DNA from: an uncultured Alphaproteobacteria bacterium | GTDB lineage: Bacteria; Pseudomonadota; Alphaproteobacteria; Parvibaculales; Parvibaculaceae | Assembly (NCBI GenBank): GCA_903889655.1 | Contig: CAISYL010000189.1 | Location: 1 to 64,000, forward strand | DNA: 64,000 nt | Reading direction: 5' to 3' | Part shown: piece by piece, positions 1 to 64,000 of the stretch | Position numbering within the stretch: position 1 is the first letter of the stretch | Layout: each line of letters starts with the position of its first letter | Notes under the pieces: generated by a model | Told to the model about the DNA's origin: nothing | The model's database searches: none | Seen by the model: the letters and a program-made list of their open reading frames with translations, nothing else | Translations under genes and position numbers: made by a program

Positions 1-813
1 CGAAAGCTGCTGCTCGGTCAACGTGCCCGTCTGGGTGGTCACGAGATTGTTCTGGCTCTTGTAGAGTTCCGCCGCACGTTCCGAAGCTTCAAGCTGAGTG
101 CGCAACTCTTCGAGGCGGCCCGACAGCCAGTCGTTGGCCTGCTTTGTCGCCTGGAACTTGGCGTCGAGCTGACTGACGATATAGGCGTCCGCAATTGCAT
201 CAGCAATCTGGGCCGCCCTCGCCCGGTTCGCCGATGTATAGAGAACGTCGATCACATAGGTGACGCCCCGGCGGCGCACATCCTCATTCGCCATCAGAAT
301 GTCGGTCGCCGTATTGAGCTGCCGTTCCGCGGTATCTGGCGCCTGAGGCTCGCCTTCAGACGAAAAAAAAGACCGGATCCAGCGCGTCGGATCGACCGTT
401 TCGAGAAATGTGGCCGAGCGCATTTCCGGATTGAAATCCGGGTCGTTGACCAGGGACAGCTTCTCCACGACCCGCCGGGCGATGGTGCGCGATTTGATGA
501 TTTCGACCTCGGTGTCGATGGCCGCCGAATCCGAACTCAGCCCCGCCATCACCGCGTCGAGATTGACCACGTCCTTGCGCTGGGTGTCGATCATGACCTG
601 GGTGCTGGCCGTATAGAGCGGGGTCAGCTGGAACACCGCCACCATCACCAATGCGGTGACCACGACCACCACGCTTATGATGACATTCAGTCGCCGCCTG
701 AGGGTGCGGAAGAGCTTGACGAGATCAAGTTCCAAAAAGGTCTGATCCTCGGGAGCGTTGTACCCCCCGGGCAATGCAGTCGGACCGCCCGACCGCTGAA
801 GCGGCGCATTCAT
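1..813 (-). CDS. Polysaccharide chain-length determinant (Wzz/GumC/ExoP type), C-terminus cut by window edge
   Basis: Inner-membrane protein that controls chain length and export of an exopolysaccharide together with a Wza-type outer-membrane protein. Only the first 271 codons are inside the window. The ATG at 813 starts MNAPLQRSGG; a basic stretch (RTLRRR, about 36-41) precedes a transmembrane segment at about 43-65. The periplasmic Wzz domain follows, with the family hallmark TPLYTASTQVMIDTQRKDVV at about 64-83 and a long coiled-coil region with Leu/Glu/Gln heptads near the edge (about 215-271). Whether a C-terminal tyrosine-kinase domain follows, as in ExoP, lies outside the window. It is the last visible gene of the minus-strand export cluster and follows the barrel gene by about 100 bases. 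Confidence 0.9.
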   Translation of the reverse strand, partial: MNAPLQRSGGPTALPGGYNAPEDQTFLELDLVKLFRTLRRRLNVIISVVVVVTALVMVAVFQLTPLYTASTQVMIDTQRKDVVNLDAVMAGLSSDSAAIDTEVEIIKSRTIARRVVEKLSLVNDPDFNPEMRSATFLETVDPTRWIRSFFSSEGEPQAPDTAERQLNTATDILMANEDVRRRGVTYVIDVLYTSANRARAAQIADAIADAYIVSQLDAKFQATKQANDWLSGRLEELRTQLEASERAAELYKSQNNLVTTQTGTLTEQQLS

Positions 814-912
814 AAAACCACCACATCGCGGGGCATTTCCGCCCCGTCCAGCCGCACCTGACGATCGATACCATCAACCATCAGACGTCCCGAGGCACAC
901 CAGGTGCCGTGA

Positions 913-2187
913 TCAGAGCTGACCACGAATAGTGATGCCAACCCTGTTTTGCGTGTAGTCGGCACCCGAAACATTCGAGTTGCGATCCACAATGCCATAA
1001 TTGAGGCCAACGGCGAAAAAGTTGTTAAGCAGGTAGGTCGCGCCCAACGTCGCCGAAGTCACATCGTCCTTGCGAGAAATATCACCGAAATCGTCATTCT
1101 CGTAAGCGATGTCTCCGCTCAGGACCAAATTGCGCAGGAGTTCATGATCGACACCGAGCCCGACCTGCTGGGCCTTGTAACCCGACGCCAGCGGGTCGAT
1201 CGATTCATCGATCGTCGAGTCCGCGGAAAAGCGGACCGTCGTCAGCGGCGTCACGAACCAGTTGACCTTCGCGCCATAGGCCAAGCCGCCATTGGACGAG
1301 AACTGCTCGTCATCGTAATTCTGCTTCTGGTAGCCGACAAAGACTTCGCCTTCCGCCAGCCGTGACAGCTTGAAGTCCGAACCGACGACGGCCGCATAGC
1401 CGTCCGAGCTGCGGTCGACACCATTCGTGATCTGGTTGTAGTCGCGTTTGTTCAACGATCCCTCGACATAGACGTTGGTATCGGGAGAGACGTCGTAGCC
1501 GAGACGCAGCGCACCGAGATATTCCTTACGGTCGCGGGCATCTTCATTGATCTCGGTGCCGTCGTTCCTCGGCACGTTCTTGTAGTCGTAATTGTCGTAG
1601 GTCCCGGTCAGGCTCGCCGTGACGCGGTTGAACCGCTGATGCAGACCGAGCGAGCTGTCGAAGAGATCGTATTCCGTCGGCTCGGCCGCTGATGCCAGCG
1701 AGTTCGGCGACCCACGGTCTTCATGCGCCTGCTGGTAGCCAGCATCGGCGGTGAGATAGGTGTCGCGCAGCACATCGAGCCGGCCATCCGCGCCGACGTT
1801 CCAGTCGAGGCGATTTTCCGACGAATGACTGTTGTACCAATACTGGCTGAGCCCGGCATGGAGATTGAGCGAGTGGCGCGACCACAGCGACTTGATGTTG
1901 ACCGCCGGCGATACGTTCGTAATGAAGTCGCTTTTTTCGTCGCTTTCGGTTGCGTAGATATTGTCGTTGTACTGCTCGGAGACGTCGAGCTTCGGCAACA
2001 CCAGGAAGCTGCCGGCCCGGACGCCGACGGCGTCGTAGCCCGGCCGCGCACGATCGCGAACGCTCTGCCCGCGGACATCCTGAATTTCCGTCTGCGATGA
2101 TGGAGTGATCTCATCTGCAAAGGCCGCACCGGACGCACCCAGAAGAGAGACGACCGGAACGATCAGGCAAAGATGCGCGTGCTTCAT
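913..2187 (-). CDS. Outer-membrane beta-barrel protein of an exopolysaccharide cluster (BBP2_2-like)
   Basis: 424 residues. The start at 2187 is chosen because MKHAHLCLIV opens a clean signal peptide ending near AAFADE and has a GGAG ribosome site 8 bases upstream; a longer frame to 2241 lacks both. After the signal peptide the protein carries the hallmark of the putative-beta-barrel-porin-2 family (EQYNDNIYATESDEKSDFI, about residues 71-89), then alternating amphipathic strands to the C-terminus, with frequent aromatic residues. Such barrels sit beside Wza and Wzz genes in alphaproteobacterial and betaproteobacterial exopolysaccharide loci, so a role in outer-membrane passage or anchoring of the polymer is inferred. 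No catalytic motif is visible. Confidence 0.85.
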   Translation of the reverse strand: MKHAHLCLIVPVVSLLGASGAAFADEITPSSQTEIQDVRGQSVRDRARPGYDAVGVRAGSFLVLPKLDVSEQYNDNIYATESDEKSDFITNVSPAVNIKSLWSRHSLNLHAGLSQYWYNSHSSENRLDWNVGADGRLDVLRDTYLTADAGYQQAHEDRGSPNSLASAAEPTEYDLFDSSLGLHQRFNRVTASLTGTYDNYDYKNVPRNDGTEINEDARDRKEYLGALRLGYDVSPDTNVYVEGSLNKRDYNQITNGVDRSSDGYAAVVGSDFKLSRLAEGEVFVGYQKQNYDDEQFSSNGGLAYGAKVNWFVTPLTTVRFSADSTIDESIDPLASGYKAQQVGLGVDHELLRNLVLSGDIAYENDDFGDISRKDDVTSATLGATYLLNNFFAVGLNYGIVDRNSNVSGADYTQNRVGITIRGQL

Positions 2188-2295
2188 GGATATCTCCAAA
2201 CAATCTAAACCGCGAACAAGCGAACGGTTAGAGGACTTCAAGGGATACGCGGGGGGTACTCGGGAACGCGCGCGACGACGGCTCGCGCACGCCCA

Positions 2296-2937
2296 TCAAT
2301 TGGGGCTTTGCTGGCCAGCCGGGTTTGCGTTGGCCTGGAGCAGGCTGTCTCCCCCGACGCTGAGACTACCCGTCTCGATCTCTGCAGCCGCATCCGCATA
2401 GGCGGTCTTGACCTCGTCGAGGTCCGACGCATCAACCTGCGCAACGATCCTGCCGGCCACGTCGACCGTTCCCGGCTCGCCCTGGAGTCGGGCGACCGCG
2501 ATCGCGAGACCACGGCCTGCGGCATGGCGATTGTCAGCGCCCATATACTGCGCCACACCAATCACATTGGCTGAAATTCCGTCCGCCCCGATGCCGCCAT
2601 TGGCGACGACTTTGCCGATCGCCTGGGCCAGGTCTTCCGACGTGATACCCGACGTACCTTCGATCGCTCCGCCAAGGGCCTTGAGAAGGGCGGGCGAAGG
2701 ACTATCGCCCAGCGCCGCCATCGCCTCGGCGGCGGTGGTCGCCGGATTGGCCGAACCCGAAATGAGGGAGGCCAAGGCTGCCTGCAGAGCCGCGCCGTTG
2801 TCGGTATCGCCGGCATGAGCCGCCACGATCTGCTGGACGTCATCCGCAACCGCCGCCTGCGCGGCGCCTGCCATCAACGCACCGCCGCCCACCAGCGACA
2901 ACGCGAGCAACACGGTGCCCATCCACTGCTTAATCAT
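2296..2937 (-). CDS. Secreted protein of unknown function in the exopolysaccharide cluster
   Basis: 213 residues, not recognised. The ATG at 2937 has a strong GAGGGGG site just upstream. A signal peptide (MIKQWMGTVLLALSLVGGG, cleavage near AAQAA, about residue 28) makes it periplasmic or extracellular. The mature part is Ala/Gly-rich, acidic and probably mostly helical, with repeated ALxxLI/ALGxA patterns and no cysteine, so it is not an obvious enzyme. It lies between the Wza-like lipoprotein gene and the barrel gene on the same strand, suggesting a matrix or accessory component of polymer export. That role is inference from position only. Confidence 0.75.
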   Translation of the reverse strand: MIKQWMGTVLLALSLVGGGALMAGAAQAAVADDVQQIVAAHAGDTDNGAALQAALASLISGSANPATTAAEAMAALGDSPSPALLKALGGAIEGTSGITSEDLAQAIGKVVANGGIGADGISANVIGVAQYMGADNRHAAGRGLAIAVARLQGEPGTVDVAGRIVAQVDASDLDEVKTAYADAAAEIETGSLSVGGDSLLQANANPAGQQSPN

Positions 2938-3188
2938 GATACCCCCTCACACAGTTTGGACCCGGACCACAACCGAGCCTTCCCGATGAATTGTCGCCGC
3001 TCACACTATCACAGCGAAGCCCAACGAAAAAGTTGGTAAGGCTCCATTAACCGTTGCAACCTGCGGCTTTGGAGCACTTATCGCGCGTTTTTCAGATGCG
3101 TGTACCTTTGCAGCATCATGCATACACACACATCTGCCCAAGTACGTATCAAATTGACCCGTCAAGTTCAGATGCCCGACGGCAAAAG
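2938..3188. other. Intergenic gap in the exopolysaccharide cluster
   Basis: About 250 bases between the Wza-like gene and the secreted protein gene. It is more AT-rich than its neighbours. I see no coding signal, tRNA fold or T-tailed hairpin. It may hold a promoter for the secreted-protein/barrel/Wzz genes, but no convincing -35/-10 pair could be picked. Confidence 0.4.
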
Positions 3189-3818
3189 CTAAAAGAAGCG
3201 CTCGGGAACACGGACGATGTCACCCGGCAGGACCTTGACCTGCTGCGACGCCTGATATTGCGTCTCACCGCCTTTACCGCGGGTGATGTACACCGTGTCC
3301 GTATTGGCGCGGTAGGTAAAGCCGCCCGCCACCGCAACGGCGTTCAGCACCGTCATGTCGCTCGTGTAGGGATACTGGCCCGGCTTGTCGACCTCACCGA
3401 TGATGTAGAAGGGCCGATAGTTCAGCACTTCTGCGCTCACCTTGGGGCTCGTCAGGTAGCCTTGCGACAGCTTGTCCGAGACTTCCTTCTCGAACTGGTC
3501 GAGCGTGAGGCCCGCCGCCTGTGCCTGGCCGATCAACGGGAGGGAGACCTTGCCGGTCCCCGTTACGTCGAACTCGCCGGAGAGGTCCGGCTCGCCATAG
3601 ACGATGAGACGCAGCTTGTCGCCGGCTCCCAGTACATAGGCCGCATCGAGGGCCGCGGTCGGCGCCGGACCTGAGCCCGTTGCCTGCGCGGTCGCCGCGG
3701 CGACCGGTTGGGCCGGAGCCGAAGCGCCGCCCGCGCAAGCTCCCAATGCCAGCAGCCCCATCAGAGCCAAAACCGCCGGACCAAATCTCCGACAGCGATC
3801 CGTGCCCGCAAGTTTCAT
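3189..3818 (-). CDS. Polysaccharide export lipoprotein, Wza/KpsD/GumB type
   Basis: 209 residues. The ATG at 3818 is preceded by GAGGGTGG. The N-terminus is a lipoprotein signal peptide with lipobox LGAC (Cys28). A Poly_export domain follows (AYVLGAGDKLRLIVYGEPDL, about 64-83), then an SLBB domain (RPFYIIGEVDKPGQYPYTS). The short length matches GumB/ExoF-like proteins that lack the long C-terminal helix of E. coli Wza. It should form or seal the outer-membrane export channel and work with the Wzz-type protein encoded at the left edge. It follows the metallophosphatase gene by about 80 bases on the same strand. Confidence 0.92.
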   Translation of the reverse strand: MKLAGTDRCRRFGPAVLALMGLLALGACAGGASAPAQPVAAATAQATGSGPAPTAALDAAYVLGAGDKLRLIVYGEPDLSGEFDVTGTGKVSLPLIGQAQAAGLTLDQFEKEVSDKLSQGYLTSPKVSAEVLNYRPFYIIGEVDKPGQYPYTSDMTVLNAVAVAGGFTYRANTDTVYITRGKGGETQYQASQQVKVLPGDIVRVPERFF

Positions 3819-3900
3819 TTGCCACCCTCGACTTCAATTCCGGCAGATATGCAGATAGACAAGTTGAATTACCCCTAAACCCTCACCGGCAAACGCACGG

Positions 3901-4716
3901 CTACTCGGCAGCCGTCCCCGCGAAGACCGGCACCATAACATCGGCCGTCTGAATTATGCGCTTCTCCTGCCGCTCCAGGACGAGGCAAGTGAGCACATTG
4001 GTCATATAGGCGCCCGTATCTATACCTATTCGGTTAGGCTTGAAAACCGGCTGCTCTTTGGGCGTATGCCCATGAACGATGACTTTGCCGAACCACATGT
4101 CCGACTGCAGAAACTTGTCGCGAATCCAGAGGAGGTCGTCTTCCACCTGGTGCGCCAGCCCGATCCCCGGCGCCACGCCCGCATGGGCGAAGAAGTAATC
4201 GCCGAACTCGATGGACACCCGGAGCGATTCCAGAAACTGCCTGTGCGCGGGCGGAAGGGCACTATGAAGATGGTTTCGCGCGCGTTCGAAATCAGAGGGA
4301 TTGTCACTCAGGGTGAGATCGGTGATGCCGTAGGAATGCAGCGTCTCGAGGCCCCCGTAGTATTTCCATGTACGGCCGAAATTTGCGTCGCGGAGAAATT
4401 CGAGCATCGCCGCTTCGTGATTGCCCTTAAGAAAGACCGCTTCGAACCCGGTCATCGGCCGTGTCGTCAGCCGATCGAGCACTTGTCTCGACTGCAAGCC
4501 CCTGTCGATATAGTCGCCGAGAAATATGACGATGTTACGTGCGGGAGGGCGCTCATGCGCATCCGCTTCGATCCGCGCGAGAATGTTCGCAAGCAGGTCG
4601 TCGCGGCCATGAATGTCTCCGACAGCATAAAGCCTCATGCCGTCGGGCACCGCCGCCGGGCGGCGTTCGGTAATTCCAGCCGCTTCGCGGATTCGTTTTA
4701 CAATTCCACCAAACAA
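3901..4716 (-). CDS. Metallophosphoesterase, serine/threonine protein phosphatase family
   Basis: 271 residues with the complete calcineurin-like motif set: GDIHG (33-37), GDYIDRG (67-73), GNHE (98-101), and later HAG and HGHTP. This is the small bacterial PPP-family phosphatase (PrpA/PrpB, Ap4A-hydrolase-like fold). The substrate is not predictable from sequence; phosphoproteins or dinucleotides are possible. The start is the TTG at 4716; an internal ATG at 4638 (MRLYAVGDIHG) would remove 26 residues that homologues usually carry as a basic leader. It lies upstream of the Wza-like gene in the same direction, where it could dephosphorylate a polysaccharide-regulating tyrosine kinase. That is inference. 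Confidence 0.87.
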   Translation of the reverse strand: MFGGIVKRIREAAGITERRPAAVPDGMRLYAVGDIHGRDDLLANILARIEADAHERPPARNIVIFLGDYIDRGLQSRQVLDRLTTRPMTGFEAVFLKGNHEAAMLEFLRDANFGRTWKYYGGLETLHSYGITDLTLSDNPSDFERARNHLHSALPPAHRQFLESLRVSIEFGDYFFAHAGVAPGIGLAHQVEDDLLWIRDKFLQSDMWFGKVIVHGHTPKEQPVFKPNRIGIDTGAYMTNVLTCLVLERQEKRIIQTADVMVPVFAGTAAE

Positions 4717-4915
4717 GTTTCGACCTGGGCTTTCGTATCGCCGTAACGGCGACCGGCGCGCCGCCGGCCTGTCCGCGGATTGGTATTCTACCCCATGCTC
4801 GCAATAAGCGAGCCCCTAAATATCGGGCGGGTCATCCCGGAGAAGCAAGAGCCGCCGCGCGAGACGATGCCGTTAACGAAGAATATGCTATGGTTTCGGA
4901 TATATACCCGTCCGT

Positions 4916-5959
4916 TTGTCCCCGGATGGTGCAGTCAACGTCCAAGGCGCAACCGTGTCACCTGCAAATACGTCCAAAGAGCCCGATACGTCCAAGGAAC
5001 CGGCAAGCTCCAGCCATCTGGTGTCCGCCCGGCGCACTCTCGATCTCGAGATAGCCGGCCTCAAGGCGCTTGCGGCGTCGCTGGACGGCGCCTTCTCCGA
5101 TGCCGTCGAACTGCTTTTTGCGGTCAAGGGCCGCACCGTCGTGACGGGCATGGGCAAGAGCGGACATGTCGGGCGGAAGATCGCAGCCACCCTCGCTTCG
5201 ACCGGAACGCCCTCACAATTCGTTCATCCGGCGGAGGCGAGCCACGGCGATCTCGGCATGATCACCCGCGACGATGCGATCCTGGCATTGTCCTGGTCGG
5301 GCGAATCCGCCGAACTCCTCAGCATCATCTCCTATGCAAAGCGCTTTTCGATCCCGCTGATCGCGATCACGGCGGAAGCTGCGAGCGCGCTCGGCAAGGC
5401 CGCCGACATCGCGCTCGTGCTGCCCAGGGCCGAAGAAGCCTGCGCCAACACCAATGCACCGACGACATCGACCACCATGCAGCTCGCCCTCGGCGACGCG
5501 CTGGCGGTCGCTCTCATCGAACGTCGCGGCTTCACGGCAAGCGATTTCCGCGTCTTCCATCCGGGCGGCAAGCTCGGCGCGCAACTGCGCCATGTCGCCG
5601 ACATCATGCACAAGGGCGACGAGATGCCCCTTGCCGGCCCCGATACGCCGATGTCCGAGGCTCTCATTGAAATGTCCCGCAAGAGCCTCGGCTGTCTCGG
5701 CATCGTGGGCAAGGATGGCATGCTTGCCGGCCTCATCACGGATGGCGACTTGCGCCGCCATATGGGGGCCGGGCTTCTCGAAAAACGCGTCGGCGAGATC
5801 ATGAATGCCTCGCCCAAGACCGTACCGCCGACCATGCTTGCATCCGAGGCGCTGAACTTCCTCAACGAAAAGAAGATCACGAGCCTCTTCGTCGTCGACA
5901 ACGGCAAGCCGGTCGGCGTCGTCCATGTCCACGACTTCCTGCGAGCAGGCGTCGTCTGA
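4916..5959 (+). CDS. kdsD: D-arabinose-5-phosphate isomerase, KpsF/GutQ/KdsD family
   Basis: 347 residues if the TTG at 4916 is used; a GTG at 4955 would give 334 residues and is equally plausible. It interconverts ribulose 5-phosphate and arabinose 5-phosphate, the first step to Kdo. A SIS domain (about 40-200) carries GMGKSGHVGRKIAATLASTG, the catalytic-site HGDLGM and SWSGES. Two CBS domains occupy about 225-347. It is divergent from the phosphatase gene and convergent, with 6 bases between stops, with the prenyl-arabinose operon. KpsF paralogues are common in capsule loci, which fits the export genes to the left. Confidence 0.93.
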   Translation: MSPDGAVNVQGATVSPANTSKEPDTSKEPASSSHLVSARRTLDLEIAGLKALAASLDGAFSDAVELLFAVKGRTVVTGMGKSGHVGRKIAATLASTGTPSQFVHPAEASHGDLGMITRDDAILALSWSGESAELLSIISYAKRFSIPLIAITAEAASALGKAADIALVLPRAEEACANTNAPTTSTTMQLALGDALAVALIERRGFTASDFRVFHPGGKLGAQLRHVADIMHKGDEMPLAGPDTPMSEALIEMSRKSLGCLGIVGKDGMLAGLITDGDLRRHMGAGLLEKRVGEIMNASPKTVPPTMLASEALNFLNEKKITSLFVVDNGKPVGVVHVHDFLRAGVV

Positions 5960-5965
5960 GCGACC

Positions 5966-6700
5966 TCAGATCTTCCGGACGACGAAGCCCGGCGCAAAGC
6001 GGATGACGAGCATGATGAAGCGCCACCAGAACGGCGTGTAGATCACGCCGCGCTTGCCTTTTTTCACAGCCGCCACGATATCGCCGCCCACCGCCTGTGC
6101 GGAGGCCCAGAGCGGACCCTTGGGGAAAGCATTTGTCATCGGCGTGTCGACGAACCCCGGTTTTACGACGAGGACGTTGACGCCCCGGGGAGCGAAGGCC
6201 AGCGCCATTCCCTCGCCCATGACCGACAGGAAAGCTTTCGACGCGCCATAGATGTAATTGCTGGGCCGACCGCGATCGCCGGCAACCGAGGAAATGACGA
6301 TCAGAGACCCGGAACCCTGCGCCGCCATGATGTTTCCGAGCCGGGTCATCAACGCAGCAGGGCTTTGCGTATTGATGCGCATCACGTCGAGCATCGCGGC
6401 TCCCGAGGCTTCGCAAGCCGCCTGATCCGGCAGGACGCCATGCGCGATCAACGCGACATCGATACCACCCAGCGCCGCGCGCGCCGTTTCGCAAAGTTCG
6501 TCGAGCAAGGCGAGGTCGCCGAGATCGGCCGTATGCGTCGCCACCTCCGTCGCGCCGCGCACTTCGAGATCGGCGGCGATGTCGGCCAGCGCCGTTTCGT
6601 TGCGCGCGACCAGAAAGAAGCGCGCGCCGTCGATGGCGAAGCCGCGCGCCACTTCCTGCGCTATGGCGGAGGTAGCGCCTAAAATCAGGACTCGGCTCAT
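5966..6700 (-). CDS. Short-chain dehydrogenase, DprE2-like (prenylphospho-2-ketoribose reductase)
   Basis: 244 residues. The nucleotide site is GATSAIA (8-14, an SDR variant seen in DprE2), and the catalytic residues are Ser138 (ISSVAG), Tyr151 and Lys155 (YGASK). The C-terminal tail is hydrophobic (FWWRFIMLVIRFAPGFVV), suggesting membrane association. In mycobacteria DprE2 reduces decaprenylphospho-2-keto-ribose to the arabinose lipid after DprE1. Its start codon overlaps the DprE1-like stop by ATGA (6697-6700), so the two are translationally coupled. The pairing with a DprE1-like and a UbiA-like gene makes this assignment much stronger than sequence alone. Confidence 0.85.
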   Translation of the reverse strand: MSRVLILGATSAIAQEVARGFAIDGARFFLVARNETALADIAADLEVRGATEVATHTADLGDLALLDELCETARAALGGIDVALIAHGVLPDQAACEASGAAMLDVMRINTQSPAALMTRLGNIMAAQGSGSLIVISSVAGDRGRPSNYIYGASKAFLSVMGEGMALAFAPRGVNVLVVKPGFVDTPMTNAFPKGPLWASAQAVGGDIVAAVKKGKRGVIYTPFWWRFIMLVIRFAPGFVVRKI

Positions 6701-8025
6701 CGGACGTTCTCCATGACACGCCGCGCGAAACTCGAACTCATGCGCGGATCGACGAATTTGCGGAATGTCTCGAGTTGCGGATAGCCGCGCATGAAACAGG
6801 CGGGCGACATGCGGGCATCCTTGGCCGGGTAGATGCGGCCGCCCGCTTCCATCACGATGGCGTCGAGCCTGTCGAGCAGCGCGAAGGTGGCTTCGCCCTT
6901 GATGGGAAAATCGAGTGCGAGCGTCGTTCCCGGCATCGGAAACGAGAGCAGCCCCGGCGAAAGATGATCGCCGAAAACCTTGAGGACGACGAGGAACGAG
7001 CCCTGCCCGCTGCGGCTGATTTCAGCGAGCAAGGCTTCCGATACATCGCGCTGATCGCGCGTCGGCACGACGGCCTGATATTGCAGGAACCCCTTGGGTC
7101 CGTAGATGCGGTTCCAGTTGGCAATCGCATCCAGCGGATAATGAAAGGCGTCGAGAGACCAGACCTTCTCGACGATGTGGGCCCTCTGCCGGTTGTAATA
7201 GGCGGCGTTAAAAGCCTTGAGGGACAGTCCATTGATGAGCGAGATCGGCGGCGTGATCGGCACGGCGAGCGGCAGCGGCCGACCGGCCTTCAGCCCTCTT
7301 GCCTCTTCCGCATCGAGAACATTGGCGCGCAGAAAGTGTCCGCGGCCGAAGGTCTCGCCGCGGCCGAGACAGTCTATCCAGGACACCACATATTCGTGGC
7401 TCGCGGCCGATTCCGCGCTCAACACGAAAAACTCGTCGAGCCCGCCGAACTTGATCGACTGACCGCCGAGGAAAGCCGACGCCGTCGGCTTCAATTGCAA
7501 CGTCGCCTGCGTGACCAGCCCGGTGAGGCCCAGCCCTCCGATCGTCGCGGCGAACTGATCCGCGTTCTCCCATGGCGAGCAGAGAAGACGGCTCCCGTCG
7601 GATCGCAGAAGTTCGAAGCTTCTCACATGACGTCCGATCGAGCCGGCACGGTGATGGTTCTTGCCATGCACGTCGTTGGCGATGGCACCGCCGAGCGTCA
7701 CGAATTTGGTGCCGGGCGTCACCGGCAGAAACCAGCCATGCGGTAGCGCGACTTCGATGATGTCGGCCAGCGAAACGCCAGCCTCGCAGGCGATTTCGCC
7801 GGTCTGCCGGTCGAAGGAAATGAAGCGGCGAAGCGCCCGCGTCTCGATCAGCGTACCGCCGCCATTGAGACAACTGTCGCCATAGCTGCGTCCGAGGCCG
7901 TAGGGAAGAACCGAACCTTCCGCCGGTAACGGCAGCGGCGCATGACGGTCCGTCATGCGCACGACATTCTGCGTGACGCGCGGATAGCGCCCCCAGCTCA
8001 TCGCTTTCGTCGCGGCGGAATTCAT
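6697..8025 (-). CDS. FAD-dependent oxidase, DprE1-like (prenylphosphoryl-ribose 2'-oxidase)
   Basis: 442 residues. The VAO-type FAD fold contains LPYGLGRSYGD (about 40-50), PVTPGTKFVTLGGAIANDVH (101-120) and GKNHH (121-125), equivalent to the mycobacterial DprE1 segment carrying His132 and Lys134. A C-terminal substrate domain carries SFPMPGTTLALDFPIK (361-376) and YPAKDAR (399-405). The expected reaction is oxidation of the ribose C2 hydroxyl of a prenylphosphoryl-ribose, the first half of its epimerisation to arabinose. The cysteine hit by benzothiazinones in M. tuberculosis (Cys387) aligns with Ala370 here. The gene overlaps the HAD-UbiA stop (8022-8025) and the DprE2-like start. Confidence 0.88.
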   Translation of the reverse strand: MNSAATKAMSWGRYPRVTQNVVRMTDRHAPLPLPAEGSVLPYGLGRSYGDSCLNGGGTLIETRALRRFISFDRQTGEIACEAGVSLADIIEVALPHGWFLPVTPGTKFVTLGGAIANDVHGKNHHRAGSIGRHVRSFELLRSDGSRLLCSPWENADQFAATIGGLGLTGLVTQATLQLKPTASAFLGGQSIKFGGLDEFFVLSAESAASHEYVVSWIDCLGRGETFGRGHFLRANVLDAEEARGLKAGRPLPLAVPITPPISLINGLSLKAFNAAYYNRQRAHIVEKVWSLDAFHYPLDAIANWNRIYGPKGFLQYQAVVPTRDQRDVSEALLAEISRSGQGSFLVVLKVFGDHLSPGLLSFPMPGTTLALDFPIKGEATFALLDRLDAIVMEAGGRIYPAKDARMSPACFMRGYPQLETFRKFVDPRMSSSFARRVMENVR

Positions 8026-9461
8026 CCGGCGGCCGCCAGAAGAATGAGGGCGGCGATCAGGCCTATGACCCGGCTCACCGGATCTCTCAGCGCAAAGACG
8101 ATGGGATCGTCATGCATCTGACCGCGATGCGTGAGGAGCCAGACCCTGCTGATCCAGTAGAGCATCAGCGGCGCGAAGAGCCAGAGCAACTGATGGTGCG
8201 GATAGAGCGCCTGGGCTTCAGGGGCGCTTACATATAACGCAAGCACGACGACGCTCGCATAGCCCGAGGCGACGCCCAGCATCTGCATGATGATCAGATC
8301 TTCGGACTGATAGCCGCGGCCGTGCAGGAGCGTGACGCCGCGCTGGCGGCTCGACTCGATTTCGGCCACGCGCTTCACGACGCCGAGGCTGAGGAAGAGG
8401 AAAATCGACACGCCGAGGAGCCAGGGCGAGAGGCTCAGATGAACGACGACGGCGCCGGCGATGATGCGCAGCGTATAGAGCGCAGCCAGCGTAAAGACGT
8501 CGAGCAGCGCCCGGCGCTTCAGGTCGAAGGAATAGGCGACGGTGACCGCATAATAGAGTGCGAGCACGGCGGTGAAATAAAGATCGGTATGGATCGCCAG
8601 CGCGAAGCCCGCGATCAGCAGAAGCGGGATCGCGACGAGGCCCTGCTCGATCGGCAATGTCGCCGCCGCGAAGGGCCGCAGCCGCTTGCTCGGATGCCGG
8701 CGATCGGCGGCGAGATCGAGGAGATCGTTCAACAGATAGACGCTCGACGCGCAAAGACTGAAGGCCAGGAAGCCGAGGCCCACAGTCATCAGCTTCACCG
8801 GATCGAAGATCTGATGCGAGAGGACGAGCGGCGCAAAGAGAAGCGAGTTCTTCACCCATTGATGAAGGCGCAGCGCCTTGATCCAGAGCCGGAGACGCGA
8901 CCGGCTGCGTTCCTGCCTGAATACGCGGGTGAACGAGACGCGCTTCGACAGGATGCGTTCGATGTCGGCGGAACTCGCCGCGAGCATCGCCGCCTCGGCG
9001 CCCGCCCAGACCGGCATATCGACATGCGCATTGCCGATATAATCATAGCGGCCGAACCGCGCTTTCAGCGCTTCGGCCTTGGCGCGGCCGGTCATGTTGA
9101 CGCGACCATCGCTCGCGATGACGCCAGTGAAAAATCCGTGATACGCCGCAATCGCCTCGACCATCAGGCGATCCGCACCAGACGCGAGCACGATTTCCCG
9201 GCCCTCCTCGCGTTCGGCGCGAAGCCATGCGATCAGTTCCTCGTTATAGGCTAGTGCCGAAGGATCGAAGGCGATGCGCCTGGCGATTTCCGCCTTGCAA
9301 TGAGCCTTGCCTTTCAACAGCCAGAACGGCAGCAGAAAAAGGCTCAGCGGCCGCTGCTTGAGAAGGAGCAGGACCGCTTCGATAAGTGTGTCTGTCCGGG
9401 AGAAGGTGCCGTCGAGATCGACGCACAACACACATCCCGGCGCGAGAATGGCTTCGTTCAT
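8022..9461 (-). CDS. HAD phosphatase-UbiA prenyltransferase fusion, DPPR-synthase-like
   Basis: 479 residues from the ATG at 9461; a longer frame to 9563 is a basic, unlikely extension overlapping the upstream gene. Residues 1-170 are a HAD phosphatase with DLDGT (15-19), a Ser motif (LASGA), Lys128 and GNAHVD (Asp148). Residues 190-479 are a polytopic UbiA domain with NDLLDLAADRRHPSKRLRPF (245-264) and YSFDLKRRALLDV (310-322), both very close to mycobacterial Rv3806c, which transfers phosphoribose from PRPP to decaprenyl phosphate. The fused phosphatase could remove the 5-phosphate, a step done by a separate protein (Rv3807c) in mycobacteria. Eight or nine membrane helices are visible. Confidence 0.87.
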   Translation of the reverse strand: MNEAILAPGCVLCVDLDGTFSRTDTLIEAVLLLLKQRPLSLFLLPFWLLKGKAHCKAEIARRIAFDPSALAYNEELIAWLRAEREEGREIVLASGADRLMVEAIAAYHGFFTGVIASDGRVNMTGRAKAEALKARFGRYDYIGNAHVDMPVWAGAEAAMLAASSADIERILSKRVSFTRVFRQERSRSRLRLWIKALRLHQWVKNSLLFAPLVLSHQIFDPVKLMTVGLGFLAFSLCASSVYLLNDLLDLAADRRHPSKRLRPFAAATLPIEQGLVAIPLLLIAGFALAIHTDLYFTAVLALYYAVTVAYSFDLKRRALLDVFTLAALYTLRIIAGAVVVHLSLSPWLLGVSIFLFLSLGVVKRVAEIESSRQRGVTLLHGRGYQSEDLIIMQMLGVASGYASVVVLALYVSAPEAQALYPHHQLLWLFAPLMLYWISRVWLLTHRGQMHDDPIVFALRDPVSRVIGLIAALILLAAAG

Positions 9462-9472
9462 AAGTGGCCCCG

Positions 9473-10444
9473 TCACCCGTTCAGGGTAACCTGCTTTCGC
9501 TCGGGCGCAACAACGAGTTCGACCGCCGCAAGGGCGCCGACTCCGATGGCGACGGCGAACCACAAGGTCGCCAGACGGCAGACCAGTGTGACCGCGATCG
9601 CCTCCGCGACGGGAAGGCCCGCCGCCGTGAGAAGACCGGTCATTGCGGCTTCCGTTCCGCCGAGACCGGCCGGCAGGAAGATCGCCGCGGCGCCGGCCAG
9701 AATGGAGAGGCCGTAAATGCCGGCAGCGACGCCGAGCCCGAGATCATGCCCGAGCGCCGAGGCGAGCAGCCACACCCCATAACCTTCGGCCCCCCAGGAG
9801 ATGACGCTCATCAGCAGAACGGCCGAGAGGCGTTTCCAGGCCAGAAGCTGGCGCGAATGCTCGAGCGTATCCGCCAGCCATTCGAGGAGCCCGCCAATGC
9901 GGCCGCCGAAGCGCGATCCGACCAGAACGAGGAAGTCCGGCGTTTCCTTGCGGGTGATGACGAGAAGCGCGAGCAACAGAAGTGCCATTGCGCAAACGAT
10001 CACCCAGACGAGGTCGGCCCGGACGGTCAACAGCAGCGCGGACAGGATGACGATGGCGAAGAGGTCCATCAATCGCTCGACGAAGAGCAGTGCGAAACTT
10101 GCCTTATAGGGCACCCCCTCCTCATTGAGGTAGAGGCAACGTACCGCCTCGCCCGCCTTGCCGGGACTTACGGTGAGCGCGAAACCGGAGAGGTACATAA
10201 GGAGGCTGCGGACAACCGGAATATCGAAGCCCCGCCAGCCGAGATAGAGCTGCCAGCGCCAGAACCGAAGCCCGTAGTTGAACAACGAGAGCGCGAAGAC
10301 GAGCATCAGCGGGAGGAGACCGATATGGCCGACCGCCTCGATGATGCGGCCGCCCTGCACCGACAGGGCGAGCCCGATGTAAGCCGCAAGCGCGACCGCG
10401 GTCACGCTTGCCGCGCTGCGCCGCCATTTCGCCGGTACTCTCAC
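9473..10444 (-). CDS. Integral membrane protein, flippase-like UPF0104/LPG-synthase transmembrane family
   Basis: 323 residues with about eight hydrophobic segments. The pattern of the lysylphosphatidylglycerol-synthetase-like TM (YbhN/UPF0104) family is visible: RFWRWQLYL near 60-70, SPGKAGEAVRCLYL at about 113-126 and GLGGTEAAMTGLL near 280. The start is a GTG at 10444 with GAGAGG six bases upstream. It is the first gene of the four-gene prenyl-arabinose operon, 11 bases before the HAD-UbiA start. Members of this family occur in lipid-linked glycan loci and are often proposed to be flippases or helpers of glycosyl transfer. A role in moving the arabinosyl lipid is inference. Confidence 0.82.
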   Translation of the reverse strand: MRVPAKWRRSAASVTAVALAAYIGLALSVQGGRIIEAVGHIGLLPLMLVFALSLFNYGLRFWRWQLYLGWRGFDIPVVRSLLMYLSGFALTVSPGKAGEAVRCLYLNEEGVPYKASFALLFVERLMDLFAIVILSALLLTVRADLVWVIVCAMALLLLALLVITRKETPDFLVLVGSRFGGRIGGLLEWLADTLEHSRQLLAWKRLSAVLLMSVISWGAEGYGVWLLASALGHDLGLGVAAGIYGLSILAGAAAIFLPAGLGGTEAAMTGLLTAAGLPVAEAIAVTLVCRLATLWFAVAIGVGALAAVELVVAPERKQVTLNG

Positions 10445-10865
10445 ACGAGACCTCTCGATTCAATAACGGCAGACCCTAGCAGCCAAGGGGTCACCGAGAG
10501 GTGAATATCCATCTCCAATCGACGAAGGGGTTGTCATGGGGCTGGCAATTATCTATACTGAACAAGTAGGGTAATCCTCGGTAAGTCGGCAGTCGCGGCA
10601 TAAAGCGGAACCACTCATGACGAGCCATCATTCCGACCGGACGAAACCGTCGCGTGTTCGCGACGCAAATGCCCCCGCGTGCATACCAGGTCTGGACCAT
10701 GCGGCCTGCCCCTCCCCCTCCATCGCCCGAATGTGTTGTCGCTTCGCATACTAGATGCTGAGGCGCTCGCTCCCTGAGCAGCAAAATCTTCACAGAATTT
10801 TCGTCGCGCCGATGGAGCGCGGGCCGGCAAGGCGCGTTATATGCGCGCCGGCCAGAGGAGTAATC
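10445..10865. other. Intergenic region, no gene recognised
   Basis: About 420 bases between two divergently transcribed genes. Open frames here (for example minus strand 10491-11063) are arginine-rich, run antisense through the small plus-strand gene and show no start signal, so I reject them. A 6-bp hairpin (GTCGCG-TGTT-CGCGAC, 10649-10664) has no T-tail. The region should hold promoters for both flanking units, and a small RNA cannot be excluded. Confidence 0.4.
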
Positions 10866-11057
10866 ATGACCGACGCGTATGTGATCGAGATTAACGATGA
10901 GGCCGCCGGGATCGTTGTCAGAACCGGCAGAGATTATTTTTTCTACGCATCGAACCCGCGCTACGCGCAAATGGAAGGGACGAGCTACCCCTCCCCCTCG
11001 AAAGCGGAAATCGCCGCCCGTGCCCTGACGCGACCGCCGCTGGCGCGGGCGAGCTGA
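10866..11057 (+). CDS. Small conserved-type protein of unknown function (63 residues)
   Basis: The start is the ATG at 10866 with GAGGAG nine bases upstream; a longer frame from 10755 has no such site. The protein (MTDAYVIEINDEAAGIVVR at its start) is probably an alpha/beta miniprotein: a beta strand with EIND, then GRDYFFYAS, then a basic C-terminal helix rich in Ala (KAEIAARALTR). I recall short proteins of this type, with a Gly-Ile-Val-Val-Arg core and a terminal Ala-rich helix, in many alphaproteobacteria, with no assigned function. It stands alone and is followed at once by a strong hairpin terminator. Confidence 0.75.
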   Translation: MTDAYVIEINDEAAGIVVRTGRDYFFYASNPRYAQMEGTSYPSPSKAEIAARALTRPPLARAS

Positions 11058-11072
11058 CCCCACCCGGCAGCA

Positions 11073-11103
11073 GTACGCCGCGCCTTATCGGGGCGCGGCG
11101 TAC
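11073..11103. terminator. Strong hairpin between convergent genes
   Basis: A perfect 12-bp stem GTACGCCGCGCC / GGCGCGGCGTAC with a 7-base loop, lying 15 bases after the small gene and 19 bases after the hydrolase stop on the other strand. There is only a loose T-run (TCTCCGTTTCC) on the plus side, so it probably serves both strands. Confidence 0.75.
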
Positions 11104-11122
11104 TCTCCGTTTCCATATTTTA

Positions 11123-12157
11123 TCAAAGCTGACTGGCGAGACGCTTCTTCACCGCCGCACCGAGGCGGGCGATCGCGAAGTCGGCGGCCGGGATGGCGCC
11201 GCCCATGGTCAGGAAACCGTGGATCTGTCCGGGGAAGAAGAGCGTCTCCACTTCGACACCCGCGCCCTTGAGCCTCGCCGCGTAGGCAGCCGCTTCATCG
11301 CGCAGGGGATCGAAACCCGCATAGAGAATGACCGCCGGCGCGACATCGGCGAATGACGAGGCAAAGAGCGGCGAGACACGCCAGTCCGCCGCGTTCGGAC
11401 CACGGCCGATATAATTGCGGCGATACCAGGCGTAGAGATCGGCCGTCAGCAGATAGCCGTCGGCGAAGGTCTGATGCGACGGAAGACTCGCGGTCAGATC
11501 CGTACACGGGTACAGCAGCAACTGGTAGGCCGGGTCGAAGCTGATCTGCGCGTCGCGCGCCGCGAGTGCCGTCACGGCGGCGATGTTCGCGCCGGCGCTG
11601 TCGCCGCCGATGCCGATGCGCGCCGGATCGAGCGAGAGCCAATGCGCATTCTTCTGCACCCAACGCGCCGCCGCGGCGGCGTCTTCGAGTGCCGCCGGAA
11701 ACGGATATTCCGGTGCAAGCCTGTAGTCGACCCAGATCACGGCCGAGCCGGTCGCGTTGGCCAGCGCGCGCACGAAGGGTTCGTAAATGGTGAGATCGCC
11801 CAGCGTCCAGCCCCCGCCATGCAGGAAGAGCAATCCGGGCAGCACATCCGATGGCTGCGATCCGGCCGGACGGAAGATCGTGAGCTTCGGCACGCCCGCC
11901 GTCGCCGGACGCAATTCGGCGACACTCTCGACCGCCTCGGCCGGCGCAAGAAGCGGTTTTCGGCTTTCGTTATAACGCTTTCTTGCCTCGATGGCGGTGA
12001 TCTCCGAGCGTGGGCCCGAATGCGCCAGGCGTGCGATGACGCCCGCCGCCGCCGGATCGAGTTCACCATCCACGCCTGGAAGAAGCGCGAATTTCCGCGA
12101 TCGCGCGTCGGCTCCGTGCGGGCCGGAGGTCTCGGGAAATATCGAAATGTCGCTCAT
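11123..12157 (-). CDS. Alpha/beta hydrolase, hormone-sensitive-lipase family (esterase)
   Basis: 344 residues from the ATG at 12157, which has GGGAG eight bases upstream; the frame extends to 12199 without such a site. It carries the oxyanion motif HGGGW, the nucleophile elbow GDSAG, the acid in GFDPLRDE and the base in FPGQIHGF, the full HSL (family IV) set. About 40 residues precede the fold as a helical cap. The substrate is likely a short-chain ester. It lies 64 bases downstream of the flavin monooxygenase on the same strand and may share its promoter. No signal peptide, so it is cytoplasmic. Confidence 0.9.
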   Translation of the reverse strand: MSDISIFPETSGPHGADARSRKFALLPGVDGELDPAAAGVIARLAHSGPRSEITAIEARKRYNESRKPLLAPAEAVESVAELRPATAGVPKLTIFRPAGSQPSDVLPGLLFLHGGGWTLGDLTIYEPFVRALANATGSAVIWVDYRLAPEYPFPAALEDAAAAARWVQKNAHWLSLDPARIGIGGDSAGANIAAVTALAARDAQISFDPAYQLLLYPCTDLTASLPSHQTFADGYLLTADLYAWYRRNYIGRGPNAADWRVSPLFASSFADVAPAVILYAGFDPLRDEAAAYAARLKGAGVEVETLFFPGQIHGFLTMGGAIPAADFAIARLGAAVKKRLASQL

Positions 12158-12220
12158 TGCCGAACTCCCTTCGCAACCCCCTGTTGGCCCCATCTTCATT
12201 CTCGCGCGATATCCGCCGGC

Positions 12221-13345
12221 TCAGGACGCGGCGACGTTCAACCGCACGTTGAGCGGCTCGTTCTCCCTTGCCTCGCTCGCCCGCACCAGAGGAACGACGT
12301 CCTCGGCAAACTTGTAGGCCTCTTCCAGATGCGGATAGCCCGAAAGCACGAAGGACGAGATGCCGAGCGCGCGGTATTCGTTGATGCGATCCGCCACCGT
12401 CTGCGGATCGCCGACAAGCGCCGTGCCGGCGCCGCCGCGCACGAGACCCACGCCGGCCCAGAGGTTGGGGCTGACCTCGAGATTTTCGCGCTTGCCGCCA
12501 TGCAGCGCCTGCATGCGGCGCTGCCCCTCGGAGGTATGCGTGCTGAGCGCCGCCTGATAGCGCGCGATGATGTCGTCGTTGACGTCCTTCAGAAGATCGT
12601 TCGCCGCATCCCAGGCCTTCTCGACCGTGTCGCGCACGACGACATGCAGGCGAATGCCGAACTTGAGTTCATGGCTCGCAGGACGCCCGACCGCCTTCGC
12701 AGCGGCACGCACCGCCGCGATCTTCTCGGCGACCTGTGCCGGCGGTTCGCCCCAGGTGAGATAGGTGTCGATATGCTTTGCCGCGACGCGGATGCCCGCG
12801 GGCGACGAACCGCCGAAATAGAGCGGCGGATAGGGACGCTGGACGACGGGAAAAGTGTTGATCGCATCCTCGACCTTCACATGCTTTCCGTCGAAGCTGG
12901 TTTTTCCTTCCGAGAGCAGATTACGCCAGACGGTGAGATATTCGTCGGCGAGGTCGTAGCGCTCGTCGTGATCGAGGAAGAGACCGTCGCCTCTGTGTTC
13001 GGCATTGCTGCTGCCGGAAACGACGTTGATGAGGAGCCGGCCGTTCGAGAGCCGGTCGAAGGTCGCGGCCATGCGCGCGGCGAGCGGCGCCGTGATGAGG
13101 CCGGGCCGGAGCGCGATCAGGAACTTCAGTCTCTGCGTCGCCGGAATGAGCGCGGAGGCGATGAGCCAGGCGTCCTCGCAATGCACGCCGGTCGGCAGCA
13201 GCATGCCGTCATAGCCGAGCGCGTCGACGCTGGTCGCAATCCTCTGCGCATAGTCGAGCGTGAAGGGTCGGCGCCCGGTCGGCGAGATCAGATAGCGACC
13301 GTCGCCTGCCGTCGGAAGAAACCAGAGAAAAGAAGTACGCGACAT
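12221..13345 (-). CDS. ssuD: FMNH2-dependent alkanesulfonate monooxygenase-type (LLM class) flavin enzyme
   Basis: 374 residues from the ATG at 13345 ([19 protein letters not shown]). Longer frames to 13417 read through the operator-like repeat. It matches SsuD closely: [20 protein letters not shown], the [12 protein letters not shown] loop and [12 protein letters not shown]. SsuD desulfonates alkanesulfonates with FMNH2 supplied by SsuE, releasing sulfite. No ssuE or sulfonate ABC transporter gene is adjacent, so it may instead act on another sulfonate or sulfone; the symbol is by family. The next gene downstream is an HSL esterase. Confidence 0.85.
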
Positions 13346-13362
13346 CGTCACCATCCCATAAT

Positions 13363-13381
13363 GTCTATCTATTCGATAGAC
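13363..13381 (-). promoter_or_regulatory. Perfect inverted repeat upstream of the SsuD-like gene
   Basis: GTCTATC-TATTC-GATAGAC: 7-bp arms with a 5-base spacer, starting 18 bases before the ATG at 13345 in an AT-rich island inside GC-rich DNA. Position and symmetry suggest a dimeric repressor site overlapping the promoter or leader. The regulator is not identifiable from the window. Confidence 0.6.
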
Positions 13382-13546
13382 TATATAGCCATGTAATTCG
13401 ATCGACAAGAGGCTCATCGAAAATCGGCGTCAGGCCGCACCGTCACAAATTCCACCTTGGCGGCGGCACGGCGACAGGCGAGGCTCCCTTATGTGCTCGC
13501 CCTCGAAATTGTTCGCCTGCCCTCCAGCCGCGGCCCGTCCCTCGCA

Positions 13547-14410
13547 ATGATCCACTTGTCCCTCGGCATGCTCGAAGCCCGCATCGCGCCTCTCGCGGGC
13601 GGAAGCATCGCCTCCTTCTCAGCCGCCGGGCAGGACATGCTGCGCCCCCTTCCCGTGGCGGACGAGCACGACCCGATGGCGATGGCCTGCCATCCGCTCG
13701 TGCCCTTTTCGGGACGTATCGCCTGGGGGCGGTTCACTTTCGAAGGCCGCACGGTAACGCTGCCGCCCGACCCCATCGCGCTGCCGCACGCGATCCACGG
13801 GCTCGGCTGGCGGCATCCCTGGGAGGTGACGCGAAGCGACGCGCAGGAGGCCATGCTGGCCTTCCGGCATCCGGGCGGCGACTGGCCCTGGGCCTTCGAG
13901 GCGCGGCAGCATTTCGTCCTCGACGAGACCGCGCTCACCGTCACGCTCGCCCTCATCAATCGTTCGGAAACGCGGATGCCGGCGGCACTCGGCCTTCATC
14001 CCTTCTTTCCTTCGCGGCACTCGGCGCGGCTGACGGCACGCCTCCCCTTCATGTGGGACATGACATCCGACCTGATGCCGGCGCGACGGATCGACGTGCC
14101 CGAGGGCCTCGATTTCGCCCGCGGCCGGGACCTCGCGCCGCTGTCGCTCGACGACTGCTTCGCCGGCAATGACGGCGCGTTGCTGATCGAGTGGTCGGAT
14201 CGCCGGCATGCGCTGCACATCACCCGGCCGGGGGCGGCCGACACGATCATCTATACGCCGCGGGAACACGACTTCTTCTGCGTCGAGCCTTCGACACATG
14301 TGCCGAACGGCTTCAATCTCGACGGACCGCCGGAGATCACCGGGCTGCGTGTGCTCGAACCGGGCGAGGAGACGCGGCTCGCATGCCGGTTCGAGGTTCT
14401 CTGGCGCTGA
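13547..14410 (+). CDS. Aldose 1-epimerase family protein (mutarotase-like)
   Basis: 287 residues from the ATG at 13547; an upstream in-frame start at 13457 would add 30 unlike residues. The galactose-mutarotase fold is shown by LVPFSGRIAWGRF, the catalytic HAIHGLGW (His), NRSETRMPAALGLHPFFP and the general base Glu in FCVEPSTHVPNGFN. It converts anomers of aldohexoses, though family members vary in substrate. Its stop lies 3 bases from the convergent stop of the phosphatase gene. Nothing adjacent is sugar-catabolic, so the sugar is unknown. Confidence 0.88.
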   Translation: MIHLSLGMLEARIAPLAGGSIASFSAAGQDMLRPLPVADEHDPMAMACHPLVPFSGRIAWGRFTFEGRTVTLPPDPIALPHAIHGLGWRHPWEVTRSDAQEAMLAFRHPGGDWPWAFEARQHFVLDETALTVTLALINRSETRMPAALGLHPFFPSRHSARLTARLPFMWDMTSDLMPARRIDVPEGLDFARGRDLAPLSLDDCFAGNDGALLIEWSDRRHALHITRPGAADTIIYTPREHDFFCVEPSTHVPNGFNLDGPPEITGLRVLEPGEETRLACRFEVLWR

Positions 14411-14413
14411 TCG

Positions 14414-15361
14414 TCAGAAGACGATGCGCAGCAGCGAGAAATCGTCGGGCAGAGGCCCGTCGCCATTCAGCGATCTGATCCATTCGTGAATTTTCGTCGG
14501 CTCGTCGCCGCCCGGCGCGGCGAGGAAGTTTACGAATTCCGAAAACGGAAGCATCTCGCCCGGCCCCGTCTCGACCTCGAAAGTGCCGTCACTCAGCAGC
14601 AACAGCCGGTCGCCCGGCACGATCTCCTTCGTCACGCAGCGATAGGTGATGCCCGGAAAGGTGCCGAGCGCGACACCCTTGGCGGTAAGTTCGGCGACCT
14701 CGATTCCGTCGGCGCCGCTGCGCAGATGGATCGAGGGGGGATGGCCGGCGCTGGAGAAGCTGAGCTGTCCGGTCGAGCGCTTGTAAACGCCGTACCAGAT
14801 CGTGAAATACATGTCGTTCTGCTTCTCCATCGGAAAAGCTTCGTTGAGCGCGCCGAGAACGGCGGCGGGGTCGCGGAAGTCCGTATTGGGAAGCGCGGAG
14901 GATCTGAGCACGTTGATGGCGGTGACTGAAAGCAGCGCGGCGCCGACGCCATGACCGCAGACGTCGAGCAGATAGAAGGCCATGTGGTCGTCGTCGATCT
15001 CGTGATAGCCGAAGCTGTCGCCGCCAAGCTCGGTCGAGGGAACCAGCAGCCAGTCGGTCGCCGGGGCGGCCTCCCGCGGGGCCGGCAGGATCGATATGAC
15101 ATAACGCGTCGCGTCCGCCAGTTCCTCATCGAGCCGCTTCTGCGTCTTCTGCAGCAGGATATTCTTGTCGGCGAGTTCGTCCTCGACGGCCTCGCCATGC
15201 TCGATCGTGCCCTCGTAAAGAAGCCTGAGGTCTTCGATCTCGGCGTTCAGCCGCGCGATCTCCGCTTTGGCCTCGGCGAGTTGTGCCGAAATGGGCGGGC
15301 GCGGCGCGCGGGGTTTGCGCGGGGCGGCCTTCTTCTGACGGCTGGCGGTCTGCTTTTCCAT
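14414..15361 (-). CDS. Soluble PP2C (SpoIIE/RsbU-type) phosphatase of a partner-switching system
   Basis: 315 residues from the ATG at 15361. A basic, Pro/Ala-rich head (about 1-30) is followed by a coiled coil (about 28-85) and a SpoIIE catalytic domain. All metal-binding positions are present: LGGDSFG, LDVCGHGVGAALLS, LLLLSDGTFE and LPDDFSLL. Such enzymes dephosphorylate Ser/Thr on a STAS-domain antagonist. There is no membrane segment, so its input must come through the N-terminal coiled coil. It is divergent, with about 210 bases between starts, from the second half of the locus. Confidence 0.88.
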   Translation of the reverse strand: MEKQTASRQKKAAPRKPRAPRPPISAQLAEAKAEIARLNAEIEDLRLLYEGTIEHGEAVEDELADKNILLQKTQKRLDEELADATRYVISILPAPREAAPATDWLLVPSTELGGDSFGYHEIDDDHMAFYLLDVCGHGVGAALLSVTAINVLRSSALPNTDFRDPAAVLGALNEAFPMEKQNDMYFTIWYGVYKRSTGQLSFSSAGHPPSIHLRSGADGIEVAELTAKGVALGTFPGITYRCVTKEIVPGDRLLLLSDGTFEVETGPGEMLPFSEFVNFLAAPGGDEPTKIHEWIRSLNGDGPLPDDFSLLRIVF

Positions 15362-15482
15362 GATGAGCACTGTGATAAGTGGCCCGGGGAGCCGACGCAA
15401 GGCCGTCACAAAACTGCAGCATCCGGGTCGTCTCCGGTCTGCCGCCCGGTCCGGAAAGAGGACCGAATTTTAACCGCCATGC

Positions 15483-15504
15483 TGTCCACTCACTCCACTG
15501 GACA
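15483..15504. promoter_or_regulatory. Inverted repeat in the divergent promoter region of the partner-switching locus
   Basis: TGTCCA-N10-TGGACA, 67 bases before the ATG at 15571 and about 120 bases before the divergent phosphatase start. The 10-base spacer (CTCACTCCAC) repeats part of the arm. A shared operator is possible; evidence is symmetry and position only. Confidence 0.35.
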
Positions 15505-15570
15505 TGAGGGAAAAAGCGGATACCTTCGAGCCGATCGGGGCTACCAGACTGTTTTTGCAGGACAACTTTC

Positions 15571-16086
15571 ATGAGTGCGGACGCTCGCATGCGCGACGGC
15601 GGCGCGGATTTCAAGCCGCTGTTCGAGATGGCCCTGGGGGTCGAGGCCTTTGCCTCCAACTGGGCGCATTGCGACAAGATCGCTACCTATGTCGCGCGAC
15701 TGGTGAGCCACAACCGGACCGACAGTCTGCTTTACGCGAATCTTTTTTCGTCCGCCCTCAACGAACTTCTGGAGACCGCCTTTCGCGCCCATCGCGGCGG
15801 CGGCGAACTTGCCTGCCATGTCTCGCGGTCGGGGCCTGTCGACCGCATCGAACTCACCATTCCCTGCGACGAGGTCCTGCGTGGCTTCTATACGCGCGCG
15901 ATCGAGGAGCTCAGCGGGGACGATGTGTCGGAACGCTATGTCGCCGCGCTGCTCGCCGACGGCGCGCTCGATCCCGGCATCGGCCTTCTTGAACTGGCCG
16001 TCGACTATAAGGCGCGACTCTCGCTCGAACCCGGCGACGGCGATGCCGTTCGCCTCGTTGCCGATCTCGCTCTCGAAGAGGCTTGA
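15571..16086 (+). CDS. Degenerate HATPase (SiaB/RsbW-like) protein of the partner-switching locus
   Basis: 171 residues, ATG at 15571. It aligns by eye along its C-terminal two thirds with the kinase-like protein encoded at 19657: NELLETAFRA (64-73) against NELVENAVKF, and PGIGLLELAVDY against GSGLGILTLMNDY. The glycine-rich nucleotide lid is kept in part, but the Asn that holds Mg-ATP in the N-box is Thr69. It is therefore probably a non-phosphorylating binding partner, or a much altered kinase. The next gene encodes a STAS-methyltransferase, which may be its partner. Confidence 0.7.
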   Translation: MSADARMRDGGADFKPLFEMALGVEAFASNWAHCDKIATYVARLVSHNRTDSLLYANLFSSALNELLETAFRAHRGGGELACHVSRSGPVDRIELTIPCDEVLRGFYTRAIEELSGDDVSERYVAALLADGALDPGIGLLELAVDYKARLSLEPGDGDAVRLVADLALEEA

Positions 16087-16118
16087 AGCCCGATCCTGCG
16101 CCTTTGGGGGGCGCCGCC

Positions 16119-17276
16119 ATGTCATTCACGATCCGCTATGACGACAACAACCAGGAACTGATGGTTGCAGGCTCGATGAGCCCGCAAAGCGCCGGCGAGC
16201 TTGGCGAGTTGCGCAAGATCTTCGAAAAATCCGCGCGCACCGTCAACGGCACGCTCTATCTCAACGTCAAGCGGCTGATCCGGCTGAACAACATCGCCTT
16301 TCACGAGCTTGCCGGCCTCGTCGCACGGACCTGCCAGGAAAAGCCGGAGCTCAAAATCTCCGTCGTGACTTCAAGCGTGGTCGGCTGGTCGGCGCGCAAA
16401 TTCTCGAAGCTCGCTCGCATCAGCCCGAACATTTCGGTCGAGCAATACGACAAGCAGTTCTATCCCGGTCAGGACGTGTTGGAGGACGGCGGCTTCATCC
16501 CGATCCTCCGTACCCAGACCAAGATGACGTGGCGCCACGAGCGCGAAATCCTGCCGCGCCACGGCCTCAAGCCCGGCATGGCCGTTGCCGACGTCTGTTG
16601 CGGCATCGGCGACTTCGCCGCCCTCATCTATAAGGAGTTCACGCCGTCGCGCCTGATCGCCATCGATCACGCCAAGCCGAGCCTCGCCTACGCCCGCAAG
16701 GTCGCCGCCGATTTCGGCATCAAGGGCATTGAATATGTCTATGGCGATGCCTCGCAGCTTCTGCTCGACGACAACCAGTTCGATTTCGTGACCTGCCGCC
16801 ATTCGCTGCAGGTTTTCGACAGGCCGGAACTGATCCTGAAAGAGCTCTTCCGCATCTGCAAACCGGGCGGCCGCGTCTACATCTCGAATGAAAAGAATTC
16901 CCATTGCCTCGGCGAACCGCGCGCCGAGAGCATCCAATGGACCTATACCGAGGTCGCGAAGCTCTGGGACCATTTCAAAATGGACATCGAGCTCGGGCCG
17001 AAGAGCCGCCGCTACATGATGGATACGGGCTTTGAAGACATCCGCATGGAGTCCTTCATGGTCACCAATCTCGACGGCGACCCGCAGGATTTCGCCGACG
17101 TCATCCAGGCCTGGGAAGACGTCTATGCCGGCAAGATGGCGGCCGAGCGTGGCGACAGCGAAGAGTTCATCAAGAAGTTCCGTCAGGGTTTTCAGGATCA
17201 CATCTTCGCGGCCCTTCATCCCAAGGGCTATGCGGGCTGGCCGATCTGGGTGGCATCGGGGCGCAAACCGGCATGA
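16119..17276 (+). CDS. STAS-domain/SAM-dependent methyltransferase fusion
   Basis: 385 residues from the ATG at 16119 (GGGGGG site eight bases upstream); a TTG at 16083 overlapping the previous stop would add 12 residues. Residues 1-115 align without gaps over the core with the STAS protein at 20230 (LYLNVKRLIRLNNIAFHELA against [20 protein letters not shown]), but the phosphorylatable Ser-Ser is Asn58-Ile59. Residues 145-385 are a class-I methyltransferase with motif I VADVCCGIGDFA (156-167), an acidic residue in LIAIDH and a CKPGGRVYIS strand. It may be a methyltransferase whose activity or location is switched by partner binding. The acceptor is unknown. Confidence 0.82.
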   Translation: MSFTIRYDDNNQELMVAGSMSPQSAGELGELRKIFEKSARTVNGTLYLNVKRLIRLNNIAFHELAGLVARTCQEKPELKISVVTSSVVGWSARKFSKLARISPNISVEQYDKQFYPGQDVLEDGGFIPILRTQTKMTWRHEREILPRHGLKPGMAVADVCCGIGDFAALIYKEFTPSRLIAIDHAKPSLAYARKVAADFGIKGIEYVYGDASQLLLDDNQFDFVTCRHSLQVFDRPELILKELFRICKPGGRVYISNEKNSHCLGEPRAESIQWTYTEVAKLWDHFKMDIELGPKSRRYMMDTGFEDIRMESFMVTNLDGDPQDFADVIQAWEDVYAGKMAAERGDSEEFIKKFRQGFQDHIFAALHPKGYAGWPIWVASGRKPA

Positions 17277-19660
17277 GCGACATCACATTTCCCAACCGTA
17301 TCCGTTCATCCTTCCGGTCGCTGGCGCCGAAAAGTTTTCGCGCGAAATTCGTGCTTGTCGTCGGCGCCGCGGTGCTCTTCGACCTTCTGCTCTCCGGCAG
17401 CATCGCGCTCTGGAACGTCAATCGCCTCTCGCGCGACGCGACGCACGAGATCGAGCAGGGTCTCACCAAGGCGAGCCAGGAATATCTGCAGAACTACATC
17501 GAGACGACCGCGCTGCGCGCCGATCTGCTGCTCGACCGCGTCTTTTCGGAAGTGAGCGCCCTTGCCGGCTCGATGCAGATGCTGATCGACCATCCGCAGG
17601 TCAAGGCGCAGATCGGCAAGGCCATCTCCTCCGACCCGACCTTCCTGCCGCCGCTCGCCTATGACCCCAAAGGCGACTGGGTGCAGAACAAACCCGGCGC
17701 CCCCTCCGTCATGAGCGTCTGGGGTTATCTTCTCGGCAAGGACCACAAGCCGCGCCCCGACATTCTGAGCGACGTGCAACAGAACGCGATCTTCGACACG
17801 TTCGGCACGAGCCTGATGGCGAACGGGGCGAAGAAGCTGCAGATGTATTATGTCGGCCCGAAAGACCGGCCGATCATGCGCACGACGCCTTATTCCGCCC
17901 AGGCCGAAACCTTCGACAAACTCTATCCCGGCCACAACAAGGCGAATTTCTGGGACTTCTTCTTTCCCGGCGTCTATGAGGACTGGCAGGGCTGGATCAA
18001 GAACCCGGCCTCGCGCCCCGTCCCGACCGACATCACCGCCACGGCACCTTACGTCGACGCCATCACCGGCAATCTCATCGTGAGCTTCTTCCATCCGCTC
18101 TGGACGAAGGACCGCAAGAACGTCGACGGCATGGTCGCCGCCGACATTACGCTCGAACAGCTCGCCGACATCGTGCAGAGCGTCAAGCTTGCGGAGACGG
18201 GCTTCGGCTTTCTCACCATGTCGAACGGCAATGTGCTGGCGATCAATCCGGCCGGCGAGAAAGTGCTCGGGATCGCGAGCGCCAACGGCACCAGCGGACA
18301 GGGCGTCACCGGCACCGAGCGATCGCTGCGCAAGAGCAGCCAGAAGACCATCGCCTCGCTGGAGCTTCCGGCGAACGACGAGACCTCGATCCGGCACATC
18401 TTCCTCCACCAGAATGGCGAGGAAGTTCCCTATATCGTCGTGCTGCGGCGACTGAAGCCGATCAATCTCTGGAACGGCAGTGGCCCCGTCGTCGCCGAAA
18501 ATCTCGCCCTCGGCTTCGTCGTGCCGGAGCGCGAAATCTACGCCTCGCTCTTTTCCGCCCAGACCAAGATATCAAGCGCCACGACGCGCATCATGAAGTG
18601 GCAGGCCGGCATTCTCGTCTTCAGCCTTCTCGTGGTGCTCACCGCCGTCTTCGGCATCTCGAAGCGCATCACCGCGGGGCTGAGCCAGCTCGCGAGCGCC
18701 GCGCGGCGCCTGCGCGACAAGGATTATTCGGTGCGCGTCTCGATCCCGTCCGGCGACGAAGTCGGCGAGGTGGGGGTCGCCTTCAACAGCATGGCCGAGG
18801 AAATCCGTTATCACACCGAGAATCTCGAGAAGCTTGTCGAACAACGCACGAAACAGCTCGGCGACGCCAACGAGGAAATCCTGAAGCTCAACGAAAAGCT
18901 CAAAGGCGAGAACCTGCGCCTCGGCGCCGAACTCGACATTGCGCGGCAGGTACAGATGATGGTGCTGCCGAAGCCCGATGAGCTCGACGCCATTCCGCGG
19001 CTTGACATTGCGAGCTACATGGAACCGGCCGATGAGGTCGGCGGCGACTATTACGACGTGTTGCAGGCGGGCGCCCGCGTCAAGATCGGCATCGGCGACG
19101 TCACGGGTCACGGGCTCGAAAGCGGCGTCCTCATGCTGATGGTGCAGTCGGTCGCCCGCGCGCTACAGGAGCGCGGCGAGGACGACCCGAAGAATTTCCT
19201 CAACGTCCTCAACCGCGCCATCTACAAGAACATCGAGCGGACGGAATCCGGCAAGCATCTCTCGCTTGCCTTCATCGATTACGCGGACCGGCAGATGACG
19301 CTGTCTGGTCAACATGAGGAAGTGCTGATCGTGCGCCGGAACGGCGATGTCGAGCGCATCGATACGATCGATCTCGGCTTCCCCGTCGGCCTCGAATTCG
19401 ACATCTCCGCCTTCACGGCGACGAAGGACATCCGCTTCGATCTGGGCGATGTGATGATCCTCCATACCGACGGCGTGACGGAAGCCGAGAGCCCCAAGGG
19501 CGAGCTGTTCGGCCTCGACCGCCTCAGCGACAGCGCGCAGCGCTATGCGCATGGCAACGCCGACGACATCAAGCGCGGCATCATCGACGATCTGATGGCG
19601 CATATCGGCACCCAGAAAATTCACGACGACATCACGCTCGTCGTTCTGAAGCACAGGTGA
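17273..19660 (+). CDS. Membrane-bound sensor phosphatase: Cache-like domain, HAMP, PP2C SpoIIE domain
   Basis: 795 residues; the ATG overlaps the methyltransferase stop (17273-17276). TM1 is at about 25-46, followed by a large periplasmic Cache-like sensor (about 50-440), TM2 at about 442-463, HAMP (464-516), a coiled coil (EILKLNEKLKGENLRLGAEL) and a PP2C domain (about 555-795). The metal motifs are complete: EVGGDYYDV, IGDVTGHGLESG, LHTDGVTEA and HDDITLVVL. The layout matches SiaA of Pseudomonas, which dephosphorylates a small antagonist protein. It should sense an external ligand and act on the STAS protein encoded three genes on. Confidence 0.9.
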   Translation: MSDITFPNRIRSSFRSLAPKSFRAKFVLVVGAAVLFDLLLSGSIALWNVNRLSRDATHEIEQGLTKASQEYLQNYIETTALRADLLLDRVFSEVSALAGSMQMLIDHPQVKAQIGKAISSDPTFLPPLAYDPKGDWVQNKPGAPSVMSVWGYLLGKDHKPRPDILSDVQQNAIFDTFGTSLMANGAKKLQMYYVGPKDRPIMRTTPYSAQAETFDKLYPGHNKANFWDFFFPGVYEDWQGWIKNPASRPVPTDITATAPYVDAITGNLIVSFFHPLWTKDRKNVDGMVAADITLEQLADIVQSVKLAETGFGFLTMSNGNVLAINPAGEKVLGIASANGTSGQGVTGTERSLRKSSQKTIASLELPANDETSIRHIFLHQNGEEVPYIVVLRRLKPINLWNGSGPVVAENLALGFVVPEREIYASLFSAQTKISSATTRIMKWQAGILVFSLLVVLTAVFGISKRITAGLSQLASAARRLRDKDYSVRVSIPSGDEVGEVGVAFNSMAEEIRYHTENLEKLVEQRTKQLGDANEEILKLNEKLKGENLRLGAELDIARQVQMMVLPKPDELDAIPRLDIASYMEPADEVGGDYYDVLQAGARVKIGIGDVTGHGLESGVLMLMVQSVARALQERGEDDPKNFLNVLNRAIYKNIERTESGKHLSLAFIDYADRQMTLSGQHEEVLIVRRNGDVERIDTIDLGFPVGLEFDISAFTATKDIRFDLGDVMILHTDGVTEAESPKGELFGLDRLSDSAQRYAHGNADDIKRGIIDDLMAHIGTQKIHDDITLVVLKHR

Positions 19661-20208
19661 AGGCGATGACGAAGAGCTATGGCGCAACGCCTCCCGCGAA
19701 GACGGACGGCCCGGCCGCTCGGCTCGTCTTTTTCGACGGCCCGCTCGACCTGAGCTGGAGCCATGCGGGCGCGACGGCGGAATTCCTCGGCGATTTCTTC
19801 TCGGGCCTTGCCGCCGCGAGCGGTGCCAACGAGAATGACGCGCGGCACAGCATCGGCTATCTCGCCAATGAACTCGTCGAGAACGCGGTGAAATTTCGCG
19901 CGGGCGGCGACGTCGCGCTCGAAGCCTCGCTCGACGGCCGGGACTTCACACTCCGGCTTTCCAATCTCGCCGCGCCGGAGACGGCCGCGCGGTTCGCGAC
20001 GCTGCTTGAGGAGATCGTTTCGCGCGATCCCGGCGAACTTCTTATCGAGCGCATCGAAGCCAATGCGGAAGACCCGGATGCCGGCGGCTCGGGGCTTGGC
20101 ATCCTGACGCTCATGAACGACTACGGCGCGGAACTCGGCTGGCGCTTCGAGCAGGCGGGCGATGCGCCCGTTCGCCTCGAAACCGTCGCGACGCTCGCGC
20201 TCTCCTGA
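19657..20208 (+). CDS. ATP-binding switch kinase, SiaB/RsbW-like (slr1658-type)
   Basis: 183 residues from a GTG overlapping the previous stop (GTGA); an ATG at 19666 is the alternative. It has a HATPase N-box NELVENAVKF with the Mg-binding Asn76 and a G-box GGSGLGILTLMNDYG. This is expected to phosphorylate the STAS partner on serine, opposed by the PP2C enzyme just upstream. It is the intact counterpart of the degenerate protein at 15571. Length and motifs match the small kinase-like proteins found with SpoIIE phosphatases in cyanobacteria and proteobacteria. Confidence 0.8.
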   Translation: MKAMTKSYGATPPAKTDGPAARLVFFDGPLDLSWSHAGATAEFLGDFFSGLAAASGANENDARHSIGYLANELVENAVKFRAGGDVALEASLDGRDFTLRLSNLAAPETAARFATLLEEIVSRDPGELLIERIEANAEDPDAGGSGLGILTLMNDYGAELGWRFEQAGDAPVRLETVATLALS

Positions 20209-20229
20209 TCCTCTTCACTGAAAGCCAAG

Positions 20230-20577
20230 ATGACCACCATGGAAATCAAGACAAACGAATATCGGGTGTGGACCGACGGCGCGGCGATCTATTACGAGGG
20301 CACGATGCGGCTCTCGGGCACCGAAGCCTATGCGCCGATCCAGGAGATGATGGACAAGGTTCTGGCGGCGAAACCCGAGCGCATCACGCTCGACCTCACC
20401 GGCCTCGAATTCCTGAACAGCTCGGGCATCAACCTGCTGGCGAAGTTCACCATCGAAGTTCGCAAACAGCCCGCCATCGGCCTCGGGGTCAAGGGCTCGA
20501 CACGCATTCCGTGGCAGTCGAAATCGCTGCCGAACCTGAAGAAACTTCATCCGGCGGTCGATCTCGTCATCGCCTGA
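20230..20577 (+). CDS. STAS-domain antagonist protein (slr1659/SpoIIAA-like)
   Basis: 115 residues, a single STAS domain. The predicted phosphorylation site lies in [15 protein letters not shown] (Ser64/Ser65), at the start of the helix after the central strand, as in SpoIIAA. It follows the kinase gene by 21 bases and closes the operon; its stop is 3 bases from the convergent rhomboid stop. In the usual scheme the unphosphorylated form binds and releases or activates a target. No sigma factor or cyclase gene is adjacent, so the output may be the methyltransferase in the same operon. Confidence 0.87.
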
Positions 20578-20580
20578 CGA

Positions 20581-21366
20581 TCAACCCCACGGGCCTCGCC
20601 GGTCGTCTTCCCTTCCCTCCTCCCAGGGACCGGGCCGACGATCGAGATCGCGGCTGCCGCGGCGCGCATCGAAGACGCGGCGGGCGCCTTTTTGAAAGAG
20701 CGTCACATCGCGCTTCTTGAAAATGGGCATCAGCACCATGCCGGCGATAAAGCCGCCGACATGGGCCCAGAAGGCGACGCCGCCCTTGTCCGCATTGCTG
20801 GAGAGGCCGCTCAGGAACTGGATGACGAACCAGAAGCCCAGCACGACAAGCGACGGTACACTGATGACGCGGATGAAGAAGGGCAGCGGCATGATGATGA
20901 CGCGCACATGCGCGAAGGGCTGCAGCAGCAGATAGGCGCCGAGCACGCCGGAGATGGCGCCGCTCGCGCCGATCAGCGGCACGGTCGATTCCGGCGATTG
21001 CAGCGCCTGCGTCAGCGCCGCGATCGTTCCGCAGATGAGATAGAAGGCGAGGAACTTCACCCGCCCCATCGCCAGCTCGACATTGTCGCCGAATATCCAG
21101 AGATAGAGCATGTTGCCGCCGATATGGGCGAGGCCGCCATGCATGAACATCGAGGTGAGGATCGTCGCCCAGGCAGGAACGACGGCGGCGACATCGGGCT
21201 TGCCGAAGAGCGTCGCCGGCACCGCGCCGAATTCGAAAACCGCGCGCTCCGCCGCATTGCCCGTGAGCGACATCTGCCAGAGAAAGACAGCTATGCAGGC
21301 ACCGATGATCGACCAGGTGACGATCGGCACGCCTGGCTCCAGATTGTCGTCGGATATGGGAAACAT
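20581..21366 (-). CDS. Rhomboid intramembrane serine protease
   Basis: 261 residues with six to seven membrane helices. The catalytic dyad is Ser135 in GASGAISG and His202 in WAHVGGFIAG; HIGGN (81-85) lies in the second helix. The C-terminal 40 residues are hydrophilic and charged (RRGSRDLDRRPG), an added cytoplasmic tail. It cleaves membrane proteins within the bilayer; the substrate is unknown. It runs towards the partner-switching operon and is upstream of nothing on its own strand, so it appears monocistronic. Confidence 0.93.
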   Translation of the reverse strand: MFPISDDNLEPGVPIVTWSIIGACIAVFLWQMSLTGNAAERAVFEFGAVPATLFGKPDVAAVVPAWATILTSMFMHGGLAHIGGNMLYLWIFGDNVELAMGRVKFLAFYLICGTIAALTQALQSPESTVPLIGASGAISGVLGAYLLLQPFAHVRVIIMPLPFFIRVISVPSLVVLGFWFVIQFLSGLSSNADKGGVAFWAHVGGFIAGMVLMPIFKKRDVTLFQKGARRVFDARRGSRDLDRRPGPWEEGREDDRRGPWG

Positions 21367-21417
21367 CGGAGCTTTCCGCCTGCGGAGATCTGTTCGTCCC
21401 CGAGACTACAGCCCGGA

Positions 21418-22104
21418 TCAGCGGAAGTCAGCGCCACCGGAGCGCTTGACTTCGACCGGCTCGAATTCGGCTTCCCTGGTCTGTTTCAGCCTTTCGGCTT
21501 CCGCCTTCGAGGCGGCGGCGAGCGGACGCGCGGCGGCAACGGCCGGCTTGTCCGATTCCTGACGGAAGAAAGTGTAGGACAGCGTGATTGTGCGGATGCT
21601 CTTGCCGGTCGCGTCGGTCAGCATCTCGGGATCGACATAAAAGACGACCGGCATGCGGGCCGTCTCGCCGGGCTTCAGCTTTTCTTCCGTGAAACAGAAG
21701 CATTGCGTCTTGGTGAAATAATAGCCGGCGGCCTCGGGTGTCACATTATAGGTGGCGCGGCCGACGATGGTCTCGTTCGAGAGGTTCTTCGCGATGAAAT
21801 AGGCGGTCGTCGGCAAGCCGATATGGGTCTTGATGAAAGACACCTCCGGCTTGAACTCCCAATTGAGCGACGGCGAGATATTGGTGTCGAAGCGCACGGT
21901 GATTTCGGGACCGATCGCATCCGACCGGGCATAGGCGTCACCATCGGTCGAGCGCTTCACAGTCACCGAGCCGCCATAGCCGGTCGCCGAGCAGAACCAG
22001 CGGTAAAGCGATGGGGAGTAAGCGACGCCCGTTGTCATCAGCGCCAGCATGGCGAGCGACAGGATGATCGATGGGAGCTTTTTGGAGCGGAGCCATGAAA
22101 ACAT
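21418..22104 (-). CDS. ctaG: Cytochrome c oxidase assembly protein CtaG/Cox11
   Basis: 228 residues from the ATG at 22104 (a GTG at 22113 is possible). One N-terminal membrane anchor (about 12-30) is followed by the periplasmic Cox11 beta-sandwich, with the copper ligands Cys135 and Cys137 in TKTQCFCFTEE and a further Cys38 near the membrane. It delivers Cu(I) to the CuB site of cytochrome oxidase subunit I. Unusually, no oxidase subunit genes flank it, whereas ctaG usually sits in the cox operon. The tail after residue 190 is a basic, Ala/Glu-rich helix absent from typical Cox11. Confidence 0.93.
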   Translation of the reverse strand: MFSWLRSKKLPSIILSLAMLALMTTGVAYSPSLYRWFCSATGYGGSVTVKRSTDGDAYARSDAIGPEITVRFDTNISPSLNWEFKPEVSFIKTHIGLPTTAYFIAKNLSNETIVGRATYNVTPEAAGYYFTKTQCFCFTEEKLKPGETARMPVVFYVDPEMLTDATGKSIRTITLSYTFFRQESDKPAVAAARPLAAASKAEAERLKQTREAEFEPVEVKRSGGADFR

Positions 22105-22152
22105 GGTGCGCACCCTAAGTCTCCCGGGAGGACCGGATCAAGCGCTGAATGG

Positions 22153-22169
22153 CCATTGACGGCCAATGG
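22153..22169 (-). promoter_or_regulatory. Inverted repeat upstream of ctaG
   Basis: CCATTG-ACGGC-CAATGG, centred about 57 bases upstream of the ctaG ATG. Perfect 6-bp arms; a possible operator, on symmetry alone. Confidence 0.25.
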
Positions 22170-22210
22170 AGATTTGAATACCGGCCTCACCGCGTCACGG
22201 CTGCGGCAGT

Positions 22211-22870
22211 TTAACGCAGCTCGACGCCGGCGATCACCCGATCGAAGCCGGCCATGGGAATGCCGAAAGACAGCGATTTGCCGTTCGCGGCCACAATCGT
22301 CACCTGGGCTTTCTCCGCCCTGCCGGCCGCAGCAACGAACTTCGCATCCAGCAGGAAGGAGCCGTTGCATGCCCGCTCGACGCACACATCATAGGGCACC
22401 TTGCGCGCCGGGGCGGAGCCGAGAGCCAAATCGATGCCGCTCGACACCCGAATGCCCGTCGGCGTCTGCAGGGTCGCGGCGAGGCGCCCCTGCCTGTCCT
22501 TGCCGACGAGCCAGACCAGAAGAACCTGCTTGCTCTTCTTCTCGACGATCTGAAGCACGCCGACGCATGCCGTCTTCTTGTCCTCCCCTTGCGTCTCCTC
22601 GCGGCAGTTCACGTCCCATGCGCCGAATTTGCTGGTTTTCGTTTCGGCGTGAGCGGCGGGGGGCGACGCTTTCACGGGTTCAGCGTCGTGCGCCGCCATT
22701 TGCGGCGGGGTTTGTTTTTCCTCGATAGCGGCAACGACGGGCGCGGCCGGAGCCGTCGCCGCTCCGACGCGATGGCTGACATAGGCGGCGGCTCCAAGCA
22801 GAAGCACCACGGCCACGGAAACAGCTGCAATCGCCCGGGACTCGCGCAGCTTTCGCTCCCATTCCTTCAT
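22211..22870 (-). CDS. Invasion-associated locus B (IalB) family protein
   Basis: 219 residues from the ATG at 22870 (TTGGAGA upstream); a longer frame to 22939 reads through the autotransporter terminator and is rejected. The N-terminus is basic, with a membrane anchor (about 15-35), then an Ala/Pro-rich linker. The IalB domain begins at SKFGAWDVNCREE and holds conserved cysteine pairs (ACVGVLQI, YDVCVERACNGSF). IalB-like proteins are periplasmic or envelope proteins of alphaproteobacteria, first found in Bartonella invasion of red cells, and mostly of unknown function in free-living species. It lies downstream of the giant autotransporter terminator. Confidence 0.88.
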   Translation of the reverse strand: MKEWERKLRESRAIAAVSVAVVLLLGAAAYVSHRVGAATAPAAPVVAAIEEKQTPPQMAAHDAEPVKASPPAAHAETKTSKFGAWDVNCREETQGEDKKTACVGVLQIVEKKSKQVLLVWLVGKDRQGRLAATLQTPTGIRVSSGIDLALGSAPARKVPYDVCVERACNGSFLLDAKFVAAAGRAEKAQVTIVAANGKSLSFGIPMAGFDRVIAGVELR

Positions 22871-22895
22871 CACGATTCTCCAACAAAGATGCACA

Positions 22896-22933
22896 CAAAA
22901 ACGGAATGGACCGGCCCTTCGGCCGGTCCATTC
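22896..22933 (-). terminator. Rho-independent terminator of the giant autotransporter gene
   Basis: On the minus strand a perfect 13-bp stem GAATGGACCGGCC / GGCCGGTCCATTC with a GAAG loop is followed by CGTTTTTGTG. It lies 23 bases after the autotransporter stop and 34 bases before the ialB-like start. Confidence 0.88.
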
Positions 22934-22955
22934 GATCAATCGCGCGTGAAGCGTC

Positions 22956-25900
22956 CTACCACTCGTAGCGCACGCCGGCGGTCAATTCACCGCTGGTGTA
23001 ATCGCTCTTGAACTTCACGCCGCCGTTGACGAAGCCCGACCAGCCGCCGCCAAGTCCGAAGACATTGACGCTGCCGACCACTTCGCCGAATGCGCCGTCG
23101 AACTTGTCCTGCATGACGACGTCGCCGCCGCCGGACGTGATCGTGACCTTGTTCTCGCCGTCGAACTCATCCCACACGCGGCCGGTCAATGAGACGTCGA
23201 CCCTGGTCGCGGAGGACTGGTAAGCCGTCGTGCCGCCACGCAGACCGAGGCTGCCGCGGAAGCTGTTGGCATCCTTGAAGTCGAAGGACGCACCGGCCGC
23301 CGAGAAGCTGTCGATCGAGGTCTTGGCATAGGTCAGCGAGGCCAGAGGCTCGATGAATGTGCTCGTCGAGAGCGGGAAGCGCTGGCCCGCATCGAGTTCC
23401 ACACCGAAGGTCTTCACGTCGGGGCTCGCCGTGGCGCCGCTGAGCGAGGGCGCCGAGTAGTCGACGGTGAGCAGATCGGCCTTCACCGTCGCGTCGACGA
23501 AGAAGCCGCCCGTCAGGTAGGTGGCATAGGCGCCGAGGACCGCACCCTTGTACTTCGCCGTCGTGGGCGAAGACTTGAAATCCTGGTCCGAGGTCACATA
23601 ACCCGCCGATACGCCGCCGAGCAGCGTATCGCCTTTGCCGAACACATTGGCGCCGCCGGTGTCCGCACCGACCACGAAGCCGTAGGTGTTCTGGTTGTAA
23701 TCGGCCCGGTCCGTCATCGTCGTGCCGCCGGCCGTCACGGTCTGGCTCGTATTGCGCGACGTCCAGTGACCGAGGGCCTTGCCCCAGATGCCGGGTGTCA
23801 CCTTGCCTTCGCCGCCATTCAGTTGATCGCGAAGATCGGCCTGACGATCGAGCCAGGGCGATGTTTCATACCAGAGTCCCTGAGCTGCCGTTAGCATGGC
23901 GGGCAACTGAGCCGCTTCGTCGTCGGGCAGCGAGATCAGACGTTCTTCGCTGCCGTTGTGGACGAGCTTGTAGGCAAAGAGGCCTGGGTCGACCGCTTCC
24001 TTCGAGGCGTTGTAGAGCGGCTGCGTGGTGTCGAGCGCGAAGTCCGACGCCGACGTAGCGCCGCTGACGACCAGGATGCCGTCCGCGAAATCCGGTCCGA
24101 GGTAAGAACCCGGGCCCGAGGCGAGATTGACGATCCTGATCGCCGTCGAGCCGGCCGTCCCACCATTGGCGATGAGCCTGTCGGCGGTGTTCGCCTGCAT
24201 GCTGGTGCCGCCGAGATAGGCGTCGAGAACGAGGGTGCTCGAGCCCGAACCGGTGAAGAGGCCGTCGATCGTGACCGTGTCGACAGTATCCAGATTGTCG
24301 TCGCTCAGGTCGAGCGAGCCGGAGTTGTCGAAGTTCTCCAGACCGGTGAAGACCGTATCCCCCGTCAGGTAGAAATGGCCCGCATTGTCGACCCTGTCGG
24401 TGCCCGCGCCGAAAGCGAAGGTCGCCTCGCTGCCGGCGTGGATGTCGCCCGTCGAGGTCGTCGAGAGCGTGTCGTTGCCCCCCGTGAAGTTGTTCACACC
24501 GTCGGTGTACCAGGTGTTGGACGTGTTGTTGAACGTCGCGCCGCCCGTGCTCGACAGGTCGAAGTCGACGCGGCCGGTGATGTTTCCATCGTTCTGCACA
24601 TTGACGGAGCCTGTTCCCGTGACCGTCTTGATCGCGAGCACAGCTGGCGACGGCCCTGCACCGGTCTCTTCGATATTGCCGTCTTCGTGGTTATTGATCT
24701 GAACGGTACCGCCGGTGGTGACGACATCCACGACGGATCCATTGGATGCCTTGGCGGACGCGTCATTGTCGATGGTCACGCCACCCGTCGTCGACGATGC
24801 ACTGATCGCATGGGCGTAACCCGTCACGTCGGCATTGGTGGTGACGTGGATGGTACCCGTGCCGTAGGTCAGAGCTTCGACGCCAAAGCCGCCGGCGGAT
24901 GTAACGGTATCCTCCACGTCGACGATGATGTTGCCCGTCCCGCTGGCATTGTTGACCTTGGCCAGGATGCCGGAATTGCCGGCGTCCACCGTGCCGTCCG
25001 TCGTGACTGTCACGGCGCCCGTCAAGCCGGACGTCTGTGCGAAGATGCCGTAGTAGAAGGCGGTCTGGATGTCGCCGGTGGAAGCCGTCTTGACGTTCAC
25101 ATTGCCGTAGCCCTTGGCGACGATGCCATCGCCATGACCGGCATTGATCAAGCCGCTGTAGCCGTCTTCGGAGCCGACATCGACGTCACCCGTGCCGGTG
25201 CTGATCGCGGAGATGGCGTCATTGCTGGAACCGCCGCTGTCCGTCGTGATGGCGCCGGAGCCCGTCACGGTGATCTTGCCCGACCCGGCGCTGTTCGCCG
25301 AGATGCCCAGACCGATCGAGTAGATGTCGCCATCTGAGACGATGTCGATTTTGCCGCTGCTGCCGGCATTTTTCACGTTGGCCGTGATGCCCTTGTCGCC
25401 GACATAATTTTCCGACGAGCCGATCGCATCGTTGGTCGTGATCTTGATGTTGCCGAGGGTGGCGTTCAGGTCGGTTTCCGCCACGATGCCCTCGACGGCA
25501 TCGCCGCTGATGGTGCCGTTTTTGTGGGTCGTGATCGTCACGTCGCCGGTGCCGTCCGCGTCGGCATAGATGCCGCGGTCGCCTGTGGCGTTGATCGCCG
25601 CAGAGGTATCGATGGAGAGATCGCCATCATGCGAATAGGCCTGGATACCGTCGCCGCCATTGGTCGCGATGATGCCGTGCGTTTCGATGACGACGTCGCC
25701 GTCCGCGGTGGCGCCCCAGGACTGCCGGCCGCCATTGGCATAGATGCCCACAGCCCCGTAGGTGTGGCCGCTGTCGGCGTTGACCGTGATGTCGCCCGTA
25801 CCGGTCGTGATCGAGATCTTGCCGCCATCGCTATAGGCCGCGATACCGACATTGGAGCCCAGCAATCCGCCGGCACCGTCGCCGCCGTCGACCGTGATAT

Positions 25901-28163
25901 CCGCCACGCCGGTCTTGACCGTCACGTCGCCGGCGCCGTTGAAGGACGACAGCAAGGGGTCGTAGGTGGAGGCGAGAATGCCGATGCCCGTATCGCCGAC
26001 CACATGGATGCTCGTGCCGTCTTCGCCGCCCGTCAGATCGACGCTGACGCTGCCGGTCGCAGCGCCGCCCGTGGCGCCGCTGTTCACCGCATAGACGCCG
26101 AAGCTGTTGTCGCCGTTGACCGTCACCGAACCCGTATCGCCCGTTACGATGCTCACTGTCGGCGTACTTGCGTCGTCGTCCTCGGTCTTCTTGCTTTCGG
26201 CATAAAGGCCGTAGGCAGAGAGCGGTGCCGATGCATCGACCGTAACGCTGTCGCCGTCATTGGTCGTGATCGAGGCGTTGCCCCCGGCGCTGTAGGAATA
26301 CGCACCATAGCCCGTCGGATCGATGGTCACATCGTCGGCGACGATGACCTTGGAGTCGCCGGTGCCCAACGTGCTCGCCCGGACGCCATAGAGGCCGTCG
26401 GCATAGACCGAATTGTCGACGTTCACGGTGACGTTTCCGCTATTCGACGTGTTCGTGATGTCCGCGACGATGCCGCTGCCTGTCGTCGACACGTCGGCGT
26501 CGCCCACCGTGCCGTAGTTGGTCACGTTGATGTCGCCGGTTCCCGATCCCGAGATGATCGCGTGGATCGCGTCGCGCGACGCCAGGATCGACGTGGTCGT
26601 CGAGGTGACCTTGCCGTTGGTCGTGATGTTGATGTCGCCGCTGCCGCCCGTGATCTGCGCGCGAATGGCGTCGTCGCCACCGGTGATGGTACCGCCGGAA
26701 TGGGTGGTCACATCCTCCACGGTCACCGCCGTGCCGGTCGTGATGTCGATATTGCCGCCGGCTGCCAAGGCGTAGATGCCGTAGTCGTAGCGGCCCGTGC
26801 CGGCGCTGATGTTGTTGGCGCCGGTATTGATCTCGATGTCGCCGGTCCCGGTCTGCTTCGTCCAGATGCCGGATTCGTTATTTTGGAGCGTGCCGCCATT
26901 GGCGTTCAGATTGCCCGCCTTGTTGGTGATCGTGCCGTCTGCGTTGATCGTGATCTTGCCCGTACCCGAGGTCTGCGCCTCGATGCCGTTGCCTGCCGCC
27001 GTGATCGTGGCCGTGCTGATATAGGGCCCCTCTTCCAGCGGCACGACATCCGGAACCGTCGTGCCGAAATCGATGGTGATGGCCGCGCCGCCCGACAGGC
27101 CGATCGCCGTGATGCCGTCGTCGCCGCCATTGTCGCCGGCCGTGACCGTGCCGTCCGCGATGATGTGGATCAGGCCCGTTCCGCCGCTGACCGCCTCGAT
27201 GCCGTCATCGGAGGTCGAGTCGACGGTCGTTCCGTCCTTGGCCGTGATCGTGATCGTGCCCGCGCCGCCGGTGGTCGATGCGTAGATGCCCTCGCCGCCC
27301 GTACCCGTGCCGTTCGCCGAACCCTTGTTGAGGTCGACGATCACCTTGCCGGTCGTGTTCCCGGCCTCGATGCCGGCCGCGGCGCCGGTCACGCTTGTGC
27401 CGTTGGCCGTCACCGTCACGTCGCCGCCGGAGCCATGCGCCGTCACGCCGTACCAGTTCGGGCTGCTCACGGTGCTGCCTTCACCCAGCGTCACATCGAC
27501 GATGCCGGTGCCGGCGTTCGAGGCGCTGATGGCGGAATTCACGCCGCCGGTGACGTCATCATCGCCAATGGTCACGTTGACGTCGGCGTTGGTCAGGCCG
27601 GTCTGGGCGGCATAGATGCCGTAGCTGCTGCCCGAAATCGTGTTCGTCTTGTCCTGCACGACATGCGTGAACCAGTTGGTGTCCACCGTGTTGACGCCGA
27701 CGCCGCCGCCGTTCGACACCACCGTGATGGCGGTGCCCGTCGTCGAGGTGACGCTGCCCGCCGTGCCGTCCGTCGTGAAATAGACCTGCGCGGGAAAGCC
27801 GTTGCCGTCGACATGGATGCCGTCGGCCGGGTTCATATTGTCGTTCTCGACGATCGTCGCATGATCGATGTCGACCGCGATCGCGCTGGTCGCCGAATAT
27901 GAGATATTCGTGTCAATCAGGGTGCCGGAGCAGGTCTGGGTGCCGCTCGTCCCGCCGGAGCAGGCCGCAAGGGCCGGTTGCGAGCCGAGCATCAGCCCCG
28001 CCGCGCCAGCAAGAATACCCGTTCCGAGCGCCGTCGTGATCAGAAGAGGCCGCCCCGCATTGCACCGTAGACCGATGATGTTTTCGGCCTGGCTTTTACC
28101 GGATTCGGACGCAACTCTAGAGACAGCGCCGATCACTCGGCGCAGCATGATACCGCGGAACAT
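22956..28163 (-). CDS. Giant type Va autotransporter with a repeat-rich beta-helix passenger
   Basis: 1735 residues from the ATG at 28163 (GGTGGGGG upstream). A long extended signal sequence (about 65 residues, ending QPALA) is followed by the usual Cys pair (ACSGGTSGTQTCSG). Residues to about 1300 hold dozens of imperfect 20-40-residue repeats built on GTGDINVTTNGTV-like units with GIYA or GIEA turns, typical of a right-handed beta-helix. A linker leads to a 12-strand barrel (about the last 275 residues, from GIWGKALGHWTS), ending in YEW rather than the usual Phe. The passenger is acidic, very low in Lys/Cys, and suits adhesion or surface coating. It is divergent from the TonB receptor. Confidence 0.92.
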   Translation of the reverse strand: MFRGIMLRRVIGAVSRVASESGKSQAENIIGLRCNAGRPLLITTALGTGILAGAAGLMLGSQPALAACSGGTSGTQTCSGTLIDTNISYSATSAIAVDIDHATIVENDNMNPADGIHVDGNGFPAQVYFTTDGTAGSVTSTTGTAITVVSNGGGVGVNTVDTNWFTHVVQDKTNTISGSSYGIYAAQTGLTNADVNVTIGDDDVTGGVNSAISASNAGTGIVDVTLGEGSTVSSPNWYGVTAHGSGGDVTVTANGTSVTGAAAGIEAGNTTGKVIVDLNKGSANGTGTGGEGIYASTTGGAGTITITAKDGTTVDSTSDDGIEAVSGGTGLIHIIADGTVTAGDNGGDDGITAIGLSGGAAITIDFGTTVPDVVPLEEGPYISTATITAAGNGIEAQTSGTGKITINADGTITNKAGNLNANGGTLQNNESGIWTKQTGTGDIEINTGANNISAGTGRYDYGIYALAAGGNIDITTGTAVTVEDVTTHSGGTITGGDDAIRAQITGGSGDINITTNGKVTSTTTSILASRDAIHAIISGSGTGDINVTNYGTVGDADVSTTGSGIVADITNTSNSGNVTVNVDNSVYADGLYGVRASTLGTGDSKVIVADDVTIDPTGYGAYSYSAGGNASITTNDGDSVTVDASAPLSAYGLYAESKKTEDDDASTPTVSIVTGDTGSVTVNGDNSFGVYAVNSGATGGAATGSVSVDLTGGEDGTSIHVVGDTGIGILASTYDPLLSSFNGAGDVTVKTGVADITVDGGDGAGGLLGSNVGIAAYSDGGKISITTGTGDITVNADSGHTYGAVGIYANGGRQSWGATADGDVVIETHGIIATNGGDGIQAYSHDGDLSIDTSAAINATGDRGIYADADGTGDVTITTHKNGTISGDAVEGIVAETDLNATLGNIKITTNDAIGSSENYVGDKGITANVKNAGSSGKIDIVSDGDIYSIGLGISANSAGSGKITVTGSGAITTDSGGSSNDAISAISTGTGDVDVGSEDGYSGLINAGHGDGIVAKGYGNVNVKTASTGDIQTAFYYGIFAQTSGLTGAVTVTTDGTVDAGNSGILAKVNNASGTGNIIVDVEDTVTSAGGFGVEALTYGTGTIHVTTNADVTGYAHAISASSTTGGVTIDNDASAKASNGSVVDVVTTGGTVQINNHEDGNIEETGAGPSPAVLAIKTVTGTGSVNVQNDGNITGRVDFDLSSTGGATFNNTSNTWYTDGVNNFTGGNDTLSTTSTGDIHAGSEATFAFGAGTDRVDNAGHFYLTGDTVFTGLENFDNSGSLDLSDDNLDTVDTVTIDGLFTGSGSSTLVLDAYLGGTSMQANTADRLIANGGTAGSTAIRIVNLASGPGSYLGPDFADGILVVSGATSASDFALDTTQPLYNASKEAVDPGLFAYKLVHNGSEERLISLPDDEAAQLPAMLTAAQGLWYETSPWLDRQADLRDQLNGGEGKVTPGIWGKALGHWTSRNTSQTVTAGGTTMTDRADYNQNTYGFVVGADTGGANVFGKGDTLLGGVSAGYVTSDQDFKSSPTTAKYKGAVLGAYATYLTGGFFVDATVKADLLTVDYSAPSLSGATASPDVKTFGVELDAGQRFPLSTSTFIEPLASLTYAKTSIDSFSAAGASFDFKDANSFRGSLGLRGGTTAYQSSATRVDVSLTGRVWDEFDGENKVTITSGGGDVVMQDKFDGAFGEVVGSVNVFGLGGGWSGFVNGGVKFKSDYTSGELTAGVRYEW
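23900..28000 (-). repeat. Degenerate coding repeats of the autotransporter passenger
   Basis: Within the gene, short related DNA units encoding Gly-Thr-Gly-Asp-Ile/Val and Thr-Thr-Asn/Asp-Gly-Thr-Val recur every 60-120 bases over about 4 kb. Copies differ at many codons, so they are diverged protein repeats, not fresh tandem duplications. Long open frames on the opposite strand are produced by this compositional bias. Confidence 0.7.
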
Positions 28164-28198
28164 GAAGACCCCCACCAGATTGCCGCATATCGGTATCG

Positions 28199-28217
28199 GT
28201 GGAAGGAACCCTTCCAC
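28199..28217 (-). promoter_or_regulatory. Inverted repeat in the autotransporter leader
   Basis: GTGGAAGG-AAC-CCTTCCAC, a perfect 8-bp repeat with a 3-base loop, 36 bases before the ATG at 28163. As RNA it would form a compact hairpin in the leader; as DNA it could bind a dimeric regulator. Confidence 0.45.
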
Positions 28218-28595
28218 GCCGATTACGGTTAAAGAATGGTGGAGACCATCTTCCAGAACATCGAAGTCCGCAAGGCCTCGTCAGGCGAAAGACACGTCAG
28301 TTTCCGGAGCAAAATTGTCGCATACGGAGTTTTGCCTTTGATTGAGAAACAGAAAATCGATTTTTACGAGCCCACACTATTCATACTCAAAATGGGTTTT
28401 ACGATAGTCACCATGCGGATAAATTCCGTCAAAGCCTCTTCGTCGGGTTCACATCGGCGGCGACGTTTCGCGTCACGAGTCGTCGACCGCCCGGACGGCC
28501 GCCACGTCGCCCCGATTTTTCGGCATCGTGAAATGTGTTATTCACTCATCAGGGCGCATCAAGACGCTTGGCATCGATGACTTGGGGAGACGTGC
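28218..28595. other. Divergent control region between autotransporter and TonB receptor
   Basis: About 380 bases, clearly richer in A/T than the surroundings. The one plus-strand frame (28236-28580) has no ribosome site and odd composition, so I do not call a gene. I could not identify a Fur box, cobalamin riboswitch or reliable -35/-10 pair. Confidence 0.45.
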
Positions 28596-30704
28596 GTGAT
28601 ACGACGAGTTCACCTTTGGCCGGCACTTTGTATTGCCTTCGCAAGTTTGAATGTGCCGTGTCTCTCCGCCCAAGCAGGAGAGGCCGGAGCGGCAAGGATC
28701 GACCAGCCCGGCGCCCAGATCGAGGAGATCGTTGTCACTGCCACGGGCTATGGCGAGAACCGGGCGACCCATCCGGGTAATATTTCCAAGATACCGGGCA
28801 GCGACATCCGCTTCGCGGAGACGCTGCAACCCGCCGAGCTTCTCAACCGCGTGCCGGGTGTCGACATTCAGCAGGGAAGCGGCGTCGAGCATCTGACCGC
28901 CATCCGTTCGCCGGTGCTGACGGGAACGGCGGGGGCTGCCTCCTTCCTCTTTCTTGAAGACGGCGTGCCGATGCGCGCGGCGGGCTTTGCCAATGTCAAC
29001 GAGCTGATGGACGCGCTGACGGAGGAAGCCGGCGCGATCGAGATCGTCCGCGGGCCGGGCAGCGCACTCTATGGCTCCAATGCCGAGCACGGCCTCATCA
29101 ATATCCTGAGCCGCGCGCCCTCGCCCACGCCGGAAGCCGAACTCACCGGCCTTATCGGACCGCATGGCGTGCGCGAACTCGACGGCACGGCGAGCACCAC
29201 CGTTCAGGATGGCAACACCTCGCACGGGTTGCGCGGCAGTTTCGTACTGAAAGAGGATGGCGGTTTCCGCGACGCCTCCGGCTACAGCCAGGAGAAAGGC
29301 CAGTTCCGCTACGACTATACCGCGCCCGACACGAAGGTCCGCACGACGCTCACCACCGTCAATCTCAATCAGGAGACGGCGGGCTACATCACCGGCGTCG
29401 ACGCTTACAAGATCGACGGCGTGCGAACCTCCAACCCCAATCCCGAAGCCTATCGCGACGCATGGGCGATCCGCGCCGCCTCGCGCATCGAGCGCGACAT
29501 CAGCGACAGCGAGACGCTGGCGCTGACGCCCTACATGCGCACCAACGGCATGAATTTCCTGATGCACTTCCAGCCCGGCGAGCCGGTGGAGGAAAACGGG
29601 CACTGGTCCGGCGGGTTGCTCACGAGCTACGAGAAGCGGCTCAGCGGCGGCCACAGGATCATATTCGGCGTAGATACGGAGTATACGGACGGATATTTGC
29701 GCGAGATACAATCCGGCCCCACCGTCTCCGGCGTCTATGTCACCGGCACGCATTACGATTACGACGTGAAGTCGCTCGTCGTCGCACCTTATCTCCACAC
29801 CGTCTGGAAGCTCGACGATGCGACGGAGCTGACGGCGGGCCTGCGCTACGAGTTTACGCGCTACGACTACACCAACAACACGGCGACGGGCGTTACCGGC
29901 CGTTTCCTGCGCCCTGCCGACCGCACCGATAATTTCTCGAACCTGACGCCGAAGCTCGGCCTCACCCATGTCTTCAACGACGCGTTCATCGGCTTTGCCA
30001 ATCTCGCCCGCGCCGCCCGCGCGCCGCAGACCGCAGACCTCTATCGCCTTCAGACCGGACAGAGCCCCGACGCGATCAAGTCCGAAGTGCTCGACAGCCT
30101 CGAAGTCGGTGCACGCGGAACGATCGACCGCCTCACCTACGAGATCGCCGCCTATTTCATGAAGAAGAACAACTTCGCATTTCGCGATTCAAACGGCGAC
30201 AACATCACGAACGGCAAGACCGAGCACATCGGCTTCGAGGCCGAGATCGCCACTCCGCTCATCTGGAATTTCGACATCGCCGCGTCGGGGAGCTATGCGC
30301 GCCACACCTACGACTTCACCGACATCATCACCAAGCCCGGCTATGCCTCGGAATCGATCCTTCCCGGCAACGACATCGACACGGCACCGCGCACCGTCGC
30401 CGATGTCCGGCTCGGCTACGGCTTCAACCGGGGGCTCGGTCGCGCCGAATTCGAATGGGTGCATCTCGGCGCCTACTGGATGGACGCCGCCAATACCCAA
30501 CGCTATCCGGGCCATGACCTCTTCAATCTGAGGGCCGAATATCGCCTCAGCGAGAATCTGTCGGTCTTCAGCCGGCTCGAAAACATCTTCGACAAACGCT
30601 ATGCGGACCGCGCCGACTATTTCTGCAAGCCCGGTTCCTGCGACCAGCGTTTCTTCCCCGGTGACGGCCGTGGTCTTTATGCCGGCGCGACCGTCCGCTT
30701 CTGA
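28596..30704 (+). CDS. TonB-dependent outer-membrane receptor
   Basis: 702 residues from a GTG with GGGGAGA six bases upstream. A signal peptide (about 1-27) is followed by a TonB box (EEIVVTATGYGE, about 43-54), a plug domain with FLFLEDGVPMR and VRGPGSALYGSNAEHG, and a 22-strand barrel ending in GLYAGATVRF. Two cysteines (YFCKPGSCDQRFF) sit in the last extracellular loop. The ligand is not evident: no siderophore, heme or B12 genes are adjacent. A weak hairpin (30712-30727) follows. It is divergent from the giant autotransporter, so the two surface proteins may share regulation. Confidence 0.93.
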   Translation: MIRRVHLWPALCIAFASLNVPCLSAQAGEAGAARIDQPGAQIEEIVVTATGYGENRATHPGNISKIPGSDIRFAETLQPAELLNRVPGVDIQQGSGVEHLTAIRSPVLTGTAGAASFLFLEDGVPMRAAGFANVNELMDALTEEAGAIEIVRGPGSALYGSNAEHGLINILSRAPSPTPEAELTGLIGPHGVRELDGTASTTVQDGNTSHGLRGSFVLKEDGGFRDASGYSQEKGQFRYDYTAPDTKVRTTLTTVNLNQETAGYITGVDAYKIDGVRTSNPNPEAYRDAWAIRAASRIERDISDSETLALTPYMRTNGMNFLMHFQPGEPVEENGHWSGGLLTSYEKRLSGGHRIIFGVDTEYTDGYLREIQSGPTVSGVYVTGTHYDYDVKSLVVAPYLHTVWKLDDATELTAGLRYEFTRYDYTNNTATGVTGRFLRPADRTDNFSNLTPKLGLTHVFNDAFIGFANLARAARAPQTADLYRLQTGQSPDAIKSEVLDSLEVGARGTIDRLTYEIAAYFMKKNNFAFRDSNGDNITNGKTEHIGFEAEIATPLIWNFDIAASGSYARHTYDFTDIITKPGYASESILPGNDIDTAPRTVADVRLGYGFNRGLGRAEFEWVHLGAYWMDAANTQRYPGHDLFNLRAEYRLSENLSVFSRLENIFDKRYADRADYFCKPGSCDQRFFPGDGRGLYAGATVRF

Positions 30705-30760
30705 TTCGGCTCAGCCCTTGAGGGCTGGACGCCCCGCCGCCTTGCTCTAAGCTTGGCACC

Positions 30761-32206
30761 ATGCAGTTCATTGTCGACATCTGGCCGGCGCTCGCGGCCA
30801 CTATCCAGTTCGCGGCCATGGCGGCAACGGCCGCGCATGCCATGCTGACGAAAAGCGACGTACGCTCGGCCGCGGGCTGGGTCGGCTTCATCCTTCTCGT
30901 GCCTTTTCTCGGCTGGCTGATCTATCTCCTTTTCGGCGTCAATCGCATCCAGCGGCGCGCGCGCGAGCTGCGCGGCGTCCGGCGCGGCAAGGCGCTGCCG
31001 GCGCCCGTCCCGGTGGCGCGCGGAAGCCTGCCCGCCGAACAGGAAGAGCAACGCCGGGAACTCGAGAGCTTCGCCCGTTTCGGCCAGAAGGTTCTGCCCG
31101 AGAGCTTCGAGCCCGGGAACACCGTCGACGTGCTGACCAACGGCGACGAGGCCTATCCGGCCATGATCGAGGCGATCGAACAGGCGACCCGCTCGATCGC
31201 CCTGTCGACCTACATCTTCAACAACGACGGAGCGGGGCGTCTTTTCGTCGACGCGCTTGCGCGCGCCGTCGAGCGCGGCGTCAGGGTGCGCCTCCTCATC
31301 GATGGCGTCGGCTCGTGGTATTCGCGGCCCTCGATCATTCCGCTGCTCACCGAACGCGGCATCAATTACGCACGCTTTCTCCATTCGTTCATGCCGTGGC
31401 AGATGCCCTATCTCAACATGCGCAACCATCAGAAAATCCTGGTGGTGGACGGTCAGCATGGTTTCACCGGAGGCATGAACATCGCGATCGGCAATCTTGT
31501 CGCGGAAAATCCACGCAAGCCGATCCTCGATTATCACTTCAGGGTCGACGGTCCGGTGGTCGCTCAACTGATGCGCACCTTCGCCCATGAATGGGAGTTC
31601 ACGACGGGCGAAATCCTGAGCGGCCCGGACTGGTTTCCACCGATCCCGCATATGGGCGATCTCGTCGCCCGCGCGCTGCCGGCCGGGCCCGACATGGGGC
31701 TCAATCCCATCCGCTGGACGCTGCTCGGCGCGCTGGCCGAAGCGCGCCAGAGCATCCGCATCGTCACCCCCTATTTCCTGCCCGACACGACACTCGCCAC
31801 CAACCTGTCGCTCGCCGCCATGCGCGGCGTCGAGGTCGATATCATTCTTCCGAAGACGAACAACCTGCCCTTCGTCGACTGGGCGGCGACACCGTCGCTT
31901 CTCTGGCTCATCGAGGCCGGGTGCCGGGTCTGGAAGACCGAGAGCCATTTCGAGCATTCCAAGCTCATGACCGTCGACGGCATCTGGTCGACGGTCGGCT
32001 CCGCCAACTGGGACGGGCGGAGCCTTCGCCTCAATTTCGAGCTCAATCTGGAATGCTATGGCAGTTCCTTCGCCCGGCGCCTCGACCGGGCCATCGACGC
32101 CAAGATCGCCTCGGCCCGTCCGGTGACGCTGGCCGATATCAGCGGGCGATCTTTCCCGACGAAGCTTCGTGACGCCGCCATCCGCCTCGCCTCGCCCTAT
32201 CTCTGA
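30761..32206 (+). CDS. cls: Cardiolipin synthase (phospholipase D family)
   Basis: 481 residues. Two N-terminal membrane helices (about 7-25 and 38-58, including LVPFLGWLIYLLFGVNRI) precede two PLD domains with HKD motifs: MRNHQKILVVDGQHGFTGG and FEHSKLMTVDGIWSTVGS. It condenses two phosphatidylglycerol molecules into cardiolipin and glycerol at the inner membrane. The length matches ClsA-type enzymes. It is followed by three small envelope genes on the same strand, with a 100-base gap holding a TATAAT-like sequence. Confidence 0.92.
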   Translation: MQFIVDIWPALAATIQFAAMAATAAHAMLTKSDVRSAAGWVGFILLVPFLGWLIYLLFGVNRIQRRARELRGVRRGKALPAPVPVARGSLPAEQEEQRRELESFARFGQKVLPESFEPGNTVDVLTNGDEAYPAMIEAIEQATRSIALSTYIFNNDGAGRLFVDALARAVERGVRVRLLIDGVGSWYSRPSIIPLLTERGINYARFLHSFMPWQMPYLNMRNHQKILVVDGQHGFTGGMNIAIGNLVAENPRKPILDYHFRVDGPVVAQLMRTFAHEWEFTTGEILSGPDWFPPIPHMGDLVARALPAGPDMGLNPIRWTLLGALAEARQSIRIVTPYFLPDTTLATNLSLAAMRGVEVDIILPKTNNLPFVDWAATPSLLWLIEAGCRVWKTESHFEHSKLMTVDGIWSTVGSANWDGRSLRLNFELNLECYGSSFARRLDRAIDAKIASARPVTLADISGRSFPTKLRDAAIRLASPYL

Positions 32207-32272
32207 GCCGGTCTCGTCCCCTGCGGCGTCGCCGTCCTTGCGCCATTGTGGAGCCAAGCTAAGCTTCGGGCG

Positions 32273-32278
32273 TATAAT
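32273..32278 (+). promoter_or_regulatory. Possible -10 box before the DUF883 gene
   Basis: TATAAT 29 bases upstream of the ATG at 32307, standing out in GC-rich DNA. No good -35 lies at 16-18 bases, so the call is weak. Confidence 0.3.
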
Positions 32279-32306
32279 CATTTCAATCAGCAGAGGGAGC
32301 GAAGAC

Positions 32307-32576
32307 ATGGCCGACAAGAACGCCACCGCGGCGGAGATCGCCGAGCTCCAGGCGGAGGTCGAGCGGCTGACCAAAGCGCTCGAGGAAGCCAAGGCGCTCA
32401 TCGCCGAGGATGTCGGCGAGCATGAGCACACCGCTCGTGAAACGGCGGAAGAGATCGGTGAACGCGTTCAGGAGGGGTTGTCGGACCTTCAGAAGCAGAT
32501 CGGCGAAAATCCCGTGCCCAGCGCCCTCATCGCCTTCGGTATCGGTTTCCTTCTCGGCCGCGTCTTCACGCGATAG
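32307..32576 (+). CDS. DUF883 (ElaB/YqjD-like) small membrane-anchored protein
   Basis: 89 residues from the ATG at 32307 (AGAGGGAG upstream). A long amphipathic, Glu/Ala/Lys-rich helix (about 1-65, ELQAEVERLTKALEEAKAL) is followed by a C-terminal membrane helix with the family ending ALIAFGIGFLLGRVFTR. E. coli YqjD and ElaB are stationary-phase inner-membrane proteins that bind ribosomes. It is followed after 9 bases by a YqjE-like gene, the same order as in the E. coli yqjCDEK cluster. Confidence 0.88.
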   Translation: MADKNATAAEIAELQAEVERLTKALEEAKALIAEDVGEHEHTARETAEEIGERVQEGLSDLQKQIGENPVPSALIAFGIGFLLGRVFTR

Positions 32577-32585
32577 GAGCTTTCC

Positions 32586-33095
32586 ATGCTGGACCCCACA
32601 CCCAATATGCGGCGCCTCGCCGAGGCCGAGCTTCTCCGCGCCGAGCTCGAAGCGCGGCGCCTTGCCCGTCGCGCCTGCTGGGTCGGCGGCGGTATCCTCT
32701 TCGCCGCGCTCGCCGTCATCATGCTGACGGTGGCCGCCTTCCTGGCGCTTGCCGAGGTCTACGGCTTTACATGGGCGGCCGCCATCACCGGCGTCGGGCT
32801 GGTGCTCCTTGCCCTCATTTCGCTCCTGCTCGCGAGCCACAAGCAACAGGGCCGCGCCGCGCGGCTCGAGATGGAACTCGCCAATCGCGCCGTCGAAGAC
32901 GCGCGGCGCGAAATCCGTCGCGATTTCGACGTGATCGAAAAGCGCCTCGATCAGCTCAGCATGGGGCTGATGGGCATCTTCAAGGGCTCGACCGCCAGCC
33001 TGCCGATCCTGACGCTCGTGCTCGGCGCGGTCGCGGCCGTGAGCCCGATGCTTCGCCGCTTCATCATGCCGTTCCTGAAAAAAACCGAGCCATGA
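32586..33095 (+). CDS. YqjE-like / phage-holin-superfamily membrane protein
   Basis: 169 residues with two central membrane helices (about 33-55 and 62-84), then a charged amphipathic helix (LEMELANRAVEDARREIRRD) and a hydrophobic C-terminal segment (ILTLVLGAVAAVSP). This is the Phage_holin_3_6/DUF1469 pattern of YqjE, a protein of unknown function always paired with a YqjD-like one; it is not a phage gene here. Its stop overlaps the next start (ATGA). Confidence 0.8.
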   Translation: MLDPTPNMRRLAEAELLRAELEARRLARRACWVGGGILFAALAVIMLTVAAFLALAEVYGFTWAAAITGVGLVLLALISLLLASHKQQGRAARLEMELANRAVEDARREIRRDFDVIEKRLDQLSMGLMGIFKGSTASLPILTLVLGAVAAVSPMLRRFIMPFLKKTEP

Positions 33096-33586
33096 AACAG
33101 ATCGCTCCCGTTTTCGCTGTCGCGCTGCTGCTTGCAGCCTGCGCCCAGGACACCGCGCCACAACCGGAAGTGACGGTGAAGAAGCCGGAGCCCCTCATCC
33201 ACATTCCGGTCGACGATCGCGGGTCCGGCGTCATCGGGCCGGGCGGCGGCGCCATCATCGGATCGATCGTCGCCGGCGCCGGCAGCGGCGCAAAGATCGG
33301 CATCTTCTCCGGTCTCGTCATCGGCTATGCCCTTGGCGGATCGAACGGGCCGAGTCTCGCGGGCTTTGCCGCCGACGAGCAGCGCCGCGCGATGGCGCAA
33401 GTCATGCAGGTTCCGGTCGGCGAAACCGTCCGCTGGCGGACCGCCGCCGATCAGGCGTCCGGCGAGATCACGCCCGTCCGGGAATATCGCGACAAGGACG
33501 GAAGGCGCTGCCGCGACTTCACCGAAACCCGCAGCGTCCGCGCGACGCATGGCCAGTACAGCGGCACGGCCTGCCTGCCGGGTTAA
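33092..33586 (+). CDS. Glycine-zipper outer-membrane lipoprotein
   Basis: 164 residues. The ATG overlaps the previous stop. The lipobox is LLAAC (Cys17). A glycine-zipper segment follows (GPGGGAIIGSIVAGAGSGAK, about 49-68), then a C-terminal domain like the 17-kDa surface-antigen fold (VREYRDKDGRRCRDFTETRS) with two cysteines. Proteins of this type are outer-membrane or periplasmic and are linked with envelope stress. Coupling to the YqjD/YqjE-like pair suggests an envelope role. Confidence 0.8.
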   Translation: MKQIAPVFAVALLLAACAQDTAPQPEVTVKKPEPLIHIPVDDRGSGVIGPGGGAIIGSIVAGAGSGAKIGIFSGLVIGYALGGSNGPSLAGFAADEQRRAMAQVMQVPVGETVRWRTAADQASGEITPVREYRDKDGRRCRDFTETRSVRATHGQYSGTACLPG

Positions 33587-33658
33587 GGTATCGACCTGAT
33601 TCCGGACGGAGAATCATGGACATCTCTGTCTTGGGGACGCGGCAACGGGGGAAGAAGC

Positions 33659-34918
33659 ATGAGAAGACCGGGCAGGACCGTCTTTGTCACGATTGCCCTG
33701 CTCGTCCTCTGGGCGGCATTCGTCGCCGGCGGCGCGCGGGAGGGCTGGTGGCGCGCGATGCCCGCTGCGAGAGGCGATAACGAGGGTTTCCTCCGCTGGG
33801 CCGAAGGTCGATACGCGGCGGAATCGAAAGGCAACATTGCAATCGTCTTGCTCGACGGCGGTCATGTTGCGGGAACTTTTTACGCCTCGCACGGCCGACC
33901 GATCGACGGCCGCTCCATCTTCCAGGTCGCCTCGATGAGCAAGTGGCTCACCGCCTGGTGCGTCATGGCTCTAGTCGAACAACACCGCATCGATCTCGAC
34001 GCGCCCGTGTCGCGATATCTGACCAGATGGCACTTGCCGCCCGGCGAATTCGACAACAACGCGGTCACGGTGCGCAAACTGCTCAGCCACACGGCGGGTC
34101 TGACCGACGGCCTTGGCTTCCGTGGATTCGCACCGGGGCAAGCCTTGCCTACGATCGAGCAGGAGTTGACGCACGCTGCGGACGCACAACCGGGTGCAGG
34201 CGGCATAACGCGTGTCGGCGCGCGGCCGGGAACAGACTGGCGTTATTCCGGCGGCGGCTATCTGTTGCTGCAGCTTCTTATCGAAGAGGTGACGCGAGAG
34301 CCGTTCAACGACGTCATGCGCCGCATGATTTTTCGACCTCTTGGCATGACGCAGTCAACCTTCATCGATCCGGATCCAGCGCATCTCGTCGACTTTTATG
34401 ATGCCGACGGGTCGAAAGTGAACCACAGCAAGTTCGTCGCGCTTGCAGCGGCTTCGCTTTATACGTCGACCGAAGACATGACCCGCTTCATCGCTGCCCA
34501 GTTTCCGGGAACGGATGGCGCTCTGCCCGGCAGGGGCGTATTGAGCCCCATGACGCTCGAAGCCATGCAGCGCCCGCAAGCTTTCCTCTATGGCATTCCG
34601 GTCTGGGGACTGGGCGAAACTCTCTACGTTCCCAACGGAACTGGCGGTTACGTGATCGGGCACGACGGGAACAACTACCCTGCGATCAACACCACCGCGC
34701 GCCTCGATCCGGCAACGGGCGACGCTCTCCTCGTCCTCGAAACCGGCAACGCCACGCTTGCAAGAGAAATCGGCGGCGAGTGGACTTTCTGGCGCGCGGG
34801 GTCCGTCGGGCTCGACACGCTGGTGATGTTCGATCTGCGCGCCATCCTTGTTCTATTTGCATCAGGTGCGCTGGTGATCTTGATCGGCAGCTTCGGATGG
34901 TATCGCAGGCGAAGATAG
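33659..34918 (+). CDS. Serine hydrolase of the beta-lactamase/penicillin-binding (class C) family
   Basis: 419 residues. An N-terminal anchor (about 8-24) puts the enzyme in the periplasm. The active-site SxxK is SMSK (Ser92, Lys95) and the second motif is YSGGG (Tyr-Ser-Gly); a third motif GHDGNN replaces HxG/KTG. A C-terminal membrane helix (LRAILVLFASGALVILIGSF) is unusual for AmpC and typical of the esterase/peptidase relatives. A beta-lactamase role is unlikely; esterase or D-aminopeptidase is more plausible. Base use is slightly less GC-rich than the neighbours. Confidence 0.85.
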   Translation: MRRPGRTVFVTIALLVLWAAFVAGGAREGWWRAMPAARGDNEGFLRWAEGRYAAESKGNIAIVLLDGGHVAGTFYASHGRPIDGRSIFQVASMSKWLTAWCVMALVEQHRIDLDAPVSRYLTRWHLPPGEFDNNAVTVRKLLSHTAGLTDGLGFRGFAPGQALPTIEQELTHAADAQPGAGGITRVGARPGTDWRYSGGGYLLLQLLIEEVTREPFNDVMRRMIFRPLGMTQSTFIDPDPAHLVDFYDADGSKVNHSKFVALAAASLYTSTEDMTRFIAAQFPGTDGALPGRGVLSPMTLEAMQRPQAFLYGIPVWGLGETLYVPNGTGGYVIGHDGNNYPAINTTARLDPATGDALLVLETGNATLAREIGGEWTFWRAGSVGLDTLVMFDLRAILVLFASGALVILIGSFGWYRRRR

Positions 34919-34954
34919 CTCCGGGACCGGCATCGGGACGCACGGCCTCGCGAG

Positions 34955-35407
34955 CTAGTGTACCGCTTCGACCTTCAGCACGCCGCCATCGACACCCGTC
35001 ACATGCACAGAGGTTCCCGCCGGCAGTTCTGGCCCCTCGGCGAGCCATAGCGAGTCGCCGATGCGGATTTTTCCGCGACCGTTCCGGATCTCCTGCTCGA
35101 GCGTGAAGGTGCGGCCGACATAGGTCTGGGCGCGCTGATTCAGCAGCGGATGATCGCTTTCGACCTCATGCCGCGCGAAGTAGCGGCGCGACAGCCAGAC
35201 CGCGATGACGGAGAGGATCGCGAAGAGCGCGACCTGTGCCGTCAGCGGAATGTCGACGACAAGCACGATCAGGCCGACGGCGGCGGCCGCAGCCGCGAGC
35301 CAGACGAAGAAGATGCCCGGCACGATGAGTTCGAGGATGCCGAGCACGGCGGCGATGATCCACCAGGCCCAGAGCCCGAACTCGCCGAGCGTCAGACTGT
35401 CTTCCAT
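34955..35407 (-). CDS. NfeD family membrane protein
   Basis: 150 residues: two to three membrane helices (about 12-72), then a C-terminal OB-fold (YVGRTFTLEQEIRNGRGKIR). This is the short NfeD1b form without a protease domain. Its partner is the SPFH protein encoded 3 bases upstream; such pairs organise membrane microdomains. The start is the ATG at 35407. Confidence 0.9.
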   Translation of the reverse strand: MEDSLTLGEFGLWAWWIIAAVLGILELIVPGIFFVWLAAAAAAVGLIVLVVDIPLTAQVALFAILSVIAVWLSRRYFARHEVESDHPLLNQRAQTYVGRTFTLEQEIRNGRGKIRIGDSLWLAEGPELPAGTSVHVTGVDGGVLKVEAVH

Positions 35408-35410
35408 GGC

Positions 35411-36388
<978 letters not shown>

Positions 36389-36495
36389 GAAGGCCTCCCC
36401 TGCTGCTCCCGAACCCGCTGTCGATTATATAGCAGAACCGCATAGGCGGATGCTTCGGATTCCGGCTAGTCTAGCCGCCAAACCGGAGGCCATTC

Positions 36496-37092
36496 ATGAA
36501 ACTGTTTTCCTCACCGACCTCGCCTTTCGTCCGGAAAGTTCGTGTGGTCATTCGCGAAAAGGGCGCGGCCGATCTGGTGACGGAGGAAGTGGTCGTCGCA
36601 CGGCAGGACCCGCCGGCGCTTCATGCGGCCAATCCGCTCGGCAAGATTCCGGCGCTCGTTCTCGACGACGGATTGACGCTCTTCGACAGCCCGCTGATCT
36701 GCGAATATCTCGACACGACGCTGCCGGGGCCGGTGCTGCTGCCGGCGGCCGGACCCGAACGCTGGCGCGTGCTGCGCCTGCAGGCCGCCGCCGACGGCAT
36801 CGCGGATGCCGCCGTCGCCATCGCCTACGAGATGCTGCGTCCCGAGAATGAGCGGTCCCCGAGCTGGATCGAACGCTGGCGCAACGCCGTCATCCGCTCG
36901 CTCGACTTCCTCGAAGGCGAGGCCGGCACCTCGATCAACTCGCTCGATCTCGGCCATATCGCGATCGGCGCGGCGCTCGGTTATCTCGATCTGCGTTTCG
37001 GCGAGCTGAGCTGGCGCAACGGGCGGCCCAATCTCGAAGCGGTCTTCGACGCCTTGAGCACACGCCCGTCTTTCAAGGATACAGCGACCTGA
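36496..37092 (+). CDS. Glutathione S-transferase family protein
   Basis: 198 residues with GGAGG ribosome site. The N-terminal thioredoxin-like domain has KLFSSPTSPFVRKVRV with the likely catalytic Ser, the cis-Pro motif GKIPALVLDDG and the glutathione-binding DSPLICEYLD. The C-terminal domain is all-helical. The substrate is unknown. It is convergent with the dehydrogenase gene. Confidence 0.9.
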   Translation: MKLFSSPTSPFVRKVRVVIREKGAADLVTEEVVVARQDPPALHAANPLGKIPALVLDDGLTLFDSPLICEYLDTTLPGPVLLPAAGPERWRVLRLQAAADGIADAAVAIAYEMLRPENERSPSWIERWRNAVIRSLDFLEGEAGTSINSLDLGHIAIGAALGYLDLRFGELSWRNGRPNLEAVFDALSTRPSFKDTAT

Positions 37093-37110
37093 ATTCCGGC
37101 CTGAGAGCCG

Positions 37111-38193
37111 TCAGCGCCAGGGCTCGACCAGAATCTTCGCGTGGATTTCCGGGTTCGCGAGATCGGCGAAGGCCTGCTTCACCCCTTCGACGCCCACTTC
37201 GCCGGTGACGAGCGGCGCGACATCGATCTGTCCTTCCGCGATATGGCGGAGCGATTGCGCGAACTCTTCCGGCGAATAGGCCAGCACGAATTGCAGGTTG
37301 AGTTCCTTGCTGATCGCAAAGAAGGGCTCGAAGCGGTCCTGCTCCATACAGACGCCGACGACGATAATGCGCGCATTGCGCGGCGCGCCTTCGAGCACCT
37401 GCTGGATGACGCCGGGCACGCCGACGCATTCGAAGATCACGCCCGGTCGCATCTGCGGCCCGAGGCCCATCAGCGTCATCAGGTTCTGCGGGTCGTAGCC
37501 TTCCGGCGTCGCCTCTTCGGCCCAGCGTTTGTAGGGCGATTTCTCGGCCGGATCGACGATGATGTCGGCCCCCATCTTCTCGGCAAGCGCACGGCGGGCC
37601 GGGCTGAAATCGGCGGCGATGATCGGTCCGACACCGGCGATCTTGAGGCCCGCGATGACGGCGAGGCCGACCGGACCGCAGCCGATGACGAGCGGAATGT
37701 CTTCCTTCGTCAATTTCGCCTTCTGCACAGCATGCCAGCCGACGGCCATCGGTTCGGTCAGCGCGGCATGTTCGGCGCTGAGGCCGTTCGGCACTTCCAG
37801 AAGCAGCATCTCGCTCAGCACCATCTGCTCGGCATAACCGCCCGGCACGTCGTTCGAATAGCCGATGGTCTTCACGCCGCTCGCGTCGAAGGTCACCGGG
37901 AAGGAGCAGACCCGCGTGCCGGCTTTCAGCGTCTTTGCCGAACCGGGGCCGTGATCGAGAATCTCGGCGCAGAACTCATGGCCAAAAACGATGTCACGGG
38001 TGAGGTCCATGCTCGACTTCACGCCCTGGCGTTCGGCGAACTCGACCATGCGCGGCGCGTGATGGAAGGCGTGAAGATCGGACCCGCAGATACCGCAGGC
38101 GAGCGTCTTCACCAGCACCTGACCGGCGGCAGGCTCGGGATCAGGCAGCGTGTCGACGACGAGATCGCCGTTGCGGAAAATGGCAGCGCGCAT
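37111..38193 (-). CDS. Zinc-type medium-chain alcohol dehydrogenase family protein
   Basis: 360 residues. The catalytic-zinc region is ACGICGSDLHAFHH and GHEFCAEI, and the NAD(P) site is VIGCGPVGLAVIAGLK. The four-cysteine structural-zinc lobe found in most members is absent between the two parts: only one Cys (RVCSFPV) is seen there. The insert HHAPRMVEFAERQG resembles dehydrogenases found in xenobiotic and lipid degradation loci. The substrate is unknown. It has GAGGAAT upstream of the ATG, and a palindrome precedes it. Confidence 0.85.
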   Translation of the reverse strand: MRAAIFRNGDLVVDTLPDPEPAAGQVLVKTLACGICGSDLHAFHHAPRMVEFAERQGVKSSMDLTRDIVFGHEFCAEILDHGPGSAKTLKAGTRVCSFPVTFDASGVKTIGYSNDVPGGYAEQMVLSEMLLLEVPNGLSAEHAALTEPMAVGWHAVQKAKLTKEDIPLVIGCGPVGLAVIAGLKIAGVGPIIAADFSPARRALAEKMGADIIVDPAEKSPYKRWAEEATPEGYDPQNLMTLMGLGPQMRPGVIFECVGVPGVIQQVLEGAPRNARIIVVGVCMEQDRFEPFFAISKELNLQFVLAYSPEEFAQSLRHIAEGQIDVAPLVTGEVGVEGVKQAFADLANPEIHAKILVEPWR

Positions 38194-38224
38194 GGGTATT
38201 CCTCCTCGAATTCGGTCACGCGTC

Positions 38225-38238
38225 TGAAGCGCGCTTCA
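38225..38238 (-). promoter_or_regulatory. 14-bp perfect palindrome upstream of the dehydrogenase
   Basis: TGAAGCGCGCTTCA, 32 bases before the ATG at 38193 and next to an AT-rich stretch. Suits a TetR- or MarR-type operator. Confidence 0.45.
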
Positions 38239-38315
38239 ATTTGATTTGACGCTATGCAAGCAGGCGGAGCGGTCGGGCGCAAGCCCGGCGGCAATCCCAG
38301 CCGGACGACGTCGCG

Positions 38316-38597
38316 TCAGACGCGCTTTCCGGCGCGGCGTGCGCGGACATGGTTGGCCGTCGCGATGATGAAAATGGGCAGCGCGAGCACGAAGGTCACC
38401 GCATTGCCCGCGATCAGCGCCGCATCGTGCAGCAGCAGGCCGTAAAGCAGCCAACAGAAGACACCGGTCACGAAGCCCGCATACATGAGGACGGAGATGC
38501 CCTCCGTGTTGCGCGTCCTGATCGTCTTCAATGCCTGCGGCAGGAAGGCGATGGTGGTGAGGAAGGCAGCCGCGTAACCGAGATACATTGTGTTCAT
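38316..38597 (-). CDS. SemiSWEET-type PQ-loop transporter
   Basis: 93 residues from the ATG at 38597 (a TTG at 38603 is possible). Three membrane helices form one triple-helix bundle with the PQ motif LPQALKTIRTRNTEGIS after the first helix. SemiSWEETs dimerise to pass sugars down a gradient. It begins 9 bases after the chromate transporter stop on the same strand and is probably co-transcribed with it. Confidence 0.88.
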   Translation of the reverse strand: MNTMYLGYAAAFLTTIAFLPQALKTIRTRNTEGISVLMYAGFVTGVFCWLLYGLLLHDAALIAGNAVTFVLALPIFIIATANHVRARRAGKRV

Positions 38598-38606
38598 GTC
38601 CAAAAC

Positions 38607-39779
38607 TCAGGAAACGACGATCCCCGCCGCGCCGCAAAGGATGACGACGGCCCACGGCGGCGCCTTCGCCATGGCGAGCATGGCCCAGGCGGCAGCCGCC
38701 AGCGCCAGATCGGCCGGGCCGTGGATCGCGGCCGTGATGACCGGCGTGTAGAGGGCGGCAGCCAGAATGCCGACGACCGCCGCATTGACCCCCATCAGCG
38801 CAGCGCGAGCGCCCGCGAGATGCGAAAGCCTCACCCAGAAGGGCATGACGCCCGGCACCAGCAGGAACGAAGAGGCGAACATGCCCGCAAGACAGATCGC
38901 GGCGCCGGCAAGCCCGCGCGGGCCCTGGTCGAGCGCCGCGCCGACATAGGCGGAAAATGTGAAGAGCGGACCCGGTACGGCCTGCGCCGCGCCATAACCG
39001 GCGAGAAAGGCGTCGCGCGAGATGAAGCCGCGCGGCACCAGATCGGCTTCGAGAAGCGGCAGCACGACATGGCCGCCGCCGAACACGAGCGCGCCGGCAC
39101 GATAGAAGATGTCGAAAAGCTGAAGGCCCGCGCCGCCTTTCGCCGCAAGCGCCGGTAGCAGCACGAGAAGCGCGAAGAAGATCGCGATCAGCACCGCGCC
39201 GGCTCGCCGTCCGAGCGGGCTCGTCAGCGGCACATGCCGGCCGAGTTCGCCTGGCTTCAGGAAGGCAAAGCCGACAAGGCCGCCCGCCAGCAACACGCCG
39301 ATCTGTCCGACCGTCGTCGGTATTAAAAGCACGACGATGGCGGACATCGCTGCCATCAGCCCACGCGGCATGTCAGGCGTCAGCATGCGCGCCATCTGGA
39401 TGACGGCCTGCGCGACGACGGCGACGGCGGCGATCATCAATCCATGCGTGACGCCCTGCGCGACGGGACCGTGCAGCGCCGTTGCGCCATAGGCGACCGC
39501 GACGAGGATCACGGCGGAGGGAAGCGTGAAGGCCGTCCAGGCCGCCACCATGCCCGGAAAGCCCGCCCGCATCAGACCAAGCCCCATGCCGACCTGGCTG
39601 CTTGCCGGCCCCGGCAGGAACTGAGCCATCGCCACGAGATCGGCATAGGCCTTGTCGTCGAGCCAGCGCCGCCGGCTCACGAATTCCTCGCGGAAATAGC
39701 CGAGATGGGCGACAGGACCGCCGAAAGCGGTGAAGCCGAGCTTCAAAAAAGCCCGGAAGACTTCGGCAACGTTTCCCAC
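38607..39779 (-). CDS. chrA: Chromate transporter family protein (long-chain CHR)
   Basis: 390 residues from a GTG with GAGGGG six bases upstream. Two homologous CHR halves, each about 180 residues, begin AFLKLGFTAFGGPVAHLGYF and FYRAGALVFGGGHVVLPLLE. Each carries the FGGP/FGGG signature and later PGP motifs. ChrA expels chromate, but many CHR proteins have no proven role in resistance. An imperfect inverted repeat lies just upstream. Confidence 0.9.
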   Translation of the reverse strand: MGNVAEVFRAFLKLGFTAFGGPVAHLGYFREEFVSRRRWLDDKAYADLVAMAQFLPGPASSQVGMGLGLMRAGFPGMVAAWTAFTLPSAVILVAVAYGATALHGPVAQGVTHGLMIAAVAVVAQAVIQMARMLTPDMPRGLMAAMSAIVVLLIPTTVGQIGVLLAGGLVGFAFLKPGELGRHVPLTSPLGRRAGAVLIAIFFALLVLLPALAAKGGAGLQLFDIFYRAGALVFGGGHVVLPLLEADLVPRGFISRDAFLAGYGAAQAVPGPLFTFSAYVGAALDQGPRGLAGAAICLAGMFASSFLLVPGVMPFWVRLSHLAGARAALMGVNAAVVGILAAALYTPVITAAIHGPADLALAAAAWAMLAMAKAPPWAVVILCGAAGIVVS

Positions 39780-39817
39780 TGGCGTCCCCTCGCAGGCCAG
39801 CCCCCTGGCCTTCTTCC

Positions 39818-39849
39818 CCTTGATAGCAACGTATTTGTTGCCATCAAGG
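39818..39849 (-). promoter_or_regulatory. Long inverted repeat before the chromate transporter
   Basis: CCTTGATAGCAAC-GTATTT-GTTGCCATCAAGG: 13-base arms with one mismatch around a 6-base spacer, 39 bases upstream of the chrA-like GTG and 12 bases after the acyl-CoA dehydrogenase stop. No T-run follows on either strand, so an operator is more likely than a terminator. Confidence 0.55.
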
Positions 39850-39861
39850 CAAGAGTTGATG

Positions 39862-40956
39862 TCAGTCCGCCGCCCAGCCTTGCAGCACCGCGGCGTCGTG
39901 GCGGACGCGCTCCGGCGAGCCGAGCAACTGCCGGTTGAGGCCGATGCGCTTGAACCAGTAATGCAGACCGAGCAGGTCGGTGAAGCCCATGCCGCCGTGG
40001 ACCTCGGTCGCGGTGCGGGCGACGAAGCGTCCGACTTCCGAGAGATGCGCCTTGGCGTGCGCGGCCATCAGCGAGCTTTCGGCCGGGATTTCATCGAAGG
40101 CATGCGCGGCATACCAGACAAGCGAGCGGCCGGGTTCGAGTTCGGCGGCCATCTCCGCGCACATATGCTTCACCGCCTGGAAGGAGCCGATGACCCGACC
40201 GAACTGCTTTCGCTCTTTCGCGTAGTCGACCGCTTTTTCGATCATTCGCCAGCCCGCGCCAAGCGTATCGGCGGCGAGCATTACGCGACCCGCATCGAGC
40301 ATGCGGCGCGTCGTTGCCTGCGCATCACCGGAGACGAGCGGCTCGGCCTCGACATTGTGGAAGTCGAGCTCGCCGATCGAGCGCGTAAGATCGATGGTGG
40401 TGAGTTGGGTCTTTTTCAGACCGGCGGCGTCCCCCCAGACGAGGTGAAGTCCGCCCGTTCTGTCGCCGACGACGAAGACATCGGCGCCGCCGAAATCGAG
40501 CACGAAAAGCGCCTTGCCATTGAGCTTGCCATTCGAGGCCGTGACACCGGCGCCTTCGCGCGCACCCGCGCCGCGTTCGGAAATCGCAATGCCTGCGACC
40601 GCCTCGCCGCCCGCGAGCTTCGGCAGGAAGGCCCGCTGTTGAGCCGGGCTGCCGGCGCCCATAAGCGCGAGCGGCGCCATGACCGCCGTGCCGATGAAGG
40701 GGACCGGCGCGACATGGCGGCCAAGCGCCTCGGCGATCAACGCGGCATCAAGGAGCTTCAGGCCCATGCCGCCTTCGTCTTCCGGCACAACGATGCCCGG
40801 CACGCCGAGATCGACGAGCGCCGCCCGGATATCGGCGGCATAGGCTTCATGCGCCGCCGCCGATTTGCGTACGCGTTCGAGCGACGAGACCTTTTCGAGC
40901 GTCCGGTCGACGCTGTCCTGCATCAGCCGCTGGTCTTCCGACAATCCGAATTCCAT
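39862..40956 (-). CDS. Acyl-CoA dehydrogenase, second subunit of a two-gene pair
   Basis: 364 residues from the ATG at 40956 (MEFGLSEDQRLMQDSVDRTL); the longer frame to 41199 overlaps the upstream gene and is rejected. It has the ACAD N-terminal helical domain (VPGIVVPEDEGGMGL), a shortened middle beta domain and the C-terminal helical domain (EVHGGMGFTDLLGLHYWFKR). The pattern resembles the partner subunit of heteromeric ACADs such as steroid side-chain FadE pairs. It follows its partner by 10 bases. Confidence 0.87.
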   Translation of the reverse strand: MEFGLSEDQRLMQDSVDRTLEKVSSLERVRKSAAAHEAYAADIRAALVDLGVPGIVVPEDEGGMGLKLLDAALIAEALGRHVAPVPFIGTAVMAPLALMGAGSPAQQRAFLPKLAGGEAVAGIAISERGAGAREGAGVTASNGKLNGKALFVLDFGGADVFVVGDRTGGLHLVWGDAAGLKKTQLTTIDLTRSIGELDFHNVEAEPLVSGDAQATTRRMLDAGRVMLAADTLGAGWRMIEKAVDYAKERKQFGRVIGSFQAVKHMCAEMAAELEPGRSLVWYAAHAFDEIPAESSLMAAHAKAHLSEVGRFVARTATEVHGGMGFTDLLGLHYWFKRIGLNRQLLGSPERVRHDAAVLQGWAAD

Positions 40957-40966
40957 GGGATGCCCC

Positions 40967-42157
40967 TTATGCCTTTTCGAGCTTCGGTTCGGCATTGTCC
41001 TTCGCGAGCTTGGGCTCGCGTGGCATGCCGAGGCCGCGCTCCGAAATGATGTTCTTCTGAATCTGCGCCGTGCCCCCGCCGATAATGAGGCCGAGGTCGA
41101 ACATGTACCGGTGCTGCCATGTTCCCCACGCACGCAAATGCGGAGACTGTCCATAGAGAACGCCGATTTCACCCAGCGCGTCGATGGCGAGCGCCGCAAG
41201 TTGATGATTGAGTTCGCAGCCCTGCAGCTTGACGATGAGACGTGCGATGCCGGGGTCTTCCTTCTTCGCCGACGCCGTCAGCAGCCTCAGCCCGTGAAAC
41301 TGCATCGCGTGAACGCGCGCCTGCAGTTGCAGCAGACGGTCGCGATAGAGCGGATTGTCGATCAGCCGCTCGCCATCGACCGTCTCCTCCTGCATCAGCG
41401 CGACGATTTCCTTCAGGCGCGAACCCGCCTGGTTCGGATCGCCGAGCATGCCGCGTTCATGTTTCAGCGTCGCATTGGCGACATACCAGCCCTGGCCGCG
41501 TCCCGCGACGATGTCCTTTTTCGGCACCCGCACATCGGTGAAGAAGACCTCGTTGAATTCCGCGAGGCCGGTCATGGTGACGAGCGGGCGCACCTCGATG
41601 CCCGGCGTCTTCATCGAGAAGATGAGATAGGAGATGCCCTCATGCTTGGGCTTGTCCGGCTCCGTGCGCACGAGGCAGAAGATCATGTCGGCGGCTTGCG
41701 CTGTCGATGTCCATATCTTCTGGCCGTTAATGACGAAATCGTCGCCATCCTCCACGGCCTTCGTCTGCAGCGAGGCGAGATCGGAGCCCGAGCCCGGCTC
41801 GGAATAGCCCTGGCACCAGACAATCTCGCCCTTCAGCGTCGGCTCGATCCATTTCCTCTTCTGCTCTTCGGTGCCCAGTTCGAGCAGCGTCGGAACCAGC
41901 ATCGAGATGCCCTGGTTCGCGATGCCCATCGGTACGCGCGCGCTGGCGAACTCCTCGGCGATGATGCGCGACTTCAGAATGTCGGGCTCGGCGCCGTAGC
42001 CGCCATATTCCTTCGGGATCGTGCGGGCGGCATAGCCATGCGCCATCAGCAGGCGCTGCCACTCGTTGCGGCGCGAGGCCTTGTCGCGATGCTTCGCGAT
42101 GAAGTCGCGCACTTCCTGACGGAAGGCTTCGTATTCCGGCCCGTAGGCGAGATCCAT
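40967..42157 (-). CDS. Acyl-CoA dehydrogenase, first subunit of a two-gene pair
   Basis: 396 residues, ATG with AGGAGGAC upstream. FAD-binding motifs include YSEPGSGSDLASLQ and the flavin-contact INGQKIWTSTAQ. At the usual catalytic-Glu site (YEGT in medium-chain enzymes) it reads GGGTAQIQ, so the base must lie elsewhere, as in heterotetrameric or long-chain types. With the next gene it likely forms an alpha2-beta2 enzyme. The substrate acyl chain is unknown; similar pairs serve degradation of branched, terpenoid or steroid acids. Confidence 0.88.
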   Translation of the reverse strand: MDLAYGPEYEAFRQEVRDFIAKHRDKASRRNEWQRLLMAHGYAARTIPKEYGGYGAEPDILKSRIIAEEFASARVPMGIANQGISMLVPTLLELGTEEQKRKWIEPTLKGEIVWCQGYSEPGSGSDLASLQTKAVEDGDDFVINGQKIWTSTAQAADMIFCLVRTEPDKPKHEGISYLIFSMKTPGIEVRPLVTMTGLAEFNEVFFTDVRVPKKDIVAGRGQGWYVANATLKHERGMLGDPNQAGSRLKEIVALMQEETVDGERLIDNPLYRDRLLQLQARVHAMQFHGLRLLTASAKKEDPGIARLIVKLQGCELNHQLAALAIDALGEIGVLYGQSPHLRAWGTWQHRYMFDLGLIIGGGTAQIQKNIISERGLGMPREPKLAKDNAEPKLEKA

Positions 42158-42309
42158 GGTGTCCTCCTGCTCGGACGGCGCCGTGCCCGTTCCAGCCGGT
42201 CGGCGCGCTTCTCGTTATGGGGGAGTGTAGCGCCGGAAAATGACGCGTCCAGCCGCACGCGGCGGGGACCGCGCGGCTCAGGTAAACCTTGCGTCAAAGA
42301 GGATGGAGA

Positions 42310-44571
42310 TCAGGCCGCCGATCCGCCGCGCAGAGCCCGGGGCGTGCTCGGAACGACGGCGGTCGCCTCGCGGATCGCCGCATCCGGATGGAGCCCGTTC
42401 GGCGCATGGCGCAGGAAGAGTTCGAATTCCGCCGCCGGCATCGGACGACCGAGGAAATAGCCCTGCGCTTCGTCGCAGCCGAGATTGCGCAGGATTTCAA
42501 GCTGTGCCGCGTCCTCGACGCCTTCTGCAAGCACATTGACGCTCAGGCTGTGAGCGAGATCGATGATGACCTTCGGGATCACCTTGCCGTCGCGCAGATC
42601 GGCGATGTCGCGCACGAAGCTGCGGTCGATCTTCAGCCGTTTCACCGGGAAGCGCTTCAGATAGGCGAGCGAGGAATAGCCCGTGCCGAAATCGTCGATG
42701 CCGATGCCGACGCCGAGGCTGCGCAGCCGGCGCAGCGTGCCGATGACCACATCGACGTCGCGCATCACCATGCTCTCGGTAACTTCGAGTTCGAGATATT
42801 GGGGCGAGATTGCGTGGCGCACCAGCGTGTTCGCCACGATATCGGTGAGATCGGGGCGACGCAGATCGACGGCGGAGACGTTGACCGCAACGCCGACTTT
42901 CGGAAGGCCCGCGTCCTGCCAGGCGCGGTTCTGCCGGCAGGCCTCGTCGAGCACCCATTTGGTCACTTCGGCGATAAAGCCGCAACGCTCGGCAACGGGA
43001 ATGAACAGGTCGGGCGCGACGAGACCGCGCTCCGGATGCTGCCAGCGGATCAACGCCTCCGCGCCGCTGATGCGGCCCGTGCGGATGTCGACCTTGGGCT
43101 GATAGAAGAGCACGAACTGCTTCTGCGCCAGCGCGACGCGCAGATCGCGCTCGATCGAATTGCGCTCCATCGCACGCAGATGGAGTTCGTGGCGATAGAG
43201 AATGCAGGCGCTCGCGCCTTCGAGTTTGGCGCGGGAAAGCGCGAGATCGGCATTCTTCATCAACACGTCGGGATCGCGGCCGTCCTGCGGATAGATCGTG
43301 AGGCCGACGCAGGCCGTCTGGTGCAACTCGTGCGCGCCGATGCGGAAGGGCACGCCGACGGCGCGGATGAAGCGATTTGCATATTCGACCGCCTCCTCCG
43401 GACCGGCGATGCCGGTCAGGATGACGCCGAATTCATCGGCGCCGAGACGCGCGACGGCGTCGCCCTTGCGCTGGCAGTTCTTCAGAATTTCGGCCGTGCG
43501 CTGCAGGATGACGTCGCCGGAATCGTGTCCCAGCGTGTCGTTGATGTCCTTGAACTTGTCGAGATTGAGGATCACCACGCCGACCGTGCCGCCATCGACT
43601 TCGGCTTGGCCGAGGACATGGGCGAGCCGCGACTTGAAATGGCTCCGGTTGCCGAGACCCGTCAGGCTGTCGGTGCGGGCGAGATCGGCAAGCCTCGTTT
43701 CGTTCTCGCTCGTCGCCTCGAAAGCTTCGGTCAATGCGGCGGCCACGATGGCGATTTCATCGCGCGGCCCTCTCGATGGCACGAACTTCGCCGCTCCCCG
43801 ACGCTCCGCATAGGCGCGCAACGTTTCGATCGGCGCGATCAGAACACGCTGTATCAGAAGAGAGAGCATCAGCACCGCGACGACGGCCGACGCGGCGAGC
43901 CAGACGAGAATGCTCCATGCCGTCTGCTGCAAGCCGGTCATGGCAGCCGAGACATTGAGGCGGAAGAAGAGTTTGCCGACGTCTCCGGTGGGAAGCGTTA
44001 CGAGGACCATGAAATCGGCGGCGTCCGTGTCGGCGCGGTCGAGGCGTTTGCCGCTCTCGGGCTTGCGCATGAACTCGTCCCTGAGCGCCTGATCGGGAAG
44101 GGCAGCCACCGGCACGCCGCGCCATGCGGATTGCGACGAAGCAACGACATTGTTGTCGGCGTCGATAATCGTCACGAGGCCGATGCGCGGTGTGTTGGAG
44201 ATGGCGTCGACGATGAATTGAAGATCGGCCGGCCCCCGCGCGCGCTTCACCGAGTTGCCGAGCACCTCTCCCAGCCCGATGGCGCGCGCCCGGATCAGCG
44301 ATTCGACCTGTGCGCTATAGAGGTGGAAAACGAAGAAGCCGCTCATCAGCACAAGTGTCGTGCCCACCACGGTCATCAGGGCGAAGACCTTGAAGCGGAT
44401 GGCGAGAAAGGTGCTGCTCACTTGCGCCATGTACGCGCCGAACCAGCCTCTCGCGAACATGTCGGCGCTCTCGGCGCGCCATGCCCGGAAATCGGACGGG
44501 AGGCCGACGTCCTCCGGCGACGCGACATCCCTGTCGCGTCCGGCGTCGCGATGTGTGACCGCCCGCTCCAT
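42310..44571 (-). CDS. Membrane GGDEF-EAL cyclic-di-GMP enzyme, probably phosphodiesterase
   Basis: 753 residues. TM1 is at about 60-83, a periplasmic sensor of about 130 residues follows, TM2 at about 219-241, then a short HAMP-like linker. The GGDEF domain (about 295-455) has GADEF (377-381) in place of GGDEF. The EAL domain (about 470-735) has EALIRW (505-510) and the DDFGTGYSSLAYLKRF catalytic segment. EAL looks intact, so the net activity is probably c-di-GMP hydrolysis with the GADEF domain regulatory. The start at 44571 is uncertain; Met38 and Met48 are alternatives. Confidence 0.88.
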   Translation of the reverse strand: MERAVTHRDAGRDRDVASPEDVGLPSDFRAWRAESADMFARGWFGAYMAQVSSTFLAIRFKVFALMTVVGTTLVLMSGFFVFHLYSAQVESLIRARAIGLGEVLGNSVKRARGPADLQFIVDAISNTPRIGLVTIIDADNNVVASSQSAWRGVPVAALPDQALRDEFMRKPESGKRLDRADTDAADFMVLVTLPTGDVGKLFFRLNVSAAMTGLQQTAWSILVWLAASAVVAVLMLSLLIQRVLIAPIETLRAYAERRGAAKFVPSRGPRDEIAIVAAALTEAFEATSENETRLADLARTDSLTGLGNRSHFKSRLAHVLGQAEVDGGTVGVVILNLDKFKDINDTLGHDSGDVILQRTAEILKNCQRKGDAVARLGADEFGVILTGIAGPEEAVEYANRFIRAVGVPFRIGAHELHQTACVGLTIYPQDGRDPDVLMKNADLALSRAKLEGASACILYRHELHLRAMERNSIERDLRVALAQKQFVLFYQPKVDIRTGRISGAEALIRWQHPERGLVAPDLFIPVAERCGFIAEVTKWVLDEACRQNRAWQDAGLPKVGVAVNVSAVDLRRPDLTDIVANTLVRHAISPQYLELEVTESMVMRDVDVVIGTLRRLRSLGVGIGIDDFGTGYSSLAYLKRFPVKRLKIDRSFVRDIADLRDGKVIPKVIIDLAHSLSVNVLAEGVEDAAQLEILRNLGCDEAQGYFLGRPMPAAEFELFLRHAPNGLHPDAAIREATAVVPSTPRALRGGSAA

Positions 44572-44690
44572 ACCAGACCTGATCTACTGCATGGTCGACC
44601 CCGGCCGCCCCGGCCCGGCTCTCCATGCAAACTGAACCCGGTTGTTTATAAAGAAGCGAGAACTAAGAATAGGTTACGTCCGATGTGGCG

Positions 44691-45482
44691 CTATTTGACT
44701 CGAATTGGAGTCGTTGCCGGGGCAGCGATGGTCACGCCGCTTGCCGGCGCGCACGGACGATCGACCAGCCGGACGCCTTTCATCCACAGCCGGAACGCTT
44801 CCCAGTGAATGCCGGCCACCACTTTCAGCGTCAGCAGAGGGTGCGTTAGGAATGTGTTAAGAAGTGCGGCATCGGTGAAGGGGCGCGCCTCGCCCGCGAA
44901 AGACGCGGTGAGCAATGGACCATCCGCGTCGCTTTCGCGGATGGTGAGGCCGAAGCGATCGCCGGGTCGCACCAAAGTGAATTCGTAACTTCCCGCGACG
45001 GCGATGAAAGGCGAGACGAAAAAGGCCTTGGCGCAGCCCTGACGGACAACCGCAGCCTCCCCGCCCGCAACCGGGACGAGATATGAGTGACGATCGCCGA
45101 AAGTATTCGAGACTTCATAGAGAACGGCGGCAAGATCGCCGCTCCCGTCATGACAGAGATAGACCGTGATCGGATTGAACGCGTAGCCGAGCACGCGCGG
45201 CATCGAGAGCACGAGAATCCGACCGCCCGCTGCAATGCCCGCGCGCGCAAGCTGCATCTCGATCCAGGGCCGGAGCGGCCTTCCGTCGCGCGCGCCATGA
45301 TCGCAATCGTAAAAGCTGAACAAGCCGAAACGGTTGTGCGCGAACAGACGCGAACGCGAGCCGAGCTCCGGCAGCTCATCGATGTCGAGCAGCATGTAGA
45401 AGACGCGGTAAGAAAGCTCGTGCCGCCGCGGCCGCAGACGCCGATGAAAGACCTTGCCGACATAGAGGCATGAGCCAGGCAT
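44691..45482 (-). CDS. DUF1365 family protein
   Basis: 263 residues; the ATG at 45482 shares its A with the upstream stop (TGATG). The family pattern is complete: LYVGKVFHRRLRP, HELSYRVFYMLLDIDELP, LGYAFNPITVYLC and THPLLTLKVVAGIHWEAFRL. The biochemical function is not established. In many proteobacteria this gene follows the FAD oxidoreductase and precedes a cyclopropane-fatty-acid-synthase-like gene under sigma-E control; here the last member is missing and the EAL gene lies downstream of it in sequence. Confidence 0.9.
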   Translation of the reverse strand: MPGSCLYVGKVFHRRLRPRRHELSYRVFYMLLDIDELPELGSRSRLFAHNRFGLFSFYDCDHGARDGRPLRPWIEMQLARAGIAAGGRILVLSMPRVLGYAFNPITVYLCHDGSGDLAAVLYEVSNTFGDRHSYLVPVAGGEAAVVRQGCAKAFFVSPFIAVAGSYEFTLVRPGDRFGLTIRESDADGPLLTASFAGEARPFTDAALLNTFLTHPLLTLKVVAGIHWEAFRLWMKGVRLVDRPCAPASGVTIAAPATTPIRVK

Positions 45483-46879
45483 CACAGAACGGCCTCCGCC
45501 GGTCGCGGGGATTTCGCCCCGCACGGAACGAGCGAGATGCGACCCGACGGATTGTCGACTGTCCAGGGCCGTGCGACACCTCCCAGTTCCTCCGCTACCG
45601 CGAGTCCTGCCTGCAGGCCGTCCTCGTGAAAGCCCGAACCGAAATAGGCGCCGCAGAACCAGGTGCGTCGCGTCCCCTGCAATTGCCAGAGGTCGCGCTG
45701 GGCCGCGAGCGCCCCCGCGTCGAAAACCGGATGATCGTAGGCGATGCGCACCACGACGCCTGCCGGGTCGGGCTCATGAGACGGATTGAGCGTGACGAAG
45801 AGCTCCCGCGATGTCGGCAAATTCTGGAGGCGGTTCATCCAGTAGGTCACACAGACCGGCGCGGCATTTTCGTCCCCGCCTTCGCTACCGCCCATATAGT
45901 TCCAGCTCGACCAGACGCGGCGCGTTTTCGGCATGAAAGACACGTCGGAGTGAAGCCAAGCGATGTTGCGTTGATAGGGGATGCCGCCAAGGAGCCGCCT
46001 CTCGCGCTCGTCGGCGTCGCCCAGCATTGCCAGCGCCTCGTCGCTATGGGTCGCGATGACGACGTGATCGTAGCGCGCTTTTTTCCCGCGCATGTCGGCG
46101 ACCGTGACGCCCGTTTCGTCGCGGAGGATGGAGGCGATGCCCGTTCCGAGACGGAGCTTGCCTGCAATGGGTTCGATCAGGCGTTTCACATATTCCCTCG
46201 AACCGCCGGCAACGGTGCGCCAGAGAGGGCGTCCCGTCAGCCGCATCAATCCATGATTGTCGAAGAAGCGCAGGAATGCCAGCGCCGGGAATTCCTCCAC
46301 GCGGGCGAGCGGCAGCGACCAGATCGCCGCACACATCGGCAACAGGTGATCCTCGCGCAGAGCGGCGGAATAGCCCTGCTCGCGCAGAAACTCTCCCAGT
46401 GGCTTGCGGTCGAGGCCCGATTGATCGAGAAGTCCCGGCGCAAAACGATAGAGCCGGGTGATTTCGGCAAGCATGCGCCACATACGCGGCCGGAAGAGAT
46501 TGCGCCGGTCGCCGAACAATCCATTGAAACCCGAACCGGAATATTCGAAACGGTTGCCCGCATCGTCGGCGATCGAAGCCGCGAAGGACATTTCGCTCGG
46601 TTCGGTCTCCACGCCGAGCGCTTCGAACAAGGCGGTGAGGTTCGGGTAGTTGAGTTCATTATAGACGATGAAGCCCGTATCCACGGCGACATCGCCTTCG
46701 GGACAAGGCGCGACGAGGGTGTTCGAGTGGCCGCCGGGGCGATCCTCCTTTTCGTAGACCGTTACGTCATGGGCACGTGAAAGGAGCCATGCCGCCGACA
46801 GGCCCGAGACGCCCGTGCCGATGACCGCGATCCGCAGCCCCCGCTTCGAGGGGCCGACATTGTCTTGATAGGGGGCCAT
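45482..46879 (-). CDS. FAD-dependent oxidoreductase of the COG2907 (amine-oxidase-like) family
   Basis: 465 residues from the ATG at 46879 (AGAGGA upstream); a longer frame to 46990 reads through the predicted promoter. The dinucleotide-binding motif is [16 protein letters not shown] (about 19-34), followed by [13 protein letters not shown] and a C-terminal FAD site ([19 protein letters not shown]). It is coupled to DUF1365 and divergent from the sigma-E gene. Homologues in this setting act in modification of membrane acyl chains during singlet-oxygen stress, as described for the Rhodobacter sigma-E regulon. The exact reaction is inference. Confidence 0.87.
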
Positions 46880-46916
46880 GCCGTCCTCTGTGCTTTCCGG
46901 GAAAGTCCGCACTCTC

Positions 46917-46944
46917 GATACGAGCCCGCGCGTCTCGCGGATCA
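46917..46944 (-). promoter_or_regulatory. Predicted sigma-E (ECF) promoter of the oxidoreductase-DUF1365 operon
   Basis: On the minus strand TGATCC, 18 bases, then TATCGA, ending 38 bases before the ATG at 46879. The -35 is identical to the Rhodobacter RpoE consensus; the -10 keeps TA but departs from TAAGA. Confidence 0.6.
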
Positions 46945-47020
46945 CAGGCCGGACCGCACCCAACCGAACGGTTGTTTCATGGACGATCAACTGAGCCTAG
47001 GATCGAGCCGCACAAACAGG

Positions 47021-47048
47021 TGATCCGGAGCCCAGCCGTCGGCGTAAG
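47021..47048 (+). promoter_or_regulatory. Predicted autoregulated sigma-E promoter of rpoE-chrR
   Basis: TGATCC (47021-47026), an 18-base spacer, then TAAG (47045-47048), followed by AC. This fits the Rhodobacter sphaeroides RpoE consensus TGATCC-N18-TAAG. It lies about 90 bases before the rpoE ATG and diverges from the matching site at 46917-46944. Confidence 0.75.
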
Positions 47049-47139
47049 ACGCTTCATGCCGATGGAACGCGCCCTGACCGTCCAAACTGCCCGACCCGTC
47101 CGTGCCCTGCACGCGACGCATTGGAGAAAGCCAGGTCCG

Positions 47140-47757
47140 ATGGCGCAAGACCCGAGGGGAGCCGGCCCCGGCGGCATACCGGACCGGCGTCCGACGGCAA
47201 TCATGGAAGCTGACCCCAAGGCCATGGCGCTGCTGATAGAAGCCATCGCCAAGCGGAAGGACAAGACGGCCTTTGCAAGCCTCTTTGGCTATTATGCGCC
47301 GCGCCTCAAATCCTATCTCCGTCGGCTCAAGGTCGAGGAGAAGCAGGCGGAAGACCTCGCCCAGGAGGTGATGTTGACCGTGTGGCGGAAGGCCGAGCTT
47401 TTCGACCCGGCCAAGGCATCCGTCGGCACCTGGATATTCACGATCGCACGCAATCGCTTCATCGATGCCAAGCGGCGCGAAAAGCGGCCTGAACTCGATC
47501 CGGACGACCCCTCGTTTCAACCGGAGGCGCCGCGCGCGGCCGATGCGGAAGTCGCGGCCGGCGAGATCGGCATTCGCGTCCGTGCCGCCCTCTCCGCCTT
47601 GCCGCCCGACCAGGCGCGGGTCGTCACGCTCTCCTTTATCGACGCACTTCCCCATTCCGAGATTGCCGCGCAGCTTTCGATCCCGCTCGGCACCGTCAAA
47701 TCGCGCTTGAGACTTGCCTTCGCCCGCCTGCGCTCAGCGTTGGAGGACATGCAATGA
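47140..47757 (+). CDS. rpoE: ECF sigma factor RpoE (ChrR-controlled, ECF11-like)
   Basis: 205 residues from the ATG at 47140 (GGAGAAAG ten bases upstream); an open frame to 46972 covers the promoter and is rejected. Region 2 is visible in FGYYAPRLKSYLRRLKVEEK and DLAQEVMLTVWRKAELFDP, region 2.4 in GTWIFTIARNRFIDAKR, and region 4 in ALSALPPDQARVVTLSFID through LSIPLGTVKSRLRLAFARL. It recruits RNA polymerase to TGATCC promoters in response to singlet oxygen or related stress in Rhodobacter and Caulobacter. The stop overlaps the chrR start (ATGA). Confidence 0.93.
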   Translation: MAQDPRGAGPGGIPDRRPTAIMEADPKAMALLIEAIAKRKDKTAFASLFGYYAPRLKSYLRRLKVEEKQAEDLAQEVMLTVWRKAELFDPAKASVGTWIFTIARNRFIDAKRREKRPELDPDDPSFQPEAPRAADAEVAAGEIGIRVRAALSALPPDQARVVTLSFIDALPHSEIAAQLSIPLGTVKSRLRLAFARLRSALEDMQ

Positions 47758-48407
47758 CCGTCACACATCGTCTCGGTGCTGAATGGATCACCGCCTATAC
47801 GGCGGGTGGTCTCTCGGAAGGGCAGTCGCTCTTCGTCGCCTCGCATCTGGCCTTCCTGCCCGATTCCCGACAGACGATCGCCGCCGCCGAAGCGATCGGC
47901 GGTGTGCTGCTTGAAGAACTCATGCCGGAGGACATGGCGCCCGACGCTCTCGTGCGCACGCTCGCCCGTCTCGATGAAACCGTCCCACCCATGACAGGCG
48001 CGCCTCGCCCGAGTGTGCGCAGCGCGGTGCTGCCGGAGCCCTTGCAGAGCTGGCTCGGCTGCGATGTCGACGACCTCAAATGGGGATTTCTCGGGCCGGG
48101 CATGCGCAAGGCGATGCTTTGGCGCGGCGGCCATGACGAGCGGCTCTGGATGCTGCGTGCCAAACCGGGCGTCCGTATTCCACGCCACGGCCACAACGGT
48201 ACCGAACTGACACTGGTGCTCTCCGGCAGCATCACCGATCAGCACGGCACGTTCCGGCGCGGGGATGTCGAGGAGACGGATGGCAAAGACTTGCACGGGC
48301 TCACTGCCGGCCCCGACGAGGAGTGCATCTGCCTCGCCATCACCGAAGGGCCCGTCCGCTTCGAGGGGCTGATCGCCCGGCTCATCCAGCCTTTCATCGG
48401 CCTCTGA
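47754..48407 (+). CDS. chrR: ChrR-type anti-sigma factor with an altered zinc site
   Basis: 217 residues: an N-terminal anti-sigma domain (about 1-85) and a C-terminal cupin (about 105-200). In R. sphaeroides ChrR the anti-sigma zinc is held by His6, His31, Cys35 and Cys38. Here the segment reads SHLAFLPDSR, so His31 stays but the cysteines are Leu35 and Ser38; His5 matches His6. The cupin metal motif is complete (PRHGHNGTELTLVLSG and a later His in DLHGLTAG). It should still bind RpoE, whose gene overlaps, but by a fold not held by the usual zinc. Confidence 0.88.
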   Translation: MTVTHRLGAEWITAYTAGGLSEGQSLFVASHLAFLPDSRQTIAAAEAIGGVLLEELMPEDMAPDALVRTLARLDETVPPMTGAPRPSVRSAVLPEPLQSWLGCDVDDLKWGFLGPGMRKAMLWRGGHDERLWMLRAKPGVRIPRHGHNGTELTLVLSGSITDQHGTFRRGDVEETDGKDLHGLTAGPDEECICLAITEGPVRFEGLIARLIQPFIGL

Positions 48408-48558
48408 CGTTCATCCCCGGAGCCAGGCTTCTTGCGACATATTCGCCGTGGCGGCGGCCGGCGGTCCGCAGGCCGGCGAAGCCAGCTTCAAACCGCCGCC
48501 CATTGAGGCTAGGCTCCTTCCGGGGCGAGACGATCAGCAAATCCGGAAAGCCAGCCGC

Positions 48559-49371
48559 ATGCCCAGCAAGGGACATAACAAGAAACATAAAATCCGTCTC
48601 CATGACGACGACGATGGAAACGGACACTACAAGAGAGAGCTTTACGACCTTCAGGTCGAGCTGGTGAAGCTGCATAAAGATGTCATCGCCAACAACCGCA
48701 AGCTCCTCATTGTCTTCGAGGGTCGCGACGGCGCCGGCAAGGACGGCACGATCAAGCGCATCACGGAGCATCTCAGCCCGCGCGAAACGCGCGTCGTGGC
48801 GCTCGGCAAGCCATCCGACCGCGAGACGTCGCAATGGTATTTCCAGCGCTATGCGCGCTATCTGCCGGCGGCGCAGGAAATCGTGTTCTTCAATCGGAGC
48901 TGGTACAACCGCGCCGGTGTCGAACATGTCATGGGTTTCTGCACAGCCGAGGAACACGAAGTCTTTCTCGCGACCGTTCCCTCCTTCGAGGAGATGCTGA
49001 TCGGCGCAGGTATTACGCTGCTCAAATATTATCTCGACATCGACAAGGCGGAGCAGAAGAAGCGTCTCGAGGCGCGGCGCAAGGATCCGCTGAAGCAATG
49101 GAAGCTGTCGCCCGTCGACAATGCGGCGCTGAAGCACTGGGCCGACTACAGCCGCGCGCGCGACGTCATGTTCGCCCGCACACATACACTGCATGCCCCC
49201 TGGCATGTCGTCTGCGCCAATGACAAGCGCGAGGCGCGGCTCAACGTGATCCGCGATATCCTCAATCGCATCGACTATGACGGCAAGAAGCAGAAGCAGG
49301 CGACACCGGACGTGAACATCGTCTTCCCCTTCGACCCCGTGCATCTCAAAGACAAGCGGATATCGAAGTGA
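48559..49371 (+). CDS. ppk2: Polyphosphate kinase 2 family protein
   Basis: 270 residues from the ATG at 48559 (GGAAAG eight bases upstream). Walker A is GRDGAGKDGT (55-64); FFNRSWYNRAGVEHVMGF and the lid arginines follow (KKRLEARRKDPLKQWKLSP). Single-domain PPK2 enzymes of this length use polyphosphate to phosphorylate NDPs or NMPs. Class I is most likely from length and motifs. The stop overlaps the next gene's GTG. Its head is basic and acidic in turn (KGHNKKHKIRLHDDDDG). Confidence 0.93.
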   Translation: MPSKGHNKKHKIRLHDDDDGNGHYKRELYDLQVELVKLHKDVIANNRKLLIVFEGRDGAGKDGTIKRITEHLSPRETRVVALGKPSDRETSQWYFQRYARYLPAAQEIVFFNRSWYNRAGVEHVMGFCTAEEHEVFLATVPSFEEMLIGAGITLLKYYLDIDKAEQKKRLEARRKDPLKQWKLSPVDNAALKHWADYSRARDVMFARTHTLHAPWHVVCANDKREARLNVIRDILNRIDYDGKKQKQATPDVNIVFPFDPVHLKDKRISK

Positions 49372-50687
49372 CGCCGCTCTTCGCACCGCTCGCGATCGAA
49401 CCCGAGCGCTTCGCAGCGCTACTGGCTCTCGGGTTCTTTCTCGGCCTCGCCTTCGAGGAATATTTCGCCAAGAGCCGCATCAAGCCGCCGGGTGGCGTGC
49501 GCACTTTTCCGCTGCTGGCGCTTTGCGGCGCGCTGCTTTACACGCTCGAGCCGCAGCACGGACTACTCCTCCTTGGCGGTCTCGGCATTCTCGGCGCCTG
49601 GCTTTCGATCTATTACGCGCGACGGTTACAGAACCAGCTTGCGGAGACCGAGGATCAGGCGCCCGCCGACCGCCGGCTCGATGCCGGCATCATGGCGCCG
49701 ACAGGCAACGTGCTCGCTTTTCTGATCGGTCCCATCGCACTTGCCGAACCGCTCTGGGTCGCGGTCAGCGTCGCGGTTGCCGCCGTGCTCTTCACTGGCG
49801 CGCGCGAACGCCTGCATGCGCTGGCGACGACGCTCGGCTCCGAGGAACTCGTCACGCTCGGCAAATTCCTGATCGTCATCGGCATCGTGCTTCCGCTCGT
49901 GCCCAATACGCCGGTCACAAGCCTGACGCCGATCACGCCCTACGAAGTGTGGCTTGCCGTCGTCGCCGTCTCGACGCTTTCCTATGCGAGCTATCTGGTG
50001 CAGCGGTTTCTCGCGCCGACCCATGGGGTGCTGATCTCGGCGGCGCTCGGCGGCCTTTATTCCTCGACTGCGACGACCGTCGTGCTGTCGCGGCGCGCCC
50101 ATGCAATGGCCGGAACGTCCGCCCGGATCCAGTCGGCCATCGTTCTAGCGACGGCGATCATGTTCCTGCGCATCATCGTCGTCGTCTCACTCTTCAGCCT
50201 GCCGCTGGCACTGAAGCTGCTGCCGGCGGTCGCCATCCTCTGCGTGAGCGGCCTCGCGATCACCGCCTGGCTGATGTGGCCGGCGGCAAAGCCGGACGGC
50301 GAAGCCCCGCAGGCGTCGATGCCCACCAATCCGCTGGAACTTTCGACCGCCATCATCTTCTCGGTCCTCTTCATTGCGCTGTCGATCGCCGTCGAGTGGG
50401 CGAAAACCCGTTTCGGCGAAAGCGGGCTCTTCGGTCTTGGCCTCCTTGCCGGCTTCACGGACGTTGACCCGTTCGTGCTGAGCGTCGCGCAGGGCGCGTC
50501 GCGCGCCATCGATCTCGATCTTGCCGCGGCCGCGATCCTGGTCGCCGCCTCCGCCAATAATTTCCTGAAAGCGAGTTACACGCTGGGCTTTGCCGGGCGG
50601 ACGACCGGATTGAAACCGGCCCTTGCGCTCTTTGCGCTTTCGGCCGGCGGCATCGTCGCGGTTTTCTTCGTGCTCGGCCGGGTGTGA
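49368..50687 (+). CDS. MgtC/DUF4010 integral membrane protein
   Basis: 439 residues, start GTG in GTGA overlap with ppk2. About twelve membrane helices: an N-terminal MgtC-like part (FLGLAFEEYF then RTFPLLALCGALLYTLEP) and the DUF4010 domain (SAALGGLYSSTATTVVLSRRA and GFTDVDPFVLSVAQG). The substrate is unknown; MgtC relatives are tied to magnesium and phosphate homeostasis, which would suit the coupling to polyphosphate kinase. That link is inference. Confidence 0.88.
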   Translation: MTPLFAPLAIEPERFAALLALGFFLGLAFEEYFAKSRIKPPGGVRTFPLLALCGALLYTLEPQHGLLLLGGLGILGAWLSIYYARRLQNQLAETEDQAPADRRLDAGIMAPTGNVLAFLIGPIALAEPLWVAVSVAVAAVLFTGARERLHALATTLGSEELVTLGKFLIVIGIVLPLVPNTPVTSLTPITPYEVWLAVVAVSTLSYASYLVQRFLAPTHGVLISAALGGLYSSTATTVVLSRRAHAMAGTSARIQSAIVLATAIMFLRIIVVVSLFSLPLALKLLPAVAILCVSGLAITAWLMWPAAKPDGEAPQASMPTNPLELSTAIIFSVLFIALSIAVEWAKTRFGESGLFGLGLLAGFTDVDPFVLSVAQGASRAIDLDLAAAAILVAASANNFLKASYTLGFAGRTTGLKPALALFALSAGGIVAVFFVLGRV

Positions 50688-51892
50688 TGAAAGACATCGC
50701 CTCGACCGGCATGGGCAAAGGCATGATGCGCGGCCTGCCCGCGAGCGTCTGGGCCCTCGGCCTTGTCAGCCTCTTCATGGACATGTCTTCCGAACTCGTT
50801 CATGCGCTGCTGCCGGTCTTTCTCGTCTCCGGGCTCGGCGCCAGCATGGTCGCTGTCGGTCTCATCGAAGGCATGGCTGAAGCGACGGCTTCCATTACGA
50901 AAGTCTTTTCGGGCGTTCTCAGCGACTGGCTCGGCCGGCGCAAGCTGCTCGCCGTCATCGGCTATGGGCTCGCCGCGCTGACCAAGCCGCTCTTTCCGCT
51001 CGCAGCAACCATCGACGCCGTCATCGCCGCGCGCTTCATCGACCGCGTCGGCAAAGGCATACGCGGTGCGCCGCGCGATGCCCTCATCGCCGACATCGTT
51101 CCACCGGAACGGCGAGGTGCCGCTTACGGATTGCGGCAGGCCCTGGATACGGCGGGCGCCGTGGCGGGGCCGCTCCTTGCCATTCTCTTCATGTCGCTCC
51201 TGAACGACGACATCAGGGCCGTCTTCTGGGCGGCGACGGCGCCGGCGTTCATCGCCGTGCTGATCCTCATCTTCGCGGTGCGGGAGCCCACGCATCATGA
51301 AATCACGAAGCCGAAAGCGCCCTTGCAGCTCGCCAGCCTGAAACAGTTCGACGGTCTCTACTGGGGCGTCGTCGCCGTCGGTGCGGTGCTGACGCTGGCG
51401 CGTTTCTCGGAGGCTTTTCTGGTGCTGCGTGCGCAGGCCTCGGGACTTGCCGTGGCCTATGTGCCGTTCGTCATGGTGGTGATGAGCAGCGTCTATACGC
51501 TTGCAGCCTATCCGGCGGGCGTTCTCGCCGACCGGCTCGACCGGCGGTCGCTGCTCGCGCTCGGCTTCGCCGTCCTGATCGCGGCCGACATCGTGCTGGC
51601 GCGGGCCACCGTTCCCCTCATGGTCTTCGCGGGCGTCGCGCTCTGGGGTCTCCACATGGGGCTTACACAAGGACTTCTGTCGGCCCTTGTCGCCGACGCC
51701 GCGCCGACTTCGCTGCGGGGAAGCGCCTTCGGCATTTTCAATCTGGTGTCAGGTGTCGTATTGCTCGCGGCAAGCGCCCTTGCGGGCTGGTTGTGGGAAA
51801 GCCACGGCCCGGCCGCAACCTTCTATGCGGGCGCGACCATTACCGCCGCCGGACTTGCCGCCCTTCTCGTCATCAGGAGTCGTTCCGCTTGA
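50687..51892 (+). CDS. MFS transporter
   Basis: 401 residues; the ATG at 50687 overlaps the previous stop (TGATG), with a GTG at 50684 as alternative. Twelve membrane helices, and the loop 2-3 signature SGVLSDWLGRRKLLAVIGY. The N-terminus SLFMDMSSELVHALLPVFLV and GKGIRGAPRDALIADIVPP match a clade of uncharacterised MFS proteins widespread in proteobacteria. The substrate is unknown. The next gene's TTG overlaps the stop. Confidence 0.9.
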   Translation: MKDIASTGMGKGMMRGLPASVWALGLVSLFMDMSSELVHALLPVFLVSGLGASMVAVGLIEGMAEATASITKVFSGVLSDWLGRRKLLAVIGYGLAALTKPLFPLAATIDAVIAARFIDRVGKGIRGAPRDALIADIVPPERRGAAYGLRQALDTAGAVAGPLLAILFMSLLNDDIRAVFWAATAPAFIAVLILIFAVREPTHHEITKPKAPLQLASLKQFDGLYWGVVAVGAVLTLARFSEAFLVLRAQASGLAVAYVPFVMVVMSSVYTLAAYPAGVLADRLDRRSLLALGFAVLIAADIVLARATVPLMVFAGVALWGLHMGLTQGLLSALVADAAPTSLRGSAFGIFNLVSGVVLLAASALAGWLWESHGPAATFYAGATITAAGLAALLVIRSRSA

Positions 51893-52725
51893 ACTATCGC
51901 CACGCCTATCACGCCGGCAATTTCGCCGACGTGATGAAGCACGCCGCGCTGACGCTCGTGATCGAGCATCTGAAACAGAAGGAGAAGCCCTTCTTCCTGC
52001 TCGATACGCATGCCGGAACCGGCCTGACCGATCTTGGCGGCGAAGAAGCCCGGAAGACCGGCGAATTTCAGGACGGTATCGCGCGCATTCTCGCCGATCC
52101 GAACCCGCACCCTGCTCTGGCGCCTTATCTCGCGACACTCGCCCGCCTCGGCTGCATGGGGCCGGCGCCGATGTCCTATCCCGGCTCGCCCCTCATCGCG
52201 CGCGAACTCTCGCGTCCGGGCGACCGGCTCGCCTTCTGCGAACTGCATCCGGACGATGCAGGCGCGCTCAAGATACTTTTCCGCCGCGACGGCCAGGCCA
52301 GCGTCCACGAGATGAACGGCTATACGGCTCTGAAATCGATGCTGCCGCCGAAGGAACGCCGCGGCCTCGTGCTGATCGACCCACCCTTCGAAGCCCGGGA
52401 CGAATTCGACACGGTGCTCGCAAGCCTCGCCGACGCCACCGCACGCTGGGCGACGGGCACTTATCTCATCTGGTATCCGGTGAAGGACCCGAGCGTTTCA
52501 GGCGCCTTTCTCGACGAACTGGAGCGGAACGGCCCTGCCAAAACGCTGATGGCGGAACTTTACATCCGCGCGGTCGATGCTGCGCAGCTTTCGGGCTGCG
52601 GCCTCGTCATCGTCAATCCGCCCTGGACGCTGAAGGACACGCTTGCCGATCTTTATGGCTGGCTGGCGGACAGACTCGCGCAGGGACCGGGGGCGCGGGC
52701 CCGCGTCGAATGGTTGAGACCCTGA
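51889..52725 (+). CDS. rlmJ: 23S rRNA (adenine-2030-N6)-methyltransferase RlmJ
   Basis: 278 residues from the TTG at 51889, which overlaps the MFS stop and has AGGAG upstream. The start is fixed by homology: NYRHAYHAGNFADVMKH equals the E. coli RlmJ N-terminus. SAM-binding DTHAGTGLTDL and the N6-adenine motif DPPFE are present. It methylates A2030 of 23S rRNA. It ends a four-gene overlapping run and is followed by a terminator hairpin that serves the opposite strand. Confidence 0.93.
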   Translation: MNYRHAYHAGNFADVMKHAALTLVIEHLKQKEKPFFLLDTHAGTGLTDLGGEEARKTGEFQDGIARILADPNPHPALAPYLATLARLGCMGPAPMSYPGSPLIARELSRPGDRLAFCELHPDDAGALKILFRRDGQASVHEMNGYTALKSMLPPKERRGLVLIDPPFEARDEFDTVLASLADATARWATGTYLIWYPVKDPSVSGAFLDELERNGPAKTLMAELYIRAVDAAQLSGCGLVIVNPPWTLKDTLADLYGWLADRLAQGPGARARVEWLRP

Positions 52726-52726
52726 T

Positions 52727-52760
52727 AAAAAGGCCCGCCGGAATGTATGTCCGGCGGGCC
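52727..52760 (-). terminator. Rho-independent terminator of the phytase-like autotransporter
   Basis: On the minus strand an 11-bp stem GGCCCGCCGGA / TCCGGCGGGCC with a 7-base loop ends in TTTTT. It lies 22 bases after the autotransporter stop; it may also stop the rlmJ transcript. Confidence 0.88.
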
Positions 52761-52782
52761 AGGTCGCTGCGAAGATCGAAAA

Positions 52783-55308
52783 TCAGAACTGAATGTTCAG
52801 ACCCACGTTGATGAGGCTCGCGACGCCGCCTTCCTTGCCGACGCGGGCGTCATAGCCGAGGGTCCAGCCGACCGTCTGCCCCTTGCCGATGCTGCCCTGG
52901 GCACCGACGCCGAGGCGCACATCGTCCTCGTTCTGCGTGGGCACCGTGACCGAGGCACTGCCCAGGCCGTCGGCAACGCTCGCCAGTGCGAGGTTCACCG
53001 TGTCGTCGCTCTTGTCGAGAACGAAGTCGTAAGCGGCATGTCCCGTCAGCGTCACATCGTCGAAGGGAACGATGATCTCGCCGCCGAGACCGAGTGTCGT
53101 CTGATCAACCGAACGGTCGGAATAGGCAATGTTGCCGCCCGCTGCGCCATGTTCGGTGTAGCCGTCGATATCGGCCTTGAGGTAGCTCAGCGACGCGACC
53201 GGGCCGAGTTTCGTCATGCCGCCGACGCCGATCATGTAGCCGACCTCACCATAGGCGGTCTGCGCGGTACCCTTCGTGCTGCCCGTCGCGGAAAGGCCAT
53301 AGGCCGCCGGACGGGTGATCTCGCTGAAGTCGATCCAGGGCAGGTAGCCATAGGCCGCCGATGCGAAGAAGCCGCCCGTGTCGTAGGTGCCATAGACGCC
53401 GAGCGAGACCGAACGCGATTCGGTGCGGAAGCCCGAACTGGGTTCAAGATCGCCGCCGCCGAAGCCGAGCACGCCGCCGACGATGACGCCCTTGCCGAGA
53501 TTGGCGTCGGCGCCGATCGTGCCGCGGAGATCGCTGACATGGTTCACGTAGTCATGGTGACGATCGTCGGAGTTGTAGAGGCCCGTTCCCCAAACGTTGA
53601 AGTTCGCGATCGTGCCGCCGCTCGCCGCCGCGCCGCGCAGAACGCCGAGGCGATCCTGAATCGGCGTGAGAGATTCCTCCGCGGCCGAAATGCCGGCATC
53701 GCCCGCCATCGTCGTGGTCACCGCGCCCGCGCCGACCATGTAATCGTAGAATTCGGGATCGACGGCCGTCGGCAATGTCACCTGATAGACGAGGATCATG
53801 TTGTCGTTGTTGTAGCTGGACGAGCAGTCGATGCCGCTCATCGTGCAGGAGGTCGAGACATAGTCGTTATCGTTCGAGACGAAGAGCAGGAAGTCCTGCG
53901 GATGCTTCTCATCGAGCTTCGGCATGAGAGACATGCCTTCCCACTTTTCCGACCAGGAGACCGGGTTATGCGGATCCGCGTTCGATGTGGTGAGCCCGAA
54001 GTTGGCAAGCTGCGTCGGGTTCAGCATGTTGACGAGTTGCGTCGTCGAGACCGGCGTGATGTCCGAATTCAGCACGACGCTGCCGCCGACAAGACTGTCG
54101 ACCGGCGTGTAGGAAGTTTCATAGTTCGTGCCGGCGAGATTGGTCGCTCCACGAGTGTCGACGAGAAGGATGCTGCGATAAGTGAAGTTGTTTGTGGCGC
54201 CTGTTCCGAGACCCGTGCCGCCGTCGCGTGCGAGCGTCAGGAACTGGTAGTCGTTGATTGCCAGCGCTTCGCTCTGCGCCGCCGTGCGGTTCACCGCGCC
54301 GCCCGTGCCGCCGAAGGTATAAGTCGGCAGTTGCAGAACGTAATGGCCGACCGGATTGTCCGGCGTCGCATCGCCTTTCGAGATGTCATAGACGAGGACG
54401 CGGGTGTCGGTGCGGTTCGCCTGATTGGAGTTCTGGGTATCCTGCACCGTCGCGCTCTGGAGCACTGCGATGACGTATTTGCCGTCCGGCGTCACGGACA
54501 TGCCTTCGAGGCCCTGATTGTTGCGACGGCCGCCATCGGTCGGCGGGTTGAGCGAGTTGTAGTTGAGATCGCCGCCGGTGAAGGGTTGCAGCGCCTTGGG
54601 CGGCTGGATCACGCCCTGAAGCTTACCGTCCGCGCTGAAGTAGTAGATCGCTGCGGCGTATTCGTCGCTAATGTAAAAGCTGCCATCGGAGCGGAAGGAA
54701 ATCGCCTCCGCGTCGATCGAAACCTTGCCGGCGCCCGTTCCCGATGCAGGGCTCGGCAGCACGATCCCGTTTTCGGTCTTGGTGCCCGCCCCCGGATCGG
54801 CGCCGGTGAAAGGATTACCGTTGAAGTCGAGAAGCTCGATGCCGCCGGTCTGGTCGTAGGTGAGCTGATCCTGCGAACTCGTCGAGGCCGGCAGATTGGG
54901 GCCCGAATAAGGCGTAAAGGTCGAATCGAAGCTGTTGAGACGGGCCGGATAGTCGAAGAAAAGCGGCACGGAGGGATCGTTGCGGCCGCGATCGGGCAGC
55001 GTGTACATCGAGAAGGAATAATTGCCATTGCTGTCGACGCGCCAGGTCGAGCGCTGGATGGCAAGGCTCGAGAACGAGCCGAGCGTGTCGCCGAGGAAAT
55101 CGGTTTCGTTCGCCGAAAGCCGGCCGGTGCCGACGAGGCCCCAACTCGTGAAGGTGTTGCCACCCAAGGTCGTCGTTTCAGCGGTGCCGCTCGGCGTGTT
55201 GTCGATATTGGGCGTGGTGTAGGACGGTGCCGCGGCGAGCGCGGGATGCGCAGCGAGCACGACAAGGCTGGCTGCCGCGAGCAAAGCGCGGCGAGCGGAA
55301 GGTCGCAT
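52783..55308 (-). CDS. Autotransporter with an esterase-like-phytase passenger
   Basis: 841 residues, ATG with GGGGG upstream. Signal peptide to about residue 25 (VVLAAHPALA). Residues about 40-540 match the esterase-like activity of phytase domain: SIDAEAISFRSDGSFYISDE, NNQGLEGMSVTPDGKYVIA and SWSEKWEGMSLMPKLDEKHP. The last 270 residues form an autotransporter barrel (NFNVWGTGLYNSDDRHHDYV) ending in LINVGLNIQF. The passenger would be a surface-displayed phosphoesterase-like beta-propeller for phosphate or organic phosphate use. Enzyme activity is unproven in this family. Confidence 0.88.
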   Translation of the reverse strand: MRPSARRALLAAASLVVLAAHPALAAAPSYTTPNIDNTPSGTAETTTLGGNTFTSWGLVGTGRLSANETDFLGDTLGSFSSLAIQRSTWRVDSNGNYSFSMYTLPDRGRNDPSVPLFFDYPARLNSFDSTFTPYSGPNLPASTSSQDQLTYDQTGGIELLDFNGNPFTGADPGAGTKTENGIVLPSPASGTGAGKVSIDAEAISFRSDGSFYISDEYAAAIYYFSADGKLQGVIQPPKALQPFTGGDLNYNSLNPPTDGGRRNNQGLEGMSVTPDGKYVIAVLQSATVQDTQNSNQANRTDTRVLVYDISKGDATPDNPVGHYVLQLPTYTFGGTGGAVNRTAAQSEALAINDYQFLTLARDGGTGLGTGATNNFTYRSILLVDTRGATNLAGTNYETSYTPVDSLVGGSVVLNSDITPVSTTQLVNMLNPTQLANFGLTTSNADPHNPVSWSEKWEGMSLMPKLDEKHPQDFLLFVSNDNDYVSTSCTMSGIDCSSSYNNDNMILVYQVTLPTAVDPEFYDYMVGAGAVTTTMAGDAGISAAEESLTPIQDRLGVLRGAAASGGTIANFNVWGTGLYNSDDRHHDYVNHVSDLRGTIGADANLGKGVIVGGVLGFGGGDLEPSSGFRTESRSVSLGVYGTYDTGGFFASAAYGYLPWIDFSEITRPAAYGLSATGSTKGTAQTAYGEVGYMIGVGGMTKLGPVASLSYLKADIDGYTEHGAAGGNIAYSDRSVDQTTLGLGGEIIVPFDDVTLTGHAAYDFVLDKSDDTVNLALASVADGLGSASVTVPTQNEDDVRLGVGAQGSIGKGQTVGWTLGYDARVGKEGGVASLINVGLNIQF

Positions 55309-55510
55309 GGAAGCCCCCAGATGGTTAAACAGATGATGTTGCGAATGACTTTTGACAGCCGCGCATTACATTTCCGTAATACCGTGACGGCGTTCTGGTG
55401 AATGCTTGTTGACACCCCTGTTACAAACCGGATGACCGCAACCGAACATCGCGTCTATAAAGACGCCGGCCGGTCACACAAAAAAATGCCGGCGGCTGGA
55501 GGAGTTTGTG
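55309..55510. promoter_or_regulatory. Divergent promoter region of the autotransporter and MFS genes
   Basis: An AT-richer gap of about 200 bases. It holds TTGACA (55352-55357) followed after 19 bases by TAATAC, and an inverted repeat ATTAC-ATTTCC-GTAAT (55365-55380) between them. A plus-strand promoter with an operator in its spacer is possible. Confidence 0.35.
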
Positions 55511-56818
55511 ATGGACGGGGGGAGCCTCGCGGGGACCGATGCTGCGGCGGCGCGGCTTGCCGCCGAAACGGCCTATCACGCCGAGGTCGAGCGCAACCTG
55601 CCGCGCAATTATGCCGCCAATCTTGCCCACGGACTTCTTGGGCAGACGGGGTTCCGCCTCGTCACCGCGCCGACCTTCGTGCCGGCCTATATCTATCTGC
55701 TCTCGGGCTCCGAATTCGCCGTCGGCCTCGCGCTCGCGGCGCAATGGCTCGGCAACGCGCTCTCCTCGACACTCGGCGCGACGCTCGTCGAGCACCGGAA
55801 GCGTGTGCTCTCGATGGGCCTTCTGGTCGGCTGGGGCATGCGCGGCGGCGTGCTCGGCCTTGCCCTCAGCGGCTATTTCCTGCCCGATCGCTGGGCGCTC
55901 GTCTTCGCCTGCCTCTTTCTCGGCATGTTCGGCCTCTTCAATGGGGTGCAGTCGGTCATCTTCCAGCTGCTGATGGCGAAGGTGATCCCGCTGCGCCTGC
56001 GCGGGCGGCTCACCGGCTTTCGCAATTTTGCAGCAGGGCTGACGGCTTCGGGCGTCGCTTATGTGGGCGGCAAATATTTCGTCGAGGCGCATGCACTGGG
56101 CAATGGCTATGCGACGACATTTCTCGCCGCCTTCGTGCTGACCTCCGTCGGGCTCACCATGCTGATGCTGGTGCGCGAACCCGATTCGCCCGAGGTGCGC
56201 CCACGCACGAGCTTCCTGCTGCGCATGCGCGAGATACCGGACATTCTGCGCGCCGACAGCGAACTTGGACGGTTCGTTCTCGCCTCCGGCCTGGCCGCGC
56301 TCGGGACGCTGGCCGTGCCGTTCTATGTGCTCTATGCGGGCAGGGCGATCGGGCTATCCGGCACCACGCTCGGCGCGCTGTCCACCGCATTCCTGCTCTC
56401 GCAGACGGGCGCCAATCTGATCTGGGGGTCGCTGGCCGACCGGGTCGGCAATCGCATCGTCTTCCTCGCCTCGGTGGGGCTCTGGGCGCTTTCGACTGTC
56501 GTGTTGATGGGCATGAGTTCGCTCTGGCCGCTCGTCGCGGTCTTCGCCGGGCTCGGCGCCGGACAGGCCGGCTTTCAGAACAGCACGCAGAACATGATCC
56601 TCGAATTCGGCGTGCGCGAGGATCTCGCCATGCGGATCGCGATCATGAACACCGCGACCTCGGCAATGATGGCGGTCGGCCCGCTGCTCGGCGGCCTCAT
56701 CGCCCACGGCACATCGTTTATCGCGGTTTTTTCAATCTCGTCGCTGATGCTGAGCGCGGCTTTTGCGCTTGTGCTTTTCACCGTGAGCGAGCCCCGCCAG
56801 CGCGACCTCTTTCACTGA
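55511..56818 (+). CDS. MFS transporter
   Basis: 435 residues from the ATG at 55511 (GGAGGAG upstream; GTG at 55508 is an alternative). Twelve helices. A 45-residue cytoplasmic head (AAETAYHAEVERNLPRNYAA) precedes GLLGQTGFRLVTAPTFVPAY. NLIWGSLADRVGNRIVFLA is the second A-like loop. The substrate is unknown. Its last 87 bases overlap, antisense, the 3' end of the PPDK-like gene. Confidence 0.88.
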   Translation: MDGGSLAGTDAAAARLAAETAYHAEVERNLPRNYAANLAHGLLGQTGFRLVTAPTFVPAYIYLLSGSEFAVGLALAAQWLGNALSSTLGATLVEHRKRVLSMGLLVGWGMRGGVLGLALSGYFLPDRWALVFACLFLGMFGLFNGVQSVIFQLLMAKVIPLRLRGRLTGFRNFAAGLTASGVAYVGGKYFVEAHALGNGYATTFLAAFVLTSVGLTMLMLVREPDSPEVRPRTSFLLRMREIPDILRADSELGRFVLASGLAALGTLAVPFYVLYAGRAIGLSGTTLGALSTAFLLSQTGANLIWGSLADRVGNRIVFLASVGLWALSTVVLMGMSSLWPLVAVFAGLGAGQAGFQNSTQNMILEFGVREDLAMRIAIMNTATSAMMAVGPLLGGLIAHGTSFIAVFSISSLMLSAAFALVLFTVSEPRQRDLFH

Positions 56819-58426
56819 GGCGGGTGCCGCGCCGCCTGCTCGCCAGCGCGCGACCTCGGCGAGTTCGGCCTCCGGCCGCTCGCGCGTGACGGACAGCGCG
56901 CCGGCGAAGATGCGGCCGCCATCGCCGTCAAGCGTCAACTCGTCGCCCTCGTGGAATTCACGGTCGCCAATGAGGCAAAGCCCTTTCTCCGGCAGGATGC
57001 GCAGGCCCGCACAGCCGACGAGGCAGACCTTGCCAAGCTGGCGCGCCACCACGGCCGCATGAGATGTACGCCCGCCGGACGCCGTGAGCACGCCCGCCGC
57101 CGCGGCGATGCCCTCGATATCGCCGGTCGATATGTCGTCGCGCACGAGAAGCACGGGCTTGCCCTCGGCGGCGAAGATAGAGGCGCGCTTCGGATCGAAG
57201 ACGATGTGTCCTATGGCCGTGCCGATGCTCGCCGGAACGGCGGTCGCCAGCGGCGTGGCGTCGCCGCCGGCAAAACGCAGGCGCTCCAGCCTGTCGAGCG
57301 CAATGCCGTCCAGATGCTTCAAGGCTTCCTCGGGCGCGATCAATCCCTCGGCCACCATGTCGACCGCCATGCGCAGCGCCGCCCAGGGCGTGCGCTTGCC
57401 GTTGCGGGTCTGGAGGAGATAGAGGCGACCTTCCTCGACGGTAAATTCGAAATCCTGCATGTCGCGGAATTCGGTTTCGAGGATGCTCTTCATGCGCTGG
57501 AGTTCGGCCGCGACGGCGGGCAGACGGCGCGGAAGATGCTCCGTATCACGGACCGCATGACGGCCCGAGACGACGTCCTCGCCCTGCGCATTGAACAGGA
57601 AATCGAGATAGGTGCGGTTCTCGCCGGTCGCAGGATCGCGCGTGAAGCCGACGCCCGCACCCGAACTCGCGCCCATATTGCCGAAGACCATGGCCTGCAC
57701 GGTGACGGCCGTGCCCATATTCGCGTCGATGCCGTTCAACGCCCGGTAGCGCTTCGCCTTGTCGCTCATCCATGAGCGGAACACGGCCTCGACGGCGGCG
57801 AGAAGCTGCTCCATCGGGTCTTGCGGGAAGGGATCGCCCGTCAGAGCGAGGGATAGCGTCAGTGATTCCTGGGCAATGGCGGCAAGCGCCATGCTGTCGA
57901 GATCGCGAATGCTCGCCAGCCCCTCCTCCGCCGCCCGCGCCTCGGCCAGCGCGTCGAAAGGCGTTGCGTCCACGTCGCGCACGACCTCGGTGAAATCGCG
58001 GACGAGACGGCGATAGCTGTCCTGCACCTGGCGCGGATTGCCGGTCATGCGCAGGAAGCCGCGTGCGGTCTGTTCGGTCAGGCCGATATTGAGGATCGTC
58101 TCCATCATGCCCGGCATCGAGACCGGCGCGCCGGAGCGCACGGAAACGAAAAGCGGACGGCGCTCGCGACCGAAGCCGCGCCCCGTCGCCGCTTCGAGTT
58201 CGCGCAAACCGCGCGCCAGCAACTCGCGCGTCCCGTCGGGAAGCTTTCCGCCGTCGAGATAGGATCGGCAGATCTCGGTGCCAAGCACGAAGGCCGGCGG
58301 CACGTTGAGGCCGAGCCGCGCGAGCCGCATCAGACCATAGGCCTTTGAGCCCATGGTTCCGGCACTCGCCGAAGCCGGCACGGGCTTTCCGGGCATGACG
58401 AAAAAGAGGTGTTCGTCGAGGGACAT
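56732..58426 (-). CDS. PPDK-like protein: ATP-grasp plus phosphohistidine domain, no PEP-binding barrel
   Basis: 564 residues from the ATG at 58426 (a TTG at 58432 overlaps the upstream stop). It matches the N-terminal two thirds of pyruvate phosphate dikinase: GSKAYGLMRLARLGLNVPP, VSVRSGAPVSMPGMMETIL (95-113), VQAMVFGNMGASSGAGVGFT (243-262), NAQGEDVVSG, and the phosphohistidine motif GGRTSHAAVVARQLGK (His456, Thr454). PPDK then has about 330 more residues with the PEP/pyruvate barrel, which are absent; a basic tail (KHKRKSRAQHQRRD) ends the protein. It may transfer phosphate to an unknown acceptor, perhaps on the coupled DUF47-like protein. Confidence 0.85.
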   Translation of the reverse strand: MSLDEHLFFVMPGKPVPASASAGTMGSKAYGLMRLARLGLNVPPAFVLGTEICRSYLDGGKLPDGTRELLARGLRELEAATGRGFGRERRPLFVSVRSGAPVSMPGMMETILNIGLTEQTARGFLRMTGNPRQVQDSYRRLVRDFTEVVRDVDATPFDALAEARAAEEGLASIRDLDSMALAAIAQESLTLSLALTGDPFPQDPMEQLLAAVEAVFRSWMSDKAKRYRALNGIDANMGTAVTVQAMVFGNMGASSGAGVGFTRDPATGENRTYLDFLFNAQGEDVVSGRHAVRDTEHLPRRLPAVAAELQRMKSILETEFRDMQDFEFTVEEGRLYLLQTRNGKRTPWAALRMAVDMVAEGLIAPEEALKHLDGIALDRLERLRFAGGDATPLATAVPASIGTAIGHIVFDPKRASIFAAEGKPVLLVRDDISTGDIEGIAAAAGVLTASGGRTSHAAVVARQLGKVCLVGCAGLRILPEKGLCLIGDREFHEGDELTLDGDGGRIFAGALSVTRERPEAELAEVARWRAGGAAPASVKEVALAGLAHGEKHKRKSRAQHQRRD

Positions 58427-58428
58427 CT

Positions 58429-60366
58429 TCAACCGGCCATGACGTCGTTGACGAGATGATCGCGCAACATCAATGCCGTGCGCGACAAGGCATCCGCCGC
58501 CTCCTCGAGAAGACGGGCAAGCGTTCCGACGAGTTCGAGAACGCGGAAATCCGGCGCCTCCATCAGGAGCAGGCCGCGCGCCGTGCGCTCGACCTTGTCC
58601 GTCTCGTGCTCGATGGCGGTGAGGCGGTCGACTGCCTGCAGGAAATCGTCGAAATCCTCGCGCGCGCCGTCGCGACGCACTTGCGCCGCCGCGCCGAAAA
58701 GCTTCACCAGTTCCTGCGCGCCTTCGACCAGAAGTTCGGCGAGCCTGCCGACCGGTGCGAGAAGATCGGGCGATGTCTGAAGTTTCGGCAGAAAGGCCGC
58801 GATGAAGGCCGCTTCTTCGAGCGCGTCGGCGGCATCGTCCGCTTCATGCAAGAGGTCGCGATAGATTTCGGGCTTGTGCATCCGGCGCACCAGCGAGCGT
58901 ACGCGGTTGACCAGCGCGTCCGCTTCCTGTTCCCAATGCTGGGCGCGTGAGGCGGCGGCATCGAAATCGTGGCCGCCTTCGCCGAAGCGCAGCAGTCCAT
59001 CGCGCAAGCCGGTTGCGAGTTCGAAGACGAGCGCCGCATGAGAAGACGCGATCGAGAGCAGGCTTTCCTGCGCACCGCGGAAGCGCCGCGCGAGTTCCGT
59101 CTTCACCTCGTCGCGGATGAAGCGTTCGGAGCGGCCGGCGATCAGGCCTTCCGTCACCGTGCGCAGGACGAATTTCAGATAGTCGACCGCCTGCTCCGCG
59201 CCCAGCGCTTCGTGGAGCTTTTCTCCGTAATGGATCGTCTGCTGCGCGAATTCGATCGCCTCGTAGAGAAGCCGTTCGCCGCCGAGCATCAGGAAGCCGC
59301 GATGGCCGATATTGTTTTCGGCCGCCCATTTCAGCAGGCGGACGCCGTCATCCTTGCGCAGGAATTCACGCAGCAGCTTGCGCGTGTGGTTCCAGTCGAT
59401 CAGGAAGACGATGCGCGAGCCGAGAAAGGCGAGATAGCGTTCGAGCGCCGTCTGATCGGCGGCATCGAACCGGCCGATGCAGAGATAATAATTCTCCTTG
59501 CCGTTGACCTCTTCGCCCTGGCGCGTGCGCGTGTCGTCCCATTGCACGGCGAAGGGCTTGAAGAGGCTCTGGAAAAAAGCGGCGCGTTGCGTATGGATGT
59601 CCGTATAGGTCAGCGTGACCGCCAGACCTTCCACATGAATGACGAGAACATGCGCGTCATTGGTGCCGATGTCGTTCTGGACGATCAGCTTGCCGCCGGC
59701 GCGCGTTGCCGTCGTGCCGAGGCCTGGATGATCGAATTTGAGCGGCGCGGTTTCGTTGAGACCGCGCATGAAGGCGGCGACCAGCGGACGGTCCGCCTCT
59801 TCGACGCGCCAGACGCGGGCGCCGTCGATGCTCTCTTCGGACAATTCGGCCTGCAGCGCATTGAGCGCCTTGTGGAGGTCCATCACCAGAATATGAAGGC
59901 TGTCGCCGCGCGCGCGGTCGGCGGAGGTAATCGCGTCGACGATCCCGGCGGCGACGAGGTCGTTCTCGAAGGGCGGCAAGGCTTTCGTCAGCGCCGCTTC
60001 CCGTGCCGCAAAATCCGCGCCGGCCGGGACGCCCGCCAATGCCAGCGGCGCGCGCATCGTCGCGATCTCGCCAAGCACAGAATGCCGCAAGGCTTCCGCG
60101 CCCGGCAGATGAAGGGCACCGTCCAGTGCGCGCCGCGCATCGGCGAGCGCAGTGTCCAGTGTCGCATCCACGACGCCGGCCGCGCGCCGCTCGGCGGAAA
60201 GATCGACGGCGGCACCGTCCGGCCGGTCGGCGCGATGCTCGGCCGTCTGCAACAGGGTCAGCAGGAATTTGACGCGGTCGTTCGCGGCCAGCGCCTGCGC
60301 CAGAAGGTCCGGCAACAGCAGCGCCCGCTCGCCGAGTTCGTCGATCATTACTGACTTGGTGGGCAC
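58429..60366 (-). CDS. Large protein with a C-terminal DUF47/PhoU-like helical domain
   Basis: 645 residues from the GTG at 60366 (GGAG six bases upstream); an open frame to 60438 would run through an inverted repeat. Residues about 1-420 are not recognised: mixed alpha/beta, with VMDLHKALNALQAELSEESI, NDIGTNDAHVLVIHVEGL and FLGSRIVFLIDWNHTRKLLR. Residues about 435-645 are an all-helical bundle like DUF47/PhoU, with IYRDLLHEADDAADALEEAA and IEHETDKVERTARGLLLM carrying the acidic metal-binding pattern. It is coupled to the PPDK-like gene. A role in phosphate or phosphotransfer control is inference. Confidence 0.72.
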   Translation of the reverse strand: MPTKSVMIDELGERALLLPDLLAQALAANDRVKFLLTLLQTAEHRADRPDGAAVDLSAERRAAGVVDATLDTALADARRALDGALHLPGAEALRHSVLGEIATMRAPLALAGVPAGADFAAREAALTKALPPFENDLVAAGIVDAITSADRARGDSLHILVMDLHKALNALQAELSEESIDGARVWRVEEADRPLVAAFMRGLNETAPLKFDHPGLGTTATRAGGKLIVQNDIGTNDAHVLVIHVEGLAVTLTYTDIHTQRAAFFQSLFKPFAVQWDDTRTRQGEEVNGKENYYLCIGRFDAADQTALERYLAFLGSRIVFLIDWNHTRKLLREFLRKDDGVRLLKWAAENNIGHRGFLMLGGERLLYEAIEFAQQTIHYGEKLHEALGAEQAVDYLKFVLRTVTEGLIAGRSERFIRDEVKTELARRFRGAQESLLSIASSHAALVFELATGLRDGLLRFGEGGHDFDAAASRAQHWEQEADALVNRVRSLVRRMHKPEIYRDLLHEADDAADALEEAAFIAAFLPKLQTSPDLLAPVGRLAELLVEGAQELVKLFGAAAQVRRDGAREDFDDFLQAVDRLTAIEHETDKVERTARGLLLMEAPDFRVLELVGTLARLLEEAADALSRTALMLRDHLVNDVMAG

Positions 60367-60390
60367 GTCGGACTCCGCAAGACCCTGAAC

Positions 60391-60408
60391 ATCACCTTTG
60401 TGGGTGAT
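60391..60408 (-). promoter_or_regulatory. Inverted repeat before the DUF47-like gene
   Basis: ATCACC-TTTGTG-GGTGAT, perfect 6-bp arms, 24 bases before the GTG at 60366. Operator or leader hairpin. Confidence 0.4.
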
Positions 60409-60518
60409 ATGCGGCGCCGCCGCCTTGATCTTGCGCAAGCGCCTGCCGCTTCATTCTCTCGCGCGGCGTGAAGAAAATATGACGATATCCCTCAGCTTTT
60501 GTCGCGGGACCAGGTGTC

Positions 60519-62126
60519 TCACCTACCGGGCAAGCGCCGGAACCGCGCGGCGAACCGGACCAGGCCAACTGCCAGCCTTGCCATGCCGGGCGACATTCGA
60601 GCTTCGACGGCACGCCAATTCGGCGGCAACACCCCCTCCTCGCGGAAGCTTTCGATGAATGCGAAGCGCGCGGCGACAGTCTCGGTTGCTGCGGCGGAGT
60701 TCCGGCTAAGGTGCATGACGCTCGACCCCACGCCCTCATAGAGCGGCCAGTGGGGAAGCCCTTCGCCATTGGGATCGCCAGTTCGCGAGAAATTGATCCA
60801 GTAGCGCCGCATCAGTTTCGAAAACGCGCGATCGCCTGCTTCGGGCGCCACGCCCTTCGCCCGAAAAGGGTTGCCCGTAAGATTACCGAAGACAAAGGGA
60901 ATGTCCGCCGTATGGATCGGCTGCGGACTGAAGCCCGAAGCATAGTGGAACTCATAGATATAGGTGGGTGCGCCCTTTGCGCGGTGAGCGCCGCCCCAGC
61001 TCCATATCTGCTGCGAGATCACGAGATCGCCGATGAGCATATCAGCCGAGCGTTTCGCTTCCCGCCCATCTCGCGACGGATAGACGGCATCGAAATCCGC
61101 CATGCGCGCCGCGCCGAATTGCCTTGCGGCCGCGGCACGAAAACGCCGGGGCGTCGTCGGCAATCCACGGCTCGTGAAATAGAAATGCTCATCCCTGTTC
61201 CAGCCGGCAAGCAGCGGAACCGACATCTGTTTTCCTTGTGCAAAAATTCGACCTGGCACGTCGGGCACGACATACCCGTCGACGGATGGCGAGAAGGCCG
61301 TCGTGCCGGGATCGGTGAGAAAGTTCCAGATGCCGGCCGCATTGACGCGCGATGCAGACATCGCACGCATGTCTTCGATATTCGCCGCACCGAGCTTGCG
61401 CATCAGCGCGAGGCCACGCGTGCGGGCTTCCTCGGCACTCGCGAGCGGCCCGTGTTCCGAATCCCACCACGCGCCGCTCTGACCGATAGCGCGATGGAAG
61501 AGCCCATGCGCGAGAGGTGAGGCCATCAGAAGGCCGATCGCGTGCGCGCCGGCGGATTCGCCGAAGATCGTGACGCAATCCGGGTCGCCGCCAAATTGCG
61601 CGATGTTTTCCTTCACCCAGCGCAGCGCGGCAATCATGTCCAGAAGCGCGAAATTGCCGGAAGGCTCCCCTTCGCGATCAAGCTCTGGATGAGCGAGAAA
61701 ACCGAAAACGCCGAGCCGATAGTTGATGCTGACAAGGACAACGCCATCCGCGGCAAAATGCGTGCCGTCATTCCCCGCCATCGCAGAAGAGCCGAACTGG
61801 AAGCCGCCGCCATGTATCCAAACCATAACGGGTCGCCGCTCTTCCGCGTCGCGCGCGGCGGTCCACACATTGAGCGTCAGGCAGTCTTCGCTTTCAGAGG
61901 GTCTGAATATTTCGCCGGCCGGCATCGGCATGGCGAGCGATCCTGCGCCGAAGACCATCGCATCGCGTATACCTGCCCAGGACACAGGCGGTTCGGGATC
62001 GCGCCAGCGGAGGCGCCCGACGGGTGGCGCTGCGTAGGGAATACCCTTGAACGCGAGAACCCCCGCCTCGTCACGCCTCGCGCCGCGAATGCGGCCCGAT
62101 GCGAGTTCGATCTCCTGCATCAGCAT
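60519..62126 (-). CDS. Type B carboxylesterase/lipase
   Basis: 535 residues, ATG with GGGAGGA upstream. Motifs of the family: GIPYAAPPVGRLRW, SEDCLTLNVW, the oxyanion HGGGFQFGS, and the nucleophile Ser191 in TIFGESAGAHAIG; the Glu and His complete the triad further on. No signal peptide, so cytoplasmic. It follows the MBL-hydrolase gene by 33 bases on the same strand and may share its transcript. Substrates are probably medium-size esters or xenobiotics. Confidence 0.92.
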   Translation of the reverse strand: MLMQEIELASGRIRGARRDEAGVLAFKGIPYAAPPVGRLRWRDPEPPVSWAGIRDAMVFGAGSLAMPMPAGEIFRPSESEDCLTLNVWTAARDAEERRPVMVWIHGGGFQFGSSAMAGNDGTHFAADGVVLVSINYRLGVFGFLAHPELDREGEPSGNFALLDMIAALRWVKENIAQFGGDPDCVTIFGESAGAHAIGLLMASPLAHGLFHRAIGQSGAWWDSEHGPLASAEEARTRGLALMRKLGAANIEDMRAMSASRVNAAGIWNFLTDPGTTAFSPSVDGYVVPDVPGRIFAQGKQMSVPLLAGWNRDEHFYFTSRGLPTTPRRFRAAAARQFGAARMADFDAVYPSRDGREAKRSADMLIGDLVISQQIWSWGGAHRAKGAPTYIYEFHYASGFSPQPIHTADIPFVFGNLTGNPFRAKGVAPEAGDRAFSKLMRRYWINFSRTGDPNGEGLPHWPLYEGVGSSVMHLSRNSAAATETVAARFAFIESFREEGVLPPNWRAVEARMSPGMARLAVGLVRFAARFRRLPGR

Positions 62127-62159
62127 CGCCGTCCTCCCTACCCCGCCGAGAAGCGGCGG

Positions 62160-63122
62160 CTAGAACCTGTCGAGGTCCTTCGCGAAGGTCACGGGCCCCT
62201 TGTAATTCGCCGCGATTTCCTTGCCGGCCTGGGGGATCGCCTCGTCGGGCAAGGCGTCATGCGTCAGCACCAGCGCCTTCACATGCGCACGCGAAGCCAG
62301 AAGCCCGACCTCCGTGGGCGAGAGATGCTCCTTGCTGAAGTGAGTCTTGATCGAGCCCTCGACGAAGAAGGGCACGTAACGCTTTGCCTCGATCCTCGCG
62401 AGCGCGATGTCGGGGTCCATGATCTCGCTGACCAGAAGGTCTGCATTGGCTGCAAGTTTTTCGACGGCCGCGCTCGGTCCGGTGTCGCCGGTAAAGACGA
62501 TGGAGCGATCCGGCATGTCGAAGCGATAGGAGAGCGAGACATATTTCTTCGCCTCTTCGCTGCCCGGCGCGAAGCCGTAATGCGAATTCTCCGCCGCCGT
62601 CACCTTGACCTCGCCGACCGAAAACTTCGCCCCATCGCCGATCTCGACCACCGTGTAGATCTTTTCGGGCGCGGTCTTCATCCAGGACCAGAGCGCGCTC
62701 GGCGTTTCGTCATTGGGCGCCATGCCGGCGATCAGCGCATCGACCACGCGCTTCGTGCCCGGCGGTCCGTAGATGGTGACGGGATCGGTGACCAACGCCT
62801 GATAGCGCAGGCTCAGAAAGGCATAGAGACCGCTCGTATGGTCGAAGTGCAGATGGCTGATGATGACCGTCTGCACCTTCGAGATGTCGACGCCGGCCTT
62901 GACGAGTTGCCACGAAGCGGCATCGCCCGCGTCGACCAGGATGTTCTGCCCGCCATATTGAAGAAAGTTGGACGGCTCCGCGCGCCGGGGATTCGGAATG
63001 GGTCCGCTGTTCGTGCCGAGCGTGACATAGACCGATTTCGGCGCATCGGCCGCCGATGCGTGCATTGGCGCCAGCGCCAGACCGAGCGCCAGAAGCCCGC
63101 CGCGAGCCGATGAAAACTTCAT
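62160..63122 (-). CDS. Secreted MBL-fold metallo-hydrolase
   Basis: 320 residues from the ATG at 63122 (GGGGAGTGGG upstream). A signal peptide (about 1-25, MHASAAD) is followed by a metallo-beta-lactamase fold with HLHFDH, a zinc-binding GDTGPS and a final LTHDALPDE. The layout resembles ribonuclease Z/arylsulfatase-like hydrolases (TLGTNSGPIPNPRRAEPSNF). Its product is exported, so a phosphodiester, lactone or sulfate ester substrate outside the cytoplasm is likely. Confidence 0.88.
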   Translation of the reverse strand: MKFSSARGGLLALGLALAPMHASAADAPKSVYVTLGTNSGPIPNPRRAEPSNFLQYGGQNILVDAGDAASWQLVKAGVDISKVQTVIISHLHFDHTSGLYAFLSLRYQALVTDPVTIYGPPGTKRVVDALIAGMAPNDETPSALWSWMKTAPEKIYTVVEIGDGAKFSVGEVKVTAAENSHYGFAPGSEEAKKYVSLSYRFDMPDRSIVFTGDTGPSAAVEKLAANADLLVSEIMDPDIALARIEAKRYVPFFVEGSIKTHFSKEHLSPTEVGLLASRAHVKALVLTHDALPDEAIPQAGKEIAANYKGPVTFAKDLDRF

Positions 63123-63174
63123 ATATCCCACTCCCCGAATGAACCCGTCGACAAGCTGGCCCTGCCAGCCCGGC

Positions 63175-63202
63175 GAATGCGGCGCATTCTTGATCGAATG
63201 CG
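63175..63202 (-). promoter_or_regulatory. Three GAATGCG half-sites upstream of the MBL hydrolase
   Basis: GAATGCG-G-CGCATTC (63175-63189) forms a perfect inverted repeat, and a third GAATGCG follows at 63196-63202. They lie 53-80 bases before the ATG at 63122. Possible operator. Confidence 0.4.
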
Positions 63203-63241
63203 AATGACGGTCAGTCAAAGGAGCGCAGGGTGCGGAAAGCC

Positions 63242-63275
63242 AAAGAAAAACCGGCGCCCCTGCGGGCGCCGGTTT
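63242..63275 (-). terminator. Rho-independent terminator of the aldehyde dehydrogenase gene
   Basis: On the minus strand a 12-bp stem AAACCGGCGCCC / GGGCGCCGGTTT with a 4-base loop runs into TTTTTCTTT. It lies 24 bases after the stop at 63300. Confidence 0.88.
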
Positions 63276-63299
63276 CGCATTCCGATCCTGACGAGCAGA

Positions 63300-64000
63300 T
63301 CAGGCGGCGTTGAAGCCGAGGACGGCCTTCACCTCGAGGAACTCCTCGAAGCCGAACTCGCCCCATTCGCGACCATTGCCCGACTGCTTGTAGCCACCGA
63401 AGGGCGCATTGAGGTCCGGACCGGCGAGGTTCAGGTGCACGTTGCCCGTGCGGAGCCGCGCGGCCACCTTCTTCGCATGCTCGGGCTCGCCCTGCACGTA
63501 GCCGGAGAGGCCGTAGACCGTGTCGTTGGCGATACGGACCGCGTCTTCTTCGTCCTTGTAGGGAAGAATCGTGAGCACCGGCCCGAAGATTTCCTCGCGC
63601 GCGATGGTCATGTCGTTCGTGACGTTCGCAAAAACCGTCGGGCGGACATAGTAGCCCTTGTTCAGTCCGTCCGGACGGCCGGGACCGCCGGCGACGAGCG
63701 TCGCACCTTCCTCGATGCCCTTCTGGATGAGCGCCTGGATCTTGTTGTACTGCACTTCCGAAACCACCGGGCCGATGGTCGTGCCTTCGGCCGTCGGATC
63801 GCCGGCCTTCACGCTTTCGGCGGCCGCCTTCGCAATCGCGATCACCTCGTCCTGGCGCGCGGCCGGAACCAGCATGCGCGACGGCGCGTTACAGGACTGA
63901 CCCGAGTTCGACATCATGCCGAAGACCGAGCCCGTCACCGCCTTCTTGAAATCGGCGTCGTCGAGAACGATGTTGGCCGACTTGCCGCCGAGTTCGAGCG
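63300..64000 (-). CDS. NAD(P)-dependent aldehyde dehydrogenase, N-terminus cut by window edge
   Basis: C-terminal 233 residues only. The right edge begins inside [17 protein letters not shown], which holds the general-base Glu. The catalytic Cys lies in [31 protein letters not shown] and [20 protein letters not shown] are standard for the family. It oxidises an aldehyde to the acid; the substrate cannot be told from this part. A strong terminator follows, so it is the last gene of its unit. Confidence 0.93.

Follow-up and report, generated by a model that had tools for sequence, protein, structure and literature searches.

The window analysed here is a 64,000-nucleotide stretch of DNA from a member of the Parvibaculaceae (positions 1 to 64,000 of contig CAISYL010000189.1, assembly GCA_903889655.1). 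On its minus strand lie two consecutive genes, here termed P2 and P1, with the following features:

58429..60366, minus strand: P2, the first gene of the pair, 645 aa with a GTG start (reading frame and alignment of relatives).
59077..60366, minus strand: N-terminal ~430 residues of P2, without a family match (82-sequence alignment, AF2 model).
59371..59826, minus strand: alpha/beta subdomain of P2 (residues ~181-332), with most invariant residues inside and a weak YbjN/AmyR-like resemblance.
58432..59043, minus strand: C-terminal PhoU/DUF47-fold domain of P2, residues 442-645 (PF01865, 3l39, Foldseek).
56732..58432, minus strand: P1, PPDK-like, with ATP-grasp and swivelling phosphohistidine domains and without the PEP/pyruvate barrel (Pfam, TIGR01828).
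56915..57160, minus strand: swivelling domain of P1, residues 425-506 (PF00391 match).
57059-57061, minus strand: codon of the catalytic His458 of P1 (65/65 P1 proteins have T456, H458 and A459).

P1, annotated in databases as a PEP/pyruvate-binding domain-containing protein, had been described in the original prediction as a PPDK-like protein that keeps its other domains intact and stops before the PEP barrel. The Pfam search agrees, with matches to PPDK_N (145.6 bits) and PEP-utilizers (the swivelling His domain, 68.6 bits) and none to PEP-utilizers_C (PF02896). The TIGR01828 model (865 positions) is covered at positions 17-522 only, and the score of 549.7 is below the PPDK family threshold of 843.45. 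Depending on whether translation starts at the TTG at 58432 or the ATG at 58426, P1 comprises 566 or 564 codons, and the catalytic histidine is H458 or H456, the latter being the number originally given. The choice also settles the overlap with the P2 stop that had been claimed, which exists for the TTG start (TTGA) but not for the ATG start, located 2 nt after the stop; in relatives, the spacing between P2 and P1 is mostly about -17 to +50 nt. When key residues were placed by alignment to the C. symbiosum PPDK (1kbl), K30, R99, E329, Q341, R343 and H458 were kept in 65/65 P1 sequences and position 327 was D or E; judged from residue conservation, the active site of P1 is intact. Full-length PPDK shares with P1 the ATP-grasp and swivelling His domains, with the key ATP-site and His residues aligned and about 41-45% identity over P1 residues 12-530. 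It differs by its PEP/pyruvate barrel, which is found neither in P1 nor at its locus, and P1 forms a single clade (support 100/100) apart from full-length PPDK.

A PPDK without its PEP domain is not by itself new, because VadK of M. tuberculosis (Rv1127c; NCBIfam NF004531/PRK05878) is one, having lost the PEP domain and kept the histidine; it autophosphorylates on the residue equivalent to the catalytic His of P1 (PMC13400623). P1 scores 449.1 against NF004531, below the cut-off of 456. In the tree, P1 and VADK form two distinct monophyletic groups (100/100 and 100/99); the VADK rows are the best NF004531 matches of Actinomycetota genomes and do not include Rv1127c. VadK lies near methylcitrate genes, whereas P1 lies near polyphosphate (polyP) genes, and no P2 was found within about 6 kb of the VadK-type loci L232-L236. 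The identification of P1 as VadK is thus rejected by both tree and gene neighbourhood, and the pyruvate half of PPDK has been lost at least twice.

The partner of P1 is annotated as a DUF47 family protein or phosphate transport regulator, and it had been predicted to combine an unrecognised N-terminal part with a PhoU/DUF47-like end. Its sole Pfam match is indeed PhoU_div/DUF47 (PF01865) at residues 442-600 (E 1.1e-5; 25.4 bits versus a cut-off of 24.4), a family also matched in 10/11 relatives. The tail matches 3l39 (profile E 5e-6; Foldseek TMt 0.77) and PhoU 4q25 (Foldseek TMt 0.78), and six acidic residues in it are invariant (E479, D483, D514, E517, E586 and D590). P2 thus has the PhoU-like helical fold and family score in its C-terminal domain only, where it shares the fold and the metal-type acidic motifs of PhoU/DUF47 proteins; ordinary DUF47 proteins have about 210 aa, whereas P2 has an additional domain of 430 residues and a dikinase as its partner. 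A short DUF47 protein beside a Pit-like transporter was seen by eye in one genome (G140, locus L058). It was the only Pit-like neighbour noticed and adjoins a protein that is not a P2, and a DUF47-Pit transporter partnership was therefore discarded.

Nothing in Pfam matches P2 residues 1-~430. The region is nevertheless strongly conserved: K4, N29, K33, R122, D155, H158, H165, H213, Q230, N231, D232, H239, D256, H258, R261, D324, N326, R329, K330 and H355 are invariant in the 82-sequence alignment. Residues 1-398 gave an AF2 model with pLDDT 87.8 and pTM 0.82, and two Foldseek searches found no significant fold match for the N-domain, polyP enzymes included. The resemblance of the subdomain at residues ~181-332 to YbjN/AmyR-like proteins (E 0.12, TMt about 0.4) is not significant and too weak to be used. 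Relatives consisting of the N-domain only occur in three Methanosarcina-like genomes (L199-L201); by eye they miss most of the invariant His, and they gave no family clue.

An independent distribution of the two genes was looked for in three samples, and they were linked in every readable case, a coupling much stronger than could be told from the sequence alone. P2 is followed by P1 in 77/77 readable loci among the best 80 of 522 relatives in one genome collection, spanning archaea, Proteobacteria, Planctomycetes, Acidobacteria and Actinobacteria. Among 385 alphaproteobacterial genomes, the two are likewise paired in 11/11 carriers, and the 119 archaeal genomes examined show the pairing in all readable cases (24/24); in these two genome-wide samples no P1-type protein without P2 was seen. 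The alphaproteobacterial P1 profile was trained on those same 11 proteins, which widened the score gap; the P1 type also stood apart when 16 genomes were searched with a single query (463-1238 bits versus at most 410). The arrangement is not due to chance, because it is kept in relatives ranging from Parvibaculum sedimenti, with 83-85% identity, to archaea. Distance matrices of P1 and P2 correlate with r 0.80, compared with a maximum of 0.16 in 1000 permutations. No third gene is always present at the loci, as expected of a self-contained two-subunit unit, and full-text literature searches found no paper describing the pair.

The original prediction had also hinted at a phosphate theme, based on PPK2 and MgtC-like genes elsewhere in the window. 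Both genes are there:

48448..49371, plus strand: PPK2, polyphosphate kinase 2, near P1-P2 but not adjacent (PF03976, E 7.6e-95).
49368..50687, plus strand: DUF4010 (MgtC-like) membrane protein, overlapping the end of PPK2 (PF13194).

The PPK2-DUF4010 block also occurs in P. sedimenti, where PPK2 stays near P1-P2, and in a Methanolobus locus (L109) the DUF4010/MgtC-PPK2 pair adjoins P2-P1. The theme extends to other loci, at which neighbours of the pair include PPK1, Ppx, CHAD, pstB and SixA. One Methanolinea locus (L116) has the operon order PPK1-CHAD-Ppx-P2-P1, and CHAD, a domain that binds polyP (PMC6537752), is fused to P2 in one ORF (L105), seen once. The Pfam family found most often in the 46 same-strand neighbours is Ppx-GppA (n=5). 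In about 0.74 Mb of flanks, with neighbours read from stretches around the loci and genes called by a home-made codon-score caller, Ppx was found in 7 loci, CHAD in 7 and PstB in 6; about 0.5 each would be expected under a Poisson model in which loci are taken as independent and a genome has 2 copies per 3 Mb, and related loci (two from Thiobacillus) are not independent. All P2-containing archaeal genomes have PPK1 (25/25, versus 50/94 of those without P2), in 6/25 at most 7 kb from P2, an association that may partly reflect shared ancestry. With PPK1 present in 19/21 P1-P2 genomes, the idea that the pair substitutes for PPK1 was rejected. In the flanks seen, polyP and phosphate genes were absent from about four fifths of the examined loci, and the alphaproteobacterial loci are mostly in unrelated gene contexts. 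Despite the common neighbourhoods and the CHAD fusion, no sequence or fold similarity of P1 or P2 to PPK1, PPK2, Ppx or CHAD was found, nor were PPK catalytic domains detected in either protein by the Pfam search.

The constant pairing and the repeated polyP neighbours together indicate that P1 and P2 probably form an unrecognised phosphate-handling enzyme. With moderate confidence, it can be specified as a two-subunit dikinase-type phosphotransferase of phosphate or polyP metabolism, with the N-domain of P2 as the acceptor site. ATP would be bound in the ATP-grasp of P1 and its phosphoryl group passed to His458, as in PPDK, a step most likely freeing AMP, with phosphate as co-substrate yielding PPi. 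The His domain would then swing to the N-terminal domain of P2 instead of a PEP/pyruvate barrel; the invariant His/Asp/Lys/Arg set there would form the acceptor site, and the acceptor (in reverse, the donor) would most likely be polyP or phosphate. The PhoU/DUF47 tail may sense phosphate or metal, or tether the complex. The net reaction would be ATP + Pi + polyP(n) <-> AMP + PPi + polyP(n+1), which in reverse would convert AMP to ATP using PPi and polyP. The proposal that the swinging phosphohistidine has the coupled P2 as its acceptor is supported; that the proteins form a complex, that the phosphoryl group is transferred to P2, which physically accepts it, and what the acceptor and the direction are, we infer. 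That the acceptor of a dikinase can change has a precedent in phenylphosphate synthase (PMC7500099). Like P1-P2, phenylphosphate/phenylphosphoamidate synthase is a multi-subunit dikinase relative in which a phosphohistidine serves a non-pyruvate acceptor (PMC7500099). Compared by architecture, its His-bearing PEP synthase/PPDK-like subunit and the partner are both dikinase-like (PMC7500099), whereas P1 carries both ATP-grasp and His on a single chain, with an unrelated protein, P2, as its partner.

Alternatively, and possibly though not probably, the pair is, in the main rival reading, a regulatory phosphorelay in which P1, as a VadK-like histidine kinase, phosphorylates P2, whose state controls Pst uptake or polyP enzymes and which SixA dephosphorylates. 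The tail of P2 has the fold of PhoU proteins, which regulate Pst; pstB is next to P1-P2 in L048, L054 and L124, and so is the phosphohistidine phosphatase SixA (equivalog cut-off passed) in L085 and L116. VadK, moreover, autophosphorylates on His422 and regulates through protein contacts (PMC13400623). However, the P2 N-domain has about 20 charged or His positions that do not vary from archaea to bacteria, which looks more like an active site than a single-acceptor relay, and no fixed target gene accompanies P1-P2. It is less probable that P1-P2 is a small-molecule kinase apart from polyP, phosphorylating a metabolite in the P2 N-domain from His458, as phenylphosphate synthase does with phenol. 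Phenol and aniline are acceptors of other swivelling phosphohistidines (PMC7500099), NCBIfam relatives act on rifampicin and prodigiosin precursors, and most loci miss a polyP neighbour; yet the recurrent polyP/phosphate neighbours, the CHAD fusion and the PPK1 co-occurrence speak against it, and the flanks show no common metabolic pathway gene. That P1 is a remnant of PPDK or a trans-acting piece of it that uses the PEP domain of a full-length PPDK, although such an enzyme is encoded in the genome of the window and in the majority of the others examined, is very improbable and was rejected, given the conserved active site, the constant pairing with P2, the separate old clade, three P1 genomes without full-length PPDK (G387, G389 and G391) and a search for a nearby gene supplying the PEP domain that found PEP-C sequence in 0/80 P1-P2 loci.

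The dikinase-type phosphotransferase reading can be taken further, if rather doubtfully, to a new class of polyP enzyme, a "polyphosphate, phosphate dikinase", made of an ATP-grasp/phosphohistidine subunit and a new-fold subunit, which would extend polyP while converting ATP to AMP and PPi or, reversed, make ATP from AMP, PPi and polyP, the pair having spread by transfer through archaea and bacteria. In the literature searched, the proteins that make or use polyP are PPK1, PPK2, the VTC complex and polyphosphatases. If true, P1-P2 would represent a second phosphohistidine chemistry in polyP or phosphate metabolism, based on a dikinase rather than the PPK fold, and could account for ATP recovery from AMP and PPi in some methanogens. 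The two-gene unit is widespread and strictly conserved, with 522 relatives in the one genome collection, and the repeated loss of the pyruvate half from PPDK raises the general question of what a swinging phosphohistidine serves once its acceptor domain has been replaced.

The two genes lie on the minus strand of the window, with that for the partner, P2, first:

58429-60366, minus strand: P2 (645 residues, GTG start), whose single recognisable part is a DUF47/PhoU domain (residues 442-600)
56732-58432, minus strand: P1, matching profiles of the PPDK ATP-grasp and swivelling phosphohistidine domains

As the original prediction had stated, P1 ends before the PEP/pyruvate barrel, which is absent, and solved PPDKs align to it over only their first ~517-530 residues. 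The overlap of its start with the P2 stop, also predicted, holds if translation begins at TTG, but not at ATG, which lies 2 nt beyond the stop. Among 65 P1 proteins, K30, R99, E329, Q341, R343, and H458 (numbered from the TTG) are invariant, aligning with K22, R92, E323, Q335, R337, and H455 of Clostridium symbiosum PPDK; position 327, D or E, aligns with D321. In the C. symbiosum enzyme, these residues serve to bind ATP, transfer the phosphoryl group, and make use of phosphate. With its ATP-site residues and H458 so matched, P1 looks catalytically intact.

A maximum-likelihood tree built from 79 sequences placed P1 in a single clade (100/100), separate from full-length PPDK, with which it shares both domains but not the barrel. 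VadK-type proteins (Actinomycetota best matches to NF004531, not Rv1127c itself) formed a second truncated lineage (100/99) elsewhere in the tree, and P2 was not found within about 6 kb at their loci. VadK of M. tuberculosis is a truncated PPDK like P1, but of another lineage, and, judging from the tree, PPDK has shed its PEP domain at least twice. VadK autophosphorylates on the equivalent histidine and regulates the methylcitrate cycle; a DUF47 partner is not mentioned in that study (PMC13400623).

Co-occurrence across phylogeny, one of the checks that had been proposed for the pairing, bore it out. Full-length P2 was present in 11 of 385 alphaproteobacterial genomes, each time with P1 directly downstream (11/11), and a P1 profile picked exactly those 11 genomes (820-882 bits), the next-best matches (at most 606 bits) being PPDK-length frames. 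Neither gene was present in the genomes most closely related to that of the window. When the P2 alignment was used to search the genome collection, 522 relatives emerged, the best 80 of which belonged to alpha-, beta-, and gammaproteobacteria, Desulfuromonadales, Planctomycetes, Acidobacteria, Thermoleophilia, Methanomicrobia, and Thaumarchaeota. P1 followed P2 in all 77 of these 80 loci where the contig continued; in the other three it ended within 131 bases. Of 119 archaeal genomes, 25 contained P2, and all but one of these also contained P1 (24); in the exception (G505), the contig stops just past P2. P1 and P2 distance matrices correlated (r 0.80; permutation maximum 0.16), and the pair was plasmid-borne in Methylocella tundrae and Aquabacterium olei. 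Given their patchy occurrence across phylum boundaries, the two genes probably travel together as a unit. In two contigs (G462:C234 and G510:C12), P2 is split into two or three frames upstream of an intact P1, reflecting an assembly error or a pseudogene.

The N-domain of P2 (~430 residues) had no significant match among PDB structures and resembled YbjN/AmyR too weakly for the likeness to be relied on. The tail matched the PhoU/DUF47 structures 3l39 and 4q25. Without exception in 82 sequences, the N-domain contained K4, N29, K33, R122, D155, H158, H165, H213, Q230, N231, D232, H239, D256, H258, R261, D324, N326, R329, K330, and H355, and the tail E479, D483, D514, E517, E586, and D590. Acidic residues like those of the tail bind metals in PhoU proteins. 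In AlphaFold2, residues 1-398 gave pLDDT 87.8 and pTM 0.82, and full-length P2 pLDDT 88 and pTM 0.62, the latter value suggesting domains loosely placed relative to one another. Stand-alone relatives of the N-domain (~330 aa) in archaeal genomes (L199 3665-4669, L200 5233-6237, L201 4768-5760) lack most of the invariant histidines and are possibly non-catalytic sensors.

No constant third gene adjoined the pair. Polyphosphate and phosphate genes recurred around it, roughly a fifth of loci carrying at least one of them in the flanks seen, for example:

L116 (Methanolinea): PPK1, CHAD protein, Ppx, P2, and P1 on one strand, then convergent SixA
L238 (Methanoculleus): P2, P1, and, 9 bp on and convergent, Ppx, CHAD-metallophosphoesterase, PPK1
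L128 (Geobacteraceae): CHAD, Ppx, P2, P1
L097 (Thermoleophilia): Ppx 3 bp past P1, and a CYTH-CHAD protein
L105 (Planctomycetales MAG), 3523-6669: CHAD and P2 in a single ORF with an Ala/Pro-rich linker, 1048 aa from the first start
L109 (Methanolobus): Ppx, PPK1, CHAD, then P2, P1, DUF4010/MgtC-like, PPK2

CHAD domains bind polyphosphate (PMC6537752). At L116 2527-4227 the fusion partner of CHAD is a Ppx-GppA domain III/HD region, and at L238 12060-14066 it is a calcineurin-like phosphoesterase. SixA, a phosphohistidine phosphatase, adjoins the pair in L085 as well as L116. PstB was nearby in six loci, exceeding its equivalog cut-off in five (L048, L054, L124, L087, L082) and falling 0.9 bits below it in L106. 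PPK1 was present in 25/25 P2-positive versus 50/94 P2-negative archaeal genomes (one-sided Fisher p 1.6e-6, kinship not corrected for), and 1.3-6.9 kb from P2 in 6 of the 25.

In the window, some 6-8 kb separate P1 from PPK2 and an MgtC-like gene; P. sedimenti retains the block PPK2-MgtC-MFS-MFS-P1-P2. The PPK2, DUF4010/MgtC-like, and MFS genes form one overlapping run (48448-51892); a DUF4010/MgtC-PPK2 pair also stands beside P2-P1 in Methanolobus (L109 10436-13283), and the two proteins may be a functional pair. Adjoining the MFS gene that overlaps the P1 end is an autotransporter beta-barrel fused to a phytase-like esterase domain (52783-55308), without a match in the P. sedimenti stretch examined. 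A 1753-aa ORF (22956-28217) had zero Pfam matches at E 1e-5.

Because the ATP-to-histidine module is intact and never occurs without P2, and P2 carries an invariant set of polar residues, the data fit a two-subunit dikinase with a replaced acceptor half, for which phenylphosphate synthase is a precedent in principle (PMC7500099). The gene neighbourhood makes polyphosphate, phosphate, or PPi the leading candidate for acceptor or donor. Much of the same evidence is also accounted for by a relay, in which P2 may be phosphorylated and then regulate Pst, PPK, or Ppx. Truncated PPDK (VadK) and dikinase relatives with other acceptors are already known; no description of the P1-P2 pairing, the P2 N-domain, or the polyphosphate association was found in the open-licence PMC papers searched. 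P1-P2 may represent a categorically new polyphosphate enzyme.
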